A DNA stretch of 64,000 nucleotides from Cycloclasticus pugetii PS-1 (GTDB lineage: Bacteria > Pseudomonadota > Gammaproteobacteria > Methylococcales > Cycloclasticaceae): NCBI RefSeq assembly GCF_000384415.1, contig NZ_ARVU01000001.1, forward strand, positions 1,178,001 to 1,242,000, in the 5' to 3' direction. Below the pieces are notes generated by a model. The model saw only the letters and a program-made list of their open reading frames with translations, was not told the origin of the DNA and did not search any database. Positions 1-64,000 of the stretch are shown piece after piece; the stretch's first letter is position 1; each line of letters begins with the position of its first letter. The position numbers and the translations under genes were made by a program.

Positions 1-536
1 CCAAGTTTTAATGCCTTCGCATTAATGAACCTGTTATTTTCTTCATCATGGCCTGCTATTGCCCAGTAAACTGTATTGTTAACATTATCAAGATGAGGGT
101 CCTGCGCCCAACCATCAACATATAGATTTGAATAACCTTCACCTCTTAACTTATTTGCTTCAGCCGTTCCATCTTGTATTTCTTTGAGCATTTCATCTTT
201 GTCTACATTGTCACTCCAATCATCTTTCGTAAGATAACCGACTTTATTAATTGTATAAATTACTTGTGAGTCAGCTTCAGGTCCTTGAACTCTCAATATT
301 GCAGCATCTGGATTGTAGTTTCTGTGCCCTTGCATAATGAACATATATTCAGCAGCGTCCTTACCTACGACGAGGAAGTCATTTTCTGTTGTTGTTATTT
401 CAGCTTTATTTTTTGAAATTGAATAAACACTTGGTTCTTGCTTCCAATCAAGAGCTCTTAATTGATTTAGATGATCTTCTTCTGATGCTGAAGCCTGCGT
501 GGCAAATATTAATAGAATTATAAAAAGTGCTTTCAT
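1..536 (-). CDS. DUF2167 family membrane-anchored protein, partial (C-terminus beyond the window)
   Basis: The frame opens at an ATG at 536, preceded by GAGGGA, and runs off the left edge, so about 178 residues are visible. Residues 1-17 form a signal peptide ending ATQASA. The family hallmark is a GYSNLYVDGW segment followed about 14 residues later by YWAI, which matches the G-x-x-GW...YWA core of DUF2167 proteins. Members are usually secreted with a C-terminal membrane anchor, which would lie outside this window. No function is known. It lies in the accessory-looking stretch beside a tRNA relic and a K+ channel, so it may have been acquired. The family call rests on motif memory only. Confidence 0.7.
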   Translation of the reverse strand, partial: MKALFIILLIFATQASASEEDHLNQLRALDWKQEPSVYSISKNKAEITTTENDFLVVGKDAAEYMFIMQGHRNYNPDAAILRVQGPEADSQVIYTINKVGYLTKDDWSDNVDKDEMLKEIQDGTAEANKLRGEGYSNLYVDGWAQDPHLDNVNNTVYWAIAGHDEENNRFINAKALKL

Positions 537-901
537 ATCATTCCCTCGGTAGTTTTTAATATTTTCTTGCTAACTTGTTATTAAGGGGAATAAAAATTCC
601 CTGTAATTCTTACTTTTATATGGACAAAAATTCCTAGTAATTCGATATTAAGCATTAAACAGAGAATAGAAGAAGCATTTGTACATCTGTTAATAATACT
701 ACAAAAGATTCACCGGCCTTGAGAATTTAAAAGTAAGTGTCATTAGATCTACCGCAATTCAAAATTTAAAACTAACTTGTTTAAGTCCTCTCTCTTTATA
801 CCCACTGAAAAGAGAGTTATTGCCCTGTGACGCCTATTAAATAATAGGTGACTAATTATCACCTCAACTGCCTCCAGGGCGTCTACATAAGGCAAGTATA
901 A
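537..901. other. Non-coding stretch upstream of the DUF2167 gene
   Basis: AT-rich sequence with no convincing reading frame. It holds the promoter side of the DUF2167 gene. At 828-893 a short stretch with repeated GCGTCTAC-like and AATAATAGGTGACTAATTAT-like segments resembles the flank of the tRNA-Leu terminator at 1760-1800. Confidence 0.4.
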
Positions 902-937
902 AAAAGCCTCAACACCGAGAAACGGTGCTAAGGCTTT
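902..937 (-). terminator. Rho-independent terminator behind the tRNA relic
   Basis: Near-perfect hairpin: arms AGCCTCAACACCG (905-917) and CGGTGCTAAGGCT (923-935), a 5-nt loop, and on the minus strand a T-run (A-run at 898-905 on the plus strand). It lies directly 3' of the tRNA-like relic, in the same arrangement as the terminator behind tRNA-Leu. Confidence 0.75.
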
Positions 938-945
938 GATTTGTA

Positions 946-990
946 TGGTGGCCTACAAGGACTTGAACCTTGCGCAAATGGATTGTGAGT
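946..990 (-). pseudogene. Relic of a tRNA 3' half (putative attachment-site remnant)
   Basis: On the minus strand the sequence shows a CTCACAA anticodon-like loop, a perfect T-arm (CAAGG, TTCAAGT loop, CCTTG) and an acceptor-like TAGGCCACCA end. The 5' half of a tRNA is absent, and the acceptor is one base shorter than normal. The tRNA terminator is still in place. Such 3' halves are commonly left by site-specific integration into a tRNA gene. The loop and TTCAAGT arm resemble tRNA-Ile(CAU), but the identity is uncertain. Confidence 0.6.
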
Positions 991-1108
991 TTTATTGCCT
1001 TTTACTTATGAAATTGCATGTGTTTTAAGTGATATTATTTGGTTTGAATATGACGCAGCAATCATTATAAGGAAATTATATTATGGCAAGGAAAGATAAA
1101 GGTAATAA

Positions 1109-1597
1109 ATGAAATTGAAAGAATTGTTTAGATTAAAAGATCTAGAAAATAGCGGGGTTTTGATCATTTCTATTATTCTGTCATATCTATGTCTGCTATC
1201 AGCAGAGTACATAGGATATTGGGGGATAGGGCTTACAATTATTACTATCCTGTTACCTACAGTCTATTATGTATGGTCTTTTAAGAAGGGTGAGAATTTA
1301 GGTGAAAAATTCACGTTTTATTTCCTCAACTTGATAATAATGATTGCTTATTTTGGTGTATTGTACAAAGCCTTTGGAATCAAATTACCAGATGGAAAAG
1401 AAGCAAATCTTTTTGATGCATTTTATTTTAGTGTAGTGACTTGGACTACATTAGGCTATGGCGAAATTCTTCCATCTAGTACTGAATCCAAAATTTTTGT
1501 AATTGTTGAAGTTATGCTTGGCTATATCTATATGGGAATATTAATTGGTAAGTTGCTCGTACTCTCAAAGCTTGGTGAGGAAAAGAAAAAAGATTAA
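1109..1597 (+). CDS. Potassium channel pore-domain protein (Ion_trans_2 family)
   Basis: A 162-residue membrane protein. Hydrophobic segments lie at about residues 16-35, 38-56 and 68-88, then a re-entrant pore helix at 103-112, the K+ selectivity filter TTLGYGE at 113-119, and a last transmembrane helix at 129-151. The TLGYG filter is diagnostic of K+-selective channels. No cytosolic RCK or cyclic-nucleotide domain follows, so it is a minimal channel. The start is supported by AAAGG about 6 bases upstream. It lies between a tRNA 3' relic and tRNA-Leu, suggesting arrival on an integrated element. Physiological role not inferable. Confidence 0.85.
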   Translation: MKLKELFRLKDLENSGVLIISIILSYLCLLSAEYIGYWGIGLTIITILLPTVYYVWSFKKGENLGEKFTFYFLNLIIMIAYFGVLYKAFGIKLPDGKEANLFDAFYFSVVTWTTLGYGEILPSSTESKIFVIVEVMLGYIYMGILIGKLLVLSKLGEEKKKD

Positions 1598-1793
1598 GTA
1601 AAGATATTTTGTAGGGGCAACCGAGATTTCCATAACGATCTAGATCTTTCTTTATAAGTCATCAAGGTAGTAGCTGGATGACGCCACTTCTTGTATTTTT
1701 TATTTAGATTTGCTTGTTTGATTCCCTGCGGGAAACACTAGTTATTTACCAAATAAACCGTCTACTATGCGTCTACTATTTAGGAAAGGGCAT

Positions 1794-1825
1794 AAAAAAG
1801 CCCCAGTACAATTAAGTTCTGAGGC
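1794..1825 (-). terminator. Terminator of tRNA-Leu
   Basis: On the minus strand, GCCTCAG (1819-1825) pairs with CTGGGGC (1800-1806, one G-U), followed by six T's. It lies 12 bases beyond the CCA end of the tRNA. Confidence 0.65.
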
Positions 1826-1836
1826 CTTGATATAAA

Positions 1837-1924
1837 TGGTGCCTGGGGCCGGAATCGAACCGGCACGACTGTTAAGGTCGCGGGATTTTAAGTCCCGTGT
1901 GTCTACCAATTTCACCACCCAGGC
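1837..1924 (-). tRNA. tRNA-Leu (anticodon UAA)
   Basis: A complete 88-base tRNA with encoded CCA. The acceptor GCCTGGG pairs with CCCAGGC, the anticodon loop is CTTAAAA with anticodon TAA at its centre, there is a long class II variable arm, and the T-arm is GCCGG-TTCGATT-CCGGC. It reads UUA leucine codons. Its 3' end faces the accessory region and is a plausible integration target. Confidence 0.97.
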
Positions 1925-1988
1925 AATCAAATTGAGCGCGAATTTTACCCTATGATGACGATAATGACGAGTGGAAATTATTATAAAT

Positions 1989-2636
1989 TTATAAATTTTT
2001 TAGCAGACCTTCATTAATGGCCAATTTAACAAGTTCGATATCGTTAGAAACGCCTAGTTTTTCGTGTGCTCGATAGCGATGCGTGTTAACTGTTTTGGGG
2101 CTGATCGATAATGAATTGGCAATATCTGCAATTCTATGGCCATCAACAATTTTTGTTACTATTTGTAACTCTCTACTGCTTAACTGGCTAAAAACATTCT
2201 TTTCTGGTTCTTGCCCACTGAAGATTAAGTTGGTTGCCACTGCAGAGGACAGGTAGTTTTTACCTTGGTAAACCGACATAATCGCGCTTGTCATTTCATT
2301 AACCGCGCAGCCTTTATTGATATAACCTTTAGCACCTAACTTTATAGCCTGATGCGGGATAGGGCCATCGTCATACACACTTAGGGCAATAATTTTAGAA
2401 CTGGGTTCGCGCCTTAATATTCGTTTCAAAGCTTCGGCTCCACCTATACCCGGCATATTTAAGTCCATTAGGATAACGTCTGGCTTGAGTTGTTCGGCTA
2501 ATTTAACAGCTTCTTCACCCGATGAGCCAATCGCCACAACTTCTATATCCGGGTCAGATTGCAAGATGTGCTCTATACCGCTTCTAACTAACTCATGATC
2601 GTCAACAAGTAGAACCTTAATACTATTCGAATTCAT
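1989..2636 (-). CDS. LuxR/NarL-family response regulator, GacA/UvrY-like
   Basis: 215 residues. The receiver domain (about 5-120) has acidic pair D12-D13, phosphoacceptor D58 in VILMDLNMPG and the conserved Lys in INKG near 109. A LuxR-type helix-turn-helix (about 150-210) contains SSRELQIV and SISPKTVNTHRYR. Length and the overall pattern match GacA/UvrY, which with BarA/GacS activates CsrA-antagonising small RNAs. No histidine kinase or uvrC lies beside it in this window, so partner and target are inferred from family. It is read toward tRNA-Leu and away from the cobalamin riboswitch. The start codon lies close behind a weak SD. Confidence 0.85.
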   Translation of the reverse strand: MNSNSIKVLLVDDHELVRSGIEHILQSDPDIEVVAIGSSGEEAVKLAEQLKPDVILMDLNMPGIGGAEALKRILRREPSSKIIALSVYDDGPIPHQAIKLGAKGYINKGCAVNEMTSAIMSVYQGKNYLSSAVATNLIFSGQEPEKNVFSQLSSRELQIVTKIVDGHRIADIANSLSISPKTVNTHRYRAHEKLGVSNDIELVKLAINEGLLKNL

Positions 2637-2721
2637 TAGATATTGATTTTCTTCAATTAATTAACCTAGCGCTCATCTTGACTAGCATAGACTAAATCAA
2701 AGATAATGCCCACGCTTTTTG

Positions 2722-2935
2722 GTATTAGGCCTTAGCCTAATTAAAAGGGAAGTTGGTACGATTTAATCAAACCCAACGCTGCCCCCGCAACGGTATATAA
2801 GTAACATGTATCAACAGCCACTGTGTCAAAACATGGGAAGGCGATACATCGGTTAACAGAACATTAGCCACTTATGAGCCCGGAGACCTGCCAAAGGCAA
2901 ACCGGTACGTTGCGGGTGGGCAACTGGGCTGACGT
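2722..2935 (+). promoter_or_regulatory. Cobalamin (AdoCbl) riboswitch
   Basis: The leader of btuB contains the signature elements in order: GTTGGTACG near 2752, CCCCGCAACGG near 2782, GCCACTG at 2817-2823, GGGAAGGCG near 2835, and the B12 box AGCCCGGAGACCTGCC at 2877-2892. This class binds adenosylcobalamin and blocks ribosome access or causes termination, lowering expression of B12 uptake genes when the cofactor is plentiful. The downstream gene is an outer-membrane B12 receptor, which confirms the call. Confidence 0.95.
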
Positions 2936-3020
2936 TGTTTACTCTGTTTCAACTTCATCACATTTCCTCACGTGCGTCTTTTAACTGGCGCGGGGCTGCG
3001 CCTTCTAACGAGGAAATCTC

Positions 3021-4844
3021 ATGAAAAAAACCCTTTTGGCTGCAAGCGTTGCCGCCGTTATACCTTTTACTCCTTCAATTGTATTCGCCAGTGATGATGC
3101 GCTTATTGTGACGGCTACACGTACGGCTCAAACGGCTGATGAAACATTTGCCTCTGTCTCGGTTGTGACCAAAGAAGAGATCGAAAAGTATCAATATAAA
3201 ACGGTTGCAGAGGCTATTTCAGGACTTCCTGGTGTAACGATTGCCAACACAGGTGGTTTAGGCAAGCAAACGTCATTATTTTTACGCGGTACAGAGTCTA
3301 ACCATACCCAGGTTTTATTAAACGGCGTTAAGTTGGCAACGAATGCATTTGGTGCGCCTCAAATTGAGCATATTCCACTTAACCAAATTGAGCGTATTGA
3401 GTTGGTTCGTGGGCCGCAATCAAGCTTATATGGCTCTGGTTCTATTGGTGGAACTATTCAAATTTTCACTAAAAAGGGAAGCGGTGAGCTAACACCTCAT
3501 CTTTCGGTTGGTTTTGGTACGCATGATACGAAAGAAACCACCTTTGGCATTTCTGGTGGAGATGCATCTAACTGGTATAGCTTAAGCGGTGGCTATACAG
3601 AAACAAATGGTTTTAACAGTTGTGATGGTCGTAGCGGCACATTGTTCATTGGTTGTTTCGCTACCGAGCCTGACGACGATGCTTATAGAAACACTAATGC
3701 CTCTATTAGAGCAGGGCACCGCTTTGCAAACTCTGCTGAGCTAGAGTTTTTTAGCTTATACAGTGAGGGGCAAAGTGAATACGATGGTTATTTCAACACA
3801 ACGGACTTTTTGCAACATACCTTTGGTGCTAAGTTGACGGCTGATGTGTCAGATAGATGGACTGTAAAAGCAACCTTAAGCCAAGGCAGAATTGAGGCTG
3901 ATAACGAAGGCGCATTTGCAACCAGTTTTGCTGATAATCAACAGGACCATTTTAGCCTGCAAAATGACTTCCAAATTAATGATGAGCATGTGTTGGTGTT
4001 AGGTTATGACTACGAAGACGACAAAATAAAAGAATCGGGTGGCTTCACAGAAACCAACCGTCATAGCAATGCCGTTTTTGCTCAATTATTAGGTGAATAT
4101 GGTGCGCATTCTTATCAATTAGCCGTTAGAAATGAAGATAATGAGCAGTTTGGTAGCAATACCACGGGTAACATTGCTTGGGGTACGTCGCTTTCTAATA
4201 ATTTACGCTTAAACGCATCGTTTGGAACAGCCTTTGTTGCGCCAGCCCTTGTTGATCTTTATTCTCCATTTGGTGCAAACCCTAGCCTAGATGCCGAGCG
4301 CTCTAAGTCCTTTGAATTAGGTTTAGTGGGCAAACACGCAGATATTACGTGGTCGGCAAGTGCTTACCGTACAAAAATTAAAGACTTGATCGCGCTGGAT
4401 AGTTTATGGGTTCCTCAAAATATCTCCGAGGCGTTGATAAAAGGGCTTGAGCTGCAAGCAGCTACTGATATTGCCGGAATAAATGTCGATGGCCAGTTTT
4501 CTTGGATTGATCCTGAAAATAAAAGCGGCGGTGTGAACGATGGTAATGTGTTGGCTAGACGTGCTGAACAAACCTTTACCTTGAATGCTAATAAAGCATT
4601 TGGTGATTTTAGTCTTGCAAGTAAGGTGTTTGTGTCGGGCCGTCGCTTTGATGATGTTGCAAACAATCGCCGTCTTGCCGGTTTTACCACAGTCGATTTA
4701 GTAGGTGCTTATAAAATAAACAAGGACTTAACAGCACAAGTAAAAGTTGCTAATTTATTTAATGAAGAATATGAAACAGTAGCGGGTTACAACACAGATG
4801 GTGCCAATGTGTTTTTCTCATTGAGCTATCAACCAGCTAATTAG
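3021..4844 (+). CDS. btuB: TonB-dependent vitamin B12 receptor BtuB
   Basis: 607 residues, close to E. coli BtuB (614). The signal peptide (1-23) ends IVFA and is followed at once by a TonB-box-like DALIVTATR (about 26-34). A plug domain follows (about 40-150) with LPGVTIANTGG, LFLRGTESNHTQVLLNGV and IERIELVRGPQSSLYGSG, then a long beta-barrel ending VANLFNEEYETVAGYN and a terminal strand. It imports cobalamin across the outer membrane using TonB energy. A cobalamin riboswitch precedes it and btuFCD lies opposite, so the substrate is well supported. The terminal residue is not the usual Phe; the chain ends four residues after FSLSYQ. Confidence 0.95.
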   Translation: MKKTLLAASVAAVIPFTPSIVFASDDALIVTATRTAQTADETFASVSVVTKEEIEKYQYKTVAEAISGLPGVTIANTGGLGKQTSLFLRGTESNHTQVLLNGVKLATNAFGAPQIEHIPLNQIERIELVRGPQSSLYGSGSIGGTIQIFTKKGSGELTPHLSVGFGTHDTKETTFGISGGDASNWYSLSGGYTETNGFNSCDGRSGTLFIGCFATEPDDDAYRNTNASIRAGHRFANSAELEFFSLYSEGQSEYDGYFNTTDFLQHTFGAKLTADVSDRWTVKATLSQGRIEADNEGAFATSFADNQQDHFSLQNDFQINDEHVLVLGYDYEDDKIKESGGFTETNRHSNAVFAQLLGEYGAHSYQLAVRNEDNEQFGSNTTGNIAWGTSLSNNLRLNASFGTAFVAPALVDLYSPFGANPSLDAERSKSFELGLVGKHADITWSASAYRTKIKDLIALDSLWVPQNISEALIKGLELQAATDIAGINVDGQFSWIDPENKSGGVNDGNVLARRAEQTFTLNANKAFGDFSLASKVFVSGRRFDDVANNRRLAGFTTVDLVGAYKINKDLTAQVKVANLFNEEYETVAGYNTDGANVFFSLSYQPAN

Positions 4845-4870
4845 CATCGTTAGCCGTTTCTAAATGGACT

Positions 4871-4903
4871 AGGGGGAGGGCTTATGCCTTCTCCCTTTTT
4901 TTA
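4871..4903 (+). terminator. Terminator between convergent btuB and btuD
   Basis: A GGGGGAGG arm pairs imperfectly with CCTTCTCCC around a short loop, followed by seven T's. It overlaps the 3' end of btuD and a KOPS-type octamer. Confidence 0.6.
4873..4880 (+). other. KOPS-like octamer GGGGAGGG
   Basis: Matches GGGNAGGG, the FtsK-orienting sequence. It lies on the plus strand left of the dif-like site at 17134, i.e. it points toward dif. Confidence 0.45.
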
Positions 4904-5664
4904 TGCTGCCAAGGTAAAACCCATTGGCTTCCTTGGTGTTCTCCAAAAATCGCATCAACACCATAAACAGCCTGCATGTTCTCAATCGATAGTACATCGT
5001 TGGCGATACCTTCAGATGTTTTTACCCCGTTATTCAGTAAAACAAGATTCTCACAATACCTCATGGCTAAGTGCAGTTCATGTAAAACGATAATGACTGT
5101 TTTTCCTTTTTTTGCCAGCGTCTGCAATAACGCCATAACCTCAATTTGATGCCGTGGGTCGAGCGATACGATCGGCTCATCTGCCAGTAAAATAGGGCTC
5201 TCAGTGGCCAGTGCTCGAGCTAGCATCACTCTCGCTCGCTCACCGCCGGATAGTTCATTCACCGAGCGGCCGATTAGGTGTTCTATATCCACTTCTTTAA
5301 TCGCTTTTTCTACTGCCTGTAAACTCAAACTATCTGCATGATGCCCATCATTATGCGGGTGCCGGCCTAACATAACGACCCGTTCAACGGTTAGCGGCCA
5401 ATGGCATTCGCCGAGTTGGGGCAAATAGGTTATTTCTTTTGCTAATTCAAGCGCTTGCATGGCTTGAATGTCTTTGTCTGCCAAACGTATTACACCCGAT
5501 TCAATGGGCAGTAAACCAGCTAAGGCACGCATCAGCGTCGATTTACCGGCTCCATTAGGGCCAATTAATCCAGTGAGTTTTCCTGCTGGAAACTGAATGC
5601 TAATATTTTTTAATATGCTGTGGCCGGATAAACTAACGGCTATGTTTGATGCCACTAAACTCAT
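4882..5664 (-). CDS. btuD: Cobalamin ABC transporter ATPase BtuD
   Basis: About 260 residues. Walker A GPNGAGKST (about 35-43), Q-loop LPQLGE, signature LSGGERARV, Walker B ILLADEP and the switch His in VLHELHLAM are all present. It energises B12 import through BtuC. An ATG at 5664 overlaps the btuC stop as ATGA, which I prefer over the in-frame ATG nine bases upstream. It is the last gene of a btuF-btuC-btuD operon converging on btuB. FecCD-associated ATPases can also serve haem or siderophores; context makes cobalamin much more likely. Confidence 0.88.
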   Translation of the reverse strand: MSLVASNIAVSLSGHSILKNISIQFPAGKLTGLIGPNGAGKSTLMRALAGLLPIESGVIRLADKDIQAMQALELAKEITYLPQLGECHWPLTVERVVMLGRHPHNDGHHADSLSLQAVEKAIKEVDIEHLIGRSVNELSGGERARVMLARALATESPILLADEPIVSLDPRHQIEVMALLQTLAKKGKTVIIVLHELHLAMRYCENLVLLNNGVKTSEGIANDVLSIENMQAVYGVDAIFGEHQGSQWVLPWQHKKREKA

Positions 5665-6677
5665 GACAGCCACTCTCGTCTGGATTTTAAAATTAAATGT
5701 AAAAAGAAAGGAGCACCTAATAAGGCGGTTAATACGCCAATTTTAAGTTCTTGTTGCGTCGGTATTAAGCGAACAATCATATCGGCTGCTAATAGTAATA
5801 TGGCGCCACCCAGTGCGCTGCATATTAATAGCCGCCCAGGTTGGTAGCCTACATGTGGCCGCAGTAAGTGCGGAATTACCAAGCCTACAAAGCCAATACC
5901 ACCGCTTACCGATACCGCAGAACCAACAGCTAAGGCAACGCCTAAAATAATACGTCGATTAAGCTTTGCTAAGTTAACACCCAAAGATTGGGCGGTGTCT
6001 TCACCCAGTGAGAGCACATCTAAATCGCGCCGTCCTTTTAGCATTAACCACCAACCTAATAGGGTTGGCAGTAGAATCAACCAAACGTGTGTAAAGCTTC
6101 TATCGGCTAAGGAGCCCATTAACCAAAAAAATATTTCAAGAGAAGCATAGGGGTTAGGCGATAAATTGAGCGCTAACGCTGTTAAGGCCGCTGTAAGGCT
6201 ACTAACAGCGACGCCCGCCAATATTAGGGTGAGCATGCTGCTATTTTTACCGGTTAATAAGTACAGAAAAATAACCGCTAATAAAGCACCGGCTATCCCC
6301 CCGAGCGGTAATGCCATTGGGAAAATGGCGCTTAAGCCAAAGTAAAAAACAATCACTGCACCTAAGGCGGCACTACTTGATACGCCGATAACACCGGGTT
6401 CGGCTAATGGGTTTCTAACCATGCCTTGTAAAGCCGCGCCGGATAAACCTAATGACGCGCCAATCAGCACAGCGAGTAGTGTGCGGGGTAAACGAATTTC
6501 TTCAAATACAATAGATTCTAGTGTAGATTCCTTATTAACAATACTTTTTAAGCTATTGATAATACTTATATTTAATTCACCTATTATTAATGAAAATGCC
6601 ATTAACACTAACAGGCCCATTAATAAGATTGCTGTTAAACGGGTTTCGTTATGGTTAGTCATTAAGCGAGTTTGCAT
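5661..6677 (-). CDS. btuC: Cobalamin ABC transporter permease BtuC (FecCD family)
   Basis: 338 residues, very hydrophobic, with about ten transmembrane helices as in the FecCD family. Conserved stretches include RLPRTLLAVLIGASLGLSGAA, NPLAEPGVIGVSSSAALG, and near the C-terminus GFVGLVIPHLLRP with PTQQELKIGVLTALLGAPFF. It forms the channel for B12 across the inner membrane. It starts 7 bases after btuF stops and overlaps btuD by the ATGA tetramer, so the three are one transcription unit. A second in-frame Met five codons in is an alternative start; neither has a strong SD, consistent with coupling. Confidence 0.9.
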   Translation of the reverse strand: MQTRLMTNHNETRLTAILLMGLLVLMAFSLIIGELNISIINSLKSIVNKESTLESIVFEEIRLPRTLLAVLIGASLGLSGAALQGMVRNPLAEPGVIGVSSSAALGAVIVFYFGLSAIFPMALPLGGIAGALLAVIFLYLLTGKNSSMLTLILAGVAVSSLTAALTALALNLSPNPYASLEIFFWLMGSLADRSFTHVWLILLPTLLGWWLMLKGRRDLDVLSLGEDTAQSLGVNLAKLNRRIILGVALAVGSAVSVSGGIGFVGLVIPHLLRPHVGYQPGRLLICSALGGAILLLAADMIVRLIPTQQELKIGVLTALLGAPFFLHLILKSRREWLS

Positions 6678-6684
6678 GGGTGTA

Positions 6685-7530
6685 TTAAAGGGGTTGCGCT
6701 AATAATTGCTGCTGTAGGTAACTCGCTGCAGCGAAACTAGACGGTCCTGCACAACTCCAATATCTATCAGGAATGGTTATTCTTTTTACCTGTTTGAGCG
6801 CTGCATACCGATGGATGGCCTGGTGCTGCAAAATTTGGTGCGCTAAGCTGTTGGTGTTTTTATTGGAGCGTCCTAATAGAAGAATGTCTGGCTTTGATGC
6901 CAGTAGAGATTCTAGCGATAGCGGGGCAACATAATCTAAATTCAACTCCGCAGCAATATTTCTTAGCCCCGCCATTGTTAAAATCTCATTGACGATAGTC
7001 TGCTGGCCTGCGGTAAAGCCGTTGGCATAGTAAACAGCTGCTCGTTGAGACCTTTTATCTTGTGCCCCAATAATGTTAGCTAACTGTTTGTGCATAGCCA
7101 GAACAAGCGCCTCGGCACGAGCAGGTTCACCAATTTGCTGACCTAAAAAGCGCACTTGCTGAAAAATGCCGTCACTGTTAATAGGTAAGCCTAACTTGAT
7201 CACCTTATAACCTAACTCTTCAAGTAGCTGGTTAGTTGGTTGGGCGGTAAATTCACCAGCAACAATTAAGTCTGGCTTAAGTGCCATAATCTCTTCAATA
7301 CGGCTACTATGTTGATGATATTGAGCCGCTTTTTGGTATAAATAAGAGGCTTCTGGGTTCGCTGCTAATGGCGTAATAGCAATTAACCGCTCGGGCGGTA
7401 ATAGTGCCATTAATAGCTGATCGGCACATAGGTTTAGCGAAACAATTCGCTGAGGTTTTGCTAGTACATTAGCGCTGATCAATAAGCTGATAAAAAAGGC
7501 GATAAGTCGCTGTGTTTGTTTCAATTGCAT
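6685..7530 (-). CDS. btuF: Periplasmic cobalamin-binding protein BtuF
   Basis: Starting at the ATG at 7530 the protein has about 281 residues, with a signal peptide ending ISANVLA. The mature part has class III binding-protein features: RIVSLNLCADQLLMAL, LKPDLIVAGEF, IVNEILTMAGL and a C-terminal PDRYWSCAGPSS. An in-frame TTG nine codons upstream exists but would place charged residues before the signal peptide, so ATG is preferred. It delivers B12 to BtuC. It heads a btuFCD operon; the terminator at 7573-7609 separates it from the gene upstream. Confidence 0.88.
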   Translation of the reverse strand: MQLKQTQRLIAFFISLLISANVLAKPQRIVSLNLCADQLLMALLPPERLIAITPLAANPEASYLYQKAAQYHQHSSRIEEIMALKPDLIVAGEFTAQPTNQLLEELGYKVIKLGLPINSDGIFQQVRFLGQQIGEPARAEALVLAMHKQLANIIGAQDKRSQRAAVYYANGFTAGQQTIVNEILTMAGLRNIAAELNLDYVAPLSLESLLASKPDILLLGRSNKNTNSLAHQILQHQAIHRYAALKQVKRITIPDRYWSCAGPSSFAAASYLQQQLLAQPL

Positions 7531-7572
7531 GCCAGTAATTATACGGCTATTTAACAAAAAACAAGGGATATA

Positions 7573-7609
7573 AAAAAGGCTAAACCTGAAGATAAGGTTT
7601 AGCCTTTTT
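7573..7609. terminator. Strong bidirectional-looking terminator
   Basis: Perfect stem AAAAAGGCTAAACCT with AGGTTTAGCCTTTTT around a loop of about 6 bases, with A and T runs at either side. It ends transcription of the MAPEG gene (minus strand) and lies just upstream of btuF. Confidence 0.85.
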
Positions 7610-7637
7610 GTTGACTCACTAAAAAATGTAACCTTTC

Positions 7638-8048
7638 TTATATAATAATCTGCCAGATATAAGAGATTAATAATGCAACTTGAACAACAAAGAAGATACC
7701 GCGAATCAGCACAGCAATAGCTGAAGTAGAAATCAGATGTACGATAGATTGAGCCACTCTAGCATACAGAATGTACATAACGGTTGGTTCCAATAAAGCC
7801 ATTTGACCCGCCAAAGAGGCCGTTAATACGACGGCAGCAAAAACCGGTAGCAGTTCAAGGCTGTTTAAGTGTGCACGGGTTAATCGTTGACCAAAACCCG
7901 GTACATCTGAGCCATCCGGTTTAAAGCCGTTTATAGGAATACCGCGCTTAAGAACAAGGTCACTAACCGCACGAAATGTGGCTATCGATAAAACAAGAAT
8001 TAAGGTCCAAAACGCGAACCCGCCTAAGGCTACAACTGCATTACTCAT
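7638..8048 (-). CDS. MAPEG family integral membrane protein
   Basis: 136 residues with four hydrophobic helices (about 5-28, 65-85, 90-110, 113-135). The segment RLTRAHLNSLELLPVFAAVV (about 55-74) matches the MAPEG family signature R-x-x-RA-x-x-N-x-x-E. Family members include microsomal glutathione transferases and small bacterial proteins of unknown role. AGGAGA precedes the ATG. It is transcribed divergently from the FAH-family gene and ended by the hairpin at 7573-7609. Substrate cannot be inferred. Confidence 0.8.
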   Translation of the reverse strand: MSNAVVALGGFAFWTLILVLSIATFRAVSDLVLKRGIPINGFKPDGSDVPGFGQRLTRAHLNSLELLPVFAAVVLTASLAGQMALLEPTVMYILYARVAQSIVHLISTSAIAVLIRGIFFVVQVALLISYIWQIII

Positions 8049-8155
8049 ATTTATATCTCCTAAATTTATTATTAGTTTGTATCACTGTTCACCAACATAG
8101 TGATTCAGATATAGTATCAGAGTATTTAATTAACCCTTAATGAAAAGGCTCCTCT

Positions 8156-9004
8156 ATGAAATTACTCAATGTTGGTTTACTCGGTCAGGAAATTCCTTGC
8201 CTGTTAGACAGTAACAATAGAATTCGCTCTTTAGAGGGTGTGTGTGATGTTATTTCATCTGATTTTTTAGCCAACGATGGTTTACAGGCACTGAAAAACC
8301 TCGATGTTGATAGCCTGCCCATTATAGAAAAACCTGACCGCATTGGCGCGCCGTTATTAAACCCAGGCAAGATTATTGCTGTTGGTTTAAATTATGATGA
8401 GCACATTAAAGAAACAGGGGGCAAGCAGCAAGACGAGCCGGTGCTCTTTACCAAAGCAGTTAGTGCTTTAAGCGGCCCCTTTGACCTTATTGAGCGACCT
8501 AAAGGCGCGACACAAGTGGACTGGGAGATAGAGCTTGTCGTTATTATTGGTAAGCCAGCTCGATATATTTCAGAAGACGATGCAGAAGCGCATATTGCTG
8601 GTTTCTGTACGGGCATTGATGTATCTGAGCGATATTTTCAAAAAAGCCGAAGTGGCCAGTGGCTTAAAGGTAAAAGTGCAGATACCTTTGCCCCCATTGG
8701 ACCATACTTTGTGACCTTGGATGAGTTTAGACAGTACCAATCATGCGCTGTGAGCTTAGATGTTAATGGTAAACGGATGCAGGCCAGCAACACCGATACG
8801 ATGATTCATTCAGTTAAAAAATTGGTGAGCTATATTAATGAGTTTATGAGCCTTCAACCGGGTGATTTAATTTTTACCGGCACGCCAGAAGGAGTAGGGC
8901 TTGGTATGAACCCACCACAGTTTCTTAAAGCAGGCGACAAAGTGGTTGCCGAAGTCGAAGGACTCGGTGCTCAACAGCATAACGTTGTTGATTATAGCGC
9001 TTAG
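8156..9004 (+). CDS. Fumarylacetoacetate hydrolase family protein
   Basis: 282 residues. An N-terminal domain (about 1-65) is followed by the FAH catalytic domain with KIIAVGLNYDEHIKE, LFTKAVSALSGP, VDWEIELVVIIG, GFCTGIDVSERYFQ, GKSADTFAPIGPY and LIFTGTPEGVG. The Glu/Asp residues of VDWEIEL and the following segments are the family's divalent-metal ligands. Members hydrolyse or decarboxylate acylpyruvates and 2-hydroxyhepta-2,4-diene-dioates. In an aromatic degrader it could process a ring-cleavage product, but no other catabolic gene lies nearby. It stands alone, divergent from the MAPEG gene. Confidence 0.88.
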   Translation: MKLLNVGLLGQEIPCLLDSNNRIRSLEGVCDVISSDFLANDGLQALKNLDVDSLPIIEKPDRIGAPLLNPGKIIAVGLNYDEHIKETGGKQQDEPVLFTKAVSALSGPFDLIERPKGATQVDWEIELVVIIGKPARYISEDDAEAHIAGFCTGIDVSERYFQKSRSGQWLKGKSADTFAPIGPYFVTLDEFRQYQSCAVSLDVNGKRMQASNTDTMIHSVKKLVSYINEFMSLQPGDLIFTGTPEGVGLGMNPPQFLKAGDKVVAEVEGLGAQQHNVVDYSA

Positions 9005-9099
9005 AAACTAGCAAAATATTATGGCTGGTCAAAATTAGACCAGTTTTTATAAGTAGTCGCCAGCACTACCTTTTTTTCGCTTTACGATACTTCTTCACA

Positions 9100-9130
9100 A
9101 AGTTATCCACAGTTTTAGTGGATAACTTTT
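9100..9130 (+). terminator. Hairpin after the FAH gene that contains a perfect DnaA box
   Basis: Perfect 11-bp arms AAGTTATCCAC (9100-9110) and GTGGATAACTT (9118-9128) with a 7-nt loop, followed by TT. TTATCCACA at 9103-9111 is the consensus DnaA box. Terminator is the simplest reading; see findings. Confidence 0.5.
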
Positions 9131-9162
9131 AAAAGCCCTTTTCATTCCAACTTGATTTACGT

Positions 9163-9177
9163 ACACTATTCAAGTGT
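9163..9177 (+). promoter_or_regulatory. Inverted repeat in the umuD promoter region
   Basis: ACACT-ATTCA-AGTGT, 22 bp before the umuD ATG. It does not match the E. coli LexA consensus. It may be an operator for the umuDC operon, possibly for UmuD itself. Confidence 0.4.
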
Positions 9178-9198
9178 CTTATAGAAAAGAGTTTTATC

Positions 9199-9795
9199 AT
9201 GGTCGAAAAAGTAACAAAACATGGAGGAGCGCGTGCAGGAGCAGGTCGCAAAAAAGGCTCTTCAAGCTATGGCGAACCTACCAAGGCCGTTAGAATACCA
9301 GAAAGCCTTATGGCGACTGTTAGCGAATTACTGGAACACAAAAAGCAAAAAATTAACGCTGAAAAAATACCTTTTCCTAATATTTTTTTACCCGATTTAG
9401 ATAGCCCCGTACCATCTATCCCACTCTATGGTGTCAGTGTTGCTGCTGGTTTCCCGTCACCGGCCGATGATTACATAGAAAAAAGACTTGACCTGAATGA
9501 ACTCCTTATTAACAAGCCGGCGGCTACTTTTTTTGTTAGAGCAGAAGGGGAGTCTATGCTGGGTGCTGGTATTCACCCCGATGATATCCTTGTGGTTGAT
9601 CGATCCGTTCATGCAAGCGTGGGTAAAATAGTTGTTTGCGCTCTAGATGGCGAGTTAACTGTTAAACGGCTGCGCTCAAAAGAAGGTAAATTGGTGCTTG
9701 CTCCCGAGAACCCAGATTACCCAGATATACCCATAAAAGAGGAAGTAGACATGGTTATTTGGGGTGTGGTAACGAGCGTTATCCACAATGTATAA
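9199..9795 (+). CDS. umuD: UmuD-like S24 peptidase with an extra N-terminal basic/RHH-like region
   Basis: 198 residues against about 139 in E. coli. The C-terminal half is a classic UmuD/LexA domain: cleavage site A83-G84 (VAAGFPSPADDY), nucleophile S119 in EGESM and general base K156 in GELTVKRL. The extra N-terminus holds a GGARAGAGRKKG motif (9-20) and a ribbon-helix-helix-like KAVRIPESLMATVSELL (29-45). Self-cleavage would separate this region and convert the protein to the active UmuD' partner of UmuC. It sits 25 bases before umuC. The extension suggests a DNA-binding role in addition to Pol V activation, which is an inference. Confidence 0.88.
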   Translation: MVEKVTKHGGARAGAGRKKGSSSYGEPTKAVRIPESLMATVSELLEHKKQKINAEKIPFPNIFLPDLDSPVPSIPLYGVSVAAGFPSPADDYIEKRLDLNELLINKPAATFFVRAEGESMLGAGIHPDDILVVDRSVHASVGKIVVCALDGELTVKRLRSKEGKLVLAPENPDYPDIPIKEEVDMVIWGVVTSVIHNV

Positions 9796-9820
9796 AAACC
9801 TATAAAAACGCTAACTTACC

Positions 9821-11101
9821 GTGAAATACCCCGCAAACATTGCATTGGTTGATTGCAATAATTTCTACGTCAGTTGTGAGCGATTATTTCGTCCCGACTT
9901 ATTGAATAAACCGGTGGCCGTGCTCAGTAATAATGATGGTTGCATTGTTTCTCGTAGCCAAGAGGTTAAAGACCTAGGCATAAAAATGGCCGTCCCTGTC
10001 CACCAAGTCAGGCAGCTGGTTAGACAGCACGATATACAACTGTTTTCCTCTAATTACCCTTTGTATGCAGATTTATCCGCACGCATCATGCATAGCCTGA
10101 CTGCTTTTTCGCCCTCGGTAGATGTTTACTCGATAGATGAGGCTTTTATCGATTTGGAGCGACATAACGTTAACGCAACTGACTTAGGCCTAGAAATAAA
10201 AAACAGCCTAGCACGCTGGGTTGGTATACCGGTTGGGGTAGGGATAGGCCCAACAAAAACGCTGGCTAAACTAGCTAATTATGCGGCAAAAAAATGGCCA
10301 AGTAGCGGTGGGGTAGTAGATATTAACGAACCCATTAGGCGCCAGAAAATAATGCAAATAACGCCGGTTGGCGAAGTGTGGGGAGTTGGCCGCCGATTAA
10401 ACGAAAAGCTTAATACGTTGGGTATTGAAACTGTATGGGATTTGCAATCCCAACCCATCAATTCAATAAAAAAGCACTTTAATATTACCTTGGCTCAAAC
10501 AGTGCAAGAATTGCAAGGGACTCCAGTTATGTCTTTTAATGAAGAGCAAAAACCAAAGCAACAAATTATTTGCTCTAGAAGCTTTAAAGATAAAGTGACT
10601 GATCGGCAAGAACTTGAACAAGTATTGAGTGTTTTTTGTCTTAAAGCAGCCGAAAAACTAAGAGCCCAGCAGGGTGTTGCGCTGCAAGTGAGTGTTTTTA
10701 TTCGTACCAGCCCATTCGATAAAAAACCGTTTTATTCTGAAAAAGCGACTTATAAATTAAAATCGGGCACACAAGATAGCCGAGATTTAATTAAAATTGC
10801 TAAAAAACTATTAGCGGGTATTTTTCTCCCAGGCTATCAATATCAAAAAGCGGGTGTAACGTTAGGAGATATACAGCTGGCTCAAAGCAGTGTGATCCAT
10901 CAGCAGGATATATTTAACAGTCAGTCGACAGGCAATGAAAAAAGCGTAACTCTGATGAAAACGATGGATGCCATTAATTCACGATTTAATAACAGCCTTC
11001 GTTTTGCTGCAGCAGGTAATAAGTCATTACAGCAGTCAGTTCCCATTAATAGGTCTAGCCTTTATACAACAAACTGGAAAGAAATAGCGCGGGTTAAATA
11101 G
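9821..11101 (+). CDS. umuC: DNA polymerase V catalytic subunit UmuC
   Basis: 426 residues, the normal UmuC length (422 in E. coli). The Y-family polymerase core contains IALVDCNNFYVSCE with D11, VLSNNDGCIVSRSQE, and VYSIDEAF with D106/E107 as metal ligands. Helix-hairpin-helix residues follow (PVGEVWGVGRRLNEKLNTLGI), then the little finger and the C-terminal IQLAQSS region. It copies past lesions in the SOS response. Start is GTG at 9821. No LexA-consensus box is visible upstream of the operon. Confidence 0.95.
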   Translation: MKYPANIALVDCNNFYVSCERLFRPDLLNKPVAVLSNNDGCIVSRSQEVKDLGIKMAVPVHQVRQLVRQHDIQLFSSNYPLYADLSARIMHSLTAFSPSVDVYSIDEAFIDLERHNVNATDLGLEIKNSLARWVGIPVGVGIGPTKTLAKLANYAAKKWPSSGGVVDINEPIRRQKIMQITPVGEVWGVGRRLNEKLNTLGIETVWDLQSQPINSIKKHFNITLAQTVQELQGTPVMSFNEEQKPKQQIICSRSFKDKVTDRQELEQVLSVFCLKAAEKLRAQQGVALQVSVFIRTSPFDKKPFYSEKATYKLKSGTQDSRDLIKIAKKLLAGIFLPGYQYQKAGVTLGDIQLAQSSVIHQQDIFNSQSTGNEKSVTLMKTMDAINSRFNNSLRFAAAGNKSLQQSVPINRSSLYTTNWKEIARVK

Positions 11102-11211
11102 ATTCTATAAAGCATCTATATTTCAATAAGTTGCAATTAATAAGAAACCTAATTTATTATTATTTAGCTACTACTCTCTACCGGATTTTTTTTGCTTACC
11201 AATTAGACCAG

Positions 11212-12447
11212 CTATCCTCTAGCTTTTCGGTAACTGCTCAACGCAGGAATGATGGCGGCAAAAATGGACGTAATGATTAACGCAGCCATCAAATACAGGC
11301 TATTTTCGGTCAATAAATTTAATTGGATAGGTAGCCCGAAATGCGATATTAAATAATCCTGTAAGAAAAATAGGCAAAGAGCCAAAAGAGCGATTGCTAA
11401 AACACAACTTAGCAGTGTAATCAGTAGGGCTTCTAGCTCAATGAGTAAAAACAAAATATAGGGCGGTGCGCCAATAACACGCAGTAAGTGGATTTCACGG
11501 CTGCGCTCGCGAATCGATGCCAGTAGCATTGCGCTAACCCCCAAGCAGGCAGCAATAAAAACCAATGCAGAGACTAACAGTAGCGTATTTTCTAAAACAC
11601 TCATCATTTGCCAGAGTTCTGATAAAGCAACCCCTGGCAAAATAGCCAGTAAAGGTTCTTGTTTGTATTGATTGATCATCCTTTGAAACTGGAATGTGGT
11701 CATTTTTGATTTAAGACCCAGCATAAAAGCATTAAGGCTTTTGGGTTTTAAATTGGTTTGTTCTAGCTCTGCTTGAGTGAGTGTATTGTTATGTGTTTTC
11801 ACGCCTTGTTGCCAATCGGTATGAATGGCTTCAATACCTTGCAAGCTAACATGCAAGGTTTGATCAACCGGCGTTCCGGTAGCTGCTAAAATCCCAACCA
11901 CGGTAAAGGGTCGATCATCGTGCATACTAAAACTAGTGGCGGCAAGACCATGAGCCAAGGTGATTTTATCACCCAATTGATAACCGAGTTGTTGTGCGAC
12001 ATTGGAACCCAATACGACATCAAACAACTGACCAAATGCCTGTCCTTGAGTAAATGCTAAACGATGCTGTTTGCCATAGCTGAAATAGCGAAAATAGTCT
12101 GTCGAGGTGCCCAGCACACGATAGCCTTTGTGTGAATCACCGAGAGACATCGGGATCGCCCATTTCACTTTTTCATTGCTGGCAATATTGTCGTAGGTTT
12201 CCATACGGATATTGTTGGTCGGCGAGCCGATTCTAAAAACAGAATATAACAGTAAGTTGAGACTGCCTGTTCTAGCACCAACAATCAGGTCAACACCGGA
12301 CACGGTATTAGAGAAATTCTCTTTAGTTTGTTGACGAATTTGCTCGACACCAAGTAACACAAAAATACTCACTGTCATCGCCATCAATGAGAGCATAACT
12401 GAGCCTTTACGGTCGAGTAAGCTTTGCAGGGCCAGTTTGGCTAGCAT
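11212..12447 (-). CDS. ABC transporter permease (FtsX/MacB-like) of the zinc-linked cluster
   Basis: 411 residues. One N-terminal helix (about 15-33), a large periplasmic domain (about 35-270), then three helices near 275-310, 325-360 and 380-408: the FtsX/MacB permease layout. Conserved features include GVDLIVGARTGSLNLLLYSVFRIG and RSREIHLLRVIGAPP. It overlaps the ATPase gene by 7 bases. Together with the DUF3299 gene across a shared Zur-box-like site and the DUF2796/zur operon nearby, it resembles the zinc-repressed Zrg transporter type described in Vibrio. Whether it moves zinc or a lipid/protein-linked ligand is not visible. Confidence 0.8.
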   Translation of the reverse strand: MLAKLALQSLLDRKGSVMLSLMAMTVSIFVLLGVEQIRQQTKENFSNTVSGVDLIVGARTGSLNLLLYSVFRIGSPTNNIRMETYDNIASNEKVKWAIPMSLGDSHKGYRVLGTSTDYFRYFSYGKQHRLAFTQGQAFGQLFDVVLGSNVAQQLGYQLGDKITLAHGLAATSFSMHDDRPFTVVGILAATGTPVDQTLHVSLQGIEAIHTDWQQGVKTHNNTLTQAELEQTNLKPKSLNAFMLGLKSKMTTFQFQRMINQYKQEPLLAILPGVALSELWQMMSVLENTLLLVSALVFIAACLGVSAMLLASIRERSREIHLLRVIGAPPYILFLLIELEALLITLLSCVLAIALLALCLFFLQDYLISHFGLPIQLNLLTENSLYLMAALIITSIFAAIIPALSSYRKARG

Positions 12448-13127
12448 GAGGCTGAACCCCCTAATTGATTGATATCATGCAAAGATTCAACATTCTCAAA
12501 ATAACTGGATAAGCTAAGGTCATGGCTGACGAACAGTAATGTCATGTTGTTATCAGCCACTATCGTCATTAACAAGTCCATAAAGGCGTCTCTATTTTTC
12601 ATGTCTAGCGAAGAGGTAGGTTCATCAGCCATCAGTAAACGCGGTTTGTTGATCAAAGCGCGGGCAATGGCAACGCGTTGCTGTTGCCCAATACTTAGCT
12701 CGCGGGTAGGGCGGTACCATTCTTTCTTGGCGATGTGCAATGCATTTAATAGCTCTTGAGTTTCTTCGTTTAGGTCGATTGAGGACTGTCGTTTTGCAAA
12801 CCGAGTCGCCAACAAGATATTGTCGACTGGACTGAGGTAGGGAACCAAATTAAACTGCTGGAATACATAACCGATATGCGCAGCACGGAAGCGATCACGC
12901 TGTCGGCCGCTCATTTTATCTAAAGGTTGGCCAAGAACGTTCAACTGTCCATCGCTCGGCGGAAGTAAACCACTCAACAGGCTCAGTAAAGTTGATTTGC
13001 CACTACCTGAAGGGCCGTGTAAAAATATCCGCTCTTCGCTAGCTAAAGACCAATGGGGAATATTTAATATATTCTGCTCAGGCTGTGCCGGGTAGTGAAA
13101 GCGGATATTGGTGAGCTCAATGGCCAT
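12441..13127 (-). CDS. ABC transporter ATPase (LolD/MacB-like) of the zinc-linked cluster
   Basis: 228 residues from the ATG at 13127, which has GAGGCG upstream; longer starts would run through the Zur-like palindrome. Walker A GPSGSGKST (38-46), Q-loop YVFQQFNLVPYL, signature LSIGQQQ (144-150), Walker B LLMADEP (164-170) and switch His in VSHDLSL. It powers the downstream FtsX-like permease. Its promoter lies in a 98-bp gap shared with the divergent DUF3299 gene and contains a 19-bp Zur-box match, so zinc repression of both directions is likely. Confidence 0.85.
   Translation of the reverse strand: MAIELTNIRFHYPAQPEQNILNIPHWSLASEERIFLHGPSGSGKSTLLSLLSGLLPPSDGQLNVLGQPLDKMSGRQRDRFRAAHIGYVFQQFNLVPYLSPVDNILLATRFAKRQSSIDLNEETQELLNALHIAKKEWYRPTRELSIGQQQRVAIARALINKPRLLMADEPTSSLDMKNRDAFMDLLMTIVADNNMTLLFVSHDLSLSSYFENVESLHDINQLGGSASC
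12704..12711 (+). other. KOPS-like octamer GGGTAGGG
   Basis: GGGNAGGG on the plus strand, left of and pointing toward the dif-like site. Confidence 0.45.
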
Positions 13128-13163
13128 TAAACGCCTCAACAATGCATCAATTAAAGTGCTATA

Positions 13164-13182
13164 AATGATATAATGTAACATT
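13164..13182. promoter_or_regulatory. Zur box between ATPase and DUF3299 genes
   Basis: AATGATATAATGTAACATT matches 17 of 19 positions of the gammaproteobacterial Zur palindrome core (AATGTTAT-A-N-T-ATAACATT as recalled). It lies midway between two divergent genes of the zinc cluster, and zur itself is 3 kb away. Confidence 0.75.
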
Positions 13183-13225
13183 GCAGAATGAAATCAATTT
13201 TTAAAATTTTTGAGTGCTTAACATA

Positions 13226-13900
13226 ATGCCTAAACTATTAAACGTAACGTTTTTTATATTCGCCACATTGACGCTCTTAGCATGTGAGATGCCAGATAGT
13301 GAGGTTGTTAACGAAGCAATAGATCCAGTATTGAGGCCAGAAGTAGTAGAGTCGCCAACTAAGCAACCGTTAATAACTGATAAGCCTGAACAGGCAACAC
13401 TGTCAGAATCGAGCTTCAAAACCATTGAATGGACGAAGTTGATGCCGAAAGAAGACTTAGAAATACTTCTTAATCCGCCTAGCTACATAAACGATATTGA
13501 AGATGGTTCATTTGAAGATCAGATTAGTAGCCAAGTTGCTAATGCCCTTGCTGCTGCTAGTGATGATCCCTATCAACAGGCACTCTCTTCAACACGGATT
13601 GTTCAGGAAATGGATGGGCAAGCGATTCGAATTCCAGGCTTTATTGTGCCCTTAGAGTTTGATGATGAACAAACCATCACTCAGTTTTTTCTAGTACCTT
13701 TTTTTGGTGCCTGCATTCATGTGCCGCCACCACCACCTAATCAAATTATTTTTGTAAACTACCCAAAAGGCTTAAAAGTAGAGGCTTTGTATGACCCTTT
13801 CTGGGTATCGGGTATTGTAAAAACATCGCTTGTTGAAAATGAGGTGGCAACAGCCGCTTACAGCATGCAGATGCAATCATTTGAGCTTTACTCAGAATAA
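13226..13900 (+). CDS. DUF3299 domain lipoprotein of the zinc cluster
   Basis: 224 residues from the ATG at 13226; an upstream GTG would add four residues before the signal peptide. Lipobox TLLAC places the lipidated Cys at residue 20. After a low-complexity acidic linker (about 21-65), the DUF3299 domain contains GQAIRIPGFIVPLEFDD, FFLVPFFGACIHVPPPPPNQII and LYDPFWVSGIV. The family is regularly encoded beside FtsX/LolD-like ABC genes and DUF2796 genes under Zur control. It is divergent from the ATPase gene across a Zur-box-like site and converges on the COG0523 gene. Molecular role unknown. Confidence 0.82.
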   Translation: MPKLLNVTFFIFATLTLLACEMPDSEVVNEAIDPVLRPEVVESPTKQPLITDKPEQATLSESSFKTIEWTKLMPKEDLEILLNPPSYINDIEDGSFEDQISSQVANALAAASDDPYQQALSSTRIVQEMDGQAIRIPGFIVPLEFDDEQTITQFFLVPFFGACIHVPPPPPNQIIFVNYPKGLKVEALYDPFWVSGIVKTSLVENEVATAAYSMQMQSFELYSE

Positions 13901-13911
13901 ACCATTAAAAA

Positions 13912-14916
13912 TCAATCGGCGATACAAGCCATTAGCTGCGGTTCTAAGGCGTCATCGAGGCTGTCAGAAATAATTTCAATACGGCTTTCCAAGCACTCGT
14001 CCAGTCCAATCTCTGTTAACGTATCGTTAGCAAGGTTATAAGCAAAAAAACCAGCCTCAGTTATAAAAACGGCCTTCATTCGTTCGACTTGCAAGCCGGT
14101 TAAAAATACCAGTAATTTTTCGCGCTGAAAAACCTTATGAGGAGAAAAGCGCCAGCCGATACTTTTATATCCTTCACCCTCATTGATGGCCTTTAAGAAT
14201 CCGCAAGCCGGTATGTCAGCCTCTGAAACAAGTGGTTTTGAACCCGATGCGTGATGATGGGGAAGGGACGCTTGGTATGAACTGGAGGTTGAGCCCTGTA
14301 ATGCTGAAAAGGGTATTTCCCCATGCTGGGTAAAAATAACACGTGTGTTGGTCTGTCCTCGTTGTTTCACGTAAGCAATTAAGTTGGCCTTATCAGTGTC
14401 TTGATATAAGTCCAACTTATTTCCAACAACGGTATCGGCAATTGCAATTTGCTGGTTAAACGTTTCATGCTGGGTATAGCGTGAGTCAGACAAGTTTCTT
14501 GCATCCACCAAGGTAATAGTTTTCTGCAAAGACAAGACCTCCTGATAATACTCCATAGAAAGCGCCTGCAATACTTCTTTAGGGTGTCCGAGCCCGGTGG
14601 GTTCAATCAGTAAACGATCTGGTTTAGCTTTCGCTAAGAGTTGGTTTAAGGCAGTTTGCATAGGTAAGCCGGCAGCACAACACATGCAGCCTCCGGGTAC
14701 TTCACGAATGAAAATCCCCTCGTCGGTTGAATGTTGACCGGCTACAACACTGCCGTCGACACCAATTTCTCCAAATTCATTGATTAATACCGCCCAGCGT
14801 TCATCGTTTGGTTTGCATTTAAGTAAATGCAAAATTGCAGAGGTTTTTCCAACACCTAAAAAGCCTGTAATGATGTTGGTGGGAACGGCTTGAATGTTAC
14901 CGCTTTCAGAGCTCAT
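13912..14916 (-). CDS. COG0523/CobW-family metallochaperone GTPase (zinc-linked)
   Basis: 334 residues from the ATG at 14916, which overlaps the hisI stop by 11 bases; a longer frame inside hisI is discarded. P-loop GFLGVGKT (18-25), the metal-binding CxCC motif C77-M-C79-C80 in GGCMCC, and guanine-specificity NKLD. A short LPHHHASG stretch may also bind metal. COG0523 proteins hand metals to client enzymes. Its place at the end of the DUF2796-zur-merC-hisI operon, under a Zur-box-like promoter, supports a zinc-allocation role during starvation rather than cobalamin synthesis. Confidence 0.88.
   Translation of the reverse strand: MSSESGNIQAVPTNIITGFLGVGKTSAILHLLKCKPNDERWAVLINEFGEIGVDGSVVAGQHSTDEGIFIREVPGGCMCCAAGLPMQTALNQLLAKAKPDRLLIEPTGLGHPKEVLQALSMEYYQEVLSLQKTITLVDARNLSDSRYTQHETFNQQIAIADTVVGNKLDLYQDTDKANLIAYVKQRGQTNTRVIFTQHGEIPFSALQGSTSSSYQASLPHHHASGSKPLVSEADIPACGFLKAINEGEGYKSIGWRFSPHKVFQREKLLVFLTGLQVERMKAVFITEAGFFAYNLANDTLTEIGLDECLESRIEIISDSLDDALEPQLMACIAD
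14260..14267 (+). other. KOPS-like octamer GGGAAGGG
   Basis: GGGNAGGG on the plus strand, left of and pointing toward the dif-like site. Confidence 0.45.
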
Positions 14917-15328
14917 TGCTGTCAGTGATCCTAACGTGCTGACTATCAACGTCAACGTGCAAATAAAAACACGATTTGCGGCCGGTATGGCAAGCAGCTC
15001 CTTGTTGCTCGACTTCACAAAGAATAACATCGCCATCACAATCGAGCGACATGGCTAGCAATTTTTGCCAGCTACCACTGGTTTCACCTTTAATCCAAAG
15101 CTGCTGACGGCTTCTCGACCAGTAGGTCATGCGCTGAGTTGCAATTGTCTGTGCAAGTGCCTCTTTATTCATCCAGGCGAACATTAATACCGACTGGGTG
15201 TTTGCATCTTGAGTAATAACAGGAATTAAACCTTGCTCGTTAAAAGCAAGTTGCTCTATAACTTCAGGTAATGCTAATAAACTGTTGTTACTTTTTTGCT
15301 CTAAGGTGATAAAGTAGTCGCGTTTCAA
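14906..15328 (-). CDS. hisI: Phosphoribosyl-AMP cyclohydrolase (stand-alone HisI) in the zinc operon
   Basis: 140 residues. It carries the PRA-CH core: MFAWMNKEAL, TYWSRSRQQLWIKGETSG, LDCDGDVILCEV (Mg ligands and a zinc Cys) and GAACHTGRKSCFY (two zinc Cys). It opens the adenine ring of PR-AMP in histidine synthesis. There is no other his gene nearby. Stand-alone HisI copies linked to COG0523 and Zur are known as paralogs kept for zinc limitation. It overlaps merC by 4 bases and cobW by 11, so it belongs to the operon. Whether a second hisI exists elsewhere cannot be seen here. Confidence 0.9.
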   Translation of the reverse strand: MKRDYFITLEQKSNNSLLALPEVIEQLAFNEQGLIPVITQDANTQSVLMFAWMNKEALAQTIATQRMTYWSRSRQQLWIKGETSGSWQKLLAMSLDCDGDVILCEVEQQGAACHTGRKSCFYLHVDVDSQHVRITDSNEL

Positions 15329-15753
15329 TTTACACCAGAATCTTTATCGTTAGGGCAGGCGCAGTTTTCATGGTCTAGTGCATTACAAAGGCGGTAATTA
15401 AACCAATGGCCAATGGCAACGAAGCAGGCGCCTAAAACTGTCAGTGTCTTTTCACCTGACTCACCAATTCGCTCTTCTCCTAAAGCTAAGGCCAAGATGA
15501 GTAGCGCCACTCCAATTGCGCCTAAATAGAACAGTTGATAGCGTTTGTGCTGTTTGCAGCCCAAGGTTAAAGCGTAAAGACTGCTTGGAATGACAGCCAC
15601 AACCATCCATAGATGGAAGTTCTCATTATCTAATCCCAGTGCCGCCATACTGGGTAGTAAAACCAATAAAATCGGTAGGGCTAAGCAATGGAAGGTGCAT
15701 AATAATGATAAACCAATCGCTAGTTTGTCTGTCATCACTTGTGTTGTTTTCAT
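15325..15753 (-). CDS. MerC-domain membrane protein
   Basis: 142 residues with four predicted helices (about 10-35, 45-62, 73-90, 103-120). The CTFHCLALPILLVLLP segment (19-34) matches the metal-binding cysteine helix of MerC-type proteins. A Cys-rich C-terminus reads HENCACPN. MerC in mercury operons imports Hg(II), but there is no merA or merR here, and chromosomal MerC-like proteins occur in Zur-controlled operons. It lies 19 bases after zur and overlaps hisI by 4. A role in zinc import is an inference. Confidence 0.8.
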   Translation of the reverse strand: MKTTQVMTDKLAIGLSLLCTFHCLALPILLVLLPSMAALGLDNENFHLWMVVAVIPSSLYALTLGCKQHKRYQLFYLGAIGVALLILALALGEERIGESGEKTLTVLGACFVAIGHWFNYRLCNALDHENCACPNDKDSGVN

Positions 15754-15772
15754 TTAATAGTTTCCTAGGTTG

Positions 15773-16234
15773 TTAGGCTGTATGTGCTAAACAATCAGCA
15801 CAAATGCAGTTCATTTCAAATTGGGGGCTGATAAGCTTGAATCCGGCTTCGTCAACGGTCGTTTGAAGTTCCGCCATAGTAGCTGGCTTAATGTTGATTT
15901 CTTTAACTTTATTACATTGCCCGCAAATCAAAAATTGCGACACGCCATGAGCATGGTCGCAGCTAATATGCTCGCAAGCGATGTACTTATTTGCTAATTT
16001 GAGCTTATGAACCAGTTTTTCACTTTCTAGAAAATCTAAAATACGATAAACCGACATGGCGGCAAGGTCTTGATTGTATTGTTTCTTTACCTCAGCGATT
16101 AATTCATAAGCGGAAAGAGCCATCTCAGACTGTATAAGCCCCGTTAAAACTAGCTTTCTTTTTTCCGTCAATCGGGTGCCGTGATCTTTGCAATGACGTT
16201 CTGCAGATTGAAGGATGCTATCTGTGTTATCCAT
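15773..16234 (-). CDS. zur: Zinc uptake regulator Zur (Fur family)
   Basis: 153 residues. An N-terminal winged helix (about 15-85) contains RLTEKRKLVLTGLI and AMSVYRILDFLES. The C-terminal dimer/metal domain has CEHISCDHAHGVSQFLIC, the zinc-knuckle Cys pair C104/C107 (CGQC) and C143/C148 (CICADC). The four-Cys pattern and HAH motif fit Zur rather than Fur. With zinc bound it represses uptake genes. It is second in an operon whose promoter has a Zur-box-like palindrome, indicating autoregulation. Confidence 0.9.
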   Translation of the reverse strand: MDNTDSILQSAERHCKDHGTRLTEKRKLVLTGLIQSEMALSAYELIAEVKKQYNQDLAAMSVYRILDFLESEKLVHKLKLANKYIACEHISCDHAHGVSQFLICGQCNKVKEINIKPATMAELQTTVDEAGFKLISPQFEMNCICADCLAHTA

Positions 16235-16243
16235 AAATGTGGC

Positions 16244-16840
16244 CTAAAAGTTAATAGTACGGTTATTGTGTCGGAGTGTTATCCCACCTTGCCCTGTTTG
16301 ATTAATCCACATGGTATTTATTTCTTCAATACCCGTAAAAAACTCAAATAAATTCACGGTTATTGAGGGCAGGGAAGTGCTGTCCTGACAGTGGTATTTA
16401 TAGGTGACCATTATTTCACTGTGGTTCTCATCATGATGCTTCCCATTATCGTTATGTTCATGCTTATGGTTACTTGAACTTCTGTCATGATCATTATCCT
16501 GATGGTCTATGTCGATAATTTTGGATAGGTCGACAGACATATTAATCAGCTTGCAATGGGCATCAGACATTAAGAAAAGAGCCTCAGGTTGACGAAGCGT
16601 TGAAGCAGCTTTATCAACCGCCTTAAGGTCTTTTGATGATTTCGCCTGATGCTCAAAACCAACGAGGTTCATAGCGGGTGATTTAAATTGAATTTCAAGC
16701 GCATTCTCTTCGGCCACTACCATTAGCTCAGATACGCCATGAACATGTGCATCTAAGTTCGTCCTTGCTTCCTCAGCCTGTATTGCAGCGCTTAGGAAAA
16801 CTAGATTAAAGCTAACGAACTTAAGTAATGTATTCTTCAT
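16244..16840 (-). CDS. DUF2796 (ZrgA-like) His-rich periplasmic zinc-binding protein
   Basis: 198 residues from the ATG at 16840, chosen because GGAGGG lies 9 bases upstream and a signal peptide (ending AAIQA) follows. The mature protein begins with the family motif LDAHVHGVSEL, and has NLVGFEHQA and AHCKL. A loop at about 110-145 is dense in His and Asp (NHKHEHNDNGKHHDENH), typical of periplasmic zinc chaperones. It resembles ZrgA of Vibrio, the zinc-binding component of a Zur-regulated system. It is the first gene of the zur operon. Confidence 0.85.
   Translation of the reverse strand: MKNTLLKFVSFNLVFLSAAIQAEEARTNLDAHVHGVSELMVVAEENALEIQFKSPAMNLVGFEHQAKSSKDLKAVDKAASTLRQPEALFLMSDAHCKLINMSVDLSKIIDIDHQDNDHDRSSSNHKHEHNDNGKHHDENHSEIMVTYKYHCQDSTSLPSITVNLFEFFTGIEEINTMWINQTGQGGITLRHNNRTINF
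16367..16374 (+). other. KOPS-like octamer GGGCAGGG
   Basis: GGGNAGGG on the plus strand, 760 bp left of and pointing toward the dif-like site. GGGCAGGG is among the strongest FtsK-binding variants known in E. coli. Confidence 0.5.
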
Positions 16841-16863
16841 TCTAGTGACCCTCCATACGATTA

Positions 16864-16887
16864 AAGTTATGATACAACATAACATTT
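16864..16887. promoter_or_regulatory. Zur box upstream of the DUF2796-zur operon
   Basis: Perfect inverted repeat GTTATG (16867-16872), 6-bp spacer, CATAAC (16879-16884), flanked by A/T as in Zur sites. It is 27 bp upstream of the operon's first ATG, overlapping the expected promoter. Confidence 0.7.
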
Positions 16888-17133
16888 ATATCGTAAAGGC
16901 TACACGTTTAAGCCAAAAATCAAAACGTGACCAAAGGGTTTCGACATAACTTTGTCTTAAGCCTGTAACCTTGGCCGAGCAGATAATAAATAACCTCGCT
17001 AATTCTCACATTAAAAAAGAGTAGTCCCTGTTAAATGGCTTTATTTAAATAAACAACCCGTTAACTAAAAATTAATAAAGTGAGGTCCTAAATTCATTAA
17101 TCCTCTTAATTTTCAACTGTCGTTTAGGTATTA

Positions 17134-17161
17134 ATTTAACATAATATACATTATACGAAGT
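17134..17161 (-). other. Chromosomal dif site (XerC/XerD recombination site)
   Basis: Read on the minus strand, the 28 bp are ACTTCGTATAA (XerC arm), TGTATA (centre), TTATGTTAAAT (XerD arm). Compared with E. coli dif (GGTGCGCATAA-TGTATA-TTATGTTAAAT), 24 of 28 positions match; the centre and XerD arm are identical and all differences lie in the variable XerC arm. It sits in a 730-bp intergenic gap. KOPS octamers on both sides point toward it. It marks the replication terminus, where XerCD resolve chromosome dimers. Confidence 0.92.
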
Positions 17162-17216
17162 ATTATATTCGGCAATATCATTAAAGCTAAGGATTACAGC
17201 GTGTACTCTTCAGATG

Positions 17217-17465
17217 CTATGGAAAACTTTTCCAGTTATATAAAAATGCTTTAGGCGACGTTAAACGTTCGATATCTTCTTTTAGCTTGGTGTTCTCGTC
17301 AGCTCTAAAATCAATCGTCACATTAAGATTAAGGTATTAATGAGCGCGAATTTTACCCAGCGTGACAAACTCATTTTCAGGTGTAACCAGTTCATCATCA
17401 ATAAACTGAAAGCCGATCCAGTCATCAACCGAATGCGATAAATCGATTTTAATGGCGACTGAGAG
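17217..17465 (-). pseudogene. Decayed coding remnant next to dif
   Basis: In one minus-strand frame the stretch reads as protein-like sequence with fragments such as IKIDLSHSVDDWIGFQFIDD, ENEFVTLGKIRAH and DENTKLKEDIERL. It is interrupted by a TAA at 17337-17339 and a TAG at 17466-17468, and no start codon precedes it. Composition looks like real protein rather than random translation. I do not recognise the family. It may be a gene eroded by insertion or deletion near dif. Confidence 0.3.
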
Positions 17466-17627
17466 CTAATTATTCTTTTCTTTATGTAAACAGCAGGCTC
17501 TACGAACAACAAAGGTTTTTATACAAATTCCATTGACAATATCATTAACCTTCAGCAATATTCCTTATTAGGCAATCTACACGCACTGGCCATTAATTTA
17601 AGTTGGACTAACCTCATCAGATTCCTC

Positions 17628-17939
17628 ATGTTAATTAAGAAATCAAAGATAGGTCTATTTTTTCTGTCTTTAACACTGATCGCCGTCTCATCGGCGGCTC
17701 TAGGTGATACACAGCACCTATATTCAGACAGCTCTTTTAAGCCTGCCTCTTCGCTTGTAGAGTTTGAGTTATCAGATGAAAACAATCCTTTTGATAACGT
17801 TGATGATTTTTTATCAACGCACGTCTATCACAACAAAAAACACGCTACTCATAGCGACCGTTCACAGCCTATTTACGTTTCAGCACATAATATTGCTGGC
17901 AAATTTTCTATCCGCGCCCCTCCCTCCTTCATCGGCTAA
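17628..17939 (+). CDS. Small hypothetical secreted protein
   Basis: 103 residues with a credible signal peptide: KKSKIG, a hydrophobic core LFFLSLTLIAV and a cleavage site near SSAALG (about residue 26). The mature part is short, polar, rich in Ser, Asp and His, and has no recognised domain. There is no clear SD before the ATG at 17628, and downstream sequence to 18115 is non-coding. It lies 470 bp right of the dif site. It could be a real small exported protein or an over-called frame; the signal peptide is the only positive evidence. Confidence 0.45.
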   Translation: MLIKKSKIGLFFLSLTLIAVSSAALGDTQHLYSDSSFKPASSLVEFELSDENNPFDNVDDFLSTHVYHNKKHATHSDRSQPIYVSAHNIAGKFSIRAPPSFIG

Positions 17940-18114
17940 CGTTATACAGACTAGACTTTTCTGGTCAAAAACAACTATTTTTTAAGGGCTGCCTAATAGC
18001 TGCGTATTCGCAATAGCCGTCACAAGCTATGCAATACTGTAAGACAACACGCCTCCCTTAAAGTCATTTTCTGCCTTCCCATGGCATATCATTTAAAAAC
18101 CGGAGAGCACAACG

Positions 18115-18675
18115 ATGAAAGACTTAGCATTTTACGATACTACTCCCTTCGATGAATTAGCTTGGCCAGAGCTAAACAAACAAATTAGCTTGAAGTCACC
18201 AGCGCTCGAAATCTTCACCGATTTTGAAAAAACCCAACCGATGGTTATAAACTCCTCTATGTCTGCCATAGATGCTGAAAAACTCATGCAAACAGAACAT
18301 GTTCGCTTAAAGTTTGTTGTTAATAGTAACAATCATTTATTAGGTGTCGTTAGTCTAGAGGACTTAAATAGCCGGGAAATACTTAAGCGTGTATCTAAAG
18401 GTGAAAACAGAGAAGAACTGTCTGTTACTGACTTTATGAGACCGAGAAATAAATTAAAGTCTTTTGATTATTCGGATCTGGCACACGCCTCTATTAAAGA
18501 TGTTATTGGTAGCCTTAAAAACAGCGGTTACCGACACTGCCTGGTTGTGGACCATAAGCATCACAAAATTCGAGGAATCATTTCAGCCAGCGACATTGCT
18601 AGATCACTTCAATTACAGATAAACATTAAAAGTGACTCCAGTTTTGTTGGGATTTTTAAGGCCATTCAACATTAA
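18115..18675 (+). CDS. CBS-domain protein
   Basis: 186 residues. Two CBS motifs are visible: residues about 40-95 (MVINSSMSAIDAEKLMQTEH, LLGVVSLEDL) and about 105-175 (DFMRPRNKLKSFDYSDL, HCLVVDHKHHKIRGIISASDIARSL). CBS pairs bind adenine nucleotides and often regulate transporters or enzymes. There is no other domain. GGAGAG lies 10 bases before the ATG. It precedes nhaD but is separated from it by a strong hairpin at 18700-18730. Its ligand and target are unknown; control of the neighbouring antiporter is only a guess. Confidence 0.85.
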   Translation: MKDLAFYDTTPFDELAWPELNKQISLKSPALEIFTDFEKTQPMVINSSMSAIDAEKLMQTEHVRLKFVVNSNNHLLGVVSLEDLNSREILKRVSKGENREELSVTDFMRPRNKLKSFDYSDLAHASIKDVIGSLKNSGYRHCLVVDHKHHKIRGIISASDIARSLQLQINIKSDSSFVGIFKAIQH

Positions 18676-18699
18676 ATTAAACCTTATAACGGTGAGGCT

Positions 18700-18730
18700 G
18701 GGTTCCCACGATCAATCGTGGGAACCTTTA
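18700..18730 (+). terminator. Terminator after the CBS gene
   Basis: Perfect 12-bp stem GGTTCCCACGAT (18701-18712) and ATCGTGGGAACC (18715-18726) with only two loop bases, then TTTA. The T-tract is short and the tight loop is cruciform-like, so a regulatory inverted repeat is an alternative. Confidence 0.6.
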
Positions 18731-18824
18731 CCTTAATAGAACAGATATCTACGTTCATTTCGTTTCATACTCGATAATTTTTTTAGCATTTTTAACACAG
18801 TGCTAATAATAAGGAGCACTTTAG

Positions 18825-20261
18825 ATGAAAATACTTATGATACTAGCCGCTTTACTGCTGCTAATAACCCCCTGCCTTGCATGGTCCTCCTCAGCTACTT
18901 ACCAACCGATAGACCTTACATCCACTATAGTTGGATATTTATCATTATTAGTTTTTGCTCTCGCCTACACACTAGTGATCTTTGAAGAGCAACTTCACTT
19001 ACGTAAATCCAAACCGGTCTTATTGGCTGCTGGGCTCATCTGGATCATGATCGCAATCGCATACAAGACCCATGGGTATGATCATGCTGCAGAAATCGCC
19101 TTACGCCATAACTTTCTTGAATATGCCGAATTATTCTTCTTTTTATTGGTAGCAATGACCTATATAAACGCGATGATAGAGCGCAAAGTATTTGATGCGC
19201 TCCGTGGCTGGTTAATTGATAAAGGCTTCAGTTATAAAAACCTATTCTGGTTAACCGGTACCCTAGCCTTCTTTATATCACCGGTGGCAGACAATCTAAC
19301 AACGGCACTTATCATGTGTACTGTTGTGCTTACCGTTGGCAAAAACGCTCCTAAATTTGTGTCTATTTCCTGCATCAGCATCGTTGTTGGTGCAAACGCA
19401 GGTGGTGCGTTCAGCCCGTTCGGCGACATCACCACGTTAATGGTGTGGCAAAAAGGCTTACTTCAATTTACTGAATTCTTTAATCTTTTTATACCATCAC
19501 TGGTAAATTATTTAGTACCCGCAGCCATTATGAGTGCTTTCATCCCTGCTGGAATGCCTAACTCTGTCGATGATAATGAAACATTGCTTATTAAACGAGG
19601 CGGTCTAACTATTGTTATGCTTTTTGCATTAACCATTTTGACCGCTGTCTGCTTTCATAACTTCCTGCACCTACCTCCTGCCATTGGCATGATGACCGGT
19701 TTAGCCTACCTGAAATTTTTTAGTTATTACCTTAAAATTAGCGAGCATTCACGAAACTCACCAGGTTTTGAAGAAAGGTTTCAAGAAGGCAGTAAAGATA
19801 ACGCACAGACTGATTTTCGTGAATTTGATGTTTTCGACAAGGTTGCAGGCGCTGAATGGGACACCCTATTCTTCTTCTATGGTGTGATCATGGCGGTAGG
19901 AGGGTTAGGCTTTCTTGGCTACCTAGGTCTGGCTTCCGAATTCATCTATGGCGACCTAGGACCAACTACCGCAAATGTATTACTGGGCCTTATGTCTGCC
20001 ATTGTCGACAACATTCCAGTGATGTTTGCCGTTTTAACCATGTCGCCCGATATGTCTCAAGGTCAATGGTTACTGGTTACATTAACCGCTGGAGTTGGAG
20101 GAAGCTTATTATCAATTGGCTCTGCTGCAGGTGTTGCCCTAATGGGGCAAGCACGTGGTATCTATACATTTGCTTCACACCTTAAATGGGCACCTGTTAT
20201 CGCTCTCGGTTACGCTGCCAGTATTTATGTGCATATGTGGATCAACGCGGGGCTTTTTTAA
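18825..20261 (+). CDS. nhaD: Na+/H+ antiporter NhaD
   Basis: 478 residues of the ion-transporter superfamily, with an N-terminal signal-like helix (1-20) and about 12 further helices. Conserved NhaD segments include LFWLTGTLAFFISPVADNLTTALIM, SISCISIVVGANAGGAFSPFGDITTLMVW (D and T residues of the ion path), LLGLMSAIVDNIPVMFAVLTM and GGSLLSIGSAAGVALMGQ. It exchanges sodium for protons at the inner membrane, which suits a marine habitat. AAGGAG lies 8 bases before the ATG. It appears to be a single-gene unit. Confidence 0.93.
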   Translation: MKILMILAALLLLITPCLAWSSSATYQPIDLTSTIVGYLSLLVFALAYTLVIFEEQLHLRKSKPVLLAAGLIWIMIAIAYKTHGYDHAAEIALRHNFLEYAELFFFLLVAMTYINAMIERKVFDALRGWLIDKGFSYKNLFWLTGTLAFFISPVADNLTTALIMCTVVLTVGKNAPKFVSISCISIVVGANAGGAFSPFGDITTLMVWQKGLLQFTEFFNLFIPSLVNYLVPAAIMSAFIPAGMPNSVDDNETLLIKRGGLTIVMLFALTILTAVCFHNFLHLPPAIGMMTGLAYLKFFSYYLKISEHSRNSPGFEERFQEGSKDNAQTDFREFDVFDKVAGAEWDTLFFFYGVIMAVGGLGFLGYLGLASEFIYGDLGPTTANVLLGLMSAIVDNIPVMFAVLTMSPDMSQGQWLLVTLTAGVGGSLLSIGSAAGVALMGQARGIYTFASHLKWAPVIALGYAASIYVHMWINAGLF

Positions 20262-20552
20262 ATAACATGTTCTATAAAATAGCTAAAGCTTAATATAAAA
20301 CATTCGATTAATTAATCCCATGGAGTCACCGCTTAGGCCCAATTTATTAATTTTTTTGCGCACTTTAATAAATAATATTAAGATTTTTATACAGTTAGAA
20401 TAAAATTAAAATGCGTATTAAATACCTCGACTGTCAGGTTCATGTTGTATATAAGAAAAAACTGATAAAAGTCCTTGGTATATAAAATGTTATCAATATA
20501 CAATTCTCGCTCTCATATTTATTTTAAAAATAACAAATAGGTGGACATAATT

Positions 20553-21551
20553 ATGGCTAGAAGACAAGACAGGTTAACAGTAGAAGATGTGAATGGTGCT
20601 TGGGCAATCATTCCTACACCAGCGATAGAAACTGGTGATCAATGGCAAACAGAAGACAGCGTTGATTATGACGAAATCGCTAGAGCTGTTGACGGCCTTA
20701 TTGAATCTGGTGTTGACGCCATCATGAGTCAAGGAACTTTTGGAGAAGGCGCTACCCTTACTTGGGAAGAAAAGAAAAAAATGATGGAAGTCATGGTTGA
20801 AACTTCAGCCGGACGAGTACCTATCTTTGTTGGTGTTACAACAATGAATACTCGCGAGACTATTCGTCAATTACGTCATGCACGAGATATTGGTGCTGAC
20901 GGAACAATGTTAGGCTTACCAATGTGGCAGCAAATTGATGTACCTGCAGCTGTTCGTTTCTATCAAGATGTTGCTGAAGCTGTGCCTGAAATGGCAATCG
21001 CTATTTACGCTAACCCAGAAGCATTTAAATTTGATTTCCCAGCTCCATTTTGGGCTCAAGTTGCTAACATTCCACAAGTCATCACTTGCAAGTACATAAA
21101 TATTGGTCAACTACACTTGCACACGATGGTTTCAAAAAAGCAAATTAGATTTTTGCCACTAGAAATCGATCACGCAGATGCTGCTAAAATGGATCCAGAA
21201 TTCAACACTGCTTTTTGGTCACCACTTGCTTGTACAGGCCCTGAGCTAACCATTCATTGGCGTGACAGTGTTAGAGAAGCGGCTAAAACAGGTGACTGGA
21301 GTAGACCAGACGAGCTTTACCCACAAATGGCATTAGCACTGTCTAGCTTATTCCCTCCTGGAGGCTTTGCTGAATTTTCTAAATATAACATTCAGTTAGA
21401 AAAAGCGCGTATTAATGCAGCTGGTTGGATGAAAGCAGGTCCATGCCGCCCTCCTTACATGACAGCACCTGAACACTACTTAGAAGGCGCCGCTAAATCT
21501 GGTACAGGTTGGGCTGAGTTAAATAAAAAATTACTTGAAGGCACGCTTTAA
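20553..21551 (+). CDS. trans-o-Hydroxybenzylidenepyruvate hydratase-aldolase-like (NahE/PhnE type)
   Basis: 332 residues from the ATG at 20553, with AGGTGG about 10 bases upstream. It is a DapA-superfamily class I aldolase. NahE-type landmarks are all present: VNGAWAIIPTPA, GTFGEGATLTWEEK, TMLGLPMWQQIDVPAAVRFY, Y152 in IYANPEAFKFDFP, Schiff-base lysine K180 in VITCKY, and the C-terminal FSKYNIQLEKARINAAGWMK and GPCRPPY. The reaction splits hydroxybenzylidenepyruvate into an aromatic aldehyde and pyruvate in naphthalene/phenanthrene breakdown. No dioxygenase gene is adjacent, and the 290-bp AT-rich upstream gap suggests its own promoter. The exact substrate is not certain. Confidence 0.88.
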   Translation: MARRQDRLTVEDVNGAWAIIPTPAIETGDQWQTEDSVDYDEIARAVDGLIESGVDAIMSQGTFGEGATLTWEEKKKMMEVMVETSAGRVPIFVGVTTMNTRETIRQLRHARDIGADGTMLGLPMWQQIDVPAAVRFYQDVAEAVPEMAIAIYANPEAFKFDFPAPFWAQVANIPQVITCKYINIGQLHLHTMVSKKQIRFLPLEIDHADAAKMDPEFNTAFWSPLACTGPELTIHWRDSVREAAKTGDWSRPDELYPQMALALSSLFPPGGFAEFSKYNIQLEKARINAAGWMKAGPCRPPYMTAPEHYLEGAAKSGTGWAELNKKLLEGTL

Positions 21552-21578
21552 GTAAAATATTGATCTCGTCATTAATGT

Positions 21579-22640
21579 CTAAAGCAGGTCAATAAGCACT
21601 TTTCCTGCTTTGACATTAATGGCCGATTTCATAACCGCATCTCGTTCAGACCACTCTTCTTGTGCAAATCGATGAATATATGCGGGTAACACTTCTGAAA
21701 GAGCTTGCGTAGCCGTTCTAGGTACAGCTCCTGGCATATTAGCCACACAAAAATGAGTAACTCCCTCCTCTACAAAAGTCGGTTCGTTATACGTTGTCGG
21801 ACGAGTTGTTTCAACACATCCCCCTTGATCCACTGAAATATCCACAATGACAGAACCTTCCATCATTAATTTTAAATGGGAACGGTTAATAAAATGCGGC
21901 GCTTTCTTCCCGGGAACATGCAAAGCAGCCACTAACAAGTTTGTGGTAGCCATTAACGACAAACATTCCTCTTGATTATTTATAGGGTTAATTAAAGGAT
22001 CCAGTTGAGTGACTGATGCAAGTGCCTCAAGTGACTTATCATAAACAGACACATTCGCGCCTATATTTCTTGCTAATAAGGCTGCTTGCCTTCCAGCAGA
22101 ACCAGCCCCAAGTACCAATACTTGCCCTTTTTCGACACCATCGTCTTGCAAACCGCCTAACAATAAACCAGAACCACCGCGGTATTGATGTAATAAAGTA
22201 GCACCTATCTGAACAGATAGTTTTCCGGCTATTTCACTCATGGGTTTAAGGATTGGCAGCTGTTTATTATCTCGCACCGATTCAAAACCAACAGCCGTCA
22301 GGCCTATTTTTGATAATTTACTCGCTAGTTCTTCGTTCGCAGCAAGGTGAAGAAAACAAAAAAGAAGGTGATTAGGTGTTAAATATTGAAGGTCCCCCTC
22401 TTGCGGCTCTTTTACCTTTACAATTAAATCGCCTGCCTTATAAAGTGCTTGCGCTGTAGGGCAAACAATCACACCAACTTGCCTATATTGGTCATCATCA
22501 AAGCCGCTTAAAACACCAGCCTGATGTTCAATATAAAGGCGGTGCCCCTTCGCAATGAGTTCCTGACAAGCCATTGGCGTTAATGCAACACGCCCTTCAG
22601 CTGTTTTAATCTCTTTTGGAATACCAATATTCATCAGCAT
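21579..22640 (-). CDS. ald: Alanine dehydrogenase
   Basis: 353 residues, family length about 370. IGIPKEIKTAEGRVALTP at the N-terminus, catalytic K75 in DLIVKVKEPQ and H98 in FCFLHLA, and the NAD-binding VLGAGSAGRQAALLARNIGA. C-terminal NMPGAVPRTATQALSEVLPAY is diagnostic. It interconverts L-alanine and pyruvate with NAD. The chain ends earlier than E. coli-like relatives, but all domains are present. AGG lies 9 bases before the first ATG. It is convergent with the aldolase gene; whether it uses pyruvate from that enzyme is speculation. Confidence 0.92.
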   Translation of the reverse strand: MLMNIGIPKEIKTAEGRVALTPMACQELIAKGHRLYIEHQAGVLSGFDDDQYRQVGVIVCPTAQALYKAGDLIVKVKEPQEGDLQYLTPNHLLFCFLHLAANEELASKLSKIGLTAVGFESVRDNKQLPILKPMSEIAGKLSVQIGATLLHQYRGGSGLLLGGLQDDGVEKGQVLVLGAGSAGRQAALLARNIGANVSVYDKSLEALASVTQLDPLINPINNQEECLSLMATTNLLVAALHVPGKKAPHFINRSHLKLMMEGSVIVDISVDQGGCVETTRPTTYNEPTFVEEGVTHFCVANMPGAVPRTATQALSEVLPAYIHRFAQEEWSERDAVMKSAINVKAGKVLIDLL

Positions 22641-22764
22641 AATACTTTACCTAGTTAGATCTTATCGCCATACTACAGCGCTTTAAAATTAAATTAAATG
22701 AGCCAGCGCTCATTTTCAAACATACCCCCTTGGGTATAAGCATAGTTTAAACACAGTTATTTAG

Positions 22765-23733
<969 letters not shown>

Positions 23734-23749
23734 AGATCTGTAATCTATC

Positions 23750-24442
23750 ATGCTCCACTGGTTAGATATAGAAAATGATGCTGAACCATTTCCTTCTCTA
23801 GATTACGCATTAGAGGAGCCAAATGGCTTACTAGCAGCTGGGGGAACTTTAAACCCCCAGCGCTTACTAAATGCCTACCGTTGCGGTATCTTTCCTTGGT
23901 TTGATGAAGATCAGCCTATTCTTTGGTGGTCACCTGACCCTCGGTTAGTTTTAAAACCGGATGATCTACATATTTCTCGCAGCCTGAAAAAATGTATCAA
24001 TAAAAATTTATATAGCTGCACCGTTGACAAGGCATTTAATGAGGTCATCGTGGCCTGCTCTACGAGTCGAAAGGATCAACAAGGCACTTGGATTACCGAT
24101 TCAATGATTGATGCTTATCAAACTCTGTTTACTTTAGGTCACGCTCATTCAGTTGAAGTTTGGGCGGACGAAAAACTAGTTGGTGGTCTTTATGGTGTCA
24201 GCATTGGGCAGGTTTTTTTTGGCGAATCAATGTTCAGCCGGTTAGATAACGCATCCAAAGTGGGGTTTGCTTTTTTATGCAAACAGTTAAGTCAATGGGA
24301 GTTTCAGCTGATAGATTGCCAAGTCCACTCTGACCATCTAGAGCGATTGGGCGCATCAACCATACCGAGAAAAGAATTTGCTGAACAACTTGCAGTATAT
24401 TGTCTAAAAAAACCGTCGACAAACGCGTGGTTACTTTCATGA
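23750..24442 (+). CDS. aat: Leucyl/phenylalanyl-tRNA--protein transferase
   Basis: 230 residues. The family pattern is clear: FPSLDYALEEPNGLLAAGG, LLNAYRCGIFPWFDEDQPILWWSPDPR, LVGGLYGVSIGQVFFGESMFS, FQLIDCQVHSDHLERLGA and IPRKEF. It adds Leu or Phe to proteins with basic N-termini, marking them for ClpS-ClpAP. It lies in one cluster with bpt, clpS and clpA, so the N-degron writers and reader are encoded together. Its stop overlaps the bpt start as ATGA. The SD is weak. Confidence 0.96.
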   Translation: MLHWLDIENDAEPFPSLDYALEEPNGLLAAGGTLNPQRLLNAYRCGIFPWFDEDQPILWWSPDPRLVLKPDDLHISRSLKKCINKNLYSCTVDKAFNEVIVACSTSRKDQQGTWITDSMIDAYQTLFTLGHAHSVEVWADEKLVGGLYGVSIGQVFFGESMFSRLDNASKVGFAFLCKQLSQWEFQLIDCQVHSDHLERLGASTIPRKEFAEQLAVYCLKKPSTNAWLLS

Positions 24443-25212
24443 GCTCACCCTCCCCAGCTGGCAGACAGTTACAACTCTATATATCAACACCACAAGCGTG
24501 TGATTACTTAACGGATCGACAATCACAAAATATTTTTATTTCGCCTGATGTCACAGTAACACCTAGCATTTACGAATACCTTATTAGCATCGGTTTTAGG
24601 CGAAGCGGACAACATACATATCGCCCACACTGCCCTAGTTGTCGTGCCTGCATTTCTTCGAGAGTGGATGTACAATCATTTAACGCATCAAAAAGCCAAC
24701 GAAGAGTGTTAACAAAAAATAAAGACCTAAGCGTTAGCTCTGTGCAATCTATTTTCTCAACAGAACACTACGAGCTATACTGCCGATACCAAGCTTTTAA
24801 ACACCCTGGTGGCTCTATGGAAAGTTTCGGTGAAAATGAATACGAAGAGTTTTTATGTCAATCATTTGGTAACAGTTTGATGTTTGAAACCCGTTTGGGT
24901 GAAAAACTATTAGCTGTTTCAGTAACAGATATTTTTGGTGATGCCCTCTCTGCAGTTTATACTTTCTTCGACCCAGAATACTCAGCTAGAAGTCTGGGGA
25001 CCTTTTCAATTTTGCAGCAAATCAAGGCCACTCAAAACCGCGGGAAAAGGCATTTATACCTTGGGTATTACATAAAAAATTCAGTAAAAATGGCTTATAA
25101 AACTAATTTCATGCCCCTTGAGATGTTAATTGAAGGAAAATGGCGTCGTTACACTAAAGATGATGAGCTACCCGATCAAAGCGCATCTTTGGACTCCCCA
25201 ATAACTTTTTAA
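24439..25212 (+). CDS. bpt: Aspartate/glutamate leucyltransferase (Bpt; ATE1-like)
   Basis: 257 residues from the ATG at 24439, which overlaps the aat stop by four bases. ATE1 N-terminal features CDYLTDRQSQNIF and YRPHCPSCRACISSRVDV with the CxxC pair, then FFDPEYSARSLGTFSILQQI and YLGYYIKNSVKMAYK in the acyltransferase domain. It transfers leucine to N-terminal Asp/Glu, feeding them to the ClpS pathway. A longer in-frame start lies inside aat and is rejected. Placement between aat and infA, ahead of clpA/clpS, supports the assignment. Confidence 0.94.
   Translation: MSSPSPAGRQLQLYISTPQACDYLTDRQSQNIFISPDVTVTPSIYEYLISIGFRRSGQHTYRPHCPSCRACISSRVDVQSFNASKSQRRVLTKNKDLSVSSVQSIFSTEHYELYCRYQAFKHPGGSMESFGENEYEEFLCQSFGNSLMFETRLGEKLLAVSVTDIFGDALSAVYTFFDPEYSARSLGTFSILQQIKATQNRGKRHLYLGYYIKNSVKMAYKTNFMPLEMLIEGKWRRYTKDDELPDQSASLDSPITF
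24448..24455 (-). other. KOPS-like octamer GGGGAGGG
   Basis: Plus strand reads CCCTCCCC, so GGGNAGGG lies on the minus strand. It is right of the dif-like site and points toward it. Confidence 0.45.
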
Positions 25213-25306
25213 ACCAATTCGTACTTAACACCGCTCAAATAGTGTAAAATCGCGCCGCATTAGCTTGTTAATCAAGTGTTTAGTTTATTATTTTTTAAAG
25301 GAAATC

Positions 25307-25525
25307 ATGGCAAAAGAAGATCAAATTGAAATGGAAGGCGTAGTAAAAGATACGCTACCAAATACAATGTTTCGTGTTGAGTTGGAAAATGGTCACATTA
25401 TCACAGCGCATATCTCAGGAAAAATGCGTAAGCACTATATTCGTATTTTAACGGGTGACCGCGTTAAAGTAGAAATGACACCATACGATTTAACAAAAGG
25501 CCGAATCACCTACCGAGTTAAATAA
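25307..25525 (+). CDS. infA: Translation initiation factor IF-1
   Basis: 72 residues, exactly the normal IF-1 length, from the ATG at 25307 preceded by AAAGGAA. An earlier in-frame ATG would add 14 hydrophobic residues not seen in IF-1 proteins. An OB fold with [43 protein letters not shown] and [18 protein letters not shown] covers the whole chain. It binds the ribosomal A site during initiation. It converges on clpA. Confidence 0.98.
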
Positions 25526-25546
25526 GCATCACTCTATACGTATTAC

Positions 25547-25569
25547 TTAACGGGGACACACCCCGTTAA
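25547..25569. terminator. Hairpin between convergent infA and clpA
   Basis: Perfect 9-bp stem TTAACGGGG (25547-25555) and CCCCGTTAA (25561-25569) with a 5-base loop. There is no clear T-run, so termination is probable rather than sure. Confidence 0.5.
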
Positions 25570-25608
25570 CTCATACCCGATCAGAACCTTATCATTTGGT
25601 AAGCGTTA

Positions 25609-27873
25609 TTAACGCTGCTCAATTAAGTCTTTCGTTGCTTCTGTGATAATAAAATCAATCTTATTATCCTTTACGTAAACCTTCACTGTTCCGCCGTTGG
25701 TTAATCGACCAAATAACAGTTCGTTAGCCAATGGTTTTTTGATATGTTCTTGCACAGTACGTTCCATCGGTCTTGCGCCCATTTTAGGATCGTAGCCTTT
25801 TTTCGCTAACCAACTACGTGCTTCCGGCTCCAATGTTAACGATACATTCTTATCATGTAATTGAGACTCTAGTTCAAATATAAACTTGTCTACCACATGA
25901 ATAATGGTGTCTTCGTCTAGTGATTTAAATTGAACAACCGCATCGAGTCTATTTCTAAACTCTGGTGAAAATGACTTTTCAATCACTTGCATACTATCTG
26001 ATGAGTGCTCTTGTTCAGTAAAACCAATTGAGGCACGACTCGCTTCTTGCGCGCCAGCATTCGTCGTCATCACTAACATGATGTTTCTAAAGTCTGCTTT
26101 TCTGCCGTTATTATCTGTTAACGTGCCGTGATCCATAATTTGCAGTAATAAATTAAAGATATCAGGATGGGCTTTTTCAATTTCATCAAGCAACAAAATT
26201 GCATACGGGTGCTTGTTCACTTCCTCTGTTAGTAAGCCACCTTGGTCATAGCCAACATAACCTGGGGGGGAACCGATCAAACGAGAGACCGTATGACGCT
26301 CCATGTACTCTGACATATCAAAGCGAATTAAGTCGACACCCATTATTTTGGCTAGTTGATTGGTCACTTCTGTTTTACCTACACCCGTTGGACCAGCGAA
26401 TAAAAATGACCCTATGGTTCTTTCTTCTTGGCCAAGCCCAGCTCGACTTAAAATAACAGCATCAGACAGTTTCTCAATCGCTTCATCTTGGCCGAAAACA
26501 ACCATTTTAAGATGGCGCGCCAAGTCCTTCAGCTTGTCTTTATCTTGAGATGAAATGCTTTTCTCAGGAATTCTCGCAATTTGAGCAATGATTTTTTCGA
26601 TATCACTAGTTAAGATCACAGGTGGCCGATCCGCTTCAGGCAACAAACGCTGTTTTGCGCCAGCTTCATCAATAACATCAATTGCTTTATCCGGTAAAAA
26701 CCTATCATTGAGATAACGGTCTGCTAATTTAGCTGCCGTTTCGATACTTTCAGCACTGTATTCAATATTATGATGTTCCTCATAACGTGGTTTTAAGCCT
26801 TTTAAGATACGAATAGTATCGTCAACTGATGGCTCATTGACATCAATTTTCTGAAAACGTCTTGCTAAGGCATGATCTTTTTCAAAAATACCGCGGAATT
26901 CTTTATAGGTAGTAGAACCAATACAGCGCAACTCACCCGATGCCAAAGCTGGTTTGATCATGTTTGAAGCGTCCATCACACTACCTGAGGCCGAACCTGC
27001 TCCAATGATAGTATGTATTTCGTCAATAAATAGTATGCTTTTTTCTTGTTTTTTAAGTTGATTGACCAAACCTTTTAGTCGTTTCTCAAAATCGCCTCGG
27101 TATTTTGTTCCGGCAACTAATGTGCCCATATCTAATGAATAAATAGTGGTTTCTTCAAGTACTTCAGGAACATTACCCTCAACAATCTTTAACGCTAGGC
27201 CTTCCGCAATTGCTGTTTTACCAACGCCTGCCTCACCAACCAATAAAGGATTATTTTTACGGCGGCGACATAGGGTTTGAATCGTACGTTCTAACTCTTT
27301 TTCACGGCCAATTAAGGGATCAATTTTTCCAAGTTTCGCTTGTTCATTCAAATTAACTGCATACTTTGTTAGTGGATCATTTGAAGCCTCTTCTCCCTCT
27401 GATGCAGGAACTTCCTCAAAGTCAGACATGTCGTCCTCTTCAATTCTTGCAATACCATGAGATATAAAATTAACCACATCAAGCCGAGTCACATTTTGGC
27501 GGCTCATTAAATATACCGCTTGTGAATCTTGTTCGCTAAATATAGCCACCAGTACATTCGCACCAGTCACTTCTTTTTTCCCGGACGACTGAACATGAAA
27601 TACCGCTCGCTGAAGAACCCGCTGAAAACCTAGTGTCGGTTGAGTTTCACGTTCGACATCACTTGGAATAATCGGCGTAGACTCTTCTAAATATGCCTCA
27701 AGATCACTGGTCATTGCCTCTACATTGCCACCAGATGCTTCAAACACTTCACACGCAGACTTATTACTCATCATCGCTAACAGCAAGTGTTCTACTGTTA
27801 TAAATTCGTGACGTTTCTCATGCGCTTGTTTAAACGCATTGTTTAATGACTGTTCTAACTCTTTGTTAAGCAT
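25609..27873 (-). CDS. clpA: ClpA, ATPase subunit of the ClpAP protease
   Basis: 754 residues (E. coli ClpA 758). The N-domain (1-145) contains EHLLLAM, followed by D1 with Walker A GEAGVGKT and [11 protein letters not shown], and D2 with [22 protein letters not shown] and [10 protein letters not shown]-type sensor residues. The ClpB/Hsp104 coiled-coil insert is absent, as expected for ClpA. The C-terminal IGL/IGF loop that docks ClpP reads ASIGFTEQ. It unfolds substrates presented by ClpS. It follows clpS with a 3-bp gap. Confidence 0.97.
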
Positions 27874-27876
27874 TGT

Positions 27877-28215
27877 TCACTCCACTTCTTCTAATGTGCA
27901 CTGCAAAGGATGCTGGTTCTCTTGAGAATGCGCTATGACCTGTTGCACTTTTGTTTCCGCTATATCTTTAGTATAAATACCACATACACCAATACCACTA
28001 GTATGCACATTCATGGTGATTCTAACGGCCTCTTCTTTATCTTTATAAAAAATTGTTTGCAAAATAGACACCACAAAATCCATTGGCGTGAAATCATCAT
28101 TTAACAACAACACCTTATACATCGGCGGCTTTTGCAACTTCGGTTTTGATTCTTGAACAGCTAAATTGCCGTCGTCTTGGTCATCTTCAAAAGGTAAATC
28201 AGGCATACGTTTCAA
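27877..28215 (-). CDS. clpS: ClpS adaptor for ClpA
   Basis: 112 residues. The core has YKVLLLNDDFTPMDFVVSILQ (N-end-rule pocket NDDFTPM), RITMNVHTSGIGVCGIYTKDIAETKV and a C-terminal HPLQCTLEEVE. It delivers proteins with Leu, Phe, Tyr or Trp N-termini to ClpAP. Directly upstream of clpA on the same strand; aat and bpt in the same cluster make those N-termini. The start is not backed by a strong SD. Confidence 0.97.
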   Translation of the reverse strand: MKRMPDLPFEDDQDDGNLAVQESKPKLQKPPMYKVLLLNDDFTPMDFVVSILQTIFYKDKEEAVRITMNVHTSGIGVCGIYTKDIAETKVQQVIAHSQENQHPLQCTLEEVE

Positions 28216-28578
28216 TAATTAAAATTAAGTTATGTCATTTTGACAGAAAAAACATCATCTTGTTCTATATAGTCGAACTAAATAGATAGACTTTTTCATC
28301 AGGCCGTTGAGCAATGGTATACCATCTGCTTCAAATCTGAACAGCCTTTTAACACCACTATATTTTATTGCTACAAACTCCAGTTAACTTACTAAATGGT
28401 GCCTGTGAAATGATTTTTCAAGTTAACTTAAATCATCCGCACGTTCACATAAGTGCACTGCTTGTGTTTATAACACCTTATGCTTTAGAAAAAACAGCTC
28501 AACTTAATTTTATAAACACATGTACTGATAACTCCTACAGCACACTATTTAGGCCTATTAATCGCTTCAACCCTTTTT
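28216..28578. other. Non-coding stretch between clpS and the ART-like gene
   Basis: AT-rich, with the clpSA promoter at its left. A 77-codon frame in it lacks an SD and protein-like composition, and I discount it. No clear RNA or repeat seen. Confidence 0.4.
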
Positions 28579-29142
28579 TCACTCAGACACCAATGAAATA
28601 AAGTCTGCCTTAATATCTTCATTAATATAGGCCATTCCGAGCTTATTTAAATAGACTAAACGAGGTGCGTTCTTCAAATCTATACGCAGTTCTCCGGCCT
28701 GACAGTGCTGATAAAGCGCGGCAACATACTCAAGGTAGTCCTGCCCGTCCTTAATCATTAACAAACTGGCTGCGCCAACATCAGGGCGAACAGCCTGATG
28801 TTGTTCTTGCGTTAATGCAATAGCAAAAACAACCGGCGATTCTTCAACGTCAACCCGTAAACGTCTACGGCGTACAGTTTGCTGAGCCCAGTAATAGGCC
28901 AGTTCTTTACTGGGTGTTAAAAAAACCGGCTCAGTCGTTTCACGATAAGTATTTCCAATAGTCGCCATGGTGCTCTTTGCTGCTTCGTTCATAAGGTGAT
29001 CACCTGAACGTTTTAAGCCAGCAGACAAAATAGAGTCAACTAAAGATGAGGAGGTACCGTGATACCAAACATGACTGGTAATAAAACCGTTTCTGCTTAG
29101 AAGCATGTTGGCATCTTTTAAATAATGGGGTATCTCACGCAT
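28579..29142 (-). CDS. ADP-ribosyltransferase-like protein of unknown role
   Basis: 187 residues, no signal peptide. WYHGTSSSLVDSILSAGLKRSG (26-47) and EPVFLTPSKELAYYWA (71-86) reproduce the order of the H-Y core of ADP-ribosyltransferase-fold proteins such as KptA- and DarT-like families (H28-G-T, then hydrophobic-L-T and A-Y-Y). A later acidic region around DYLEYVAALY (135-144) may supply the third catalytic position. The rest is basic (RRRRLRV) and conserved-looking. It lies between clpS and aceA without an obvious partner antitoxin. The fold is inferred from motifs; NAD use, RNA 2'-phosphate transfer or loss of activity are all possible. Confidence 0.55.
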   Translation of the reverse strand: MREIPHYLKDANMLLSRNGFITSHVWYHGTSSSLVDSILSAGLKRSGDHLMNEAAKSTMATIGNTYRETTEPVFLTPSKELAYYWAQQTVRRRRLRVDVEESPVVFAIALTQEQHQAVRPDVGAASLLMIKDGQDYLEYVAALYQHCQAGELRIDLKNAPRLVYLNKLGMAYINEDIKADFISLVSE

Positions 29143-29200
29143 TTAATGGTCCTTTCTATCTATACTAACCTTACGTCGAATTTTAAACTCAGCCAAATAA

Positions 29201-29231
29201 AAAGGCGACTTCAGTAGAAAAAGCCGCCTTT
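29201..29231 (-). terminator. Terminator of aceA
   Basis: On the minus strand AAAGGCGGCTT pairs with AAGTCGCCTTT (one G-U), followed by further T's. It lies about 50 bases beyond the aceA stop. Confidence 0.75.
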
Positions 29232-29283
29232 AAAGTACATAAGTTTCAACAAATACGCTTAGCTAACGCATCTCTCTAGGTAT

Positions 29284-30882
29284 TTAAGAAAACTGATTGG
29301 AGGTGTTTTTCGCGCCACCCGCTTTCAGTGCATTTTCACCCGCAAAATATTCTTTGTGGTCATCGCCCATGTCTGATCCCGACATATTTTGATGTTTAAC
29401 ACAGGCAATACCCTGACGAATTTCTTTTCGCTGTACGTCCCTTACATAGCCTAGCATTCCAGCCTCACCAAAATACTCTTTAGCCAAGTTATCTGTAGAC
29501 AATGCAGCTGTGTGATATGTCGGCAGTGTAATCAAGTGATGAAAGATATTTGCTTCTCGAGACGAGTCAGCTTGGAACGTGCGAATTTTATCGTCTGCAT
29601 CGGCAGCCAATTGCGTTGCATCATATTTAGCATTCATCAGATCTTCTCGGTCGTAAGCCGATACATCCTTACCCTCTTCGACCCATCGATCGTAAGCCTG
29701 TTGACGAAAATTAAGCGTCCAGTTGAATGACGGGCTATTGTTGTACACTAACTTCGCATTAGGAATCTCTTTACGTACTTCGTTCATCATGTCTGCAATG
29801 TCTTTAACGCTTGGTGTTGCCGTTTCAATCCAAAGAAGATCGGCACCCGCTTTAATGGCTTCGATTGAGTCAAATACGCAACGTTCAGGACCAGTACCTT
29901 GACGGAATTGGTATAGACCAGAAGGTAAGCGCTTAGGGCGAACAAGTTTACCGTCACGATTGAAACATACGTCACCTTCAGCCATATCAGCTACGTCAAT
30001 TTCTTCAACATCTAAGAAAGAATTGTATTGATCGCCTTGGTCACCAGGCTCTTTAACCACCGCGATTTCTTTGGTTAGGCCTGCACCCTCAGAGTCTGTA
30101 CGAGCAACAATTAGCCCATTGTCGATACCCAATTCTAGAAATGCGTGACGTAATGCACGAATTTTGGCATGAAAATCAGCATGAGGAACCGTGACTTTGC
30201 CATCTTGGTGACCACATTGTTTTTCATCCGCCACCTGGTTTTCAATTTGTAAACAACAGGCCCCCGCTTCAATCATTTGTTTGGCCATTAAATAAGTCGC
30301 TTCTGCATTACCAAAGCCCGCATCAATATCAGCAACAATCGGCACAACGTGGGTCACATGATTATCAATTTCATCTTGGATTTGTTCGACTGTAGCTTCA
30401 TCACCTGCTTCGCGAGCAGTATCTAATTGACGAAACAGGCCACCTAATTCACGCGCGTCAGCCTGCCGAAGAAATGTATAAAGCTCTTCGACTAATGAAG
30501 CAACCGCGGTTTTTTCATGCATTGATTGATCGGGTAAAGGACCAAACTCAGAGCGTAAGGCCGCCACCATCCAACCAGAAAGATAAAGGTAACGACGATC
30601 CGTCTTGCCACCAAAGTGCTTCTTAATAGAAATCATTTTTTGTTGACCAATAAAACCGTGCCAGCAACCTAATGATTGTGTGTATAGCGTGTTGTCTGCA
30701 TCGAAGGCCGCCATGTCTGCATTCATAATATCAGCGGTATATTGCGCGATATCAAGGCCCGTTTTAAATTTGTTCTGTGCACGCATACGTGCAACAGATT
30801 CTGGGTTAATGGCAGCCCAAGAATCTCCCTTAGCTTGAACTAACTCTGAAACAGCATTTATATCATTTGTATAAGATGACAT
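29284..30882 (-). CDS. aceA: Isocitrate lyase
   Basis: 532 residues, the long subtype of isocitrate lyase (about 530) found in Pseudomonas rather than the 434-residue E. coli form. Active-site stretch DEKQCGHQDGK corresponds to the usual KKCGH loop with Cys and His kept. Other markers are IVADIDAGFGNAEATYLMAKQMIEAGA, ARTDSEGAGL, and KLVYNNSPSFNW. It cleaves isocitrate to succinate and glyoxylate. AAAGGAG precedes the ATG. It follows aceB by 100 bp, allowing growth on acetyl-CoA from CoA-thioester or fatty-acid catabolism. Confidence 0.96.
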   Translation of the reverse strand: MSSYTNDINAVSELVQAKGDSWAAINPESVARMRAQNKFKTGLDIAQYTADIMNADMAAFDADNTLYTQSLGCWHGFIGQQKMISIKKHFGGKTDRRYLYLSGWMVAALRSEFGPLPDQSMHEKTAVASLVEELYTFLRQADARELGGLFRQLDTAREAGDEATVEQIQDEIDNHVTHVVPIVADIDAGFGNAEATYLMAKQMIEAGACCLQIENQVADEKQCGHQDGKVTVPHADFHAKIRALRHAFLELGIDNGLIVARTDSEGAGLTKEIAVVKEPGDQGDQYNSFLDVEEIDVADMAEGDVCFNRDGKLVRPKRLPSGLYQFRQGTGPERCVFDSIEAIKAGADLLWIETATPSVKDIADMMNEVRKEIPNAKLVYNNSPSFNWTLNFRQQAYDRWVEEGKDVSAYDREDLMNAKYDATQLAADADDKIRTFQADSSREANIFHHLITLPTYHTAALSTDNLAKEYFGEAGMLGYVRDVQRKEIRQGIACVKHQNMSGSDMGDDHKEYFAGENALKAGGAKNTSNQFS

Positions 30883-30982
30883 TTAGATCTCCTTTCAATT
30901 AATGACGTAAAAAGTAAACATGTATAGCGTTAAAATATATGGACATTTTACTGCCCAACCTAACGTGACTGATTCCTAGCAA

Positions 30983-32566
30983 CTACAAATACTCGTAAGC
31001 TGGTACCGTTAAGAAATCCACTAGTTTTTCAGATGTGGTAAAGCGGTCCATTATTTTTGCCGCCTCGCTGAAACGGCCCTCTTTAAAGCGCTTTTCACCA
31101 ATCTCACTCTTAATAGTTTCCATTTCTTCAAGCATTAATTCGCGGAACAATTCAACGGTTACTTTTTTGCCGTTGCTTAAGTTTTTGCCGTGATGTATCC
31201 ATTGCCAGATTGATGAGCGTGAAATCTCAGCAGTTGCCGCATCTTCCATCAAACCATAGATCGGCACACAACCATTACCTTGGATCCATGCTTCAATATA
31301 TTGAACAGCTATTCGCAAATTAGCCCGCATCCCCTCTTCTGTTCGATCGCCTTCACAAGGCTCTAATAAATCCTCTGCTGTCACGTCGGCATCTTCAGTA
31401 CGCAATACGTCCATTTGGTTTGCTTTGCCTTCACCAATATATTCATTAAAGACCGCCATTGCTGTATCTGCCAGACCTGGGTGCGCGACCCATGTTCCAT
31501 CATGGCCATTTTTTGCTTCTAGCGTTTTATCGCCAACGACTTTTTTTAAGACAGTGGCATTAGCCTCGGCATCTTTTGCGGGTATAAACGCTGCCATTCC
31601 GCCCATTGCTAAAGCACCGCGTTTATGACAAGTTTTAATTAATAGCCTCGAATATGCACTCAAAAAGGGTTTATCCATGGTCACAACTTGGCGGTCTGGA
31701 AGCACACGATCTGGGTAATTTTTAAGCGTTTTGATGTAGCTAAATATATAATCCCAACGACCACAGTTAAGTGCCACAATATGATCACGAAATTCGTAGA
31801 GAATCTCATCCATTTCGAAGACAGCTGGTAGTGTTTCAATCAAAACAGTTGCTTTGATAGTACCCCGCTCTAACCCTACCAAATCTTCAGCTTTATCCAT
31901 TAAGTCAGCCCACCAGCGAGCTTCTTTATGCGATTGCAATTTAGGAATATAAAAGTATGGCCCTGAATCTTTTGCTAATAAGGTTTTATAGTTATGGAAA
32001 AAATAGTATGCAAAATCAATTAAACCACCAGGAATTTCCTGTCCGTTTAAATGAATGTGCTTTTCAGGAAGATGCAAACCTCGTGCGCGGCAAACAAGTA
32101 CCGCAGGGTCATCATTTAGTTCATAGTGTTTGCCTGATTTAGGGTCATCTAATGAGATAGTCCCATTAACTGCATCACGCATATTAACTTGGCCCTGAGC
32201 GACTTTATCCCACGTCGGCGACAATGAATCCTCAAAATCGGCCATAAACACTTTTACATTGGCGTTTAAAGCATTAATGATCATTTTACGATCAACAGGA
32301 CCGGTAATCTCTACTCGTCTGTCTTGTAGGTCATCTGGAATACCTAAGATACGCCAATCACCCTCACGTATATGTTTTGTTTCCGCTAAAAAGTCAGGCA
32401 ATTGACCCGCATCAATTTCGGCCTGCCTTACTTTACGTGCCTCGAGTAACGCTGCAACACGAGGGGAAAACTCTTCCGCTAATGTTGACACAAAAGCATT
32501 TGCTTCATCGTTATAAATACTGGCATAACTTGGTAACAGTTCACCTTTAAACGTTAATGCATTCAT
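30983..32566 (-). CDS. aceB: Malate synthase A
   Basis: 527 residues, the A-isoform length. VFMADFEDSLSPTW, RPRGLHL-type CRARGLHLPEKH, TVLIETLPAVFEMDEILYEFRDHIVALNCGRWDYIFSYIK and MGGMAAFIPAK are signature stretches; the catalytic Arg, Glu and Asp lie in these. It condenses glyoxylate with acetyl-CoA. It is divergent from a LysR-family gene with 124 bp between start codons, and upstream of aceA, so the pair may be one regulated unit. Confidence 0.96.
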   Translation of the reverse strand: MNALTFKGELLPSYASIYNDEANAFVSTLAEEFSPRVAALLEARKVRQAEIDAGQLPDFLAETKHIREGDWRILGIPDDLQDRRVEITGPVDRKMIINALNANVKVFMADFEDSLSPTWDKVAQGQVNMRDAVNGTISLDDPKSGKHYELNDDPAVLVCRARGLHLPEKHIHLNGQEIPGGLIDFAYYFFHNYKTLLAKDSGPYFYIPKLQSHKEARWWADLMDKAEDLVGLERGTIKATVLIETLPAVFEMDEILYEFRDHIVALNCGRWDYIFSYIKTLKNYPDRVLPDRQVVTMDKPFLSAYSRLLIKTCHKRGALAMGGMAAFIPAKDAEANATVLKKVVGDKTLEAKNGHDGTWVAHPGLADTAMAVFNEYIGEGKANQMDVLRTEDADVTAEDLLEPCEGDRTEEGMRANLRIAVQYIEAWIQGNGCVPIYGLMEDAATAEISRSSIWQWIHHGKNLSNGKKVTVELFRELMLEEMETIKSEIGEKRFKEGRFSEAAKIMDRFTTSEKLVDFLTVPAYEYL

Positions 32567-32652
32567 TTAAACCTCCTAAGTCGGTTATAAAATAATGTTT
32601 GTGCAGTGCATTATATTAACTTTATACCACCGTACAATCCCAATAAAGCTAT

Positions 32653-32681
32653 TTCTATCATTAATTAAATTAATGATAGAA
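32653..32681. promoter_or_regulatory. 29-bp palindrome before the LysR gene (probable LTTR operator)
   Basis: Perfect 13-bp arms TTCTATCATTAAT (32653-32665) and ATTAATGATAGAA (32669-32681) around TAA. It contains T-N11-A pairs as in LysR-type binding sites, and ends 9 bases before the regulator's preferred ATG. Confidence 0.7.
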
Positions 32682-32690
32682 TGCAATCCT

Positions 32691-33599
32691 ATGGAAGAAC
32701 ATACGATAAAGTCTAACCGTCATAAGCAATTAAGGTCATTTTGTATGGCCGCCAAAGTTGGTGGCTTTTCAAAGGCCGCTGATTTATTACAATTAAGTCA
32801 ACCGTCCGTATCACTGCAAATTCAAAGCTTAGAAAAAGAATTAAACGCTAAGTTATTTACTCGAAATGGTCCGAAAATAACCTTAACGGATGCGGGGAAA
32901 AAATTACTGGAACTGGCAAAACCACTTGTTGAGCAAATGGATACTCTGCCAACACGGTTCACTGCCGCCAACAACCCAGAAGAAACAACTGAAATTAACA
33001 TCGCTGCCGGTGAGGCGAGTATCCTTTATTTATTACCGAATATCGTAGAACGCTTTAAACAACGATACCCTCATGTACATATTAAGTTGCATCAGGTATC
33101 AGGAAACACCAGCATAGACGCCATTAGAAATAATGAAGTAGACTTTGCTGTTGGCCCAATGTTAGAAGTCCCCGCCGATATTCTATACAAGCAAGTTTAT
33201 CGCTTTGTCCCTGTGCTGATTATGCCATTTGGTCATCCGCTAGCCTCGGTCGATGAGGTTAGCCTGCAAGAGATTGTTCAATATGACCTTATTTTGCCAC
33301 CTAAACACTTAAATACATGGCGTATTGTTGATGACGTATTACAAAAACACAAATTACGCTATCGGGTTTCATTAGAAGCTTGGAGTTGGGAAATCATCAA
33401 AAAATACGTCGAATTAGGTTTAGGCTTATCAATCGTTACCAGCGTGTCATTAACGGGCAACGAACAGCTCATCGCAAAACCATTGTCAAAATACTTTCCT
33501 GATTATTACTACGGTGTCACCATGAAAAGACAAGGGTCATTATCATTACCAGCCAAAAACTTTCTTGAGTTAATAGACCCCAGCTTTTTTCAAGGTTGA
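32691..33599 (+). CDS. LysR-family transcriptional regulator, divergent from aceB
   Basis: 302 residues from the ATG at 32691; an ATG further up would translate through the 29-bp palindrome and add residues foreign to LysR proteins. Winged HTH at about 10-70 (FCMAAKVGGFSKAADLLQLSQPSVSLQIQ, LEKELNAKLFTRNG). A substrate-binding domain follows (about 95-300) with GEASILYLLPNIVERFKQRYP and NNEVDFAVGP, resembling the CysB/Cbl subgroup. It probably controls aceB-aceA and itself via the palindrome; the co-inducer is unknown. Confidence 0.85.
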   Translation: MEEHTIKSNRHKQLRSFCMAAKVGGFSKAADLLQLSQPSVSLQIQSLEKELNAKLFTRNGPKITLTDAGKKLLELAKPLVEQMDTLPTRFTAANNPEETTEINIAAGEASILYLLPNIVERFKQRYPHVHIKLHQVSGNTSIDAIRNNEVDFAVGPMLEVPADILYKQVYRFVPVLIMPFGHPLASVDEVSLQEIVQYDLILPPKHLNTWRIVDDVLQKHKLRYRVSLEAWSWEIIKKYVELGLGLSIVTSVSLTGNEQLIAKPLSKYFPDYYYGVTMKRQGSLSLPAKNFLELIDPSFFQG

Positions 33600-33743
33600 T
33601 AAATACAGCATAGCTTTATTCAACAATAAATATTTTTAAATTCAAAACATTAGCACTGTTAAATCCATAAGTTTAATTCAATTGAAGCACTCTTCAATTA
33701 ATTCAATTAAAATACGTACTCTAAATAATTTTTACTACACCCG

Positions 33744-34193
33744 ATGATCTGGAAACCAAACGTCACCGTCGCATCTATTGTTGAACTTGACGGAAAATTT
33801 TTGATGGTTGAGGAAGAGTCCCCAGTCGGCCCTGTCCTTAACCAGCCTGCTGGACATTTAGACCCAAACGAAAGTATGGAAAACGCTGTCATTAGGGAAA
33901 CTTTAGAAGAAACGGGTTACCGTTTTACACCGGAAGTAATTATCGGCTCGTATTTATGGCATAACACTGATAATGAAACCACCTATTATCGAAGTACTTA
34001 TGCTGGCAGCGTGTGTCATAAAGAAGTCTCAACAGAACTTGATGAAGGCATTATTCGTGCGTTATGGATGAGTCTCGATGAAATCAAAGCAAATACCGAT
34101 CGCTTACGTAGCCCTATTATTTTAGAAAGCCTTAATGACTACCTGTCAGGGGTTAGCTACCCGCTTTCAATCATTAAATCTTACATTAAATAA
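33744..34193 (+). CDS. nudJ: Nudix hydrolase NudJ
   Basis: 149 residues. Nudix box GHLDPNESMENAVIRETLEETGY (about 48-70) matches GX5EX7REUXEEXGU with the catalytic Glu residues kept. NudJ acts on nucleoside tri/diphosphates and HMP-PP in E. coli. It lies directly before mnmA, the same order as in E. coli (nudJ-mnmA), which supports the subfamily name. The SD is weak. Substrate here is inferred from synteny. Confidence 0.88.
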   Translation: MIWKPNVTVASIVELDGKFLMVEEESPVGPVLNQPAGHLDPNESMENAVIRETLEETGYRFTPEVIIGSYLWHNTDNETTYYRSTYAGSVCHKEVSTELDEGIIRALWMSLDEIKANTDRLRSPIILESLNDYLSGVSYPLSIIKSYIK

Positions 34194-34215
34194 AACCTAT
34201 AACCTACTGTTTTAA

Positions 34216-36707
<2,492 letters not shown>

Positions 36708-36756
36708 ATGTGACGTAACTCATACTCAAATTATTTTAAATAATTATAATGAATCA

Positions 36757-36847
36757 CCTGCAAGACGATACCTAAAGTCTATTTTTTCCCCATTTATAGG
36801 CTTTAAGTCTTGTACGTTCACCGAATCAATTGATTCGGTTTTTTTTT
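36757..36847 (+). ncRNA. Candidate small RNA with its own promoter and terminator
   Basis: TATAAT at 36745-36750 is followed by about 90 bases without a frame. There is a stem AAAGTCTA/TAGGCTTT (36774-36781 with 36797-36804, one G-U) and a strong terminator (36820-36847: ACCGAATC, AATT, GATTCGGT then eight T's). The -35 region is weak. It could instead be purB's terminator alone; the internal stem and well-placed -10 favour an RNA. Confidence 0.45.
36820..36847 (+). terminator. Strong Rho-independent terminator
   Basis: Perfect 8-bp stem with AATT loop followed by a T8 run. It closes the purB unit and the candidate small RNA. Confidence 0.85.
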
Positions 36848-36915
36848 GCTTTATTTGCTATTCATTACCGGCACTGGTTAACTATTAGTAATATTCATTT
36901 TACTTGGAGTTTTCA

Positions 36916-37434
36916 ATGTCAATTTATGAGCTTGAACACGCCGTCTTTAGAGAAACAAAAACAACATTTAACCTAAACTCTTTTGAAGAAAACAAACTAG
37001 CCCTAGTTTGTTTGATTAATCAGGCCCACACTGACATTAATATCTACAGTCACACGCTAAACCCTTTGGTTTTTGATACCGAAGCAGTTATTTTTGCTTG
37101 TGAACAGTTTTGTTTAAAAAATCATCGCACTCATATCAATATATTAGTGAATGAGACACGTCCAATCACCCGAATCTCTCATCGCTTACTAGGTTTATCA
37201 CATCGATTTTCTAGCAGCATTTCGTTTAAGAAAGTGGCCGCTGCTAGCCCTCCTCGTGAGGATGATTTTGTTTGTTTCGACAAAAGCGCCTACCTTCAAA
37301 TACCTAACTATCAACATTATGTTGGCCTCTGTAATTTTTCAGACGCAGACCGTACTGCACAGTTCTTATCCTATTTTAAAAGTGCTTGGGAAATCAGTTC
37401 GCCAGACATCGAACTTCGGTCACTGCCATTATGA
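36916..37434 (+). CDS. DUF7931-type conserved hypothetical protein
   Basis: 172 residues from the ATG at 36916 with GGAG 7 bases upstream; an in-frame TTG four codons earlier is less likely. Visible features are IYSHTLNPLVFDTEAVIFACEQFCLKN (about 45-70), ILVNETRPI and a C-terminal LSYFKSAWEIS. This pattern matches uncharacterised gammaproteobacterial proteins of about 170 residues that resemble a phospholipase-D/phosphatidylserine-synthase-like domain without its catalytic HKD. Its stop overlaps the next start by ATGA. Function unknown. Confidence 0.6.
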   Translation: MSIYELEHAVFRETKTTFNLNSFEENKLALVCLINQAHTDINIYSHTLNPLVFDTEAVIFACEQFCLKNHRTHINILVNETRPITRISHRLLGLSHRFSSSISFKKVAAASPPREDDFVCFDKSAYLQIPNYQHYVGLCNFSDADRTAQFLSYFKSAWEISSPDIELRSLPL

Positions 37435-38252
37435 TTAATAAGTTTACTGCTGCTTTTCTTTTGTTATTGTTTACCACACCTGTTCTTGCTGAACTTATTT
37501 TTCACCCTTTAAAGCACAAACAACCTGTCGATGTTATCAGTAGCATCAAACCTTTTTTACAACCTCATGAGACAGTGGGAGCCGGTTATAACGAATTAAT
37601 TCTGCGTGTTGACCCTCAAAACCTATCCGATATTAAAAGACTCATTGAGCGATTAGACCAACCTGCTCACCGCTTAGTTATTCATGTAAATCGTGATGGT
37701 CAGTTTAATCAGCAAACAAAGGGTTATAACGTCAACAGTCATATCAATATTGATACCCGTCATAATGCAAAAAGTGCCATCGATGGCGAACTAAAAATAT
37801 ATAGTACAAAAGACCAATCAAATGAAAAGAACAATCAGAGCATACAAGTTTTAGAAGGACATACCGCTTATATATCAGATGGTGTCAGTGAACCTGTTAA
37901 TAGTGTCCATATCCAACAATATAACAACCATCATCATATCTCAGCCTCTACAGACTATCGTGAAGCCTCAAACGGGTTTTACGTTACGCCTCGGTTATCG
38001 AATGATTCCGTTATTCTAGACATTGCTCCTTGGTATGAAGAAGCCTTGTCTGAAAATAGAACCTCGGCGCACTTTACCCGCGCCTCAAGTGTTATTCGCG
38101 GGCGGCTAAACACCTGGATTAAATTAACAGGCATTGATGAAATCACTCAGCAAACCAACTCTAAAATTCTTGGCAGTCAGTCTAAAACATCTATAAAAAA
38201 TAATACTATTTGGATAAAAATTGTCGACCTAGATGCACAATCAACTCAATAA
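37431..38252 (+). CDS. Secretin-N-domain-like periplasmic protein
   Basis: 273 residues from the ATG at 37431 (ATGA overlap with the preceding gene). The signal peptide ends TTPVLA. FHPLKHKQPVDVISSIKPFLQPHETVGAGYNELILRVDPQNLSDIKRLIERLDQP (about 22-75) has the layout of a secretin NolW/N-domain: peptide ending in a residue pair that selects a short helix. No secretin channel follows, so the protein is a soluble relative. Such proteins accompany type IV pilus or nodulation secretins elsewhere; here only the coupled DUF7931 gene lies next to it. Role unknown. Confidence 0.6.
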   Translation: MINKFTAAFLLLLFTTPVLAELIFHPLKHKQPVDVISSIKPFLQPHETVGAGYNELILRVDPQNLSDIKRLIERLDQPAHRLVIHVNRDGQFNQQTKGYNVNSHINIDTRHNAKSAIDGELKIYSTKDQSNEKNNQSIQVLEGHTAYISDGVSEPVNSVHIQQYNNHHHISASTDYREASNGFYVTPRLSNDSVILDIAPWYEEALSENRTSAHFTRASSVIRGRLNTWIKLTGIDEITQQTNSKILGSQSKTSIKNNTIWIKIVDLDAQSTQ

Positions 38253-38255
38253 ATG

Positions 38256-39611
38256 TCAGTTTTTAGGAAACACTATTGTCCATTTTTGCCCGCCTAACCG
38301 ACTTTGGCCCGATGTTAACGTTCCTTTATACAGTGATACCAATTCATTCACGACCGCTAAGCCAATGCCATGACCATGAACAGACTCATCAGCCCTAATC
38401 CCCCTTTTTAAAACATTTTCAATTTCATCATCACAAATCCCAACCCCATCATCCTCAATGGTAATTTCAATACTTGAAGATGAATCATTCGTTACCTTTT
38501 TAACACTAACTTCTACAACCGTATTCGCCCATTTAAAAGCATTATCTAATAAATTACCAAACAGCTCAAAAACATCCCCTTTTTCTGCATTAAACAAAAG
38601 ATTCGGCTCAATATCTTTTATCACCTTCAATGATTTATCAGCATAGACTTTGTTTAATGAATCGATAATTTGCGACACTATTAACTCTACATCTAACGGT
38701 TTTGCTAACGTCTGGTGTCCTTTAGCTGCAGCTTTTTGCAACTGATAATCAACCATTTGCCTCATTAGCAAGGTTTGATTCTCAATAACTTTTTTATCGT
38801 CTTGCGATAAATTTTCTTTTTCATAAATCCCCGTTAAAACGGATAAAGGGGTTTTTAAACTATGTGCCAAATCAGCCAAGGTATTTCGGTAGCGTTTTAA
38901 ATGTGTTCTCTCGTTATCAATAAGCTTATTGAGTGTATTAGCAACCTCTTTTAATTCATGACTATAATCGTTATCTAAATACTTTGCATCGCCGGTTTGA
39001 ATGCTTTCTAGGTCATCAACTATATGCCTTAACGGCCTTAAGCTAACCCTTATAATCCAAAACTGTAAAATAATTAATATCAGCCCGATGCCACCTAACC
39101 ATTGCCATAAAACAGATCGGAATCCAGCTATCTGATAATCCACACTTGAGGTAGACTCAATAACAACAAATTCAAAAGTCTTCTGCTGAGAGTGTTCGTT
39201 TTCCAGCGTTGCTTTATAGTGTAAAGCAACACTTTCTTGACGGCCCGGGTGGTTTTTTATATAGGCTTTTTGACCTAGCTTTAAACGCTTAATGGGCTCT
39301 ATTAATTTACCTATCGATGAGGTACTTCGCCAAACCATTTCACCGTTAAGGTCAAAAATATAGGCATATAAGCCTGAACTAAGCTGTGAGAACCTCGGTT
39401 CTGATAAGTTAGTCGGCATCACTAGTTTATTGGTACGGCTGATTTCGGCTTTTCCAAGAATAGAGTACAGGTGAATTTGAAGTCGGTCGTTTAAAGCATT
39501 TTGTGCGCCTTTTTGATAGGCCGCATCTAAAACTACGCCTGCTAAGCCTAAAAAGCAAAACAACACCACACTGGCAGAAAAAATTAACCGAGACTGTATG
39601 CTGTTATTCAT
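38256..39611 (-). CDS. PhoQ-like sensor histidine kinase
   Basis: 451 residues. TM1 (about 10-30), periplasmic sensor (31-165), TM2 (about 168-188), HAMP-like LRPLRHIVDDLESIQTGDAKYL, dimerisation His H250 in LADLAHSLKTPLSVLTG, ATPase domain with N-box NLLDNAFKWA, DDGVGI and GHGIGLAVV. Order and the LAHSLKTPL motif match PhoQ/EnvZ-type kinases. It is encoded downstream of its response regulator, 17 bp away. The sensor could respond to cations or membrane stress as in PhoQ, but that is family inference. Confidence 0.9.
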   Translation of the reverse strand: MNNSIQSRLIFSASVVLFCFLGLAGVVLDAAYQKGAQNALNDRLQIHLYSILGKAEISRTNKLVMPTNLSEPRFSQLSSGLYAYIFDLNGEMVWRSTSSIGKLIEPIKRLKLGQKAYIKNHPGRQESVALHYKATLENEHSQQKTFEFVVIESTSSVDYQIAGFRSVLWQWLGGIGLILIILQFWIIRVSLRPLRHIVDDLESIQTGDAKYLDNDYSHELKEVANTLNKLIDNERTHLKRYRNTLADLAHSLKTPLSVLTGIYEKENLSQDDKKVIENQTLLMRQMVDYQLQKAAAKGHQTLAKPLDVELIVSQIIDSLNKVYADKSLKVIKDIEPNLLFNAEKGDVFELFGNLLDNAFKWANTVVEVSVKKVTNDSSSSIEITIEDDGVGICDDEIENVLKRGIRADESVHGHGIGLAVVNELVSLYKGTLTSGQSRLGGQKWTIVFPKN

Positions 39612-39628
39612 CTACAGCTTTAAACTAA

Positions 39629-40309
39629 CTAGTGATTAAGCGGAATGGAAAAGCGATAGCCTCGTCCTCTTAGTGTTTCTATCGGCTTGTGTTGATCATT
39701 GGGGTCTAATTTTTTGCGCAATCGGCCTACAAACACTTCAATTACATTACTATCACGGTCAAAATCTTGATCATATATATGCTCCGTAATTTCAGTTTTT
39801 GAAATAACCTTACCAGAATGCATCATCATATATTCCAGCATTTTATATTCATAAGCGGTTAATACAACAGGCTTTTCATCCACCAAAACCTGCTGTGCAC
39901 TGCTATCCAATGATATTGGGCCACACACAAGCATTGGAGATGCAACACCGGCAGAACGACGAATCAACGCATTCATCCGCGCTAATAGCTCTTCGGTATG
40001 AAATGGCTTAACTAAATAGTCATCTGCGCCTGCCTCTAAACCCTCAACCTTTTCTTCCCAACGTGCACGAGCTGTCAATATAAGTATTGGGAAATTGATA
40101 TCTTTAGCACGAAGCTGCTTTATAACTTCCATCCCTGGGATATCTGGCAAGCCAAGGTCTACAATCGCAATATCAATGGGGTACTCTGTACCAAAATAAA
40201 GAGCATCAGTACCATTATCTGTCGCATCGACAGCAAACCCCCTCTTCGTTAAATTCTCAACCAGTTGCTCCTGCAAGGATTGATCATCTTCAACTACAAG
40301 AACTCGCAT
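39629..40309 (-). CDS. PhoP-like OmpR-family response regulator
   Basis: 226 residues. The receiver domain has EDD (7-9), D51 in IAIVDLGLPD, T in ILTARARW, K in YLVKPFHTEEL. Winged-helix C-terminal domain ends VIEVFVGRLRKKLDPNDQ and TLRGRGYRFS. It lies upstream of the sensor kinase and 15 bp downstream of a PepSY gene, so the three form one operon. The PhoP label is by similarity of length, receiver and recognition helix; the regulon is unknown. Confidence 0.9.
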   Translation of the reverse strand: MRVLVVEDDQSLQEQLVENLTKRGFAVDATDNGTDALYFGTEYPIDIAIVDLGLPDIPGMEVIKQLRAKDINFPILILTARARWEEKVEGLEAGADDYLVKPFHTEELLARMNALIRRSAGVASPMLVCGPISLDSSAQQVLVDEKPVVLTAYEYKMLEYMMMHSGKVISKTEITEHIYDQDFDRDSNVIEVFVGRLRKKLDPNDQHKPIETLRGRGYRFSIPLNH

Positions 40310-40324
40310 AAAAAAACCTTTCCG

Positions 40325-40591
40325 TTATTTTCGTGTACCTTGAACACGAATTTTTTTAACATGTCCTTTATCAGTCAACACCTTGATTACGTGAACTGGT
40401 TGCCCATTCATTTGCTTTGTTTGAGCGTCAAGAACCTTCCCTTTACTATTCTTTTTAACTGTCTTGATCGCTTCATCCAAACTGATAATATCTGCAACAG
40501 CTAACACAATCATCTCATCACACGCTAAAACATGACTTGAAATAGCCATATTGCAAAAAATAGTGAACAAAATTACTTTTAAAGTGCGCAT
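40325..40591 (-). CDS. Small periplasmic PepSY-domain protein
   Basis: 88 residues with a signal peptide ending SHVLA. The PepSY core is ISLDEAIKTVKKNSKGKVLDAQTKQMNGQPVHVIKVLTDKGHVKKIRV (about 36-82), a secreted inhibitor-like fold. Small PepSY proteins often lie beside PhoPQ-type operons and may tune the sensor. It is first in the PepSY-regulator-kinase unit. The gene is short but the domain is clear. Confidence 0.85.
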   Translation of the reverse strand: MRTLKVILFTIFCNMAISSHVLACDEMIVLAVADIISLDEAIKTVKKNSKGKVLDAQTKQMNGQPVHVIKVLTDKGHVKKIRVQGTRK

Positions 40592-40675
40592 ATCATTATA
40601 AAAAGCTCATTGAGTGGTTAACAGTTTATTCATTTCGCATGAATTTTAGCTGAATATTTTATCTTCTATACGCCT

Positions 40676-41647
40676 CTAAAACAAAAAGACTTTATTCAGT
40701 GTTGTAAAGTTAGCCATGAACGATGCCGTAGCAGCGCCCATACTTTTTGCCAATTTCTCAAGAAAGGGTTGCTGGGCTGTAAAATCAACAATTTTCTCTT
40801 CGCCAATTTCATTCTTCGCAACAGATCGAACATCACCAATAGCATCAGTCAAACCTAATTCAATACTCTCAGAGCCAGCCCACACTAGACCACTAAATAA
40901 ATCTGGGTTTTCTGCTAAACGCTCTCCTCTGCCACTTTTTACAGACTCGATAAATTCTGTATGAATATCGTTCAACATCCCTTGAACGTGTGCTTTTTCA
41001 GCAGGTTTTACGTTGGAAAATGGGTCTAAAAATCCTTTATGCTCTCCGGCAGTATATAAACGACGCTCTACACCCAATGATTTCATCGTGTCCGTAAAGC
41101 CAAAGCCATTCATCACCACGCCAATTGAGCCGACAATGCTAGATTGGTTGACAAATATTTTATCCGCCGCTGACGCGATAAAATAACAGCCAGAGGCACA
41201 TAAATCCTCAACCACTGCATAAATTGGTAGTGTTGGGTGAGTATTTTTGAGCTCTCGAATAGCCTCATAAACATAACTCGATTGTACGGGACTTCCACCA
41301 GGAGAATTCACCCGTAAAACAATTCCTTTAGTGTTGGGGTCTTTAACTGCATTTTTTAGACTTTTAATAATACTCTCAGCATCTGCCTCGCCACCCGAAA
41401 CAATGATTCCTTTAACATCAACCATCGCGGTATGTGGACCTTTTGATAATGTGCTTACATCAGACATCGGTGACATAGCCAAGCTACTGATAAAAATGAT
41501 GTAGGTTAACAATAAAAGCTTGAAAAAAATATTCCATCGTCGTGTCCGTCGTTGCTCTATGACAGAAGCCAAAGCGACCTTCTCTAATACAGATCTCTCC
41601 CACTGTTGATCATTCGGTATTGATTTATCTTTGTTAAAAAACGCCAT
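40676..41647 (-). CDS. S49 signal-peptide peptidase (SppA/SohB type)
   Basis: 323 residues with one N-terminal transmembrane helix (about 41-60). Catalytic serine S152 in DLCASGCYFIASAA and lysine K204 in TAGEHKGFLDPF; substrate loop GIVLRVNSPGGSPVQSS and IVGSIGVVMNGF are typical. It has a single peptidase domain, like the short SppA form in Pseudomonas. It cleaves leftover signal peptides in the membrane. It follows the HAD and rluC genes, 2 bp from the HAD gene, the same order seen in Pseudomonas (rne, rluC, HAD, sppA). Confidence 0.9.
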   Translation of the reverse strand: MAFFNKDKSIPNDQQWERSVLEKVALASVIEQRRTRRWNIFFKLLLLTYIIFISSLAMSPMSDVSTLSKGPHTAMVDVKGIIVSGGEADAESIIKSLKNAVKDPNTKGIVLRVNSPGGSPVQSSYVYEAIRELKNTHPTLPIYAVVEDLCASGCYFIASAADKIFVNQSSIVGSIGVVMNGFGFTDTMKSLGVERRLYTAGEHKGFLDPFSNVKPAEKAHVQGMLNDIHTEFIESVKSGRGERLAENPDLFSGLVWAGSESIELGLTDAIGDVRSVAKNEIGEEKIVDFTAQQPFLEKLAKSMGAATASFMANFTTLNKVFLF

Positions 41648-41649
41648 TC

Positions 41650-42294
41650 TTACCCCTCAAATATTTCCATTAAATTATTAATACACGCTACCGGCATCTG
41701 TTTTGATAATATTTCATGTGAGTGGGCACCCGTGGTGACGCCTATGCTGGATACACCTGCATTATTCGCCATCTTTAAATCTAATGTTGAGTCACCAATC
41801 ATTATCGCCTTGTCTGGCTGGATACCACTTTCGTCAAGAATATCAAATAACATATGTGGGCTAGGTTTCGATTGCATTTTTTCAGCACACCTAAGGTGGT
41901 CGAAATAAGGGCGAAGCCCTGTTCCATCAAGGCTTCTATCCAAACCTGATTGCCCTTTACCCGTCGCCACTGCTAACGTTTTACCCATTTGTTTTAACTT
42001 TTCCAAGGTCGGTAATGTATCAACAAACAAGTCTTTTGTTGAAATCTTTTTAGCTAAATAAACCTCACGATAGGCAGCAACCATGGCTATTTTTTCATCA
42101 TCAGACAGCTCTGGAAATAAGGTTACCATTGCCTCTGACAGGCTCAGGCCAATAATATCTTTACAGGCTTGTTGGCTAGGTTGATCTATGCCTTGGTGCT
42201 TAGCTATTATCTGAATGCACTCAACAATCCAATCAATAGAGTCTACTAGGGTGCCATCCCAATCAAAAATTATTAAATCGTACTGAGTAATCAT
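41650..42294 (-). CDS. HAD-family phosphatase (Gph/YjjG-like)
   Basis: 214 residues. Motif I DWDGTLVDS (D11 nucleophile, D13), cap helix region, motif II ATGKGQSG, Lys in CAEKMQSKPSP and motif III MIGDSTLDLKMANNAG. Typical of phosphoglycolate or nucleotide 5'-phosphatases. The start overlaps the rluC stop by four bases. Substrate unknown; the rluC-HAD-sppA neighbourhood is conserved in gammaproteobacteria. Confidence 0.88.
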   Translation of the reverse strand: MITQYDLIIFDWDGTLVDSIDWIVECIQIIAKHQGIDQPSQQACKDIIGLSLSEAMVTLFPELSDDEKIAMVAAYREVYLAKKISTKDLFVDTLPTLEKLKQMGKTLAVATGKGQSGLDRSLDGTGLRPYFDHLRCAEKMQSKPSPHMLFDILDESGIQPDKAIMIGDSTLDLKMANNAGVSSIGVTTGAHSHEILSKQMPVACINNLMEIFEG

Positions 42295-43229
42295 AGTGTT
42301 TTTAAAAACATTTCAAGTTCGTTATCTAGAGGCGCTTCAAACATGACCTTTTTTTCACTTAAGGGGTGTATAAACTCAAGCTTGCTTGCATGTAAAAAAA
42401 GCCTCATTAAGCCTTTCTCGCGGTAAGATTTATACTGTGCCGGTGTTGAATAGCGCTCATCTCCGGCAATAGGGTGACCAAAATGCTTAGCATGCACCCT
42501 TATTTGGTGTGTTCGACCCGTTTTAGGCGACGCTGATACTAAGGTTGCCCCTTTATATTGCGCCAATTTCTCAAACAAGGTTTCCGACTTTTTACCCTCA
42601 GGGTGAACACGCACCCTGTGTTCGCCACTTTCTAATGTCCGCTTTTCCAACGGTGCATTCACGTTGACGGACTGTTTATGGATAACACCACAGAGTAATG
42701 CTGTGTATGTTTTGCTTATTGTTCTATTGCGTAATAATGATTGCAGTCCATTTAACATTTTTCTATTTTTTGCGATCAATAAACAGCCAGAGGTCGCCTT
42801 ATCTAAACGATGAACTAATTCCAAATAACGCTCCTCTGGGCGTAAAAACCGTAATGTTTCAATTACCCCGTGACTGTTTGCCGTTCCGCCATGAACAGCC
42901 ATACCAGAAGGCTTATTAAGCACCAATAAGTGTTCGTCTTCATATATCACCCTTTCCTCAAGGCTCGACAACATCCACTTTGCTGGTGATGACGTGCTTT
43001 TTTCTTCCATTTTTACTGGTGGCACCCTCACCAGGTCATTGACCTTTAAACGATAGATGTTTTTTGCTCGCCCTTTATTAATCCTGACTTCCCCACGGCG
43101 AATAATCTTGTATATATGGCTTTTAGGAACGCCTTTTAACTGCGTCATTAAAAAATTATCCAAGCGTTGACCTACTGAATTTTCGTCGACCTCAATAAAC
43201 CGAACTTTGTCATACGCCTCTGTTTTCAT
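42291..43229 (-). CDS. rluC: 23S rRNA pseudouridine synthase RluC
   Basis: 312 residues. S4 RNA-binding domain (about 18-70: VGQRLDNFLMTQLKGVPKSHIYKIIRRGEVRINKGR), then catalytic D143 in LVHRLDKATSGCLLIAK and HQIRVHAKHFGHPIAGDERYS. RluC makes pseudouridine at three positions in 23S rRNA. It is divergent from rne with a 490-bp leader between them, as in E. coli, which favours RluC over RluD. It starts an operon with the HAD and S49 genes. Confidence 0.94.
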   Translation of the reverse strand: MKTEAYDKVRFIEVDENSVGQRLDNFLMTQLKGVPKSHIYKIIRRGEVRINKGRAKNIYRLKVNDLVRVPPVKMEEKSTSSPAKWMLSSLEERVIYEDEHLLVLNKPSGMAVHGGTANSHGVIETLRFLRPEERYLELVHRLDKATSGCLLIAKNRKMLNGLQSLLRNRTISKTYTALLCGVIHKQSVNVNAPLEKRTLESGEHRVRVHPEGKKSETLFEKLAQYKGATLVSASPKTGRTHQIRVHAKHFGHPIAGDERYSTPAQYKSYREKGLMRLFLHASKLEFIHPLSEKKVMFEAPLDNELEMFLKTL

Positions 43230-43720
43230 ATAGTTTTAACTTTAGTGTATATCTGATTGATGTTATTAGCTTAATTTGCTATAGTCCGAAAAGTTTAATA
43301 GGTATTAGATAAGAATTATTAAACTCAGTGAACATGATAACGATTGTCTGTTAGCAAAGCTAATCTGTCGTTTTATAACTCGCCCTTTGGGGTGGTTACA
43401 TTGAAGTAGGTCAGCTACTTTATTCAGCTTTACAACAGGATCTGAATGCATCAGTTACACAACTGGCATTCAAACGGGTTTTATTTGCTCGACCCATGAT
43501 GAGCGATTTTTAATTGCCCATAAATACAGAAATTTAATACGGACATTTCAATAAAGCCAATTAATAAAATAAGTTTAAGCTTTTATGTCTGAACCAAGTG
43601 AGAAACAAACTATTTTTAAACCACTAAAATTTAAAGATAACAATTAGTATATGAAACTACTCCACCTTTCTCGCCTCCCAATAATTTCTGTGCACTATGC
43701 GGCATCAGGAAAAGAAACAA
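43230..43720 (+). promoter_or_regulatory. Long leader/promoter region of rne with hairpins
   Basis: A 490-bp gap between divergent rluC and rne with no gene. A hairpin AAGTAG-GTCAG-CTACTT lies at 43404-43420. In E. coli the rne 5' UTR of about 360 nt binds RNase E and limits its own synthesis. This long leader and hairpin fit that arrangement; autoregulation is inferred. Confidence 0.55.
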
Positions 43721-46213
43721 ATGAAAAGAATGTTAATCAATGCCACTCACACAGAAGAGTTACGAGTGGCCCTTGTCGACGGACAAAAACTATATGACCT
43801 TGATATAGAGGTACCTGCAAGAGAACAGAAAAAATCAAATATATATAAAGGACTTATTACCCGCGTAGAACGTAGCTTAGAAGCCGTTTTTGTTGACTAT
43901 GGTGCTAACCGCCATGGTTTCCTTCCATTTAAAGAAATTACCGGTCAAGCGATTGGCTTAGACACCCAAGATATAAAAGACAAAAACCAAATTAAAGAAG
44001 GTTTGGAAATTGTCGTACAAGTTGAAAAAGAAGAGCGTGGCAATAAAGGCGCAGCGCTGACAACACAAATTAGCTTAGCAGGTAGCTATTTAGTATTAAT
44101 GCCAAACAACCCGGGTTCGGGCGGTATTTCACGCCGTATTGACGGTGATAATAGAACAGCTTTACGCGAAGTACTTGATCAACTTGAAATTCCAGAAAAT
44201 ATTGGCCTCATCGTTCGTACTGCCGGTGTTGGTAAGTCAGTCGAAGAGCTCCAATGGGACTTAAACTATCTTACACATTTGTGGGATGCCATTAGTCTCG
44301 CTTCAAAAGACCGTAAAGCGCCCTATTTGATCTTCCAAGAAAGCAACTTTGTTATCCGTTCTATTCGTGATTACTTACGTGCTGATATTGATGAAGTTCT
44401 GATTGATAGTGAAGCATCATTTAATTTAGCACATGATTTTATGCAGCAAATTATGCCGCAATATTTATCGCGCGTTAAACTTTACGAAGACTCCGTTCCT
44501 TTGTTCACGCGTTACCAAATCGAAAGCCAAATTGAAACCGCTTACGGACGTGAAGTCCCTCTTCCATCTGGTGGGTCTATTGTTATAGACCCAACTGAAG
44601 CGCTCACCTCCATCGACATCAACTCAGCTCGTGCTACAAAAGGTGCTGACTTTGAAACGACCGCACTCAATATCAACCTTGAAGCTGCTGATGAGATTGC
44701 AAGACAACTTCGTATTCGTGATATGGGCGGCCTATTCGTCATCGATTTCATTGATATGGGGCCTACTAAAAATCAACGGATGGTAGAAAATCGCATTAAA
44801 GAAGCGATGAAGCATGACAGAGCACGTATTCAATTCAGCAGAATTTCACGCTTTGGTTTATTGGAAATGTCTCGTCAACGAATCCATTCATCGCTAACAG
44901 AGTCTAGCTTGCCTGTTTGCCCACGCTGTCATGGCCAGGGTACTATTCGAAGTGTTGAATCGCTCTCTTTATCCATTATTCGCATTCTGGAAGAAGAAGC
45001 GATGAAAGAGCATACAGCGCGGGTAGTTGTTCATGTCCCCATTGATTGCGCGACTTTTGTTCTTAACGAAAAACGTTCTGAAGTTGAGCAAATTGAAGAG
45101 ACTCATAAAGTATCGTTGATTATCGTTCCTGATAAACATCTTGAAACACCTCATTACGAAATAGAACGAATTCGTACAAAAGAAGCAAAACAAGATACGG
45201 CTGCCAGTCATGAGCGCTTACAAAATAGTAAGACTCGAGATGCTAAACCATATCAACGTGAAGCCGTCAGCCAAGAAACGGCCGCCGTTAAGAATGTTAT
45301 GCCTGCTACACAACGCCCAACAGCACCATCAAACGTAGCCAACGATGGTTTCTTTAAGCGTTTGTTAAGCAAAATAGTGCCGTCATCAGAAAAACAACCT
45401 GTTAAAAAAGAGCCGGCTAAAGCAAATAAAACGAGCAATAATCAGCAAGGCAACCAACAACGCAACGCTAACCCAAACGAAAATAAAAATAGAAACCGTA
45501 ATAAAAACAGAAATAAAAATAGAAATAACAAAGATCAGAGTAAGCAGAACCCAAATACATCACAGGCTGCTAATGTTGATGGTTCAAACGAAAAAACAAA
45601 CCCAAAACCAGCTCAAACCAAACAAAACGATGCTGAGCAACCATCACGACCTAGAAGACGACGTAGATCCAATAAACGTTCACCTAACAGCGATGCACCT
45701 AAGTCACAAAACACTAATATTGACGAATCTAAGCCTGTAGAATCTAAGCCTGTAGAATCTAAGCCTGTAGAATCTAAGCCTGTAGAGTCTAAATCTGTAG
45801 AGTCTAAATCTGTAGAGTCTAAATCTGTAGAGTCTAAATCTGTAGAGTCTAAATCTGTAGAGTCTAAATCTGTAGAGTCTAAACCTGTAGAAGCTAAGTC
45901 CACTGAAACTGGTAACACAGGGGTTAAAAACGGTACTCGCCACCCTCGCAGAAGAAGGCGTACAACAAGCAACAAACCTAAGCCTCTCGACACGGCAAAT
46001 GGCTCACCAGAAACCAATCAAGGTGCAGCCACTTCAAAGCCAGTAGATGTAGAGTCTAAGCCTGTAGAGTCTAAGCCTGTAGAGTCTAAGCCTGTAGAGT
46101 CTAAGCCTGTAGAGTCTAAGCCTGTAGAGTCTAAGCCTGTAGAGGCTAAGCCTGTAGAAGCTAAGCCTGTGGAGCCTAAACCTGTTGAGTCATTAACCAA
46201 AGATCAACAGTAA
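43721..46213 (+). CDS. rne: Ribonuclease E
   Basis: 830 residues from the ATG at 43721, matching the usual start [22 protein letters not shown]; a longer start would add foreign residues. S1 domain (about 38-115), catalytic Asp residues near 299 (TSIDINS) and 342 ([10 protein letters not shown]), and zinc-link Cys at about 400 and 403 in CPRCHGQG. The C-terminal half is disordered, arginine- and asparagine-rich ([28 protein letters not shown]) with two runs of SKPVE-type pentads. It starts mRNA decay and rRNA processing on the membrane-bound degradosome. Confidence 0.96.
45725..45889 (+). repeat. 15-bp tandem repeat array 1 in rne (11 units)
   Basis: Eleven in-frame 15-bp units encode ESKPV or ESKSV (four, then six, then one). 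Unit sequences drift between CCT and TCT and between GAA and GAG in blocks, as expected from repeat expansion by slippage or unequal exchange. Confidence 0.95.
46052..46186 (+). repeat. 15-bp tandem repeat array 2 in rne (9 units)
   Basis: Nine in-frame 15-bp units encode ESKPV (six), EAKPV (two) and EPKPV (one). The first six are near-identical at DNA level, implying recent expansion. Confidence 0.95.
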
Positions 46214-46250
46214 TTACACACTGTCAAAAAAAGTAGTTAAAACGTTATAA

Positions 46251-46290
46251 ACCAATAAAGGCCTCAGCAAAAACTGGGGCCTTTATTGGT
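46251..46290 (+). terminator. Terminator of rne
   Basis: 17-bp stem ACCAATAAAGGCCTCAG (46251-46267) with CTGGGGCCTTTATTGGT (46274-46290) around a 6-base loop, one G-U. It lies 37 bases after the rne stop. Confidence 0.85.
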
Positions 46291-46322
46291 CTTCTAATCT
46301 TATAAACCGAACAAACTAAGAG

Positions 46323-46775
46323 TCACTGTGCTGCTTTAAGTTGAATCGCTACTACATCGCCTCTGACACAGGTTATGCCATCACTTTGTAACTCTGTTTT
46401 AATAAAATATTTTCTACCCTCAACCTTTTCCACTGTGGCACGTAATTCAACTTCCTTCATCGGAACTGGTTTTATATAGCGAAGGTTCATTGAGCCGGTC
46501 ACCATCTGAATGCTTCGGTCGTATTTATCATCATTTCCGACCTTTTTATGAGCATACGACAAGGCTGTATTGACTGAGTGACAATCAATTAAACTGGCAG
46601 AAATTCCGCCATACAAATAATTTGGCGGCCCAATCATGTATTCCTTAGGCGTCCATTGGCAAACTACTTCGTCACCTTCCCAATGACTTTCAATTTGCAA
46701 ACCATAAGGGTTATCTTGCCCACAACCAAAACATCCATTGGGTCTCATTTTTTCTTGTATTGATATTTTTTTCAT
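46323..46775 (-). CDS. PaaI-type hotdog thioesterase family protein
   Basis: 150 residues. N-terminal zinc-like CFGCGQDNPYGLQI (15-28), then hotdog-fold segments YLYGGISASLIDCHSVNTALS and IQMVTGSMNLRYIKPVPM. Pattern GG-x-x-x-x-x-x-D is characteristic of PaaI-like acyl-CoA thioesterases. Such enzymes release CoA from dead-end thioesters, which would suit the catabolic island starting upstream at 47 kb. The minus-strand start lies across a 500-bp gap from that operon. Substrate unknown. Confidence 0.82.
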   Translation of the reverse strand: MKKISIQEKMRPNGCFGCGQDNPYGLQIESHWEGDEVVCQWTPKEYMIGPPNYLYGGISASLIDCHSVNTALSYAHKKVGNDDKYDRSIQMVTGSMNLRYIKPVPMKEVELRATVEKVEGRKYFIKTELQSDGITCVRGDVVAIQLKAAQ

Positions 46776-47274
46776 AACATCCTTTATATAAGCGCTTCAA
46801 TTAATAACTAACGAGTTGTTGTTTTTCTAGATACCGCGAATCATAAGAATAACAAAGTCTATTATTTTTCTTAGACTAATTTAAAGCCCAAGCTTTTGTC
46901 GCCATAATTTCAACTAAGTTCATGAACAAGCAATAGGAGCCCGAATATAAGCCCTGTATAAAAAACCCCAAGCATAACGACTGACATCCGTTTTTTTCTC
47001 TTGCCAAGTCACCTAACGATTTTTATTGTCAGCATCCCTAGGTACTTTTTTATTCGTTGCATAAAGAGTTTTTATCAATTCTTTATTGTCTGCGTGGTTA
47101 TTAAGAAAAGCTTTAACTCGTCCTGTTAATATTCACTGGTAACCACTCAAGCTATCATTATTCTCGCGTCCATTTGTATTAATTCACTGGATAAACAACA
47201 TAACAATTGTTAGAATTTCAGGTTTATAAAAAGACTATTTAGCCTCAACAAAACCTGTACAGGAGTTAATATAA
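46776..47274. other. Intergenic region before the catabolic island
   Basis: 500 bp without a credible gene. It holds the divergent promoters of the thioesterase gene and the DUF35-thiolase operon, and the TetR-operator candidate at 47200-47213. A short CCCCAAGC/GCTTGG-like stretch near 46970 is not clearly structured. Confidence 0.45.
47200..47213. promoter_or_regulatory. Operator candidate for the island's TetR regulator (copy 1)
   Basis: ATAACAATTGTTAG, one base off the motif CTAAC-N4-GTTAG. It is 62 bp upstream of the DUF35 gene ATG. The same palindrome recurs at 56999, 57246 and 62895. Confidence 0.6.
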
Positions 47275-47673
47275 ATGAGCACCAAAAATGAGCGATTTAG
47301 CGGCCCAGGCCCTGATCAAATCTACGATGATTTTTTAAAAAAAGGTGTTTTTTCCTTACCAAAATGTCAAGACTGCCAAGAATTTCATTTCTTCCCTCGA
47401 GTCGTTTGTCCTCATTGCGGTAGTTTTAACCTTGAATGGACAGCGGTCAGCGGAAAAGGTGAAGTTTATTCAACAACAACCGTTCGACGTAAGCCCGAAC
47501 GCGGCGGTAATTACAATGTATGTCACGTCACATTAGAAGAAGGCCCTCGCCTGATGAGCCGCGTTGAAGGTGTTGACCCATTAGATGTAAAAATTGGTGA
47601 TCAAGTCAGCGCCGTTATCAAAAATGATGAAGACAGTTCTTTTATTGTCTTCGTACCAACACAGGGAGTTTAA
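47275..47673 (+). CDS. DUF35 OB-fold/zinc-ribbon acyl-CoA-associated protein
   Basis: 132 residues. N-terminal zinc ribbon with C31-x2-C34 and C45-x2-C48 (CQDC, CPHC), then an OB fold (WTAVSGKGEVYSTTTVRR, LMSRVEGVD, IGDQVSAVI). DUF35 proteins are partners of thiolase-fold enzymes, including the steroid side-chain aldolase and archaeal acyltransferases. It is 3 bp before such a gene, so the two almost surely form a complex. GGAGTTAAT precedes the ATG. It is the first gene of the 47-51.7 kb operon. Confidence 0.9.
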   Translation: MSTKNERFSGPGPDQIYDDFLKKGVFSLPKCQDCQEFHFFPRVVCPHCGSFNLEWTAVSGKGEVYSTTTVRRKPERGGNYNVCHVTLEEGPRLMSRVEGVDPLDVKIGDQVSAVIKNDEDSSFIVFVPTQGV

Positions 47674-47676
47674 AAG

Positions 47677-48828
47677 ATGTCACATGAATTAAGAGGTTCA
47701 TCTGCGGTTGTTGGCGTTGGTTTGGCCGGTTGCGGCGAAGCTCATGGGAGAATGCCATTAGATATCCTAGCCGAGGCTACGCATAACGCGTTAGATGACG
47801 CTGGCTTAAAACTATCCGATGTAGACGGTATTTTCACCGGTTCGTCTTATCATTTTATGCCGGCATTGAGTACAGCAGAGTACTTAGGCATCAAACCGCG
47901 TTTTTCTGACAGCAGTATGGTGGGTGGTTCATCATTTGTAGCACATACCTTAAATGCTGCAATGGCCATTAAAACAGGCCAATGTGATGTTGCTTTAATT
48001 TGTTATGGCAGTAATCAGCGAACAGCCGGTGGAAAATTGGCCACCATGTCTGAACAACAAATTTATGAAGCACCTTATAAACCCCGTTATCCAATAAGCT
48101 CCTACGCACTCGCTGCGGCTCGTCATATGCATCAATACGGTACAACGCGTGAACAAATGGCTGATGTAGCTGTTGCAGCTCGTCAATGGGCGCAATTAAA
48201 CCCAGCCGCCTTCGCTCGCGATGAACTTACTCGCGACGATGTGCTTAATTCGCGCATGATTAGCGACCCTCTTTCCTTACTAGATTGCTGCTTAGTAACC
48301 GATGGTGGTGGTGCTGTTATTATGGTATCGAGTGAACGGGCAAAAGATTTTCCGAATAAACCCGTTTATGTATTAGGCACTGGTACCGCTCACTGGCATC
48401 GTCAAATCACTCAAATGCCGGACTTAACAACCACCGCTGCCGTAGACGCTGGAAAGCGTGCGTTTACAATGGCCGGTTTAACAAAAGACGATGTTGATGT
48501 TGTTGAGCTTTACGATGCATTTACTATTAACACTATCCTTTTCCTTGAAGACTTAGGTTTCTGCGCAAAAGGCGAAGGTGGCGCTTTTGTCGAAAATGGT
48601 AATATTGCACCCGGCGGTAGCCTACCAGTTAACACCAATGGTGGCGGTCTATCATGTGTCCACCCAGGTATGTACGGCATCTTCATTCTTATTGAAGCCA
48701 TTCAACAACTACGTGGTGGGTGTGGTGCACGACAAGTTGATAACCCAGAAGTTGCTCTGGTCAACGGCAATGGTGGAGTACTATCCAGTCAAGTAACAAC
48801 AATTCTAGGAACAGAGGCAGTTTTATAG
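47677..48828 (+). CDS. Thiolase-superfamily protein, probable CoA-thioester aldolase (Ltp2-like)
   Basis: 383 residues, thiolase fold (GLKLSDVDGIFTG, GGSSFVAHTLNAAMAI, VTDGGGAVIMVS, NTNGGGLSCVHPGMYG). The N-terminal thiolase Cys is absent: the equivalent loop reads SMVGGSS (80-86). The usual His/Asn of the HDAF/NEAF motif is Tyr: ELYDAFT with Y279, and a second Tyr, Y333, follows HPG. In the actinobacterial steroid side-chain aldolase Ltp2, two tyrosines at about these places are catalytic. It sits beside a DUF35 gene, the same partner. It probably breaks a beta-hydroxyacyl-CoA by retro-aldol reaction rather than thiolysis; substrate unknown. Confidence 0.78.
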   Translation: MSHELRGSSAVVGVGLAGCGEAHGRMPLDILAEATHNALDDAGLKLSDVDGIFTGSSYHFMPALSTAEYLGIKPRFSDSSMVGGSSFVAHTLNAAMAIKTGQCDVALICYGSNQRTAGGKLATMSEQQIYEAPYKPRYPISSYALAAARHMHQYGTTREQMADVAVAARQWAQLNPAAFARDELTRDDVLNSRMISDPLSLLDCCLVTDGGGAVIMVSSERAKDFPNKPVYVLGTGTAHWHRQITQMPDLTTTAAVDAGKRAFTMAGLTKDDVDVVELYDAFTINTILFLEDLGFCAKGEGGAFVENGNIAPGGSLPVNTNGGGLSCVHPGMYGIFILIEAIQQLRGGCGARQVDNPEVALVNGNGGVLSSQVTTILGTEAVL

Positions 48829-48829
48829 T

Positions 48830-50023
48830 ATGAGTAACCCTTCTTTAAACGGCATAAAAGTCGTTGATTTATCACGCGTTTTAGGTGGCCCCTTATGTAC
48901 TCAAATTTTAGGCGACCATGGCGCAGAAATTCTAAAAGTTGAACCTCCCGCAGGTGATGAAACACGCGGCTGGGGCCCTCCTTATCATGAACGTGGAAGT
49001 GCCTATTACGATGGGGTTAATCGTAATAAAAAAGGCATTGCCTTAGATATGCGTCAGCCTGAAGCACACCAAATTCTATTCCGCTTACTTGAAACAGCAG
49101 ATGTTCTTGTTGAAAATTTTAAGGTTGGCACACTCGAAAAATGGGGTATAGGCTTTACTGATGTATTACAAAAGAAATTTCCTCGCTTAATTCATTGCCG
49201 TGTAACTGGTTTTGGCAGTAATGGTCCCTACGCTGGTTTCCCTGGTTACGACGCCGTTGCTCAAGCCACGTCCGGCTTAATGAGCATTAACGGTGACGCT
49301 GATCGCCCACCTGTTCGAATTGGTGTGCCTATCGTTGACTTGACCACCGGCATGAATGCAGTTATTGCGATATTATTAGCCTTATATGAGCGAGAAACTT
49401 CTGGGCTAGGCCAATCAATAGAAGTCAGTTTATATGATACGGCGGTGAGCTTAATTCACCCGCATGCCGCCAACTGGTTTTTAGATGGTAAACCACAAAA
49501 ACGCCTCGGTAGCGCGCATCCAAACATCACACCTTATGACCTCTTCCCTACCGCTAATGGGATGTTGTTTCTAGGGATTGGTAATGATCGTCAGTTTGCT
49601 GGTTTATGTAAAGAATTAGGTCACCCTGAAATAGCACAAGATCCACGTTTTACGATTAATGCTAACCGCGCCAAAAATAAAGCTGAGTTGCGCGTTATTC
49701 TTGAAGATTTACTGGCTAACCGCGATGGCAAAGCGATGACCGCAGAATTAATGAGCAAAGGTATTCCTGCTGGCGCAGTACAAACGGTTGAAGATGCTTT
49801 GCAGCACCCGCAAACTAAAGCAAGAGAAATGGTCATAGAGTCGGGCGAGTACAGAGGCACAGGCATTCCTATAAAACTATCGCGAACTCCGGGGAAATTT
49901 AAATGCCGCCCTCCCCAATATGGTGAAAACAATACCGAAATATTAACGGATGCCGGCTACAGCCCAGAAGAAATAGAGCGCTTTAAAGAAATGCAAATAA
50001 CATTAGAAAAACCACGTAAATAA
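48830..50023 (+). CDS. CaiB/BaiF family type III CoA-transferase
   Basis: 397 residues. N-terminal GIKVVDLSRVLGGPLCTQILGDHGAEILKVEPP, DETRGWGPP, NRNKKGIALDM, and catalytic Asp D170 in PIVDLTTGMNA, followed by the GLGQSIEVSLYDTAVSL segment. These are complete for type III transferases, which move CoA between acids through a mixed anhydride. It starts 2 bp after the thiolase-fold gene, so is cotranscribed. The acid pair is unknown; a dicarboxylic or branched acid is plausible from the rest of the island. Confidence 0.92.
   Translation: MSNPSLNGIKVVDLSRVLGGPLCTQILGDHGAEILKVEPPAGDETRGWGPPYHERGSAYYDGVNRNKKGIALDMRQPEAHQILFRLLETADVLVENFKVGTLEKWGIGFTDVLQKKFPRLIHCRVTGFGSNGPYAGFPGYDAVAQATSGLMSINGDADRPPVRIGVPIVDLTTGMNAVIAILLALYERETSGLGQSIEVSLYDTAVSLIHPHAANWFLDGKPQKRLGSAHPNITPYDLFPTANGMLFLGIGNDRQFAGLCKELGHPEIAQDPRFTINANRAKNKAELRVILEDLLANRDGKAMTAELMSKGIPAGAVQTVEDALQHPQTKAREMVIESGEYRGTGIPIKLSRTPGKFKCRPPQYGENNTEILTDAGYSPEEIERFKEMQITLEKPRK
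49909..49916 (-). other. KOPS-like octamer GGGGAGGG
   Basis: Plus strand reads CCCTCCCC; the motif is on the minus strand, right of and pointing toward the dif-like site. Confidence 0.45.
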
Positions 50024-50050
50024 CTGATAAATAATTGTTTTTTATATAAA

Positions 50051-50512
50051 ATGAAACGCTTAGCTATTATTGCTCATGCACCCTCGCCGAATATAAAACG
50101 GATGATAAATGCCGTCTTAAAGGGTGCAAATAGTAATGAGGTAAACGGCGTCGAAGCTATTTTTATACCCGCGCTAGAAGCAAAGGCAGAAGATGTACTC
50201 AATGCAGATGCATTAATTTTAGCTACGCCAGAAAACTTAGGTTATATGAGTGGTGGCTTAAAGGATTTTTTTGATCGTAACTATTATCCGTGCATGGATA
50301 AAACAGAAGCCATGCCCTGTGCAGTCCTTATTCGTGCAGGCAATGATGGCACTGGCACAAAACGAGCGATTGAATCTATTTTAACCGGCCTACGATGGAA
50401 AATTGTTCAACAACCGCTTATTTGTCGTGGTGATTTTAAAGAAGAATTTATAGGCCAAGCCGAAGAGCTTGGCCTTTTTATGGCGGCTAGTTTAGATGCT
50501 GGAATTATCTAA
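50051..50512 (+). CDS. Flavodoxin-like/NAD(P)H-dependent FMN reductase family protein
   Basis: 153 residues. LAIIAHAPSPNIKRM at the N-terminus forms the FMN phosphate loop; ALILATPENLGYMSGGLKDFFDRNYYP is typical of the flavodoxin-fold reductases; a GTGTKRAIESILTGLRWK helix follows. It lies between the CoA-transferase and an acyl-CoA dehydrogenase in the same operon. It may carry electrons for a reductive step or be a quinone/FMN reductase. The specific role is not visible. Confidence 0.75.
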   Translation: MKRLAIIAHAPSPNIKRMINAVLKGANSNEVNGVEAIFIPALEAKAEDVLNADALILATPENLGYMSGGLKDFFDRNYYPCMDKTEAMPCAVLIRAGNDGTGTKRAIESILTGLRWKIVQQPLICRGDFKEEFIGQAEELGLFMAASLDAGII

Positions 50513-50551
50513 ACCAGATAACCCATTAACGACCTAGTAGGCAATCAAGTA

Positions 50552-51718
50552 ATGAATTTTTCCTATACTGAAGAACAGCAAGCCATTCAAAACTCTATTC
50601 AAAAGCTTTGCAAGCCTTTTGATGATGACTATTGGTTAAAGCGCGATCAGCAAGGTGGTTTTCCACATGACTTTTACCAAGCAATGGCAGACGGTGGCTG
50701 GATGGGAATTTGTATTCCTGAAGCTTATGGTGGTTCAGGTTTAGGTATTACCGAAGCTGCCATTATGGCGAGTACCATTGCTGAATCAGGAGCGGGTATG
50801 TCTGGCGCATCAGCCGTTCACATTAATATTTTTGGCTTAAACCCCGTTGTCGTGTTTGGTACCGAGGAGCAAAAAAATCGCATGCTACGACCCATGGCTG
50901 AAGGTCGCGAAAAGGCTTGTTTTGCTGTTACTGAACCGAACACCGGATTGAATACGACGCAGCTTAAAACCTTGGCTATCCGTAAAGACGACCGTTATAT
51001 TGTTAATGGGCAAAAAGTATGGATTTCCACTGCGCAAGTGGCTGATAAAATCTTATTATTAGCACGAACAACTCCTTTAGAAGACGTTAAAAAACCTACG
51101 CATGGTTTAAGCCTTTTTTATACCGACTTCGACCGTAATAAAATTAGCGTTCATGAAATTGAAAAAATGGGGCGCAAAGCGGTTGATTCAAATGAATTAT
51201 TTATTGATGGCCTAGAAATACCGCTTGAAGACCGTATTGGCGAAGAAGGAAAAGGCTTTGAATACATTCTTCATGGGATGAACCCTGAACGTATTTTAAT
51301 TGCAGGAGAAGCCATAGGCCTTGGAAGGGTTGCGCTAAAAAAAGCAACCGATTACGCTAAAGAACGTAATGTTTTTAATCGCCCCATTGGCCAAAACCAA
51401 GGCATACAACACCCATTAGCTGTGTGCTGGTCTGAGTTAGAAGCTGCTTGGCTGATGGCCATGTCGGCTGCTTGGCAATATGATAATAATCAACCCTGTG
51501 GTGCAGCGGCTAATGCAGCTAAATATTTGGCTGGAGAAGCAGGTTTTCATGCTTGTGAAACAGCAGTTATGACTCACGGTGGTTTTGGCTACGCAAAAGA
51601 ATATCACGTTGAACGCTATCTTCGTGAATCAATGATACCAAGAATTGCCCCTGTCAGTCCTCAGCTTGCCTTATGTTATATTGCAGAACGCGTATTAGGT
51701 TTAGCTAAATCGTATTAA
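50552..51718 (+). CDS. Acyl-CoA dehydrogenase (1)
   Basis: 388 residues. FSYTEEQQAIQNSIQKLCKPF, FAVTEPNTGLNTTQLKTLA (FAD-binding TEP), VNGQKVWISTAQVADKILLLART, GFEYILHGMNPERI, and the C-terminal MTHGGFGYAKEYHVERYLRES with the general-base region. All FAD and CoA contacts look intact. It oxidises an acyl-CoA to the 2-enoyl-CoA, with electrons passed to ETF. It closes the plus-strand operon of the island and converges on the citryl-CoA-lyase-like gene. Acyl specificity cannot be read from sequence. Confidence 0.92.
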   Translation: MNFSYTEEQQAIQNSIQKLCKPFDDDYWLKRDQQGGFPHDFYQAMADGGWMGICIPEAYGGSGLGITEAAIMASTIAESGAGMSGASAVHINIFGLNPVVVFGTEEQKNRMLRPMAEGREKACFAVTEPNTGLNTTQLKTLAIRKDDRYIVNGQKVWISTAQVADKILLLARTTPLEDVKKPTHGLSLFYTDFDRNKISVHEIEKMGRKAVDSNELFIDGLEIPLEDRIGEEGKGFEYILHGMNPERILIAGEAIGLGRVALKKATDYAKERNVFNRPIGQNQGIQHPLAVCWSELEAAWLMAMSAAWQYDNNQPCGAAANAAKYLAGEAGFHACETAVMTHGGFGYAKEYHVERYLRESMIPRIAPVSPQLALCYIAERVLGLAKSY

Positions 51719-51737
51719 CCATTATTAGGTAATCAAC

Positions 51738-52517
51738 CTAGTCATCTAATGTACGTTTGCCGGTATACGGCACTGTGTCTTCAATGTGCGAGTAAATAAA
51801 TGGTGCAATGGGGTGTTCCCTTTCTTCACTTATATGGCCTAGCAGACCAGCACTGCGAGTCACTACTGCTATACCACGCATCACGTCCCATGGCACACCA
51901 ATTTCTGATAACACGACCGCTATCGCACCGGTTGCATTAATGGTTAAGTGCTTGCCGTATACTTGATCAACCGTTTTAGATAGTGTAGTAACAATATCTA
52001 TATAATGCCCCTCTACACCTGCTTGACGAGCTATTTCAAAGAGTCGCGGCGTTCGCGGGTCATCTGGTTTGTGAAAGGGGTGACCAAACCCGGGGATTGC
52101 TTGGCGTGTTGCTTTGAAGCCGTTCACAATGCGTAAACAACTGGCCTCTAACCCTTCTTCTGCGGTGATAATATCTTGTAAATTCTTAGCCATGCCCTCC
52201 ATTGTGCCCACTAATCCACTACCAATTCCTTGTAAACCTGCCGATATAGCACCTTGAACCGATTCTGGGGCTGCCATTATTGTCAATCGAGTGGCTATCG
52301 CACTGGGCGTTAAGCCATGCTCCATTAAGGTGACCAAAACAGCATCGAAAATAGCTATTTCCCCCTTACTAGGCATGCGTTGCATCAAATGTAAAAAGAA
52401 CATTTCGGTAAAACTAACATGCCCCATCAACTCATTGACCAGATCTTTGTTTCGAACCAAAATCTGTTGCTCATTTGTGGTCGATATTTTCGTTTCAGGT
52501 GTTAAGTGCTTTGCCAT
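51738..52517 (-). CDS. Citryl-CoA lyase-like protein (citrate synthase superfamily)
   Basis: 259 residues, short against 370-430 for citrate synthase. Citrate-synthase-fold residues include H67 in LMEHGLTPS and H146 in GFGHPFHKPDDPRTPRL. The GHPxHKPxDPRT form belongs to the citryl-CoA lyase subfamily, which lacks the N-terminal domain. Such proteins cleave or make a tertiary-alcohol CoA ester (for example citryl-, methylcitryl- or citramalyl-like). It is the last gene of the minus operon after two MaoC halves. Substrate unknown. Confidence 0.78.
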   Translation of the reverse strand: MAKHLTPETKISTTNEQQILVRNKDLVNELMGHVSFTEMFFLHLMQRMPSKGEIAIFDAVLVTLMEHGLTPSAIATRLTIMAAPESVQGAISAGLQGIGSGLVGTMEGMAKNLQDIITAEEGLEASCLRIVNGFKATRQAIPGFGHPFHKPDDPRTPRLFEIARQAGVEGHYIDIVTTLSKTVDQVYGKHLTINATGAIAVVLSEIGVPWDVMRGIAVVTRSAGLLGHISEEREHPIAPFIYSHIEDTVPYTGKRTLDD

Positions 52518-52564
52518 ACATACCCCCTTTTTACCGCTAAATAGTTAATCGATTGCCTGTATCC

Positions 52565-52990
52565 TTATTTTGATATTTTGCTAATGACAAAGCCTTTTAA
52601 AACGGTTCTTTCACCACAGAAACATACCAGTTGGCATCGAGCATACACGCCATCTTCTCTTTTCTCTATCTGTTCAATATCACCTGATACGCACACAGTA
52701 TCACCGGGGTAAACGGGGCCTAAAAATGACACATTCAATTCACCACCATAAGCCCATCCTTGCCAGTTCCAAGCTGATAAAACTCGAGAAACAAATGCAA
52801 GTGTCAATAAACCATGAGCAATCGTCCGACCAAAAAAAGTGGTTTTCGCAAACTCAGGGTCAATATGTAAAGGATTGATATCGCCTGACGCGTCAGCATA
52901 AGCATCAATCATGCTTTGATCGACAGCTTGAGTCAATTCACCTATTGAAGCACCGACACAATACCCTTCATAAGATTTTAGTTCGCTCAT
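52565..52990 (-). CDS. MaoC-type (R)-enoyl-CoA hydratase, C-terminal half
   Basis: 141 residues of hotdog fold. The hydratase pair D37/H42 is in YADASGDINPLHIDPEFAKTT, followed by AHGLLTLAFVSRVL and GGELNVSFLGPVYPGDTV. It overlaps the upstream FAS1-like half by four bases. Such split halves act as a heteromer (as HadAB, ChsH1-ChsH2), with this one carrying catalysis. It hydrates the enoyl-CoA produced by the neighbouring dehydrogenases. Substrate is inferred from context only. Confidence 0.88.
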   Translation of the reverse strand: MSELKSYEGYCVGASIGELTQAVDQSMIDAYADASGDINPLHIDPEFAKTTFFGRTIAHGLLTLAFVSRVLSAWNWQGWAYGGELNVSFLGPVYPGDTVCVSGDIEQIEKREDGVYARCQLVCFCGERTVLKGFVISKISK

Positions 52991-53415
52991 GCCTCTTTCC
53001 CCCAGATCCGTGTAATCATCCCGCTGGTCACTAATTCTCCTTCTTGGTTGTGCGTTTGCGTTGTCATTTCAACGTAGTTACGCCCTTTCCTTTCATACAA
53101 CTTAAGAACTTTTGCCGAGGTATAGAGCGTTTCACCAATATAGGCAGGCCGATGAAATTTAAATTGTTGTTTTGCATGAATTCCGCCCGGTGGGCCTACG
53201 CGTGTACGTAGTGCTTCAATCACATATACCGCCGCCAACATGGGTGGTGCAATACGGCGCCCTTGTTGATCCTCTTCTCTTAGCTGAGGTGTTTCATCCT
53301 GTGTCGATTCAATGTATTTATCCACACGCTCCGCTGTCACCTCAAAAGATGGTACTGGGTCGAGAAAATCATCACCTTCAGACATACTGCTATACTTCAC
53401 ATAAGTGCTCATCAT
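52987..53415 (-). CDS. FAS1-like/MaoC-type dehydratase domain protein, N-terminal half
   Basis: 142 residues from the ATG at 53415 (a TTG one codon earlier is also in frame). EVTAERVDKYIESTQDETPQLRE, AAVYVIEALRTRVGPPGGIHAKQQFKFHRPAYIGETLYTSAKVLKLYERKGRNYVEMTT is the non-catalytic MaoC_dehydrat_N form. It is probably the substrate-tunnel subunit of a two-gene hydratase with the next gene. The two are translationally coupled by ATGA. No own catalytic Asp/His pair is evident. Confidence 0.82.
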   Translation of the reverse strand: MMSTYVKYSSMSEGDDFLDPVPSFEVTAERVDKYIESTQDETPQLREEDQQGRRIAPPMLAAVYVIEALRTRVGPPGGIHAKQQFKFHRPAYIGETLYTSAKVLKLYERKGRNYVEMTTQTHNQEGELVTSGMITRIWGKEA

Positions 53416-53426
53416 CAATTCTCTGT

Positions 53427-54443
53427 TTAATTTGTTTTGTATTGATAAACCAGGTCGCCACTACGTGTCACCTCACCTGTTCCAATTAAATAATTTAAAT
53501 GCGCCATCGCTTCACCCGTTGCCAACGATAAATTGAATAGACTTAATCGTTTGCCATAGAGCGTATGCAATACCTCCAACCCTGACCGAGCTTGTTGGCA
53601 AAATGCTAAAATTTGATCTAATGATTTACGATGCCCTTCTTTAAGCATTGTTGCACGTTCCTTAATGCCCTTAAAAATTCGACCGTGTGATGGCAATACC
53701 ACCGTATCGGCACCTAAGGTTGCCAAGGTGTCTAAACTGGATAAATAATCAGCCAGTGGATCTGCATCACTTTCATAGAAATTAACACTGACATTCGGCG
53801 AAATATTAGGCAATATTTGATCTCCGGAGACAAGAAGGTCTCGTTGCTTATTATGCAGACAAATATGCCCGGGGCTGTGGCCATTAAATTGTAATAAATG
53901 CCATTGCTCGCCATTAATCAACAGTGACTGCCCATCAACCAAACGCTGATATGAGGTAGGTGCCTCCGGAACACCGGTAACATAACCACCGACTTTATCT
54001 TGTAGCTGTTGAATGTCTTCTTGAGCTAAACCAAAACGCTCAAAATATTCCCTACGTCTAGCTTTTTGCTGCTTAGAATACTCTTGACACGCCATCTGGG
54101 TAGTCAAAAATTCAATTTGACTCATATGCACGGGCGCATTTGTTTTATGCGCTAACCATTGAGCCATGCCTACATGATCAGGGTGAAAATGAGTAATGAT
54201 TATTTTCTGAATCGGTTCATTATGACAAAAATCTACCAATACCTTATTCCATAGTAAAGTTGCCTCTTCACTATAAAACCCAGAATCAATAATCGTCCAG
54301 CCTTCCCCATCCCTCAACAACCAAAGGTTGATATGATCTAACGCATAGGGAATAGGCATTTTCAGTAAGAAAATGCCTTCTTCTACCTTCATTGGAAGAC
54401 CAAACTCCGGTTTGCTGGCTATCGGAAAGGTCAACATCCCCAT
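53427..54443 (-). CDS. MBL-fold metallo-hydrolase
   Basis: 338 residues. The metal-binding motif H85-x-H87-x-D89-H90 is in THFHPDHVGMAQWL, followed by HSPGHICLHN and a third histidine in LPSHGRIF. A C-terminal helical domain (about 265-338) is typical of the LACTB2/GloB-like subfamily. Substrate unknown; it could hydrolyse a thioester or lactone intermediate. It sits between acyl-CoA dehydrogenase 2 and the MaoC pair in one operon, with 11-15 bp gaps. Confidence 0.85.
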   Translation of the reverse strand: MGMLTFPIASKPEFGLPMKVEEGIFLLKMPIPYALDHINLWLLRDGEGWTIIDSGFYSEEATLLWNKVLVDFCHNEPIQKIIITHFHPDHVGMAQWLAHKTNAPVHMSQIEFLTTQMACQEYSKQQKARRREYFERFGLAQEDIQQLQDKVGGYVTGVPEAPTSYQRLVDGQSLLINGEQWHLLQFNGHSPGHICLHNKQRDLLVSGDQILPNISPNVSVNFYESDADPLADYLSSLDTLATLGADTVVLPSHGRIFKGIKERATMLKEGHRKSLDQILAFCQQARSGLEVLHTLYGKRLSLFNLSLATGEAMAHLNYLIGTGEVTRSGDLVYQYKTN

Positions 54444-54458
54444 ATATTAATACGTCCT

Positions 54459-55589
54459 TTAAGCCTGACTAAAACGCTGTAGATGATAATCACGGTCTCC
54501 AAACACTGCATTCATCATGGTTAAACGTTTTACATAATGTGCAACATCTAATTCATCGGTTACGCCGATACCACCGTGTAGTTGAGCGGCTTGCTCACCA
54601 ACAATTGATCGAGCGTCTCCCAAATAAACTTTAGCCGCAGAGACACTTTTTACACGTTCAGTCGTATCATCTTCTGACACCTTGATAGCGGCCAGATAGG
54701 ACAACGAACGCAGTTGTTCTTCGGTCATAAACATATCAACACAGCGGTGCTGAAGTACTTGAAAATTACCAATGGGCTGATCAAATTGTTTACGTGTTTT
54801 AAGGTATTCTACAGTTTTATCACGCAACTCAGTCACCACACCAACCCCTTCGGCACAAACTGCAGCTGTTGCAGCATCAATCACATATTCAATGTCGGAA
54901 AATGCACCATCTAAGTCACCAACAAGGGCGCTTTCATCTACCATGACATTATCAAATGTTAATTCAGAAGCACGTAGGCCATCGACTGTTTCATAATCAC
55001 GCGAGGTTAAGCCCTCTATATCTTTATCAACAATGAATAAAGAAATCCCTTCTGGCGTAAAATTATCACCACTGGTTCTAGCTGAAACGATTATTTTATC
55101 CGCCGTTTCTGCATTAAATACCACCGATTTTGCACCAGACAAACAGTATTGAGCTGCTTTTTTCTGTGCGCTAAATTCAACGTCAGTTAAGTTATAGCGT
55201 GATTGACGCTCGGCATAGGCAAATGCTAGTTTCATTTCCCCTGCAATAAGAGCAGGTAAAATGGCTTCTTTTTGTTCAGTATTTGCAGCTCGTTGAATCA
55301 ATAAACCACCCAATACAATAGAGGCTAAATACGGTTCAACAACAAGACCTTTACCAATCGCCTCCATTATTACAATCAAACCTGTTTGGCCAAAACCAAA
55401 ACCGCCAAACTCTTCATCAAATGGCACGCCCAATAAACCCATATCAGCAAAATTTTGCCAATTTTCTTCGCTGTAACCAATGCCTGTACGACTAAGTGAT
55501 TGGCGAGTCTCAAAGTCATATTCATTTTGCAAGAACTTATGTATCCCATCTTGCAACATGATCATTTCTTCAGTAAATTCTAAATTCAT
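54459..55589 (-). CDS. Acyl-CoA dehydrogenase (2), FadE28-like partner
   Basis: 376 residues. LEFTEEMIMLQDGIHKFLQNE at the N-terminus, GVPFDEEFGGFGFGQTGLIVIMEAIG, LAFAYAERQSRYNL in the place of the usual TEP loop, and a C-terminal LHGGIGVTDELDVAHYVKRL. The weaker FAD motif and paired arrangement with the next dehydrogenase (17 bp away) suggest one half of a heteromeric dehydrogenase like ChsE1-ChsE2 or Scd1AB. That is an inference from order, not from structure. Confidence 0.85.
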   Translation of the reverse strand: MNLEFTEEMIMLQDGIHKFLQNEYDFETRQSLSRTGIGYSEENWQNFADMGLLGVPFDEEFGGFGFGQTGLIVIMEAIGKGLVVEPYLASIVLGGLLIQRAANTEQKEAILPALIAGEMKLAFAYAERQSRYNLTDVEFSAQKKAAQYCLSGAKSVVFNAETADKIIVSARTSGDNFTPEGISLFIVDKDIEGLTSRDYETVDGLRASELTFDNVMVDESALVGDLDGAFSDIEYVIDAATAAVCAEGVGVVTELRDKTVEYLKTRKQFDQPIGNFQVLQHRCVDMFMTEEQLRSLSYLAAIKVSEDDTTERVKSVSAAKVYLGDARSIVGEQAAQLHGGIGVTDELDVAHYVKRLTMMNAVFGDRDYHLQRFSQA

Positions 55590-55606
55590 TTAACTACTCC
55601 TACTGC

Positions 55607-56806
55607 TTAAAGGCCCAACACGGCCTTCGCCATGATGTTCTTTTGAATTTCATTTGATCCACCATAAATGGATGATTTACGCCAATCTAAATAGTGAGGC
55701 GTCAGTACTGATGCTTCTTCCGGCCCAATAGGTTCTTCTTGCCAACCTTCGGTCATAGACTCTTTTACGTAAGGCAAGGCAAAATAACCAACTGCTTCCA
55801 TTAATAAAGCAGTGATTGCTTGTTGAACCTCTGTCCCTTTAACTTTTAAAAGCGAGGACTCAGCACCCGGCGCATCGCCCAATGCAAGTTTGGACAACAC
55901 GCGCATATTAGTCATTTCTAAGGCCATTAATTCAATTTCAACCGCTGATATTTTCGCTTTAAACATCGCATCTTCAATCAGTGGCTTACCATTATATTTT
56001 TCTTTTGAAGCGAGCTCTTTAAGACGTTTAATTTGTCTTTTTGAACGAGGTACTTGCGCAATATATGTTCGCTCATGCATCAATAATGATTTAGCAATTG
56101 TCCAGCCTTCACCTTCTTCGCCCACTAGGTTCTCTACCGGCACTTTCACGTTTTCTAGAAATACTTGGTTAACCACATGCATGCCATCAACCGTAATAAT
56201 CGGCGAGGTTGAAACACCTGGCGATTTCATATCAATTAATAAAAAGCTAATGCCTTTTTGTTTTCGATCTTCTTGGCTGGTCCTTACCAGTGTAAACATC
56301 ATGTCGGCGTAATGGCCGTGTGTTGTCCATGTTTTTGAGCCATTGACAATGTAATGGTCGCCCTGTCTTTCAGCTTTTGTTTGTAATGAAGCTAAATCTG
56401 AACCTGCATTAGGTTCCGAATAACCTTGGCACCACCACACATTACTATGAAGAATATCATTTAGATATTTATCGCGTTGTTCAGGCGTACCATATTTCAT
56501 CAACACCGGTGCTAACATCACTAAACCAAAAGCTACTGTCCTAAGGCAATTAGCTGCACCGCACTCTTCCTCGAAGATATATTTTTGCACCGGCGTCCAA
56601 CCTGGGCCACCATATTCAGCAGGCCAACCTGGAGCAACCCAACCATCTTTAGCCGCCAGAATTTTTTGCCAGCGTACGTAGTCTTCTTTTTTAAGGGCAA
56701 TACCTTTAGCTACTTTTTCTTGTATATCTTTAGGGTAATTTTCCTTAATAAATTCACGCACTTCCTGCTGGAAGGCTTTTTCTTCGGGGGTATAATTTAA
56801 ATCCAC
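55607..56806 (-). CDS. Acyl-CoA dehydrogenase (3), FadE29-like partner
   Basis: 399 residues. LNYTPEEKAFQQEVREFIKENYP, GWVAPGWPAEYGGPGW, WCQGYSEPNAGSDLASLQTKAERQG (full FAD-binding loop), VNGSKTWTTHGHYADMMFTLVRT and the C-terminal SSIYGGSNEIQKNIMAKAVLGL. This is the FadE29-type alpha subunit of a steroid-like heteromeric dehydrogenase. It heads the minus operon 55.6 to 51.7 kb, with a TetR-operator candidate 190 bp upstream at 56999. Confidence 0.9.
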   Translation of the reverse strand: MDLNYTPEEKAFQQEVREFIKENYPKDIQEKVAKGIALKKEDYVRWQKILAAKDGWVAPGWPAEYGGPGWTPVQKYIFEEECGAANCLRTVAFGLVMLAPVLMKYGTPEQRDKYLNDILHSNVWWCQGYSEPNAGSDLASLQTKAERQGDHYIVNGSKTWTTHGHYADMMFTLVRTSQEDRKQKGISFLLIDMKSPGVSTSPIITVDGMHVVNQVFLENVKVPVENLVGEEGEGWTIAKSLLMHERTYIAQVPRSKRQIKRLKELASKEKYNGKPLIEDAMFKAKISAVEIELMALEMTNMRVLSKLALGDAPGAESSLLKVKGTEVQQAITALLMEAVGYFALPYVKESMTEGWQEEPIGPEEASVLTPHYLDWRKSSIYGGSNEIQKNIMAKAVLGL

Positions 56807-56998
56807 GTATAACTCCTTTATTGCCTTAGTTTATTAAATTTATCTTTTAAATAAGTTTTATTGATTGGTTCTCTACACCCTAAACGGTATGGGTTGATAG
56901 TTTTATTGTTGATCTATAGCCGCTTAACTCTCGTTTTATAGTCTTCAACTAATTCGTGAAGCCATTATAGACACCCGGGCGGTTAATAGTGCGTCTGC

Positions 56999-57012
56999 CT
57001 AACTCTTGTTAG
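56999..57012. promoter_or_regulatory. Operator candidate for the island's TetR regulator (copy 2)
   Basis: CTAACTCTTGTTAG, a perfect CTAAC-N4-GTTAG palindrome in the 529-bp gap between the divergent dehydrogenase operon and mmgE/prpD. The gap itself has no gene. Confidence 0.65.
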
Positions 57013-57245
57013 TGTCTTAGTATTACCTACTGTTAGTTATCATCTTGCTTTGGATCACTAGAAAACAGGCACACCTCTTCATTTACGCCCTCACGTTTCT
57101 AGTCTTCAATTGTTTTACTTTGCCTAAATTACTAAGCTTTCATAGGCAGTGGCTACCAATTAAAAAATTCGGCATCAATAAACAAAATGCCTTCAAGGCA
57201 ATTTGCTCCTCACCCTTAGGGCATAAAGCACAACCATATAAAATA

Positions 57246-57259
57246 CTAACAATCGTTAG
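57246..57259. promoter_or_regulatory. Operator candidate for the island's TetR regulator (copy 3)
   Basis: CTAACAATCGTTAG, perfect palindrome arms, about 80 bp upstream of the mmgE/prpD start. Confidence 0.7.
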
Positions 57260-57285
57260 ATTTTGCAAGTAATTTAAGCTTTTTT

Positions 57286-57312
57286 ATGTTATTTTTCACA
57301 ATAAAATAACAT
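57286..57312. promoter_or_regulatory. 27-bp palindrome before mmgE/prpD
   Basis: Perfect 10-bp arms ATGTTATTTT and AAAATAACAT with a 7-base spacer, ending 23 bp before the ATG. It is separate from the CTAAC motif and could be an operator of another regulator, or an mRNA leader stem. Confidence 0.5.
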
Positions 57313-57335
57313 TTACTCACATTGGATAACGCTAA

Positions 57336-58724
57336 ATGAATAAACAAGCTTCTCAAACCATCTCAACTAAACTGTCTCAATTTGTTCATGGTTTCAATCT
57401 CAATAACGTCCCCCTTGATGTTCAGCAATATGCCTTACAACTAATTCTAGATGGAACAGGTATCGCCTATGCTTCAACTCAATATGATTTCAGCAAAAAA
57501 GGGCTCGAAGCACTACGTCTCTTTAAGGAGCCCGGTGAGCATATTGTACTCGGAACAGGTGAAAAAATGCCCTACCGAGATGCTGCGCTGGCCAATGGCT
57601 TACTCATACATGGACTAGATTTTGATGATACTCATGTCGCAGGTGTAGTGCATATGACCTCAGCAGTTTGGCCCTGTGTTTTAGCAGTTGCTGAAAAATG
57701 TAATTCAACCGGTGAAGAGATGTTAGCCGCCTATATAGCAGGCATGGAAGTCGGGGCTCGACTTGGAATGGTTGCAAAAGGAGCCTTTCACCAAGTCGGT
57801 CATCACCCCACCGGAATCGCAGGAGCATTTGCCTGCTCCCTTGTCGCTGCCATGTTAATGAAGCTGCCCGTAGAACAGATGACGATGGCGCAAGGTATTG
57901 CCTTAAGTATGGCTTCAGGTAATTTTGAATTTTTGGAAGATGGCGCATGGACCAAGCGTTATCACCCAGGCTGGGCTGCCGTATCTGGCATTATGGCAGC
58001 GACCTTTGCTAAGGCCGGATATATTGGCCCGAGTTTGCCTTATGAAGGGCGTTTTGGTTTATACAACAGTCACTTGATTGGGCTGGAACCGGGTTGTGAT
58101 TATGATTTAGCAACCGCCGGCTTAAATTCTGTTTGGGAGGTTATGAATGTAGGCGTTAAGCCTTACCCTTCTTGCCATTTCACCCATGCTTGCATTGATG
58201 CTACTTTACACTTAACGAAAGAGCATCAATTAACGGTCGATCAAATTGAGAGCATTACAGCACTAGTTCCCGAGGAAGTTGTTAAAACAGTGTGCGAGCC
58301 GCTTGAGAACAAACAAGCACCAACCTGTGCATATGAAGCTCAATTTAGTGTGCCTTACTTAGTTGCTGTTGCTTTAGTCCGCCACGATTTTACTTTAGCA
58401 GATCTAGAACCTACACCCTTGGCAGACCCTGTCGTTGCAGCATTAGCAAAAAAAGTGATTTATCAGGTAGACCCAAACTCTGGTTTCCCAACCTATTACT
58501 CCGGTGAAGTACATATCACCTTAAAAGATGGGCGCGTCCTGAAACATCGCGAACATAAAAACCGAGGTTGTTTTGATAGGCCGTTAAGTGCTGACGATAT
58601 TGCTAAGAAATTTTTCCTTAACTGCCAATTGGCAATCTCAAAAAACAAAGCAACTGAGATTCAACAAGCTATTTTAAATTTGGCCTCATTTTCTAGCGTG
58701 ACAGAATTAACAAGTCATTTATAA
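57336..58724 (+). CDS. MmgE/PrpD family protein
   Basis: 462 residues. LILDGTGIAYASTQYDF, LANGLLIHGLDFDDTH, GHHPTGIAGAFACSLVAAMLM, GNFEFLEDGAWTKRYHPGWAAVSGIMAA, VKPYPSCHFTHACIDATLHL and QFSVPYLVAVALVR follow the MmgE/PrpD order. Members dehydrate 2-methylcitrate, decarboxylate aconitate or isomerise other tricarboxylates. It is alone on the plus strand between the dehydrogenase operon and the TetR gene, behind operator candidates 3 and the 27-bp palindrome. A role on a hydroxy-tricarboxylate or its CoA ester is a guess. Confidence 0.88.
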   Translation: MNKQASQTISTKLSQFVHGFNLNNVPLDVQQYALQLILDGTGIAYASTQYDFSKKGLEALRLFKEPGEHIVLGTGEKMPYRDAALANGLLIHGLDFDDTHVAGVVHMTSAVWPCVLAVAEKCNSTGEEMLAAYIAGMEVGARLGMVAKGAFHQVGHHPTGIAGAFACSLVAAMLMKLPVEQMTMAQGIALSMASGNFEFLEDGAWTKRYHPGWAAVSGIMAATFAKAGYIGPSLPYEGRFGLYNSHLIGLEPGCDYDLATAGLNSVWEVMNVGVKPYPSCHFTHACIDATLHLTKEHQLTVDQIESITALVPEEVVKTVCEPLENKQAPTCAYEAQFSVPYLVAVALVRHDFTLADLEPTPLADPVVAALAKKVIYQVDPNSGFPTYYSGEVHITLKDGRVLKHREHKNRGCFDRPLSADDIAKKFFLNCQLAISKNKATEIQQAILNLASFSSVTELTSHL

Positions 58725-58782
58725 CGACCACTAAATTTAAAGTGAATAACGTAACAGTTGGCTGACGTTATTCACTTTAATA

Positions 58783-59397
58783 CTATGACCCTTTAATACC
58801 ATCCCAGAAAAAACCAATTTGAATTTCTGCAATTTCATCAATTGTTTTACCACCAGGTGAATACCAAGCGAGTGTTCTATTAAGTGAGCCTAGTAAAGAC
58901 AGCCTTAATATTTTTAAATCGACATCGGCTTTAATGTCACCTTTTTCCTGTGCGGCAACTAGCCATTTTCGCCAAATATTTTCGTACCTATCTCGTCCTA
59001 CACGCCCTTCTTCTTGGACTGCAGTTGGCATTTGCCCATAGTTACGAATACTCGTTGAGGTATAGTCTCCTTTTTCAAGCAAAGCAGTTAAATGTCCCTT
59101 TGCAGCCTCCATCAAGACCTCTTGAGTCGACGCGTCTTCTGGCAACGCATTAACACGAGCAAGCACGGTATTAATTATATTTTCAAGACCAATCTTTAAA
59201 ATCTCAAGAACTAGCTGTTCTTTCGAATCAAAATGATAATAAAGACTACCCGCCTTCATATCTAATGACTTGGCTATATCTCTTAATGCTGTACCGTTAT
59301 AACCTTGCTTACTAAACAAAGCTGCTGAAGCATCTAAAATTCTCTCTCTGGTTTTCTTCACTTTATTTTTTGGAGCAGCTGCTGGTATTGTCGACAT
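58783..59397 (-). CDS. TetR-family repressor of the catabolic island
   Basis: 204 residues. N-terminal HTH (about 15-65): RERILDASAALFSKQGYNGTALRDIAKSLDMKAGSLYYHFDSKEQLVLEIL. The C-terminal ligand domain is helical, with IRNYGQMPTAVQEEGRVGRDRYENIWRKWL, resembling the KstR2/PsrA-like CoA-sensing group. It lies 43 bp downstream of ETF-QO. It is the only TetR gene in the region, and a CTAAC-N4-GTTAG palindrome stands before four transcription units, so it is the natural candidate to bind it. CoA-thioester inducer is inferred. Confidence 0.85.
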   Translation of the reverse strand: MSTIPAAAPKNKVKKTRERILDASAALFSKQGYNGTALRDIAKSLDMKAGSLYYHFDSKEQLVLEILKIGLENIINTVLARVNALPEDASTQEVLMEAAKGHLTALLEKGDYTSTSIRNYGQMPTAVQEEGRVGRDRYENIWRKWLVAAQEKGDIKADVDLKILRLSLLGSLNRTLAWYSPGGKTIDEIAEIQIGFFWDGIKGS

Positions 59398-59439
59398 GGC
59401 TAAATTTACGATTAACTAAATTGAATGATTATAACATAA

Positions 59440-61092
59440 CTACATATTGGCATAGTTCGGCCCACCGCCCCCTTCAGGCGTCACCCAGGTGATATTTTGT
59501 GTAGGGTCTTTAATATCACATGTCTTGCAATGCACACAGTTTTGGCCATTAATCTGAAACGTTGGCTGGCCCTCAGCATCTTCAATCACTTCATAAACCC
59601 CAGCTGGGCAATAACGTTGAGCTGGCTCATCATACAGCGGCAAATTATGTTTAATTGGAACAGAAGGATCTATTAATTTTAAATGGCAAGGCTGATCTTC
59701 TTCATGATTCGTGCTAGATAAAAAAACAGATGACAATTTATCAAACGTAAGCTTTCCATCAGGTTTTGGATAGTCTGGCGCCTCGCACTGTGAAGCTTGT
59801 TTTAAAGTTTCATGATCGGGTGTGGTGTTATGCCAAGTAAAAGGCATCTTCCCTGCAAAAATATTTTGGTCTAACCAAGCAAATGAGCCACCCAGTAACG
59901 TACCAAATTTATGTAACGCTGGGCCGAAATTACGGGTTTTATACAATTCATCAAATACCCAAGATGATTTGTATTTATCGTCCATTACGGTTAATGCCTT
60001 ATTTGCAATATCACCGGCTAACATCGACTCCATAATTGCTTCAGCAGCTAACATTCCGGTTTTCATGGCCGTATGATTGCCTTTAATTTTTGCACCATTT
60101 AGGAAACCAGCATCACAACCCACTAACAGCCCACCAGGGAAACTAAGCTTAGGAACTGACTGCATTCCTCCTTTGTTAACTGCACGTGCACCGTATGCGA
60201 TCCGTTTTCCACCTTCAAGGAACTGAGAAATTTTAGGGTTAAGCTTCCAACGTTGCATTTCATCAAACGGGCTCAAATGTGGGTTGTCATAATTTAATGC
60301 AACGATAAACCCAAGTGCGACTTGATTATTTTCCATATGGTACAAAAAGCCGCCGCCTTCAGTGTGGTTATCAAGCGGCCAGCCAGCCGTGTGCACGACA
60401 AGCCCTTCTTCGTGTTTTTCCGGCTCAATTGTCCAAATTTCTTTAATTCCTAAGCCATAATGCTGGGGGTCAACATTTTCACGCAGGTTAAAGGTTTCCA
60501 TTAACTGCTTACCAAGGTGACCGCGGCAGCCTTCAGCAAAAATCGTCTGTTTAGCCAACAATTCCATACCTGGCATGTAGCCATCTTTTTCTGAACCATC
60601 TTCAGCAACGCCCATGTCGCCGGTTAAAATACCCTTAACACTGCCATCATCATTATATAAAACCTCTGATGCCGTGAACCCAGGGAAAATTTCAACACCC
60701 ATCCCTTCTGCCTGCTCAGCCAACCAACGACACACATTAGCCATGCTAACAATATAATTACCTTCATTATGCATCGGTTTAGGAATTAAAAAGTTAGGGG
60801 TTTTGATACCTTTTTCTTGGCCAGTTAAATAATAAACATCATCTCCTTTGACCTTTGTTTTTAATGGTGCGCCTTTTTCTTTCCAATCAGGAAACAGCTC
60901 ATCCATCGCTGTGGGTTCAATCACCGCACCCGATAGAATATGTGCGCCAACTTCCGAGCCCTTTTCAATAACACAAACCATTAATTCTTGGTTTCTTTCT
61001 TGCGCTAACTGCATCAGTTTGCAGGCCGCTGATAAGCCAGCAGGCCCAGCACCAACGATCACTACATCAAACTCCATTGACTCACGTTCCAT
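59440..61092 (-). CDS. etfD: Electron-transfer flavoprotein-ubiquinone oxidoreductase
   Basis: 550 residues from the ATG at 61092, which has GGGGG five bases upstream; in-frame ATG codons also lie 15 bases before and 15 bases after. FAD motif VVIVGAGPAGLSAACKL, then GAHILSGAVIEP, LLVGCDAGFLNGAKIKGNHTAMKTG. The C-terminal 4Fe-4S Cys cluster is NCVHCKTCDIKDP, ending GGGGPNYANM. It oxidises reduced ETF and reduces ubiquinone at the inner membrane. It lies between the TetR gene and etfA, the same strand, so it collects electrons from the three acyl-CoA dehydrogenases. Confidence 0.96.
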   Translation of the reverse strand: MERESMEFDVVIVGAGPAGLSAACKLMQLAQERNQELMVCVIEKGSEVGAHILSGAVIEPTAMDELFPDWKEKGAPLKTKVKGDDVYYLTGQEKGIKTPNFLIPKPMHNEGNYIVSMANVCRWLAEQAEGMGVEIFPGFTASEVLYNDDGSVKGILTGDMGVAEDGSEKDGYMPGMELLAKQTIFAEGCRGHLGKQLMETFNLRENVDPQHYGLGIKEIWTIEPEKHEEGLVVHTAGWPLDNHTEGGGFLYHMENNQVALGFIVALNYDNPHLSPFDEMQRWKLNPKISQFLEGGKRIAYGARAVNKGGMQSVPKLSFPGGLLVGCDAGFLNGAKIKGNHTAMKTGMLAAEAIMESMLAGDIANKALTVMDDKYKSSWVFDELYKTRNFGPALHKFGTLLGGSFAWLDQNIFAGKMPFTWHNTTPDHETLKQASQCEAPDYPKPDGKLTFDKLSSVFLSSTNHEEDQPCHLKLIDPSVPIKHNLPLYDEPAQRYCPAGVYEVIEDAEGQPTFQINGQNCVHCKTCDIKDPTQNITWVTPEGGGGPNYANM

Positions 61093-61114
61093 ATTACCCC
61101 CTAACATTAATACG

Positions 61115-61154
61115 AAAAAAAGGTGCCAGCGCTTATCAGTAGCCCTGGCACCTT
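61115..61154 (-). terminator. Terminator of etfBA
   Basis: On the minus strand AAGGTGCCAG pairs with CTGGCACCTT around a 15-base loop, then seven T's. It lies just after etfA and before the ETF-QO gene, so ETF-QO must have its own promoter or use read-through. Confidence 0.85.
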
Positions 61155-61172
61155 CATTATTTTATAAAGTAC

Positions 61173-62111
61173 TTATAAGGCTTTTTCAAGCTCTTCAATC
61201 ACTTCAAATAAATCACCAACCAAACCATAGTCAGCCACTTCAAAAATGGGCGCATCCGCATCTTTGTTAACAGCAACGATAGTTCCAGCATCTTTAATAC
61301 CCGCTAGGTGTTGAATAGCGCCTGAGATACCGAAGGCCATGTAAAGTTCCGGTGCAATAATTTTACCCGTCTGACCAACTTGATGATCATTAGGAATAAA
61401 GCCCGCGTCAACGGCTGCTCTCGATGCACCAACACCCGCCCCTAACTTATCAGCCAAACTATAAATAACACTGAAGTTTTCTTCGCTACCAACACCACGT
61501 CCACCAGAAACAACTTTTGTAGCCGCTTGAAGATCAGGGCGATCGCCGCCGCCACTGGTGGTAAGGCCTACATAACGCGTGTGTGAAGGCAAGTTAGCCG
61601 CTACTTCGCGTGTTTCGATCACAGCAGAACCTTCTGTTGAGACCGCTGAATATGATGCCGTTCTAACCGTCCCAACCACTAATCCTTCTGGTGCTTCAAC
61701 CGTTACAACCGCATTCCCAGCGTAAACTGGGCGATCAAAAACAGTTGCACTTTCAACACGCATAATATCGCTGATTTGCGGCACACCCAAGTGTGCAGCA
61801 ACGCGCGGCATTAAATCTTTACCAAATGTTGTGCTTGGCGCGAACACGTGACTGTACTCTGATGCTAACACCTCAATTTGCGGAGCTAGCAATGCTGCCA
61901 CAGCGTGCTCATTAACCTCGTTTTGAACCAAAATGACTGTTGCAACACCCGTTAGCTTAGCCGCTTGTTCTGCCACCGATTGTCCATCGGAAGCTAACAC
62001 AGCCACATCGACAGCCTCTAAACCAAGTTCACTTGCACAAGCTACAGCACGTGCTGTAGAACCATTTAATTCACTACCATTATGTTCTGCAATAACCAGT
62101 ACTTTGCTCAT
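61173..62111 (-). CDS. etfA: Electron transfer flavoprotein alpha subunit
   Basis: 312 residues. SKVLVIAEHNGSELNGSTARAVACASEL, GKDLMPRVAAHLGVPQISDI, and the FAD-binding GGRGVGSEENFSVIYSLADKLGAGVGASRAAVDAGFIPNDHQVGQTGKIIAPELYMAFGISGAIQHLAGIKDAGTIVAVNKD. This is the complete EtfA pattern. It accepts electrons from acyl-CoA dehydrogenases. Its ATG overlaps the etfB stop (TAATG). Operator candidate 4 stands upstream of the etfBA unit. Confidence 0.97.
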   Translation of the reverse strand: MSKVLVIAEHNGSELNGSTARAVACASELGLEAVDVAVLASDGQSVAEQAAKLTGVATVILVQNEVNEHAVAALLAPQIEVLASEYSHVFAPSTTFGKDLMPRVAAHLGVPQISDIMRVESATVFDRPVYAGNAVVTVEAPEGLVVGTVRTASYSAVSTEGSAVIETREVAANLPSHTRYVGLTTSGGGDRPDLQAATKVVSGGRGVGSEENFSVIYSLADKLGAGVGASRAAVDAGFIPNDHQVGQTGKIIAPELYMAFGISGAIQHLAGIKDAGTIVAVNKDADAPIFEVADYGLVGDLFEVIEELEKAL

Positions 62112-62857
62112 TAGACCAACCCTTTTTCTTTTAATACGCTAACCAGTTCATCAACAGACTCTACTTTAATACCTGCTTGGCGTTTTGCCGGTGCAGATGT
62201 TTTTAAAACCTTGACTGGTGCTGCTGCTTCAACATTTAGTTCCGCAACGGTTACTGTTTCAATCGGTTTACGCTTTGCTTTCATAATATCGGGAAGTTTG
62301 ACATAGCGCGGCTCGTTTAATCGTAAATCCACACTAATAACAGCTGGCAAATCAACTGACAACGTTTCAAGCCCAGCATCAATTTCACGAGTCACTTGTG
62401 CTGTGTCACCCTCAATTTTTACTTCTGATGCGAATGTTGCTTGTGGCCAATGTGATAACGCACCCAGCATTTGAGCTGTTTGATTATTATCGTCATCAAT
62501 CGCTTGTTTACCTAACAACACAATCTTAGGCTGCTCTTTATCAGCCAGTGCTTTTAAAATACGCGCCCCTGTTAACGGTTGAATTTCATCATCTGTTTCA
62601 ACATGAATTGCACGGTCTGCACCCATCGCTAGCGCAGTTCTTAATTGCTCCTGACAAACTTTAGGGCCTATCGTTACAGCGATCACTTCTTCTGCTGTTC
62701 CTGATTCTTTGAGACGTAACGCCTCTTCAACAGCAATTTCATCAAACGGATTCATGCTCATTTTAACGCCATCAGTGGCAACGCCTGAACCATCGGCCTT
62801 AACCTGTATCCGAACGTTGTAATCAACAACTCGTTTAACACCCACTAAAACTTTCAT
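62111..62857 (-). CDS. etfB: Electron transfer flavoprotein beta subunit
   Basis: 248 residues. [72 protein letters not shown], and the C-terminal ETF beta signature [26 protein letters not shown]. It carries AMP and partners EtfA. AAGGT precedes the ATG. It starts the etfBA operon. Confidence 0.97.
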
Positions 62858-62894
62858 TTACTTTACCTTCATTTTCGTTACTTTAAAGGACATT

Positions 62895-62908
62895 CTAACA
62901 ATCATTAG
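62895..62908. promoter_or_regulatory. Operator candidate for the island's TetR regulator (copy 4)
   Basis: CTAACAATCATTAG, one base off the palindrome of copy 3, 38 bp upstream of the etfB start. It ties etfBA to the same control as the catabolic operons. Confidence 0.65.
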
Positions 62909-63106
62909 GTTTCTTTTAAAGATAATATTGAGTTGACCTACGATAAAATCTAATAGATATTTGAATTTAAATTGTACAACAAATTGAAAGCTTTAATCTT
63001 TCTAAAAACTGAGTAAAGACACATCGAGTTTTAACCCCGTTTTATTTTATTAGACGCTCACAAAGCTGATAATATATATTTTTTAAAATGAATCGGTCTT
63101 AATTCC

Positions 63107-63772
63107 ATGGATATAAAAGAAGCAATTAAAGGACGAATCTCGGTACGTGCCTTTCAAGATAAACCCGTAGCGAAAGAAGTAATTTATGATGTACTAGATA
63201 CTGCGCGTTGGGCTCCATCTGGTACCAACACACAACCTTGGAAAGTCGTTGTTGCCCAAGGTAAAACAAAACAAACTATTTCAGATGCCTTATTAAACGC
63301 CGCCAAAAATGGCGTTAAAGCAAACCCCGATTATCAATACTACCCAAAAGAATGGGTCGAGCCGTTCAAAGGCAGACGCTTCCAATGTGGAATGGATCTC
63401 TACCAAGCCTTAGATATTGGCCGTGAAGACAAGGAAAAACGAACCGAGGCAGCCTTGGCTAATTATCGATTTTTTGATGCGCCCGTCAGCATATTTTTCT
63501 TTATCGATAAAATAATGGCCCAAGGCTCATGGTTTGACATGGGGATGTTTGTACAAAGTGTTATGTTAGCCCTCCGCGGCCATGGTCTAGGAAGTTGCCC
63601 GCAGGCCTCAACCAGTGATTACCCTGATATTGTACGTGAGCGTTTAAATGTCTCTGATCAATACTCCTTCATCTGTAGCTTATCTGTCGGTTACCCCGAT
63701 AATGATAAACCTGTAAATCAATATCGAACACAACGTGAAGACGTGGACAGCTTCACAACATGGGCAGATTAA
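63107..63772 (+). CDS. Nitroreductase-family oxidoreductase
   Basis: 221 residues. AIKGRISVRAFQDKPV, DTARWAPSGTNTQPWKVVVAQGK, an internal MAQGSWFDMGMFVQSVMLALRGHGLGSCPQAS and a C-terminal FICSLSVGYPDNDKPVNQYRT match the FMN-dependent nitroreductase fold. It lies alone, divergent from etfB. The usual substrates are nitro- or quinone-type compounds; it could also be a flavin- or iodotyrosine-deiodinase-like enzyme. Role in the island is not shown by sequence. Confidence 0.88.
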   Translation: MDIKEAIKGRISVRAFQDKPVAKEVIYDVLDTARWAPSGTNTQPWKVVVAQGKTKQTISDALLNAAKNGVKANPDYQYYPKEWVEPFKGRRFQCGMDLYQALDIGREDKEKRTEAALANYRFFDAPVSIFFFIDKIMAQGSWFDMGMFVQSVMLALRGHGLGSCPQASTSDYPDIVRERLNVSDQYSFICSLSVGYPDNDKPVNQYRTQREDVDSFTTWAD

Positions 63773-63833
63773 CACCTCGCTTAATCGTGTTATCCATTGT
63801 TTTTATAAAGAACCATGCTGCTAAGGGACACGC

Positions 63834-64000
63834 TTAACCTTCAGCAGCATCGGCTCTTACTTTTGTTAAAAAAGGCACATTAACAACAAGGAAAATGGCA
63901 AAACCTATTATCCAAAGCAGTTGCGACATAAAAACCGACTCGAGATAAAAACGCTGAAAAAACAATGGTACGACAACTCGGCTAATAACCCCCATTACTA
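63834..64000 (-). CDS. NnrS-family membrane protein, partial (C-terminus only)
   Basis: The last 55 residues are visible, ending in a TAA at 63834-63836; the 5' part is beyond the window. They comprise VMGVISRVVVPLFF..., a hydrophobic helix LLWIIGFAIFLVVNVPFLTKVRADAAEG. The placement of a final helix followed by a short R-x-D tail is like the C-terminus of NnrS, a membrane protein linked to nitric oxide and denitrification stress. With so short a piece the assignment is tentative. Confidence 0.6.
   Translation of the reverse strand, partial: VMGVISRVVVPLFFQRFYLESVFMSQLLWIIGFAIFLVVNVPFLTKVRADAAEG

Follow-up and report, generated by a model that had tools for sequence, protein, structure and literature searches.

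Does the gene set at positions 47275-56806 of a 64,000-nt stretch of Cycloclasticus pugetii PS-1 (GCF_000384415.1, NZ_ARVU01000001.1, positions 1,178,001 to 1,242,000 of the forward strand; the whole stretch is here called the window) form one degradation module, and if so, for what kind of substrate? The initial annotation had likened it to the ChsE1-ChsE2, ChsH1-ChsH2 and Ltp2-DUF35 set that removes an alpha-methyl three-carbon side chain as propionyl-CoA when steroids and bile acids are degraded. Our results suggest, at about even odds (roughly 0.5), a single module for the breakdown of CoA esters, with retro-aldol cleavage as its last step, for which a non-steroid acyl-CoA, branched (isoprenoid-type) or alicyclic, fits best.

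Gene layout

Pfam and NCBIfam annotation covered the window genes from 42291 onward, including the genes flanking the studied span to 62857 (Table 1). All genes named in the initial annotation proved to be open frames where they had been placed and to match the assigned families, except that the MmgE/PrpD gene lies beyond the span; two genes within the span, encoding an FMN_red-like protein and a third acyl-CoA dehydrogenase (ACAD_s), had gone unmentioned. The best model for the CoA-transferase was succinate-glutarate CoA-transferase, at a score below its cut-off.

Table 1. Annotated features of the locus, with positions in the window
Feature	Position	Strand	Supporting model or domain
DUF35 (Zn-ribbon + OB fold)	47275..47673	+	Pfam zf-ChsH2, OB_ChsH2_C
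THL1, thiolase fold, predicted retro-aldolase	47677..48828	+	NF004811, 665 bits, cut-off 421
CoA-transferase family III	48830..50023	+	PF02515; NF052585 351 bits, cut-off 750
FMN_red-like, 153 aa	50051..50512	+	PF03358 28.4 bits, cut-off 24
ACAD_s, single acyl-CoA dehydrogenase closing the + strand run	50552..51718	+	Pfam domains
Citryl-CoA-lyase-like (CCL), citrate synthase C-terminal domain	51738..52517	-	NF004868 306 bits, cut-off 193
MaoC hydratase subunit, Asp37/His42 dyad	52565..52990	-	PF01575
Partner hot-dog subunit, FAS1_DH/MaoC-like	52987..53418	-	PF13452
MBL-fold hydrolase	53427..54443	-	PF00753
PimD-like acyl-CoA dehydrogenase subunit	54459..55589	-	TIGR03203 394 bits, cut-off 653
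PimC-like acyl-CoA dehydrogenase subunit, Glu245 (LMHER)	55607..56806	-	TIGR03204 453 bits, cut-off 624
MmgE/PrpD family protein	57336..58724	+	PF03972, PF19305
TetR-type regulator, cluster edge	58783..59397	-	PF00440
ETF-ubiquinone oxidoreductase + ETF alpha/beta	59440..62857	-	PF05187, PF21162, PF00766, PF01012

The genes form two convergent runs, with gaps of 1-39 bases on the + strand and spacing from a 4-base overlap to 47-base gaps on the - strand; given this tight spacing, and given that THL1 operon and MaoC gene are found together in a further six genomes from the genus, the gene order is not a product of chance. The MmgE/PrpD gene is divergent from the PimC-like gene and adjoins it, or lies one gene away, in G006, G047 and G053. 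The ETF/ETF-QO genes are likely the electron outlet of the neighboring dehydrogenases. Promoter and terminator scans gave counts close to chance (34 versus 29.9 and 15 versus 12.2, respectively).

A thiolase-fold protein without key thiolase residues

By its sequence THL1 is not an ordinary thiolase, because it has Gly84 at the position of the nucleophilic Cys (retained in 7yvy) and Tyr279 in place of the His of the HDAF/HDCF motif; both replacements were found in the window protein and in 80/80 aligned relatives, and this candidate function was ruled out on that alignment. Every residue of the motif Y279-D280-A281-F282 (YDAF) is likewise present in all 80 relatives, as is His329-Pro330, which retains the His of the GHP motif and is likely the acid, judging from sequence alignment. 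Two cysteines behave differently: C327 is replaced in 11/80 relatives, and C205 is invariant and is shared by Ltp2. A genome scan confirmed at least 595 stretches encoding THL1 relatives, which, among the plasmid records listed, are annotated as thiolase or acetyl-CoA acetyltransferase.

The adjoining DUF35 gene was found by tblastn in 77/80 THL1 loci. Its product carries two CxxC pairs of Zn-ribbon cysteines (C31, C34, C45, and C48, each present in 73-74 of 87 relatives), and its best solved relatives are the DUF35 parts of Shy (9myr_B, 48 bits) and ChsH2 (6ok1_B, 46 bits). THL1 combines an adjoining DUF35 gene, a Tyr at the base position and the lack of a nucleophilic Cys, the features of a broad group of DUF35-partnered retro-aldolases. 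An AlphaFold2 model (pLDDT 91) had 9myr, 4u4e, TbSLP, and 6ok1 as its nearest structures, in tables from which the absence of a family does not exclude it, and sequence and model comparison both gave Sal and Ltp2, steroid retro-aldolases that work with a DUF35 partner, as the closest characterized kin. Fold comparison did not cleanly separate THL1 from a DUF35-type true thiolase (6esq, Z 52.1, versus Sal, Z 54.7), and SCP2-thiolases fall in the same fold group. In the tree, THL1 stands apart from Ltp2, which is on a long branch.

Comparison with known retro-aldolases

Tyr as a base has mechanistic precedent in Sal and Ltp2 (PMC12329534). In Comamonas testosteroni, the aldolase acting on the C5 side chain of bile acids is Sal-Shy(DUF35) (9myr), and Sal has a YDCY motif with a catalytic Cys together with Gln352, whereas THL1 has YDAF and His329 (PMC12329534). 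The two share the thiolase fold, a DUF35 partner, Gly at the nucleophile position and the Tyr base (204 bits; Z 54.7 and 35% identity with the AlphaFold2 model). Shy is a MaoC-DUF35 fusion with a Cys3His1 zinc site, whereas the DUF35 protein of the window is encoded by a separate gene and has four Cys. The Sal-type YDC[YF] motif does not occur in THL1 and is present, as YDCF, in a second aldolase (THL2) of relatives.

Ltp2-ChsH2(DUF35) (6ok1), the steroid C3 side-chain aldolase, likewise resembles THL1 in its fold, DUF35 partner, Tyr base and lack of a nucleophilic Cys (183 bits, Z 52.7); it differs in having YDHF and Tyr344 as the acid, and His329 of THL1 aligns with a Tyr of Ltp2. An uncharacterized thiolase-like protein of Sphaerobacter thermophilus (4u4e) is 51-54% identical to THL1 and keeps the Tyr and His without the Cys, but has YDSF and a Tyr at the position of C327. 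A further comparison, made by description, is with the ibuprofen retro-aldolase IpfD/IpfE, in which IpfE is presumably a DUF35 protein. This thiolase-type enzyme is reported to free propionyl-CoA from a nonsteroid by a retro-aldol reaction (PMC9195938); it acts after a dioxygenase, not a hydratase. No description of the THL1 protein was found in the licence-limited literature on cyclohexylacetate/naphthenic acids, phytol, DUF35 aldolases, and Cycloclasticus.

Hydratase and dehydrogenase pairs

The Asp/His dyad of the first MaoC subunit was conserved in 11/11 relatives at ≥40% identity; in the partner subunit the Asp was present in 9/9 relatives and a His at the catalytic position in 0/9. One subunit with the dyad and one without the His would match the subunit pattern of ChsH1-ChsH2. 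Among phmmer matches up to an E value of 1, generic hydratases (R-hydratases) were best for the MaoC proteins and the ChsH1/ChsH2 structure 4W78 did not occur; the DUF35 is its own gene beside THL1, not part of a MaoC-DUF35 fusion as in ChsH2.

Glu245 of the PimC-like dehydrogenase, by alignment the putative catalytic Glu, is present in 70/70 relatives at ≥30% identity. The PimD-like position 240, which in the alignment with 4o5m falls at the isovaleryl-type catalytic place, was never Glu among 29 relatives (Ala in 22, Gly in 5, Thr in 1, and Val in 1). Two adjoining acyl-CoA dehydrogenases with the catalytic-type Glu apparently in one only is the pattern expected of a ChsE1-ChsE2-type pair. 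The nearest solved structures to the PimC-like subunit were 4x28_A (177 bits) and Tcur3483 (171 bits), presumably both steroid heteromeric dehydrogenases, versus 117 bits. The PimD-like subunit was not closest to the steroid type, scoring higher with isovaleryl-CoA dehydrogenase (124 bits) than with Tcur3481 (108 bits) or 4x28_D (81 bits). PimC and PimD were the top NCBIfam models; because both scores lie under the curated cut-offs, identity with PimC/PimD was reduced to a family resemblance.

The proposed likeness to the steroid set was supported in part, but specific identity with ChsE1/E2, ChsH1/H2 or Ltp2 was not. THL1 and its DUF35 partner are kin to Sal-Shy and Ltp2-ChsH2, and THL1 lacks the thiolase Cys and HDAF His, but the motif is not that of Ltp2; the hydratases have the expected subunit pair, but generic relatives; and the larger dehydrogenase subunit is nearest to the steroid enzymes, but PimC/PimD models fit the pair best. 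Nor was there support for the loss of an alpha-methyl side chain of three carbons in the form of propionyl-CoA.

Conservation of the locus

A single stretch holds both the THL1 operon and MaoC in each of G019, G027, G035, G043, G006, and G047, all of the same genus. Among 18 genus genomes, 12 have both THL1 and PimC, 4 have neither, and 2 have a single one (Fisher p 0.008). An adjoining PimC/PimD-like pair (33-57% and 26-45% identity) was found in 25/80 THL1 loci, in 8 of them on the same strand within 2.5 kb, and was not found in the other 55; a MaoC match was present in 36 of 54 full-length THL1 loci. CCL is found in only part of the genus and was not seen in the examined loci of G006, G047, G043, and G050.

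Plasmid 2 of Polaromonas sp. JS666 (NC_007950.1) carries a counterpart of THL1 in a catabolic island at ~2-64 kb, where PimD-like, PimC-like, DUF35 and THL1 genes form one run with overlapping ends. Shared proteins are THL1 (73%), ACAD_s (71%), ACAD95 (70%), SDR113 (66%), ETF-QO (57%), and the CoA-transferase (54%), and the MBL-fold hydrolase has a 34% identical counterpart; the dehydrogenase pair, however, is only 38% and 28% identical, and the island additionally holds a P450, a ferredoxin, a PQQ alcohol dehydrogenase, carboxylases, and an ABC transporter. A control stretch of the same plasmid (200-286 kb) had no library match at ≥50% identity, although this is transfer/replication DNA and so a weak control. 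In a further control with 20 class loci, for 9 of which THL1 had been the basis of selection, each had at most 4 library matches at ≥50% identity, and none (0/20) matched SDR113 or ACAD117 at that level.

Genome context

The initial annotation had seen no steroid ring-cleavage gene in the window, and for the two families searched this stands: KshA 9-hydroxylase (PF19298) had no match in the single-contig genome, and none of the 13 genome matches to the extradiol-type family PF00903 lies in the window. A steroid pathway in the C. pugetii PS-1 genome was rejected on the lack of a KshA match. The genome has 19 ring-hydroxylating-oxygenase matches, and a THL1 orthologue was present in 12/14 genus genomes with PF00848 matches versus 1/4 without (Fisher p 0.044), a weak tie given the exception of G031, the incompleteness of several genomes, and the counting of partial genes in G050 and G062 as present and of a 44% match in G013 as absent. 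P450 (PF00067) had no match in this genome, so the upstream enzyme would differ from that of the P450-started route of JS666.

Discussion

By analogy with the steroid sets, the MaoC and dehydrogenase pairs may complete a desaturate-hydrate-cleave set around THL1. The single-module reading is weakened by the relatives, several of which have, in the dehydrogenase/MaoC operon, an aldolase of its own that is missing from this genome. The two operons might be unrelated neighbors, which we consider rather unlikely: the - strand operon (PimC, PimD, MBL, the MaoC pair and CCL) would be a remnant of a longer dicarboxylate/branched-acid operon from which the ligase, the carboxylase and the operon's aldolase, THL2, have disappeared, and the + strand operon (DUF35, THL1, CoA-transferase, FMN_red, and ACAD_s) would act on a different substrate. 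Consistent with this, G019, G027, and G035 have five added genes between CCL and MaoC, encoding a ligase-type protein (PaaK-like in G019), a carboxyltransferase, a biotin carboxylase, THL2, and a second DUF35 protein (DUF35-2), and G053 has THL2 and DUF35-2 only, whereas the window genome has none of them and its paralogues of the relatives' carboxyltransferase are only 54% and 44% identical. The dehydrogenase/MaoC operons of G056 and G062 likewise include THL2, with the motif YDCF, and are set apart from THL1, by ~86 kb in G056 and by lying on a separate contig in G062. Yet the two operons still adjoin in G006 and G047, which are without THL2, and the single overlapping run on the JS666 island joins a dehydrogenase pair to THL1.

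An improbable alternative is branched-chain beta-oxidation of the peroxisomal kind, in which MaoC and an SDR would yield a 2-methyl-3-oxoacyl-CoA and THL1 would work as a thiolase of the SCPx type, using an atypical nucleophile. SDR113, present at ≥50% identity in 31/80 THL1 loci, could oxidize a beta-hydroxyl and would then suit a thiolase route instead, although it reaches that level in none of the 20 class loci; the shared fold group with SCP2-thiolases and the retained GHP His point the same way. The active site argues against it, since no relative has a Cys at the nucleophile position, the HDAF His is Tyr throughout, C327 is not conserved, and the invariant C205 is found in Ltp2 as well. 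A genuine module for steroid or bile-acid side chains, with the rings left to other organisms or the ring genes elsewhere, would also suit the relationship of THL1/DUF35 with Sal and Ltp2 and that of the PimC-like subunit with 4x28_A and Tcur3483, but without KshA in the genome, with a THL1 motif unlike those of both steroid aldolases and with generic hydratases as the best MaoC relatives, this is very improbable.

We tentatively propose, as a possibility somewhat short of an even chance, that THL1/DUF35 (Gly/Tyr-Asp-Ala-Phe/His) represents a third, widespread class of thiolase-fold retro-aldolases that act outside steroid catabolism and need neither carboxylation nor oxygen to cleave acyl-CoAs of the beta-branched or alicyclic kind. 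Retro-aldol cleavage of such CoA esters is known mainly from steroid breakdown. Such a class would supply the C-C lyase that is missing from pathways for isoprenoids, cycloalkyl acetates, or naphthenic acids across many Proteobacteria, catabolic plasmids included, and would give oil-degrading and other bacteria a lyase for branched/alicyclic acids that is testable with two small genes. If THL1 is a retro-aldolase, the names thiolase and acetyl-CoA acetyltransferase are wrong, as are pathways built on those names.

In the single module that we favor, the CoA-transferase would load an acid derived from a hydrocarbon, and the PimC/PimD-like heteromer would introduce an alpha,beta double bond and pass electrons to the adjoining ETF/ETF-QO. 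The MaoC pair would then hydrate the product. The resulting beta-hydroxyacyl-CoA would probably be a tertiary alcohol, at a branched or ring carbon, and not oxidizable to a ketoacyl-CoA; THL1/DUF35, with Tyr279 as the putative base and His329 as the probable acid, would cut it to a ketone or aldehyde and a short acyl-CoA. For a ketone product, a subsequent Baeyer-Villiger step was also considered; one FMO-like protein (499 aa) lies at 1032223.

Overall reading

The most economical reading of our analysis is that the cluster encodes a predicted desaturation, hydration and retro-aldol set acting on a non-steroid branched or alicyclic acyl-CoA; for THL1, the thiolase-fold protein predicted to be the retro-aldolase, the most economical reading of the sequence would be a new active-site type. 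Retro-aldol use outside steroids is already in print for ibuprofen (PMC9195938), and genetic proof has been presented for the steroid set in Comamonas (PMC12502768); the main text of a paper on limonene in Castellaniella (PMC4109377) does not contain the word "thiolase." Among open-licence PMC papers, the terms used returned no published description of a THL1-type protein.

Cluster layout and genome setting

The genes named in the initial annotation were all recovered as open frames with family matches. They form two convergent runs (see the table), and the MmgE/PrpD and PimC-like genes point away from each other; beyond MmgE/PrpD come TetR, ETF-QO and ETF genes. PrpD and TetR converge on a perfect 16-base inverted repeat with a 12-base loop, perhaps a two-way terminator. 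The host genome is one contig of 2.38 Mb (the window being its positions 1178001-1242000; G+C, ~38 to 44%), with 19 matches to the ring-hydroxylating-oxygenase family PF00848 and several extradiol-dioxygenase-like proteins of ~300 to 335 aa, four groups of which adjoin ring-hydroxylating-oxygenase genes. Genome size, G+C and gene content, together with the types of RNase E and RluC, would suit a gammaproteobacterium such as Cycloclasticus. A cobalamin riboswitch (101.7 bits) was also seen upstream of a 607-aa open frame.

Features of the cluster, its surroundings and related loci (window coordinates unless a locus is named)
Feature	Strand	Position
DUF35	+	47275-47673
THL1	+	47677-48828
CoA-transferase	+	
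Small FMN_red-like protein	+	
ACAD_s (single dehydrogenase)	+	50552-51718
PimC-like	-	55607-56806
PimD-like	-	54459-55589
MBL	-	
MaoC-like without His (partner)	-	52987-53418
MaoC	-	52565-52990
CCL (citryl-CoA-lyase-like)	-	51738-52517
Cobalamin riboswitch		2703-2909
607-aa open frame		3021-4844
Inverted repeat		58737-58780
AtuA-family region (L009-L011)		81768-106877, extended window
Second dehydrogenase pair		L011:10825-13004 (extended window 114825-117004)
Old-yellow-enzyme-type genes of relatives		L012:5910-7148, L014:6188-7399, L015:5227-6342, L022:11785-12951
HMG-CoA-lyase-like paralogue, G056 and G065		L019:8776-9696, L027:814-1710
Glutathione S-transferase gene, G043		L015:11509-12183
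224-aa gene, G050		L026:4337-5011

THL1 as a candidate retro-aldolase

THL1 scores 665 bits, against a cut-off of 421, with NF004811, a model named acetyl-CoA acetyltransferase. Its sequence kin are the uncharacterised 4u4e first, then Sal (204 bits), Ltp2 (183) and thiolase 7yvy (145). The nearest structures to a model of THL1 (deeper alignment of 48 rows; pLDDT 91) were Sal (Z, 54.7), 4u4e (54.1), TbSLP (53.1) and Ltp2 (52.7); 52.1 was reached by the DUF35-type thiolase 6esq and ~37 by classical thiolases. Because such close values are ties, fold alone does not decide the nature of THL1, and the residues do. Gly84 aligns with the Cys of 7yvy and Tyr279 with its HDAF His, and in an alignment of the best 80 of at least 595 genome-collection relatives Gly84, Tyr279, Asp280, Ala281, Phe282, His329 and Pro330 were invariant, Cys327 being kept in 69. 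THL1 does keep one thiolase residue, His329-Pro330 being the counterpart of the GHP pair of thiolases. Like THL1, Sal and Ltp2 lack the Cys and have a Tyr: Tyr302, with Cys304, of YDCY in Sal, and Tyr294 of YDHF, plus Tyr344, in Ltp2 (both PMC12329534). In a quick tree, YDAF sequences formed a group apart from Sal and Ltp2, whose own places are unsure because both are on long branches; the window THL1 fell beside that of plasmid 2 of Polaromonas sp. JS666 (SH-aLRT, 90). The DUF35 protein of the window is nearest the DUF35 proteins of Shy (48 bits) and ChsH2 (46 bits).

Dehydrogenase and hydratase pairs

Glu245 of the PimC-like subunit, which we take to be the catalytic base in such dehydrogenases, was present in 70/70 relatives (at least 30% identity). 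No Glu occupied the aligned place in any of 29 PimD-like sequences, and the neighboring position was Glu in 2 of them. The PimC-like subunit is nearest 4x28_A and Tcur3483, presumably steroid dehydrogenase subunits, and the PimD-like subunit is nearest isovaleryl-CoA dehydrogenases. Asp37 and His42 of MaoC were found in 11/11 relatives; in the partner subunit, Asp was kept and His absent in 9/9. This pattern resembles the ChsH1-ChsH2 arrangement (PMC11321319), but the nearest solved proteins of the MaoC pair are generic hydratases. Past the window's end, two more dehydrogenases (344 and 382 aa) form a second pair; the 344-aa one matches Tcur3481 best (63.5 bits), and homologues of the pair occur near THL1 in G031, one of the compared genomes.

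Distribution and neighbors of THL1

Sampling of the order gave THL1-type matches in 15 of 121 genomes (E value of 1e-60 or better) and sampling of the class in 7 of 274 (1e-95 or better); both counts include the window genome. A genome-collection scan confirmed at least 595 THL1-related stretches, and the best 80, which were kept, come from Pseudomonadota, Bacillota and Actinomycetota, plus one labelled Hymenobacter. DUF35 was present in 77 of these 80 loci; of the other three, L108 matches the paralogue DUF35-2, L119 begins at a contig edge and in L163 none was found. Within the same best 80, a PimC-like protein occurred in 30 and a PimD-like protein in 26 (any identity), as an adjacent pair in 25; SDR113 and ACAD117 reached at least 50% identity in 31 and 14, respectively. 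Of the 54 loci that span 20 kb or more, 36 had a MaoC match. The SDR113 and ACAD117 genes lie ~49 to 54 kb past the window's end in the host genome and adjoin THL1 in G006, G031 and G047; neither was found at 50% identity in 20 class loci (9 of which had been selected through THL1), which counts against a universal link. Also past the window's end is a probable large acyl-CoA catabolic region: an AtuA-family gene (PF07287; 474 bits) stands with carboxylase-, hydratase- and dehydrogenase-like genes, and next to them comes a putative leucine-type set, the genes being named mostly from order and length.

Among the matches listed, the closest THL1 outside the window's order (73%) is that of JS666 plasmid 2, where 10 proteins of a library of window-region proteins plus relatives were matched between ~2 and 64 kb (at least 50% identity over 70% of length). 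There, PimD-like, PimC-like, DUF35 and THL1 genes run with overlapping ends, close to genes for a P450, a ferredoxin and both alcohol and aldehyde dehydrogenases; this gene set suggests hydrocarbon-to-acid-to-CoA chemistry. The window genome itself gave no match to the P450 family (PF00067).

Genus comparison

Five genes separate CCL from MaoC in G019, G027 and G035: a ligase-type gene (PaaK-like in the one copy examined, from G019), a carboxyltransferase (split over two frames in G035), a biotin carboxylase, THL2 (motif YDCF, of Sal/SLP type) and a second DUF35. G043 has this block without CCL, G053 has kept only THL2 and the second DUF35 of it, and in G006 and G047 the block, MBL and CCL are all missing, with THL1, CoA-transferase, ACAD_s, the MaoC pair, PimD, PimC and PrpD still together. 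The block was not found in the window genome, where the closest paralogues of its carboxyltransferase reach only 54% and 44%; its stepwise loss would be the simplest account. The operon running from PimC to THL2 lies ~86 kb from THL1 in G056 and on a separate contig in G062. On this comparison, the window genes may represent just a section of a longer operon, and THL1 is only a candidate aldolase for the PimC/PimD-like pair.

Several relatives carry an old-yellow-enzyme-type gene adjoining DUF35 (NamA-like in the one copy examined, from L012); none stands beside DUF35 in the window. In G056 and G065, the THL1-linked CoA-transferase is followed by an HMG-CoA-lyase-like paralogue, 66 to 67% identical to the other copy. 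The CCL place of other genomes is taken in G043 by a glutathione S-transferase gene and in G050 by a gene of equal length (224 aa).
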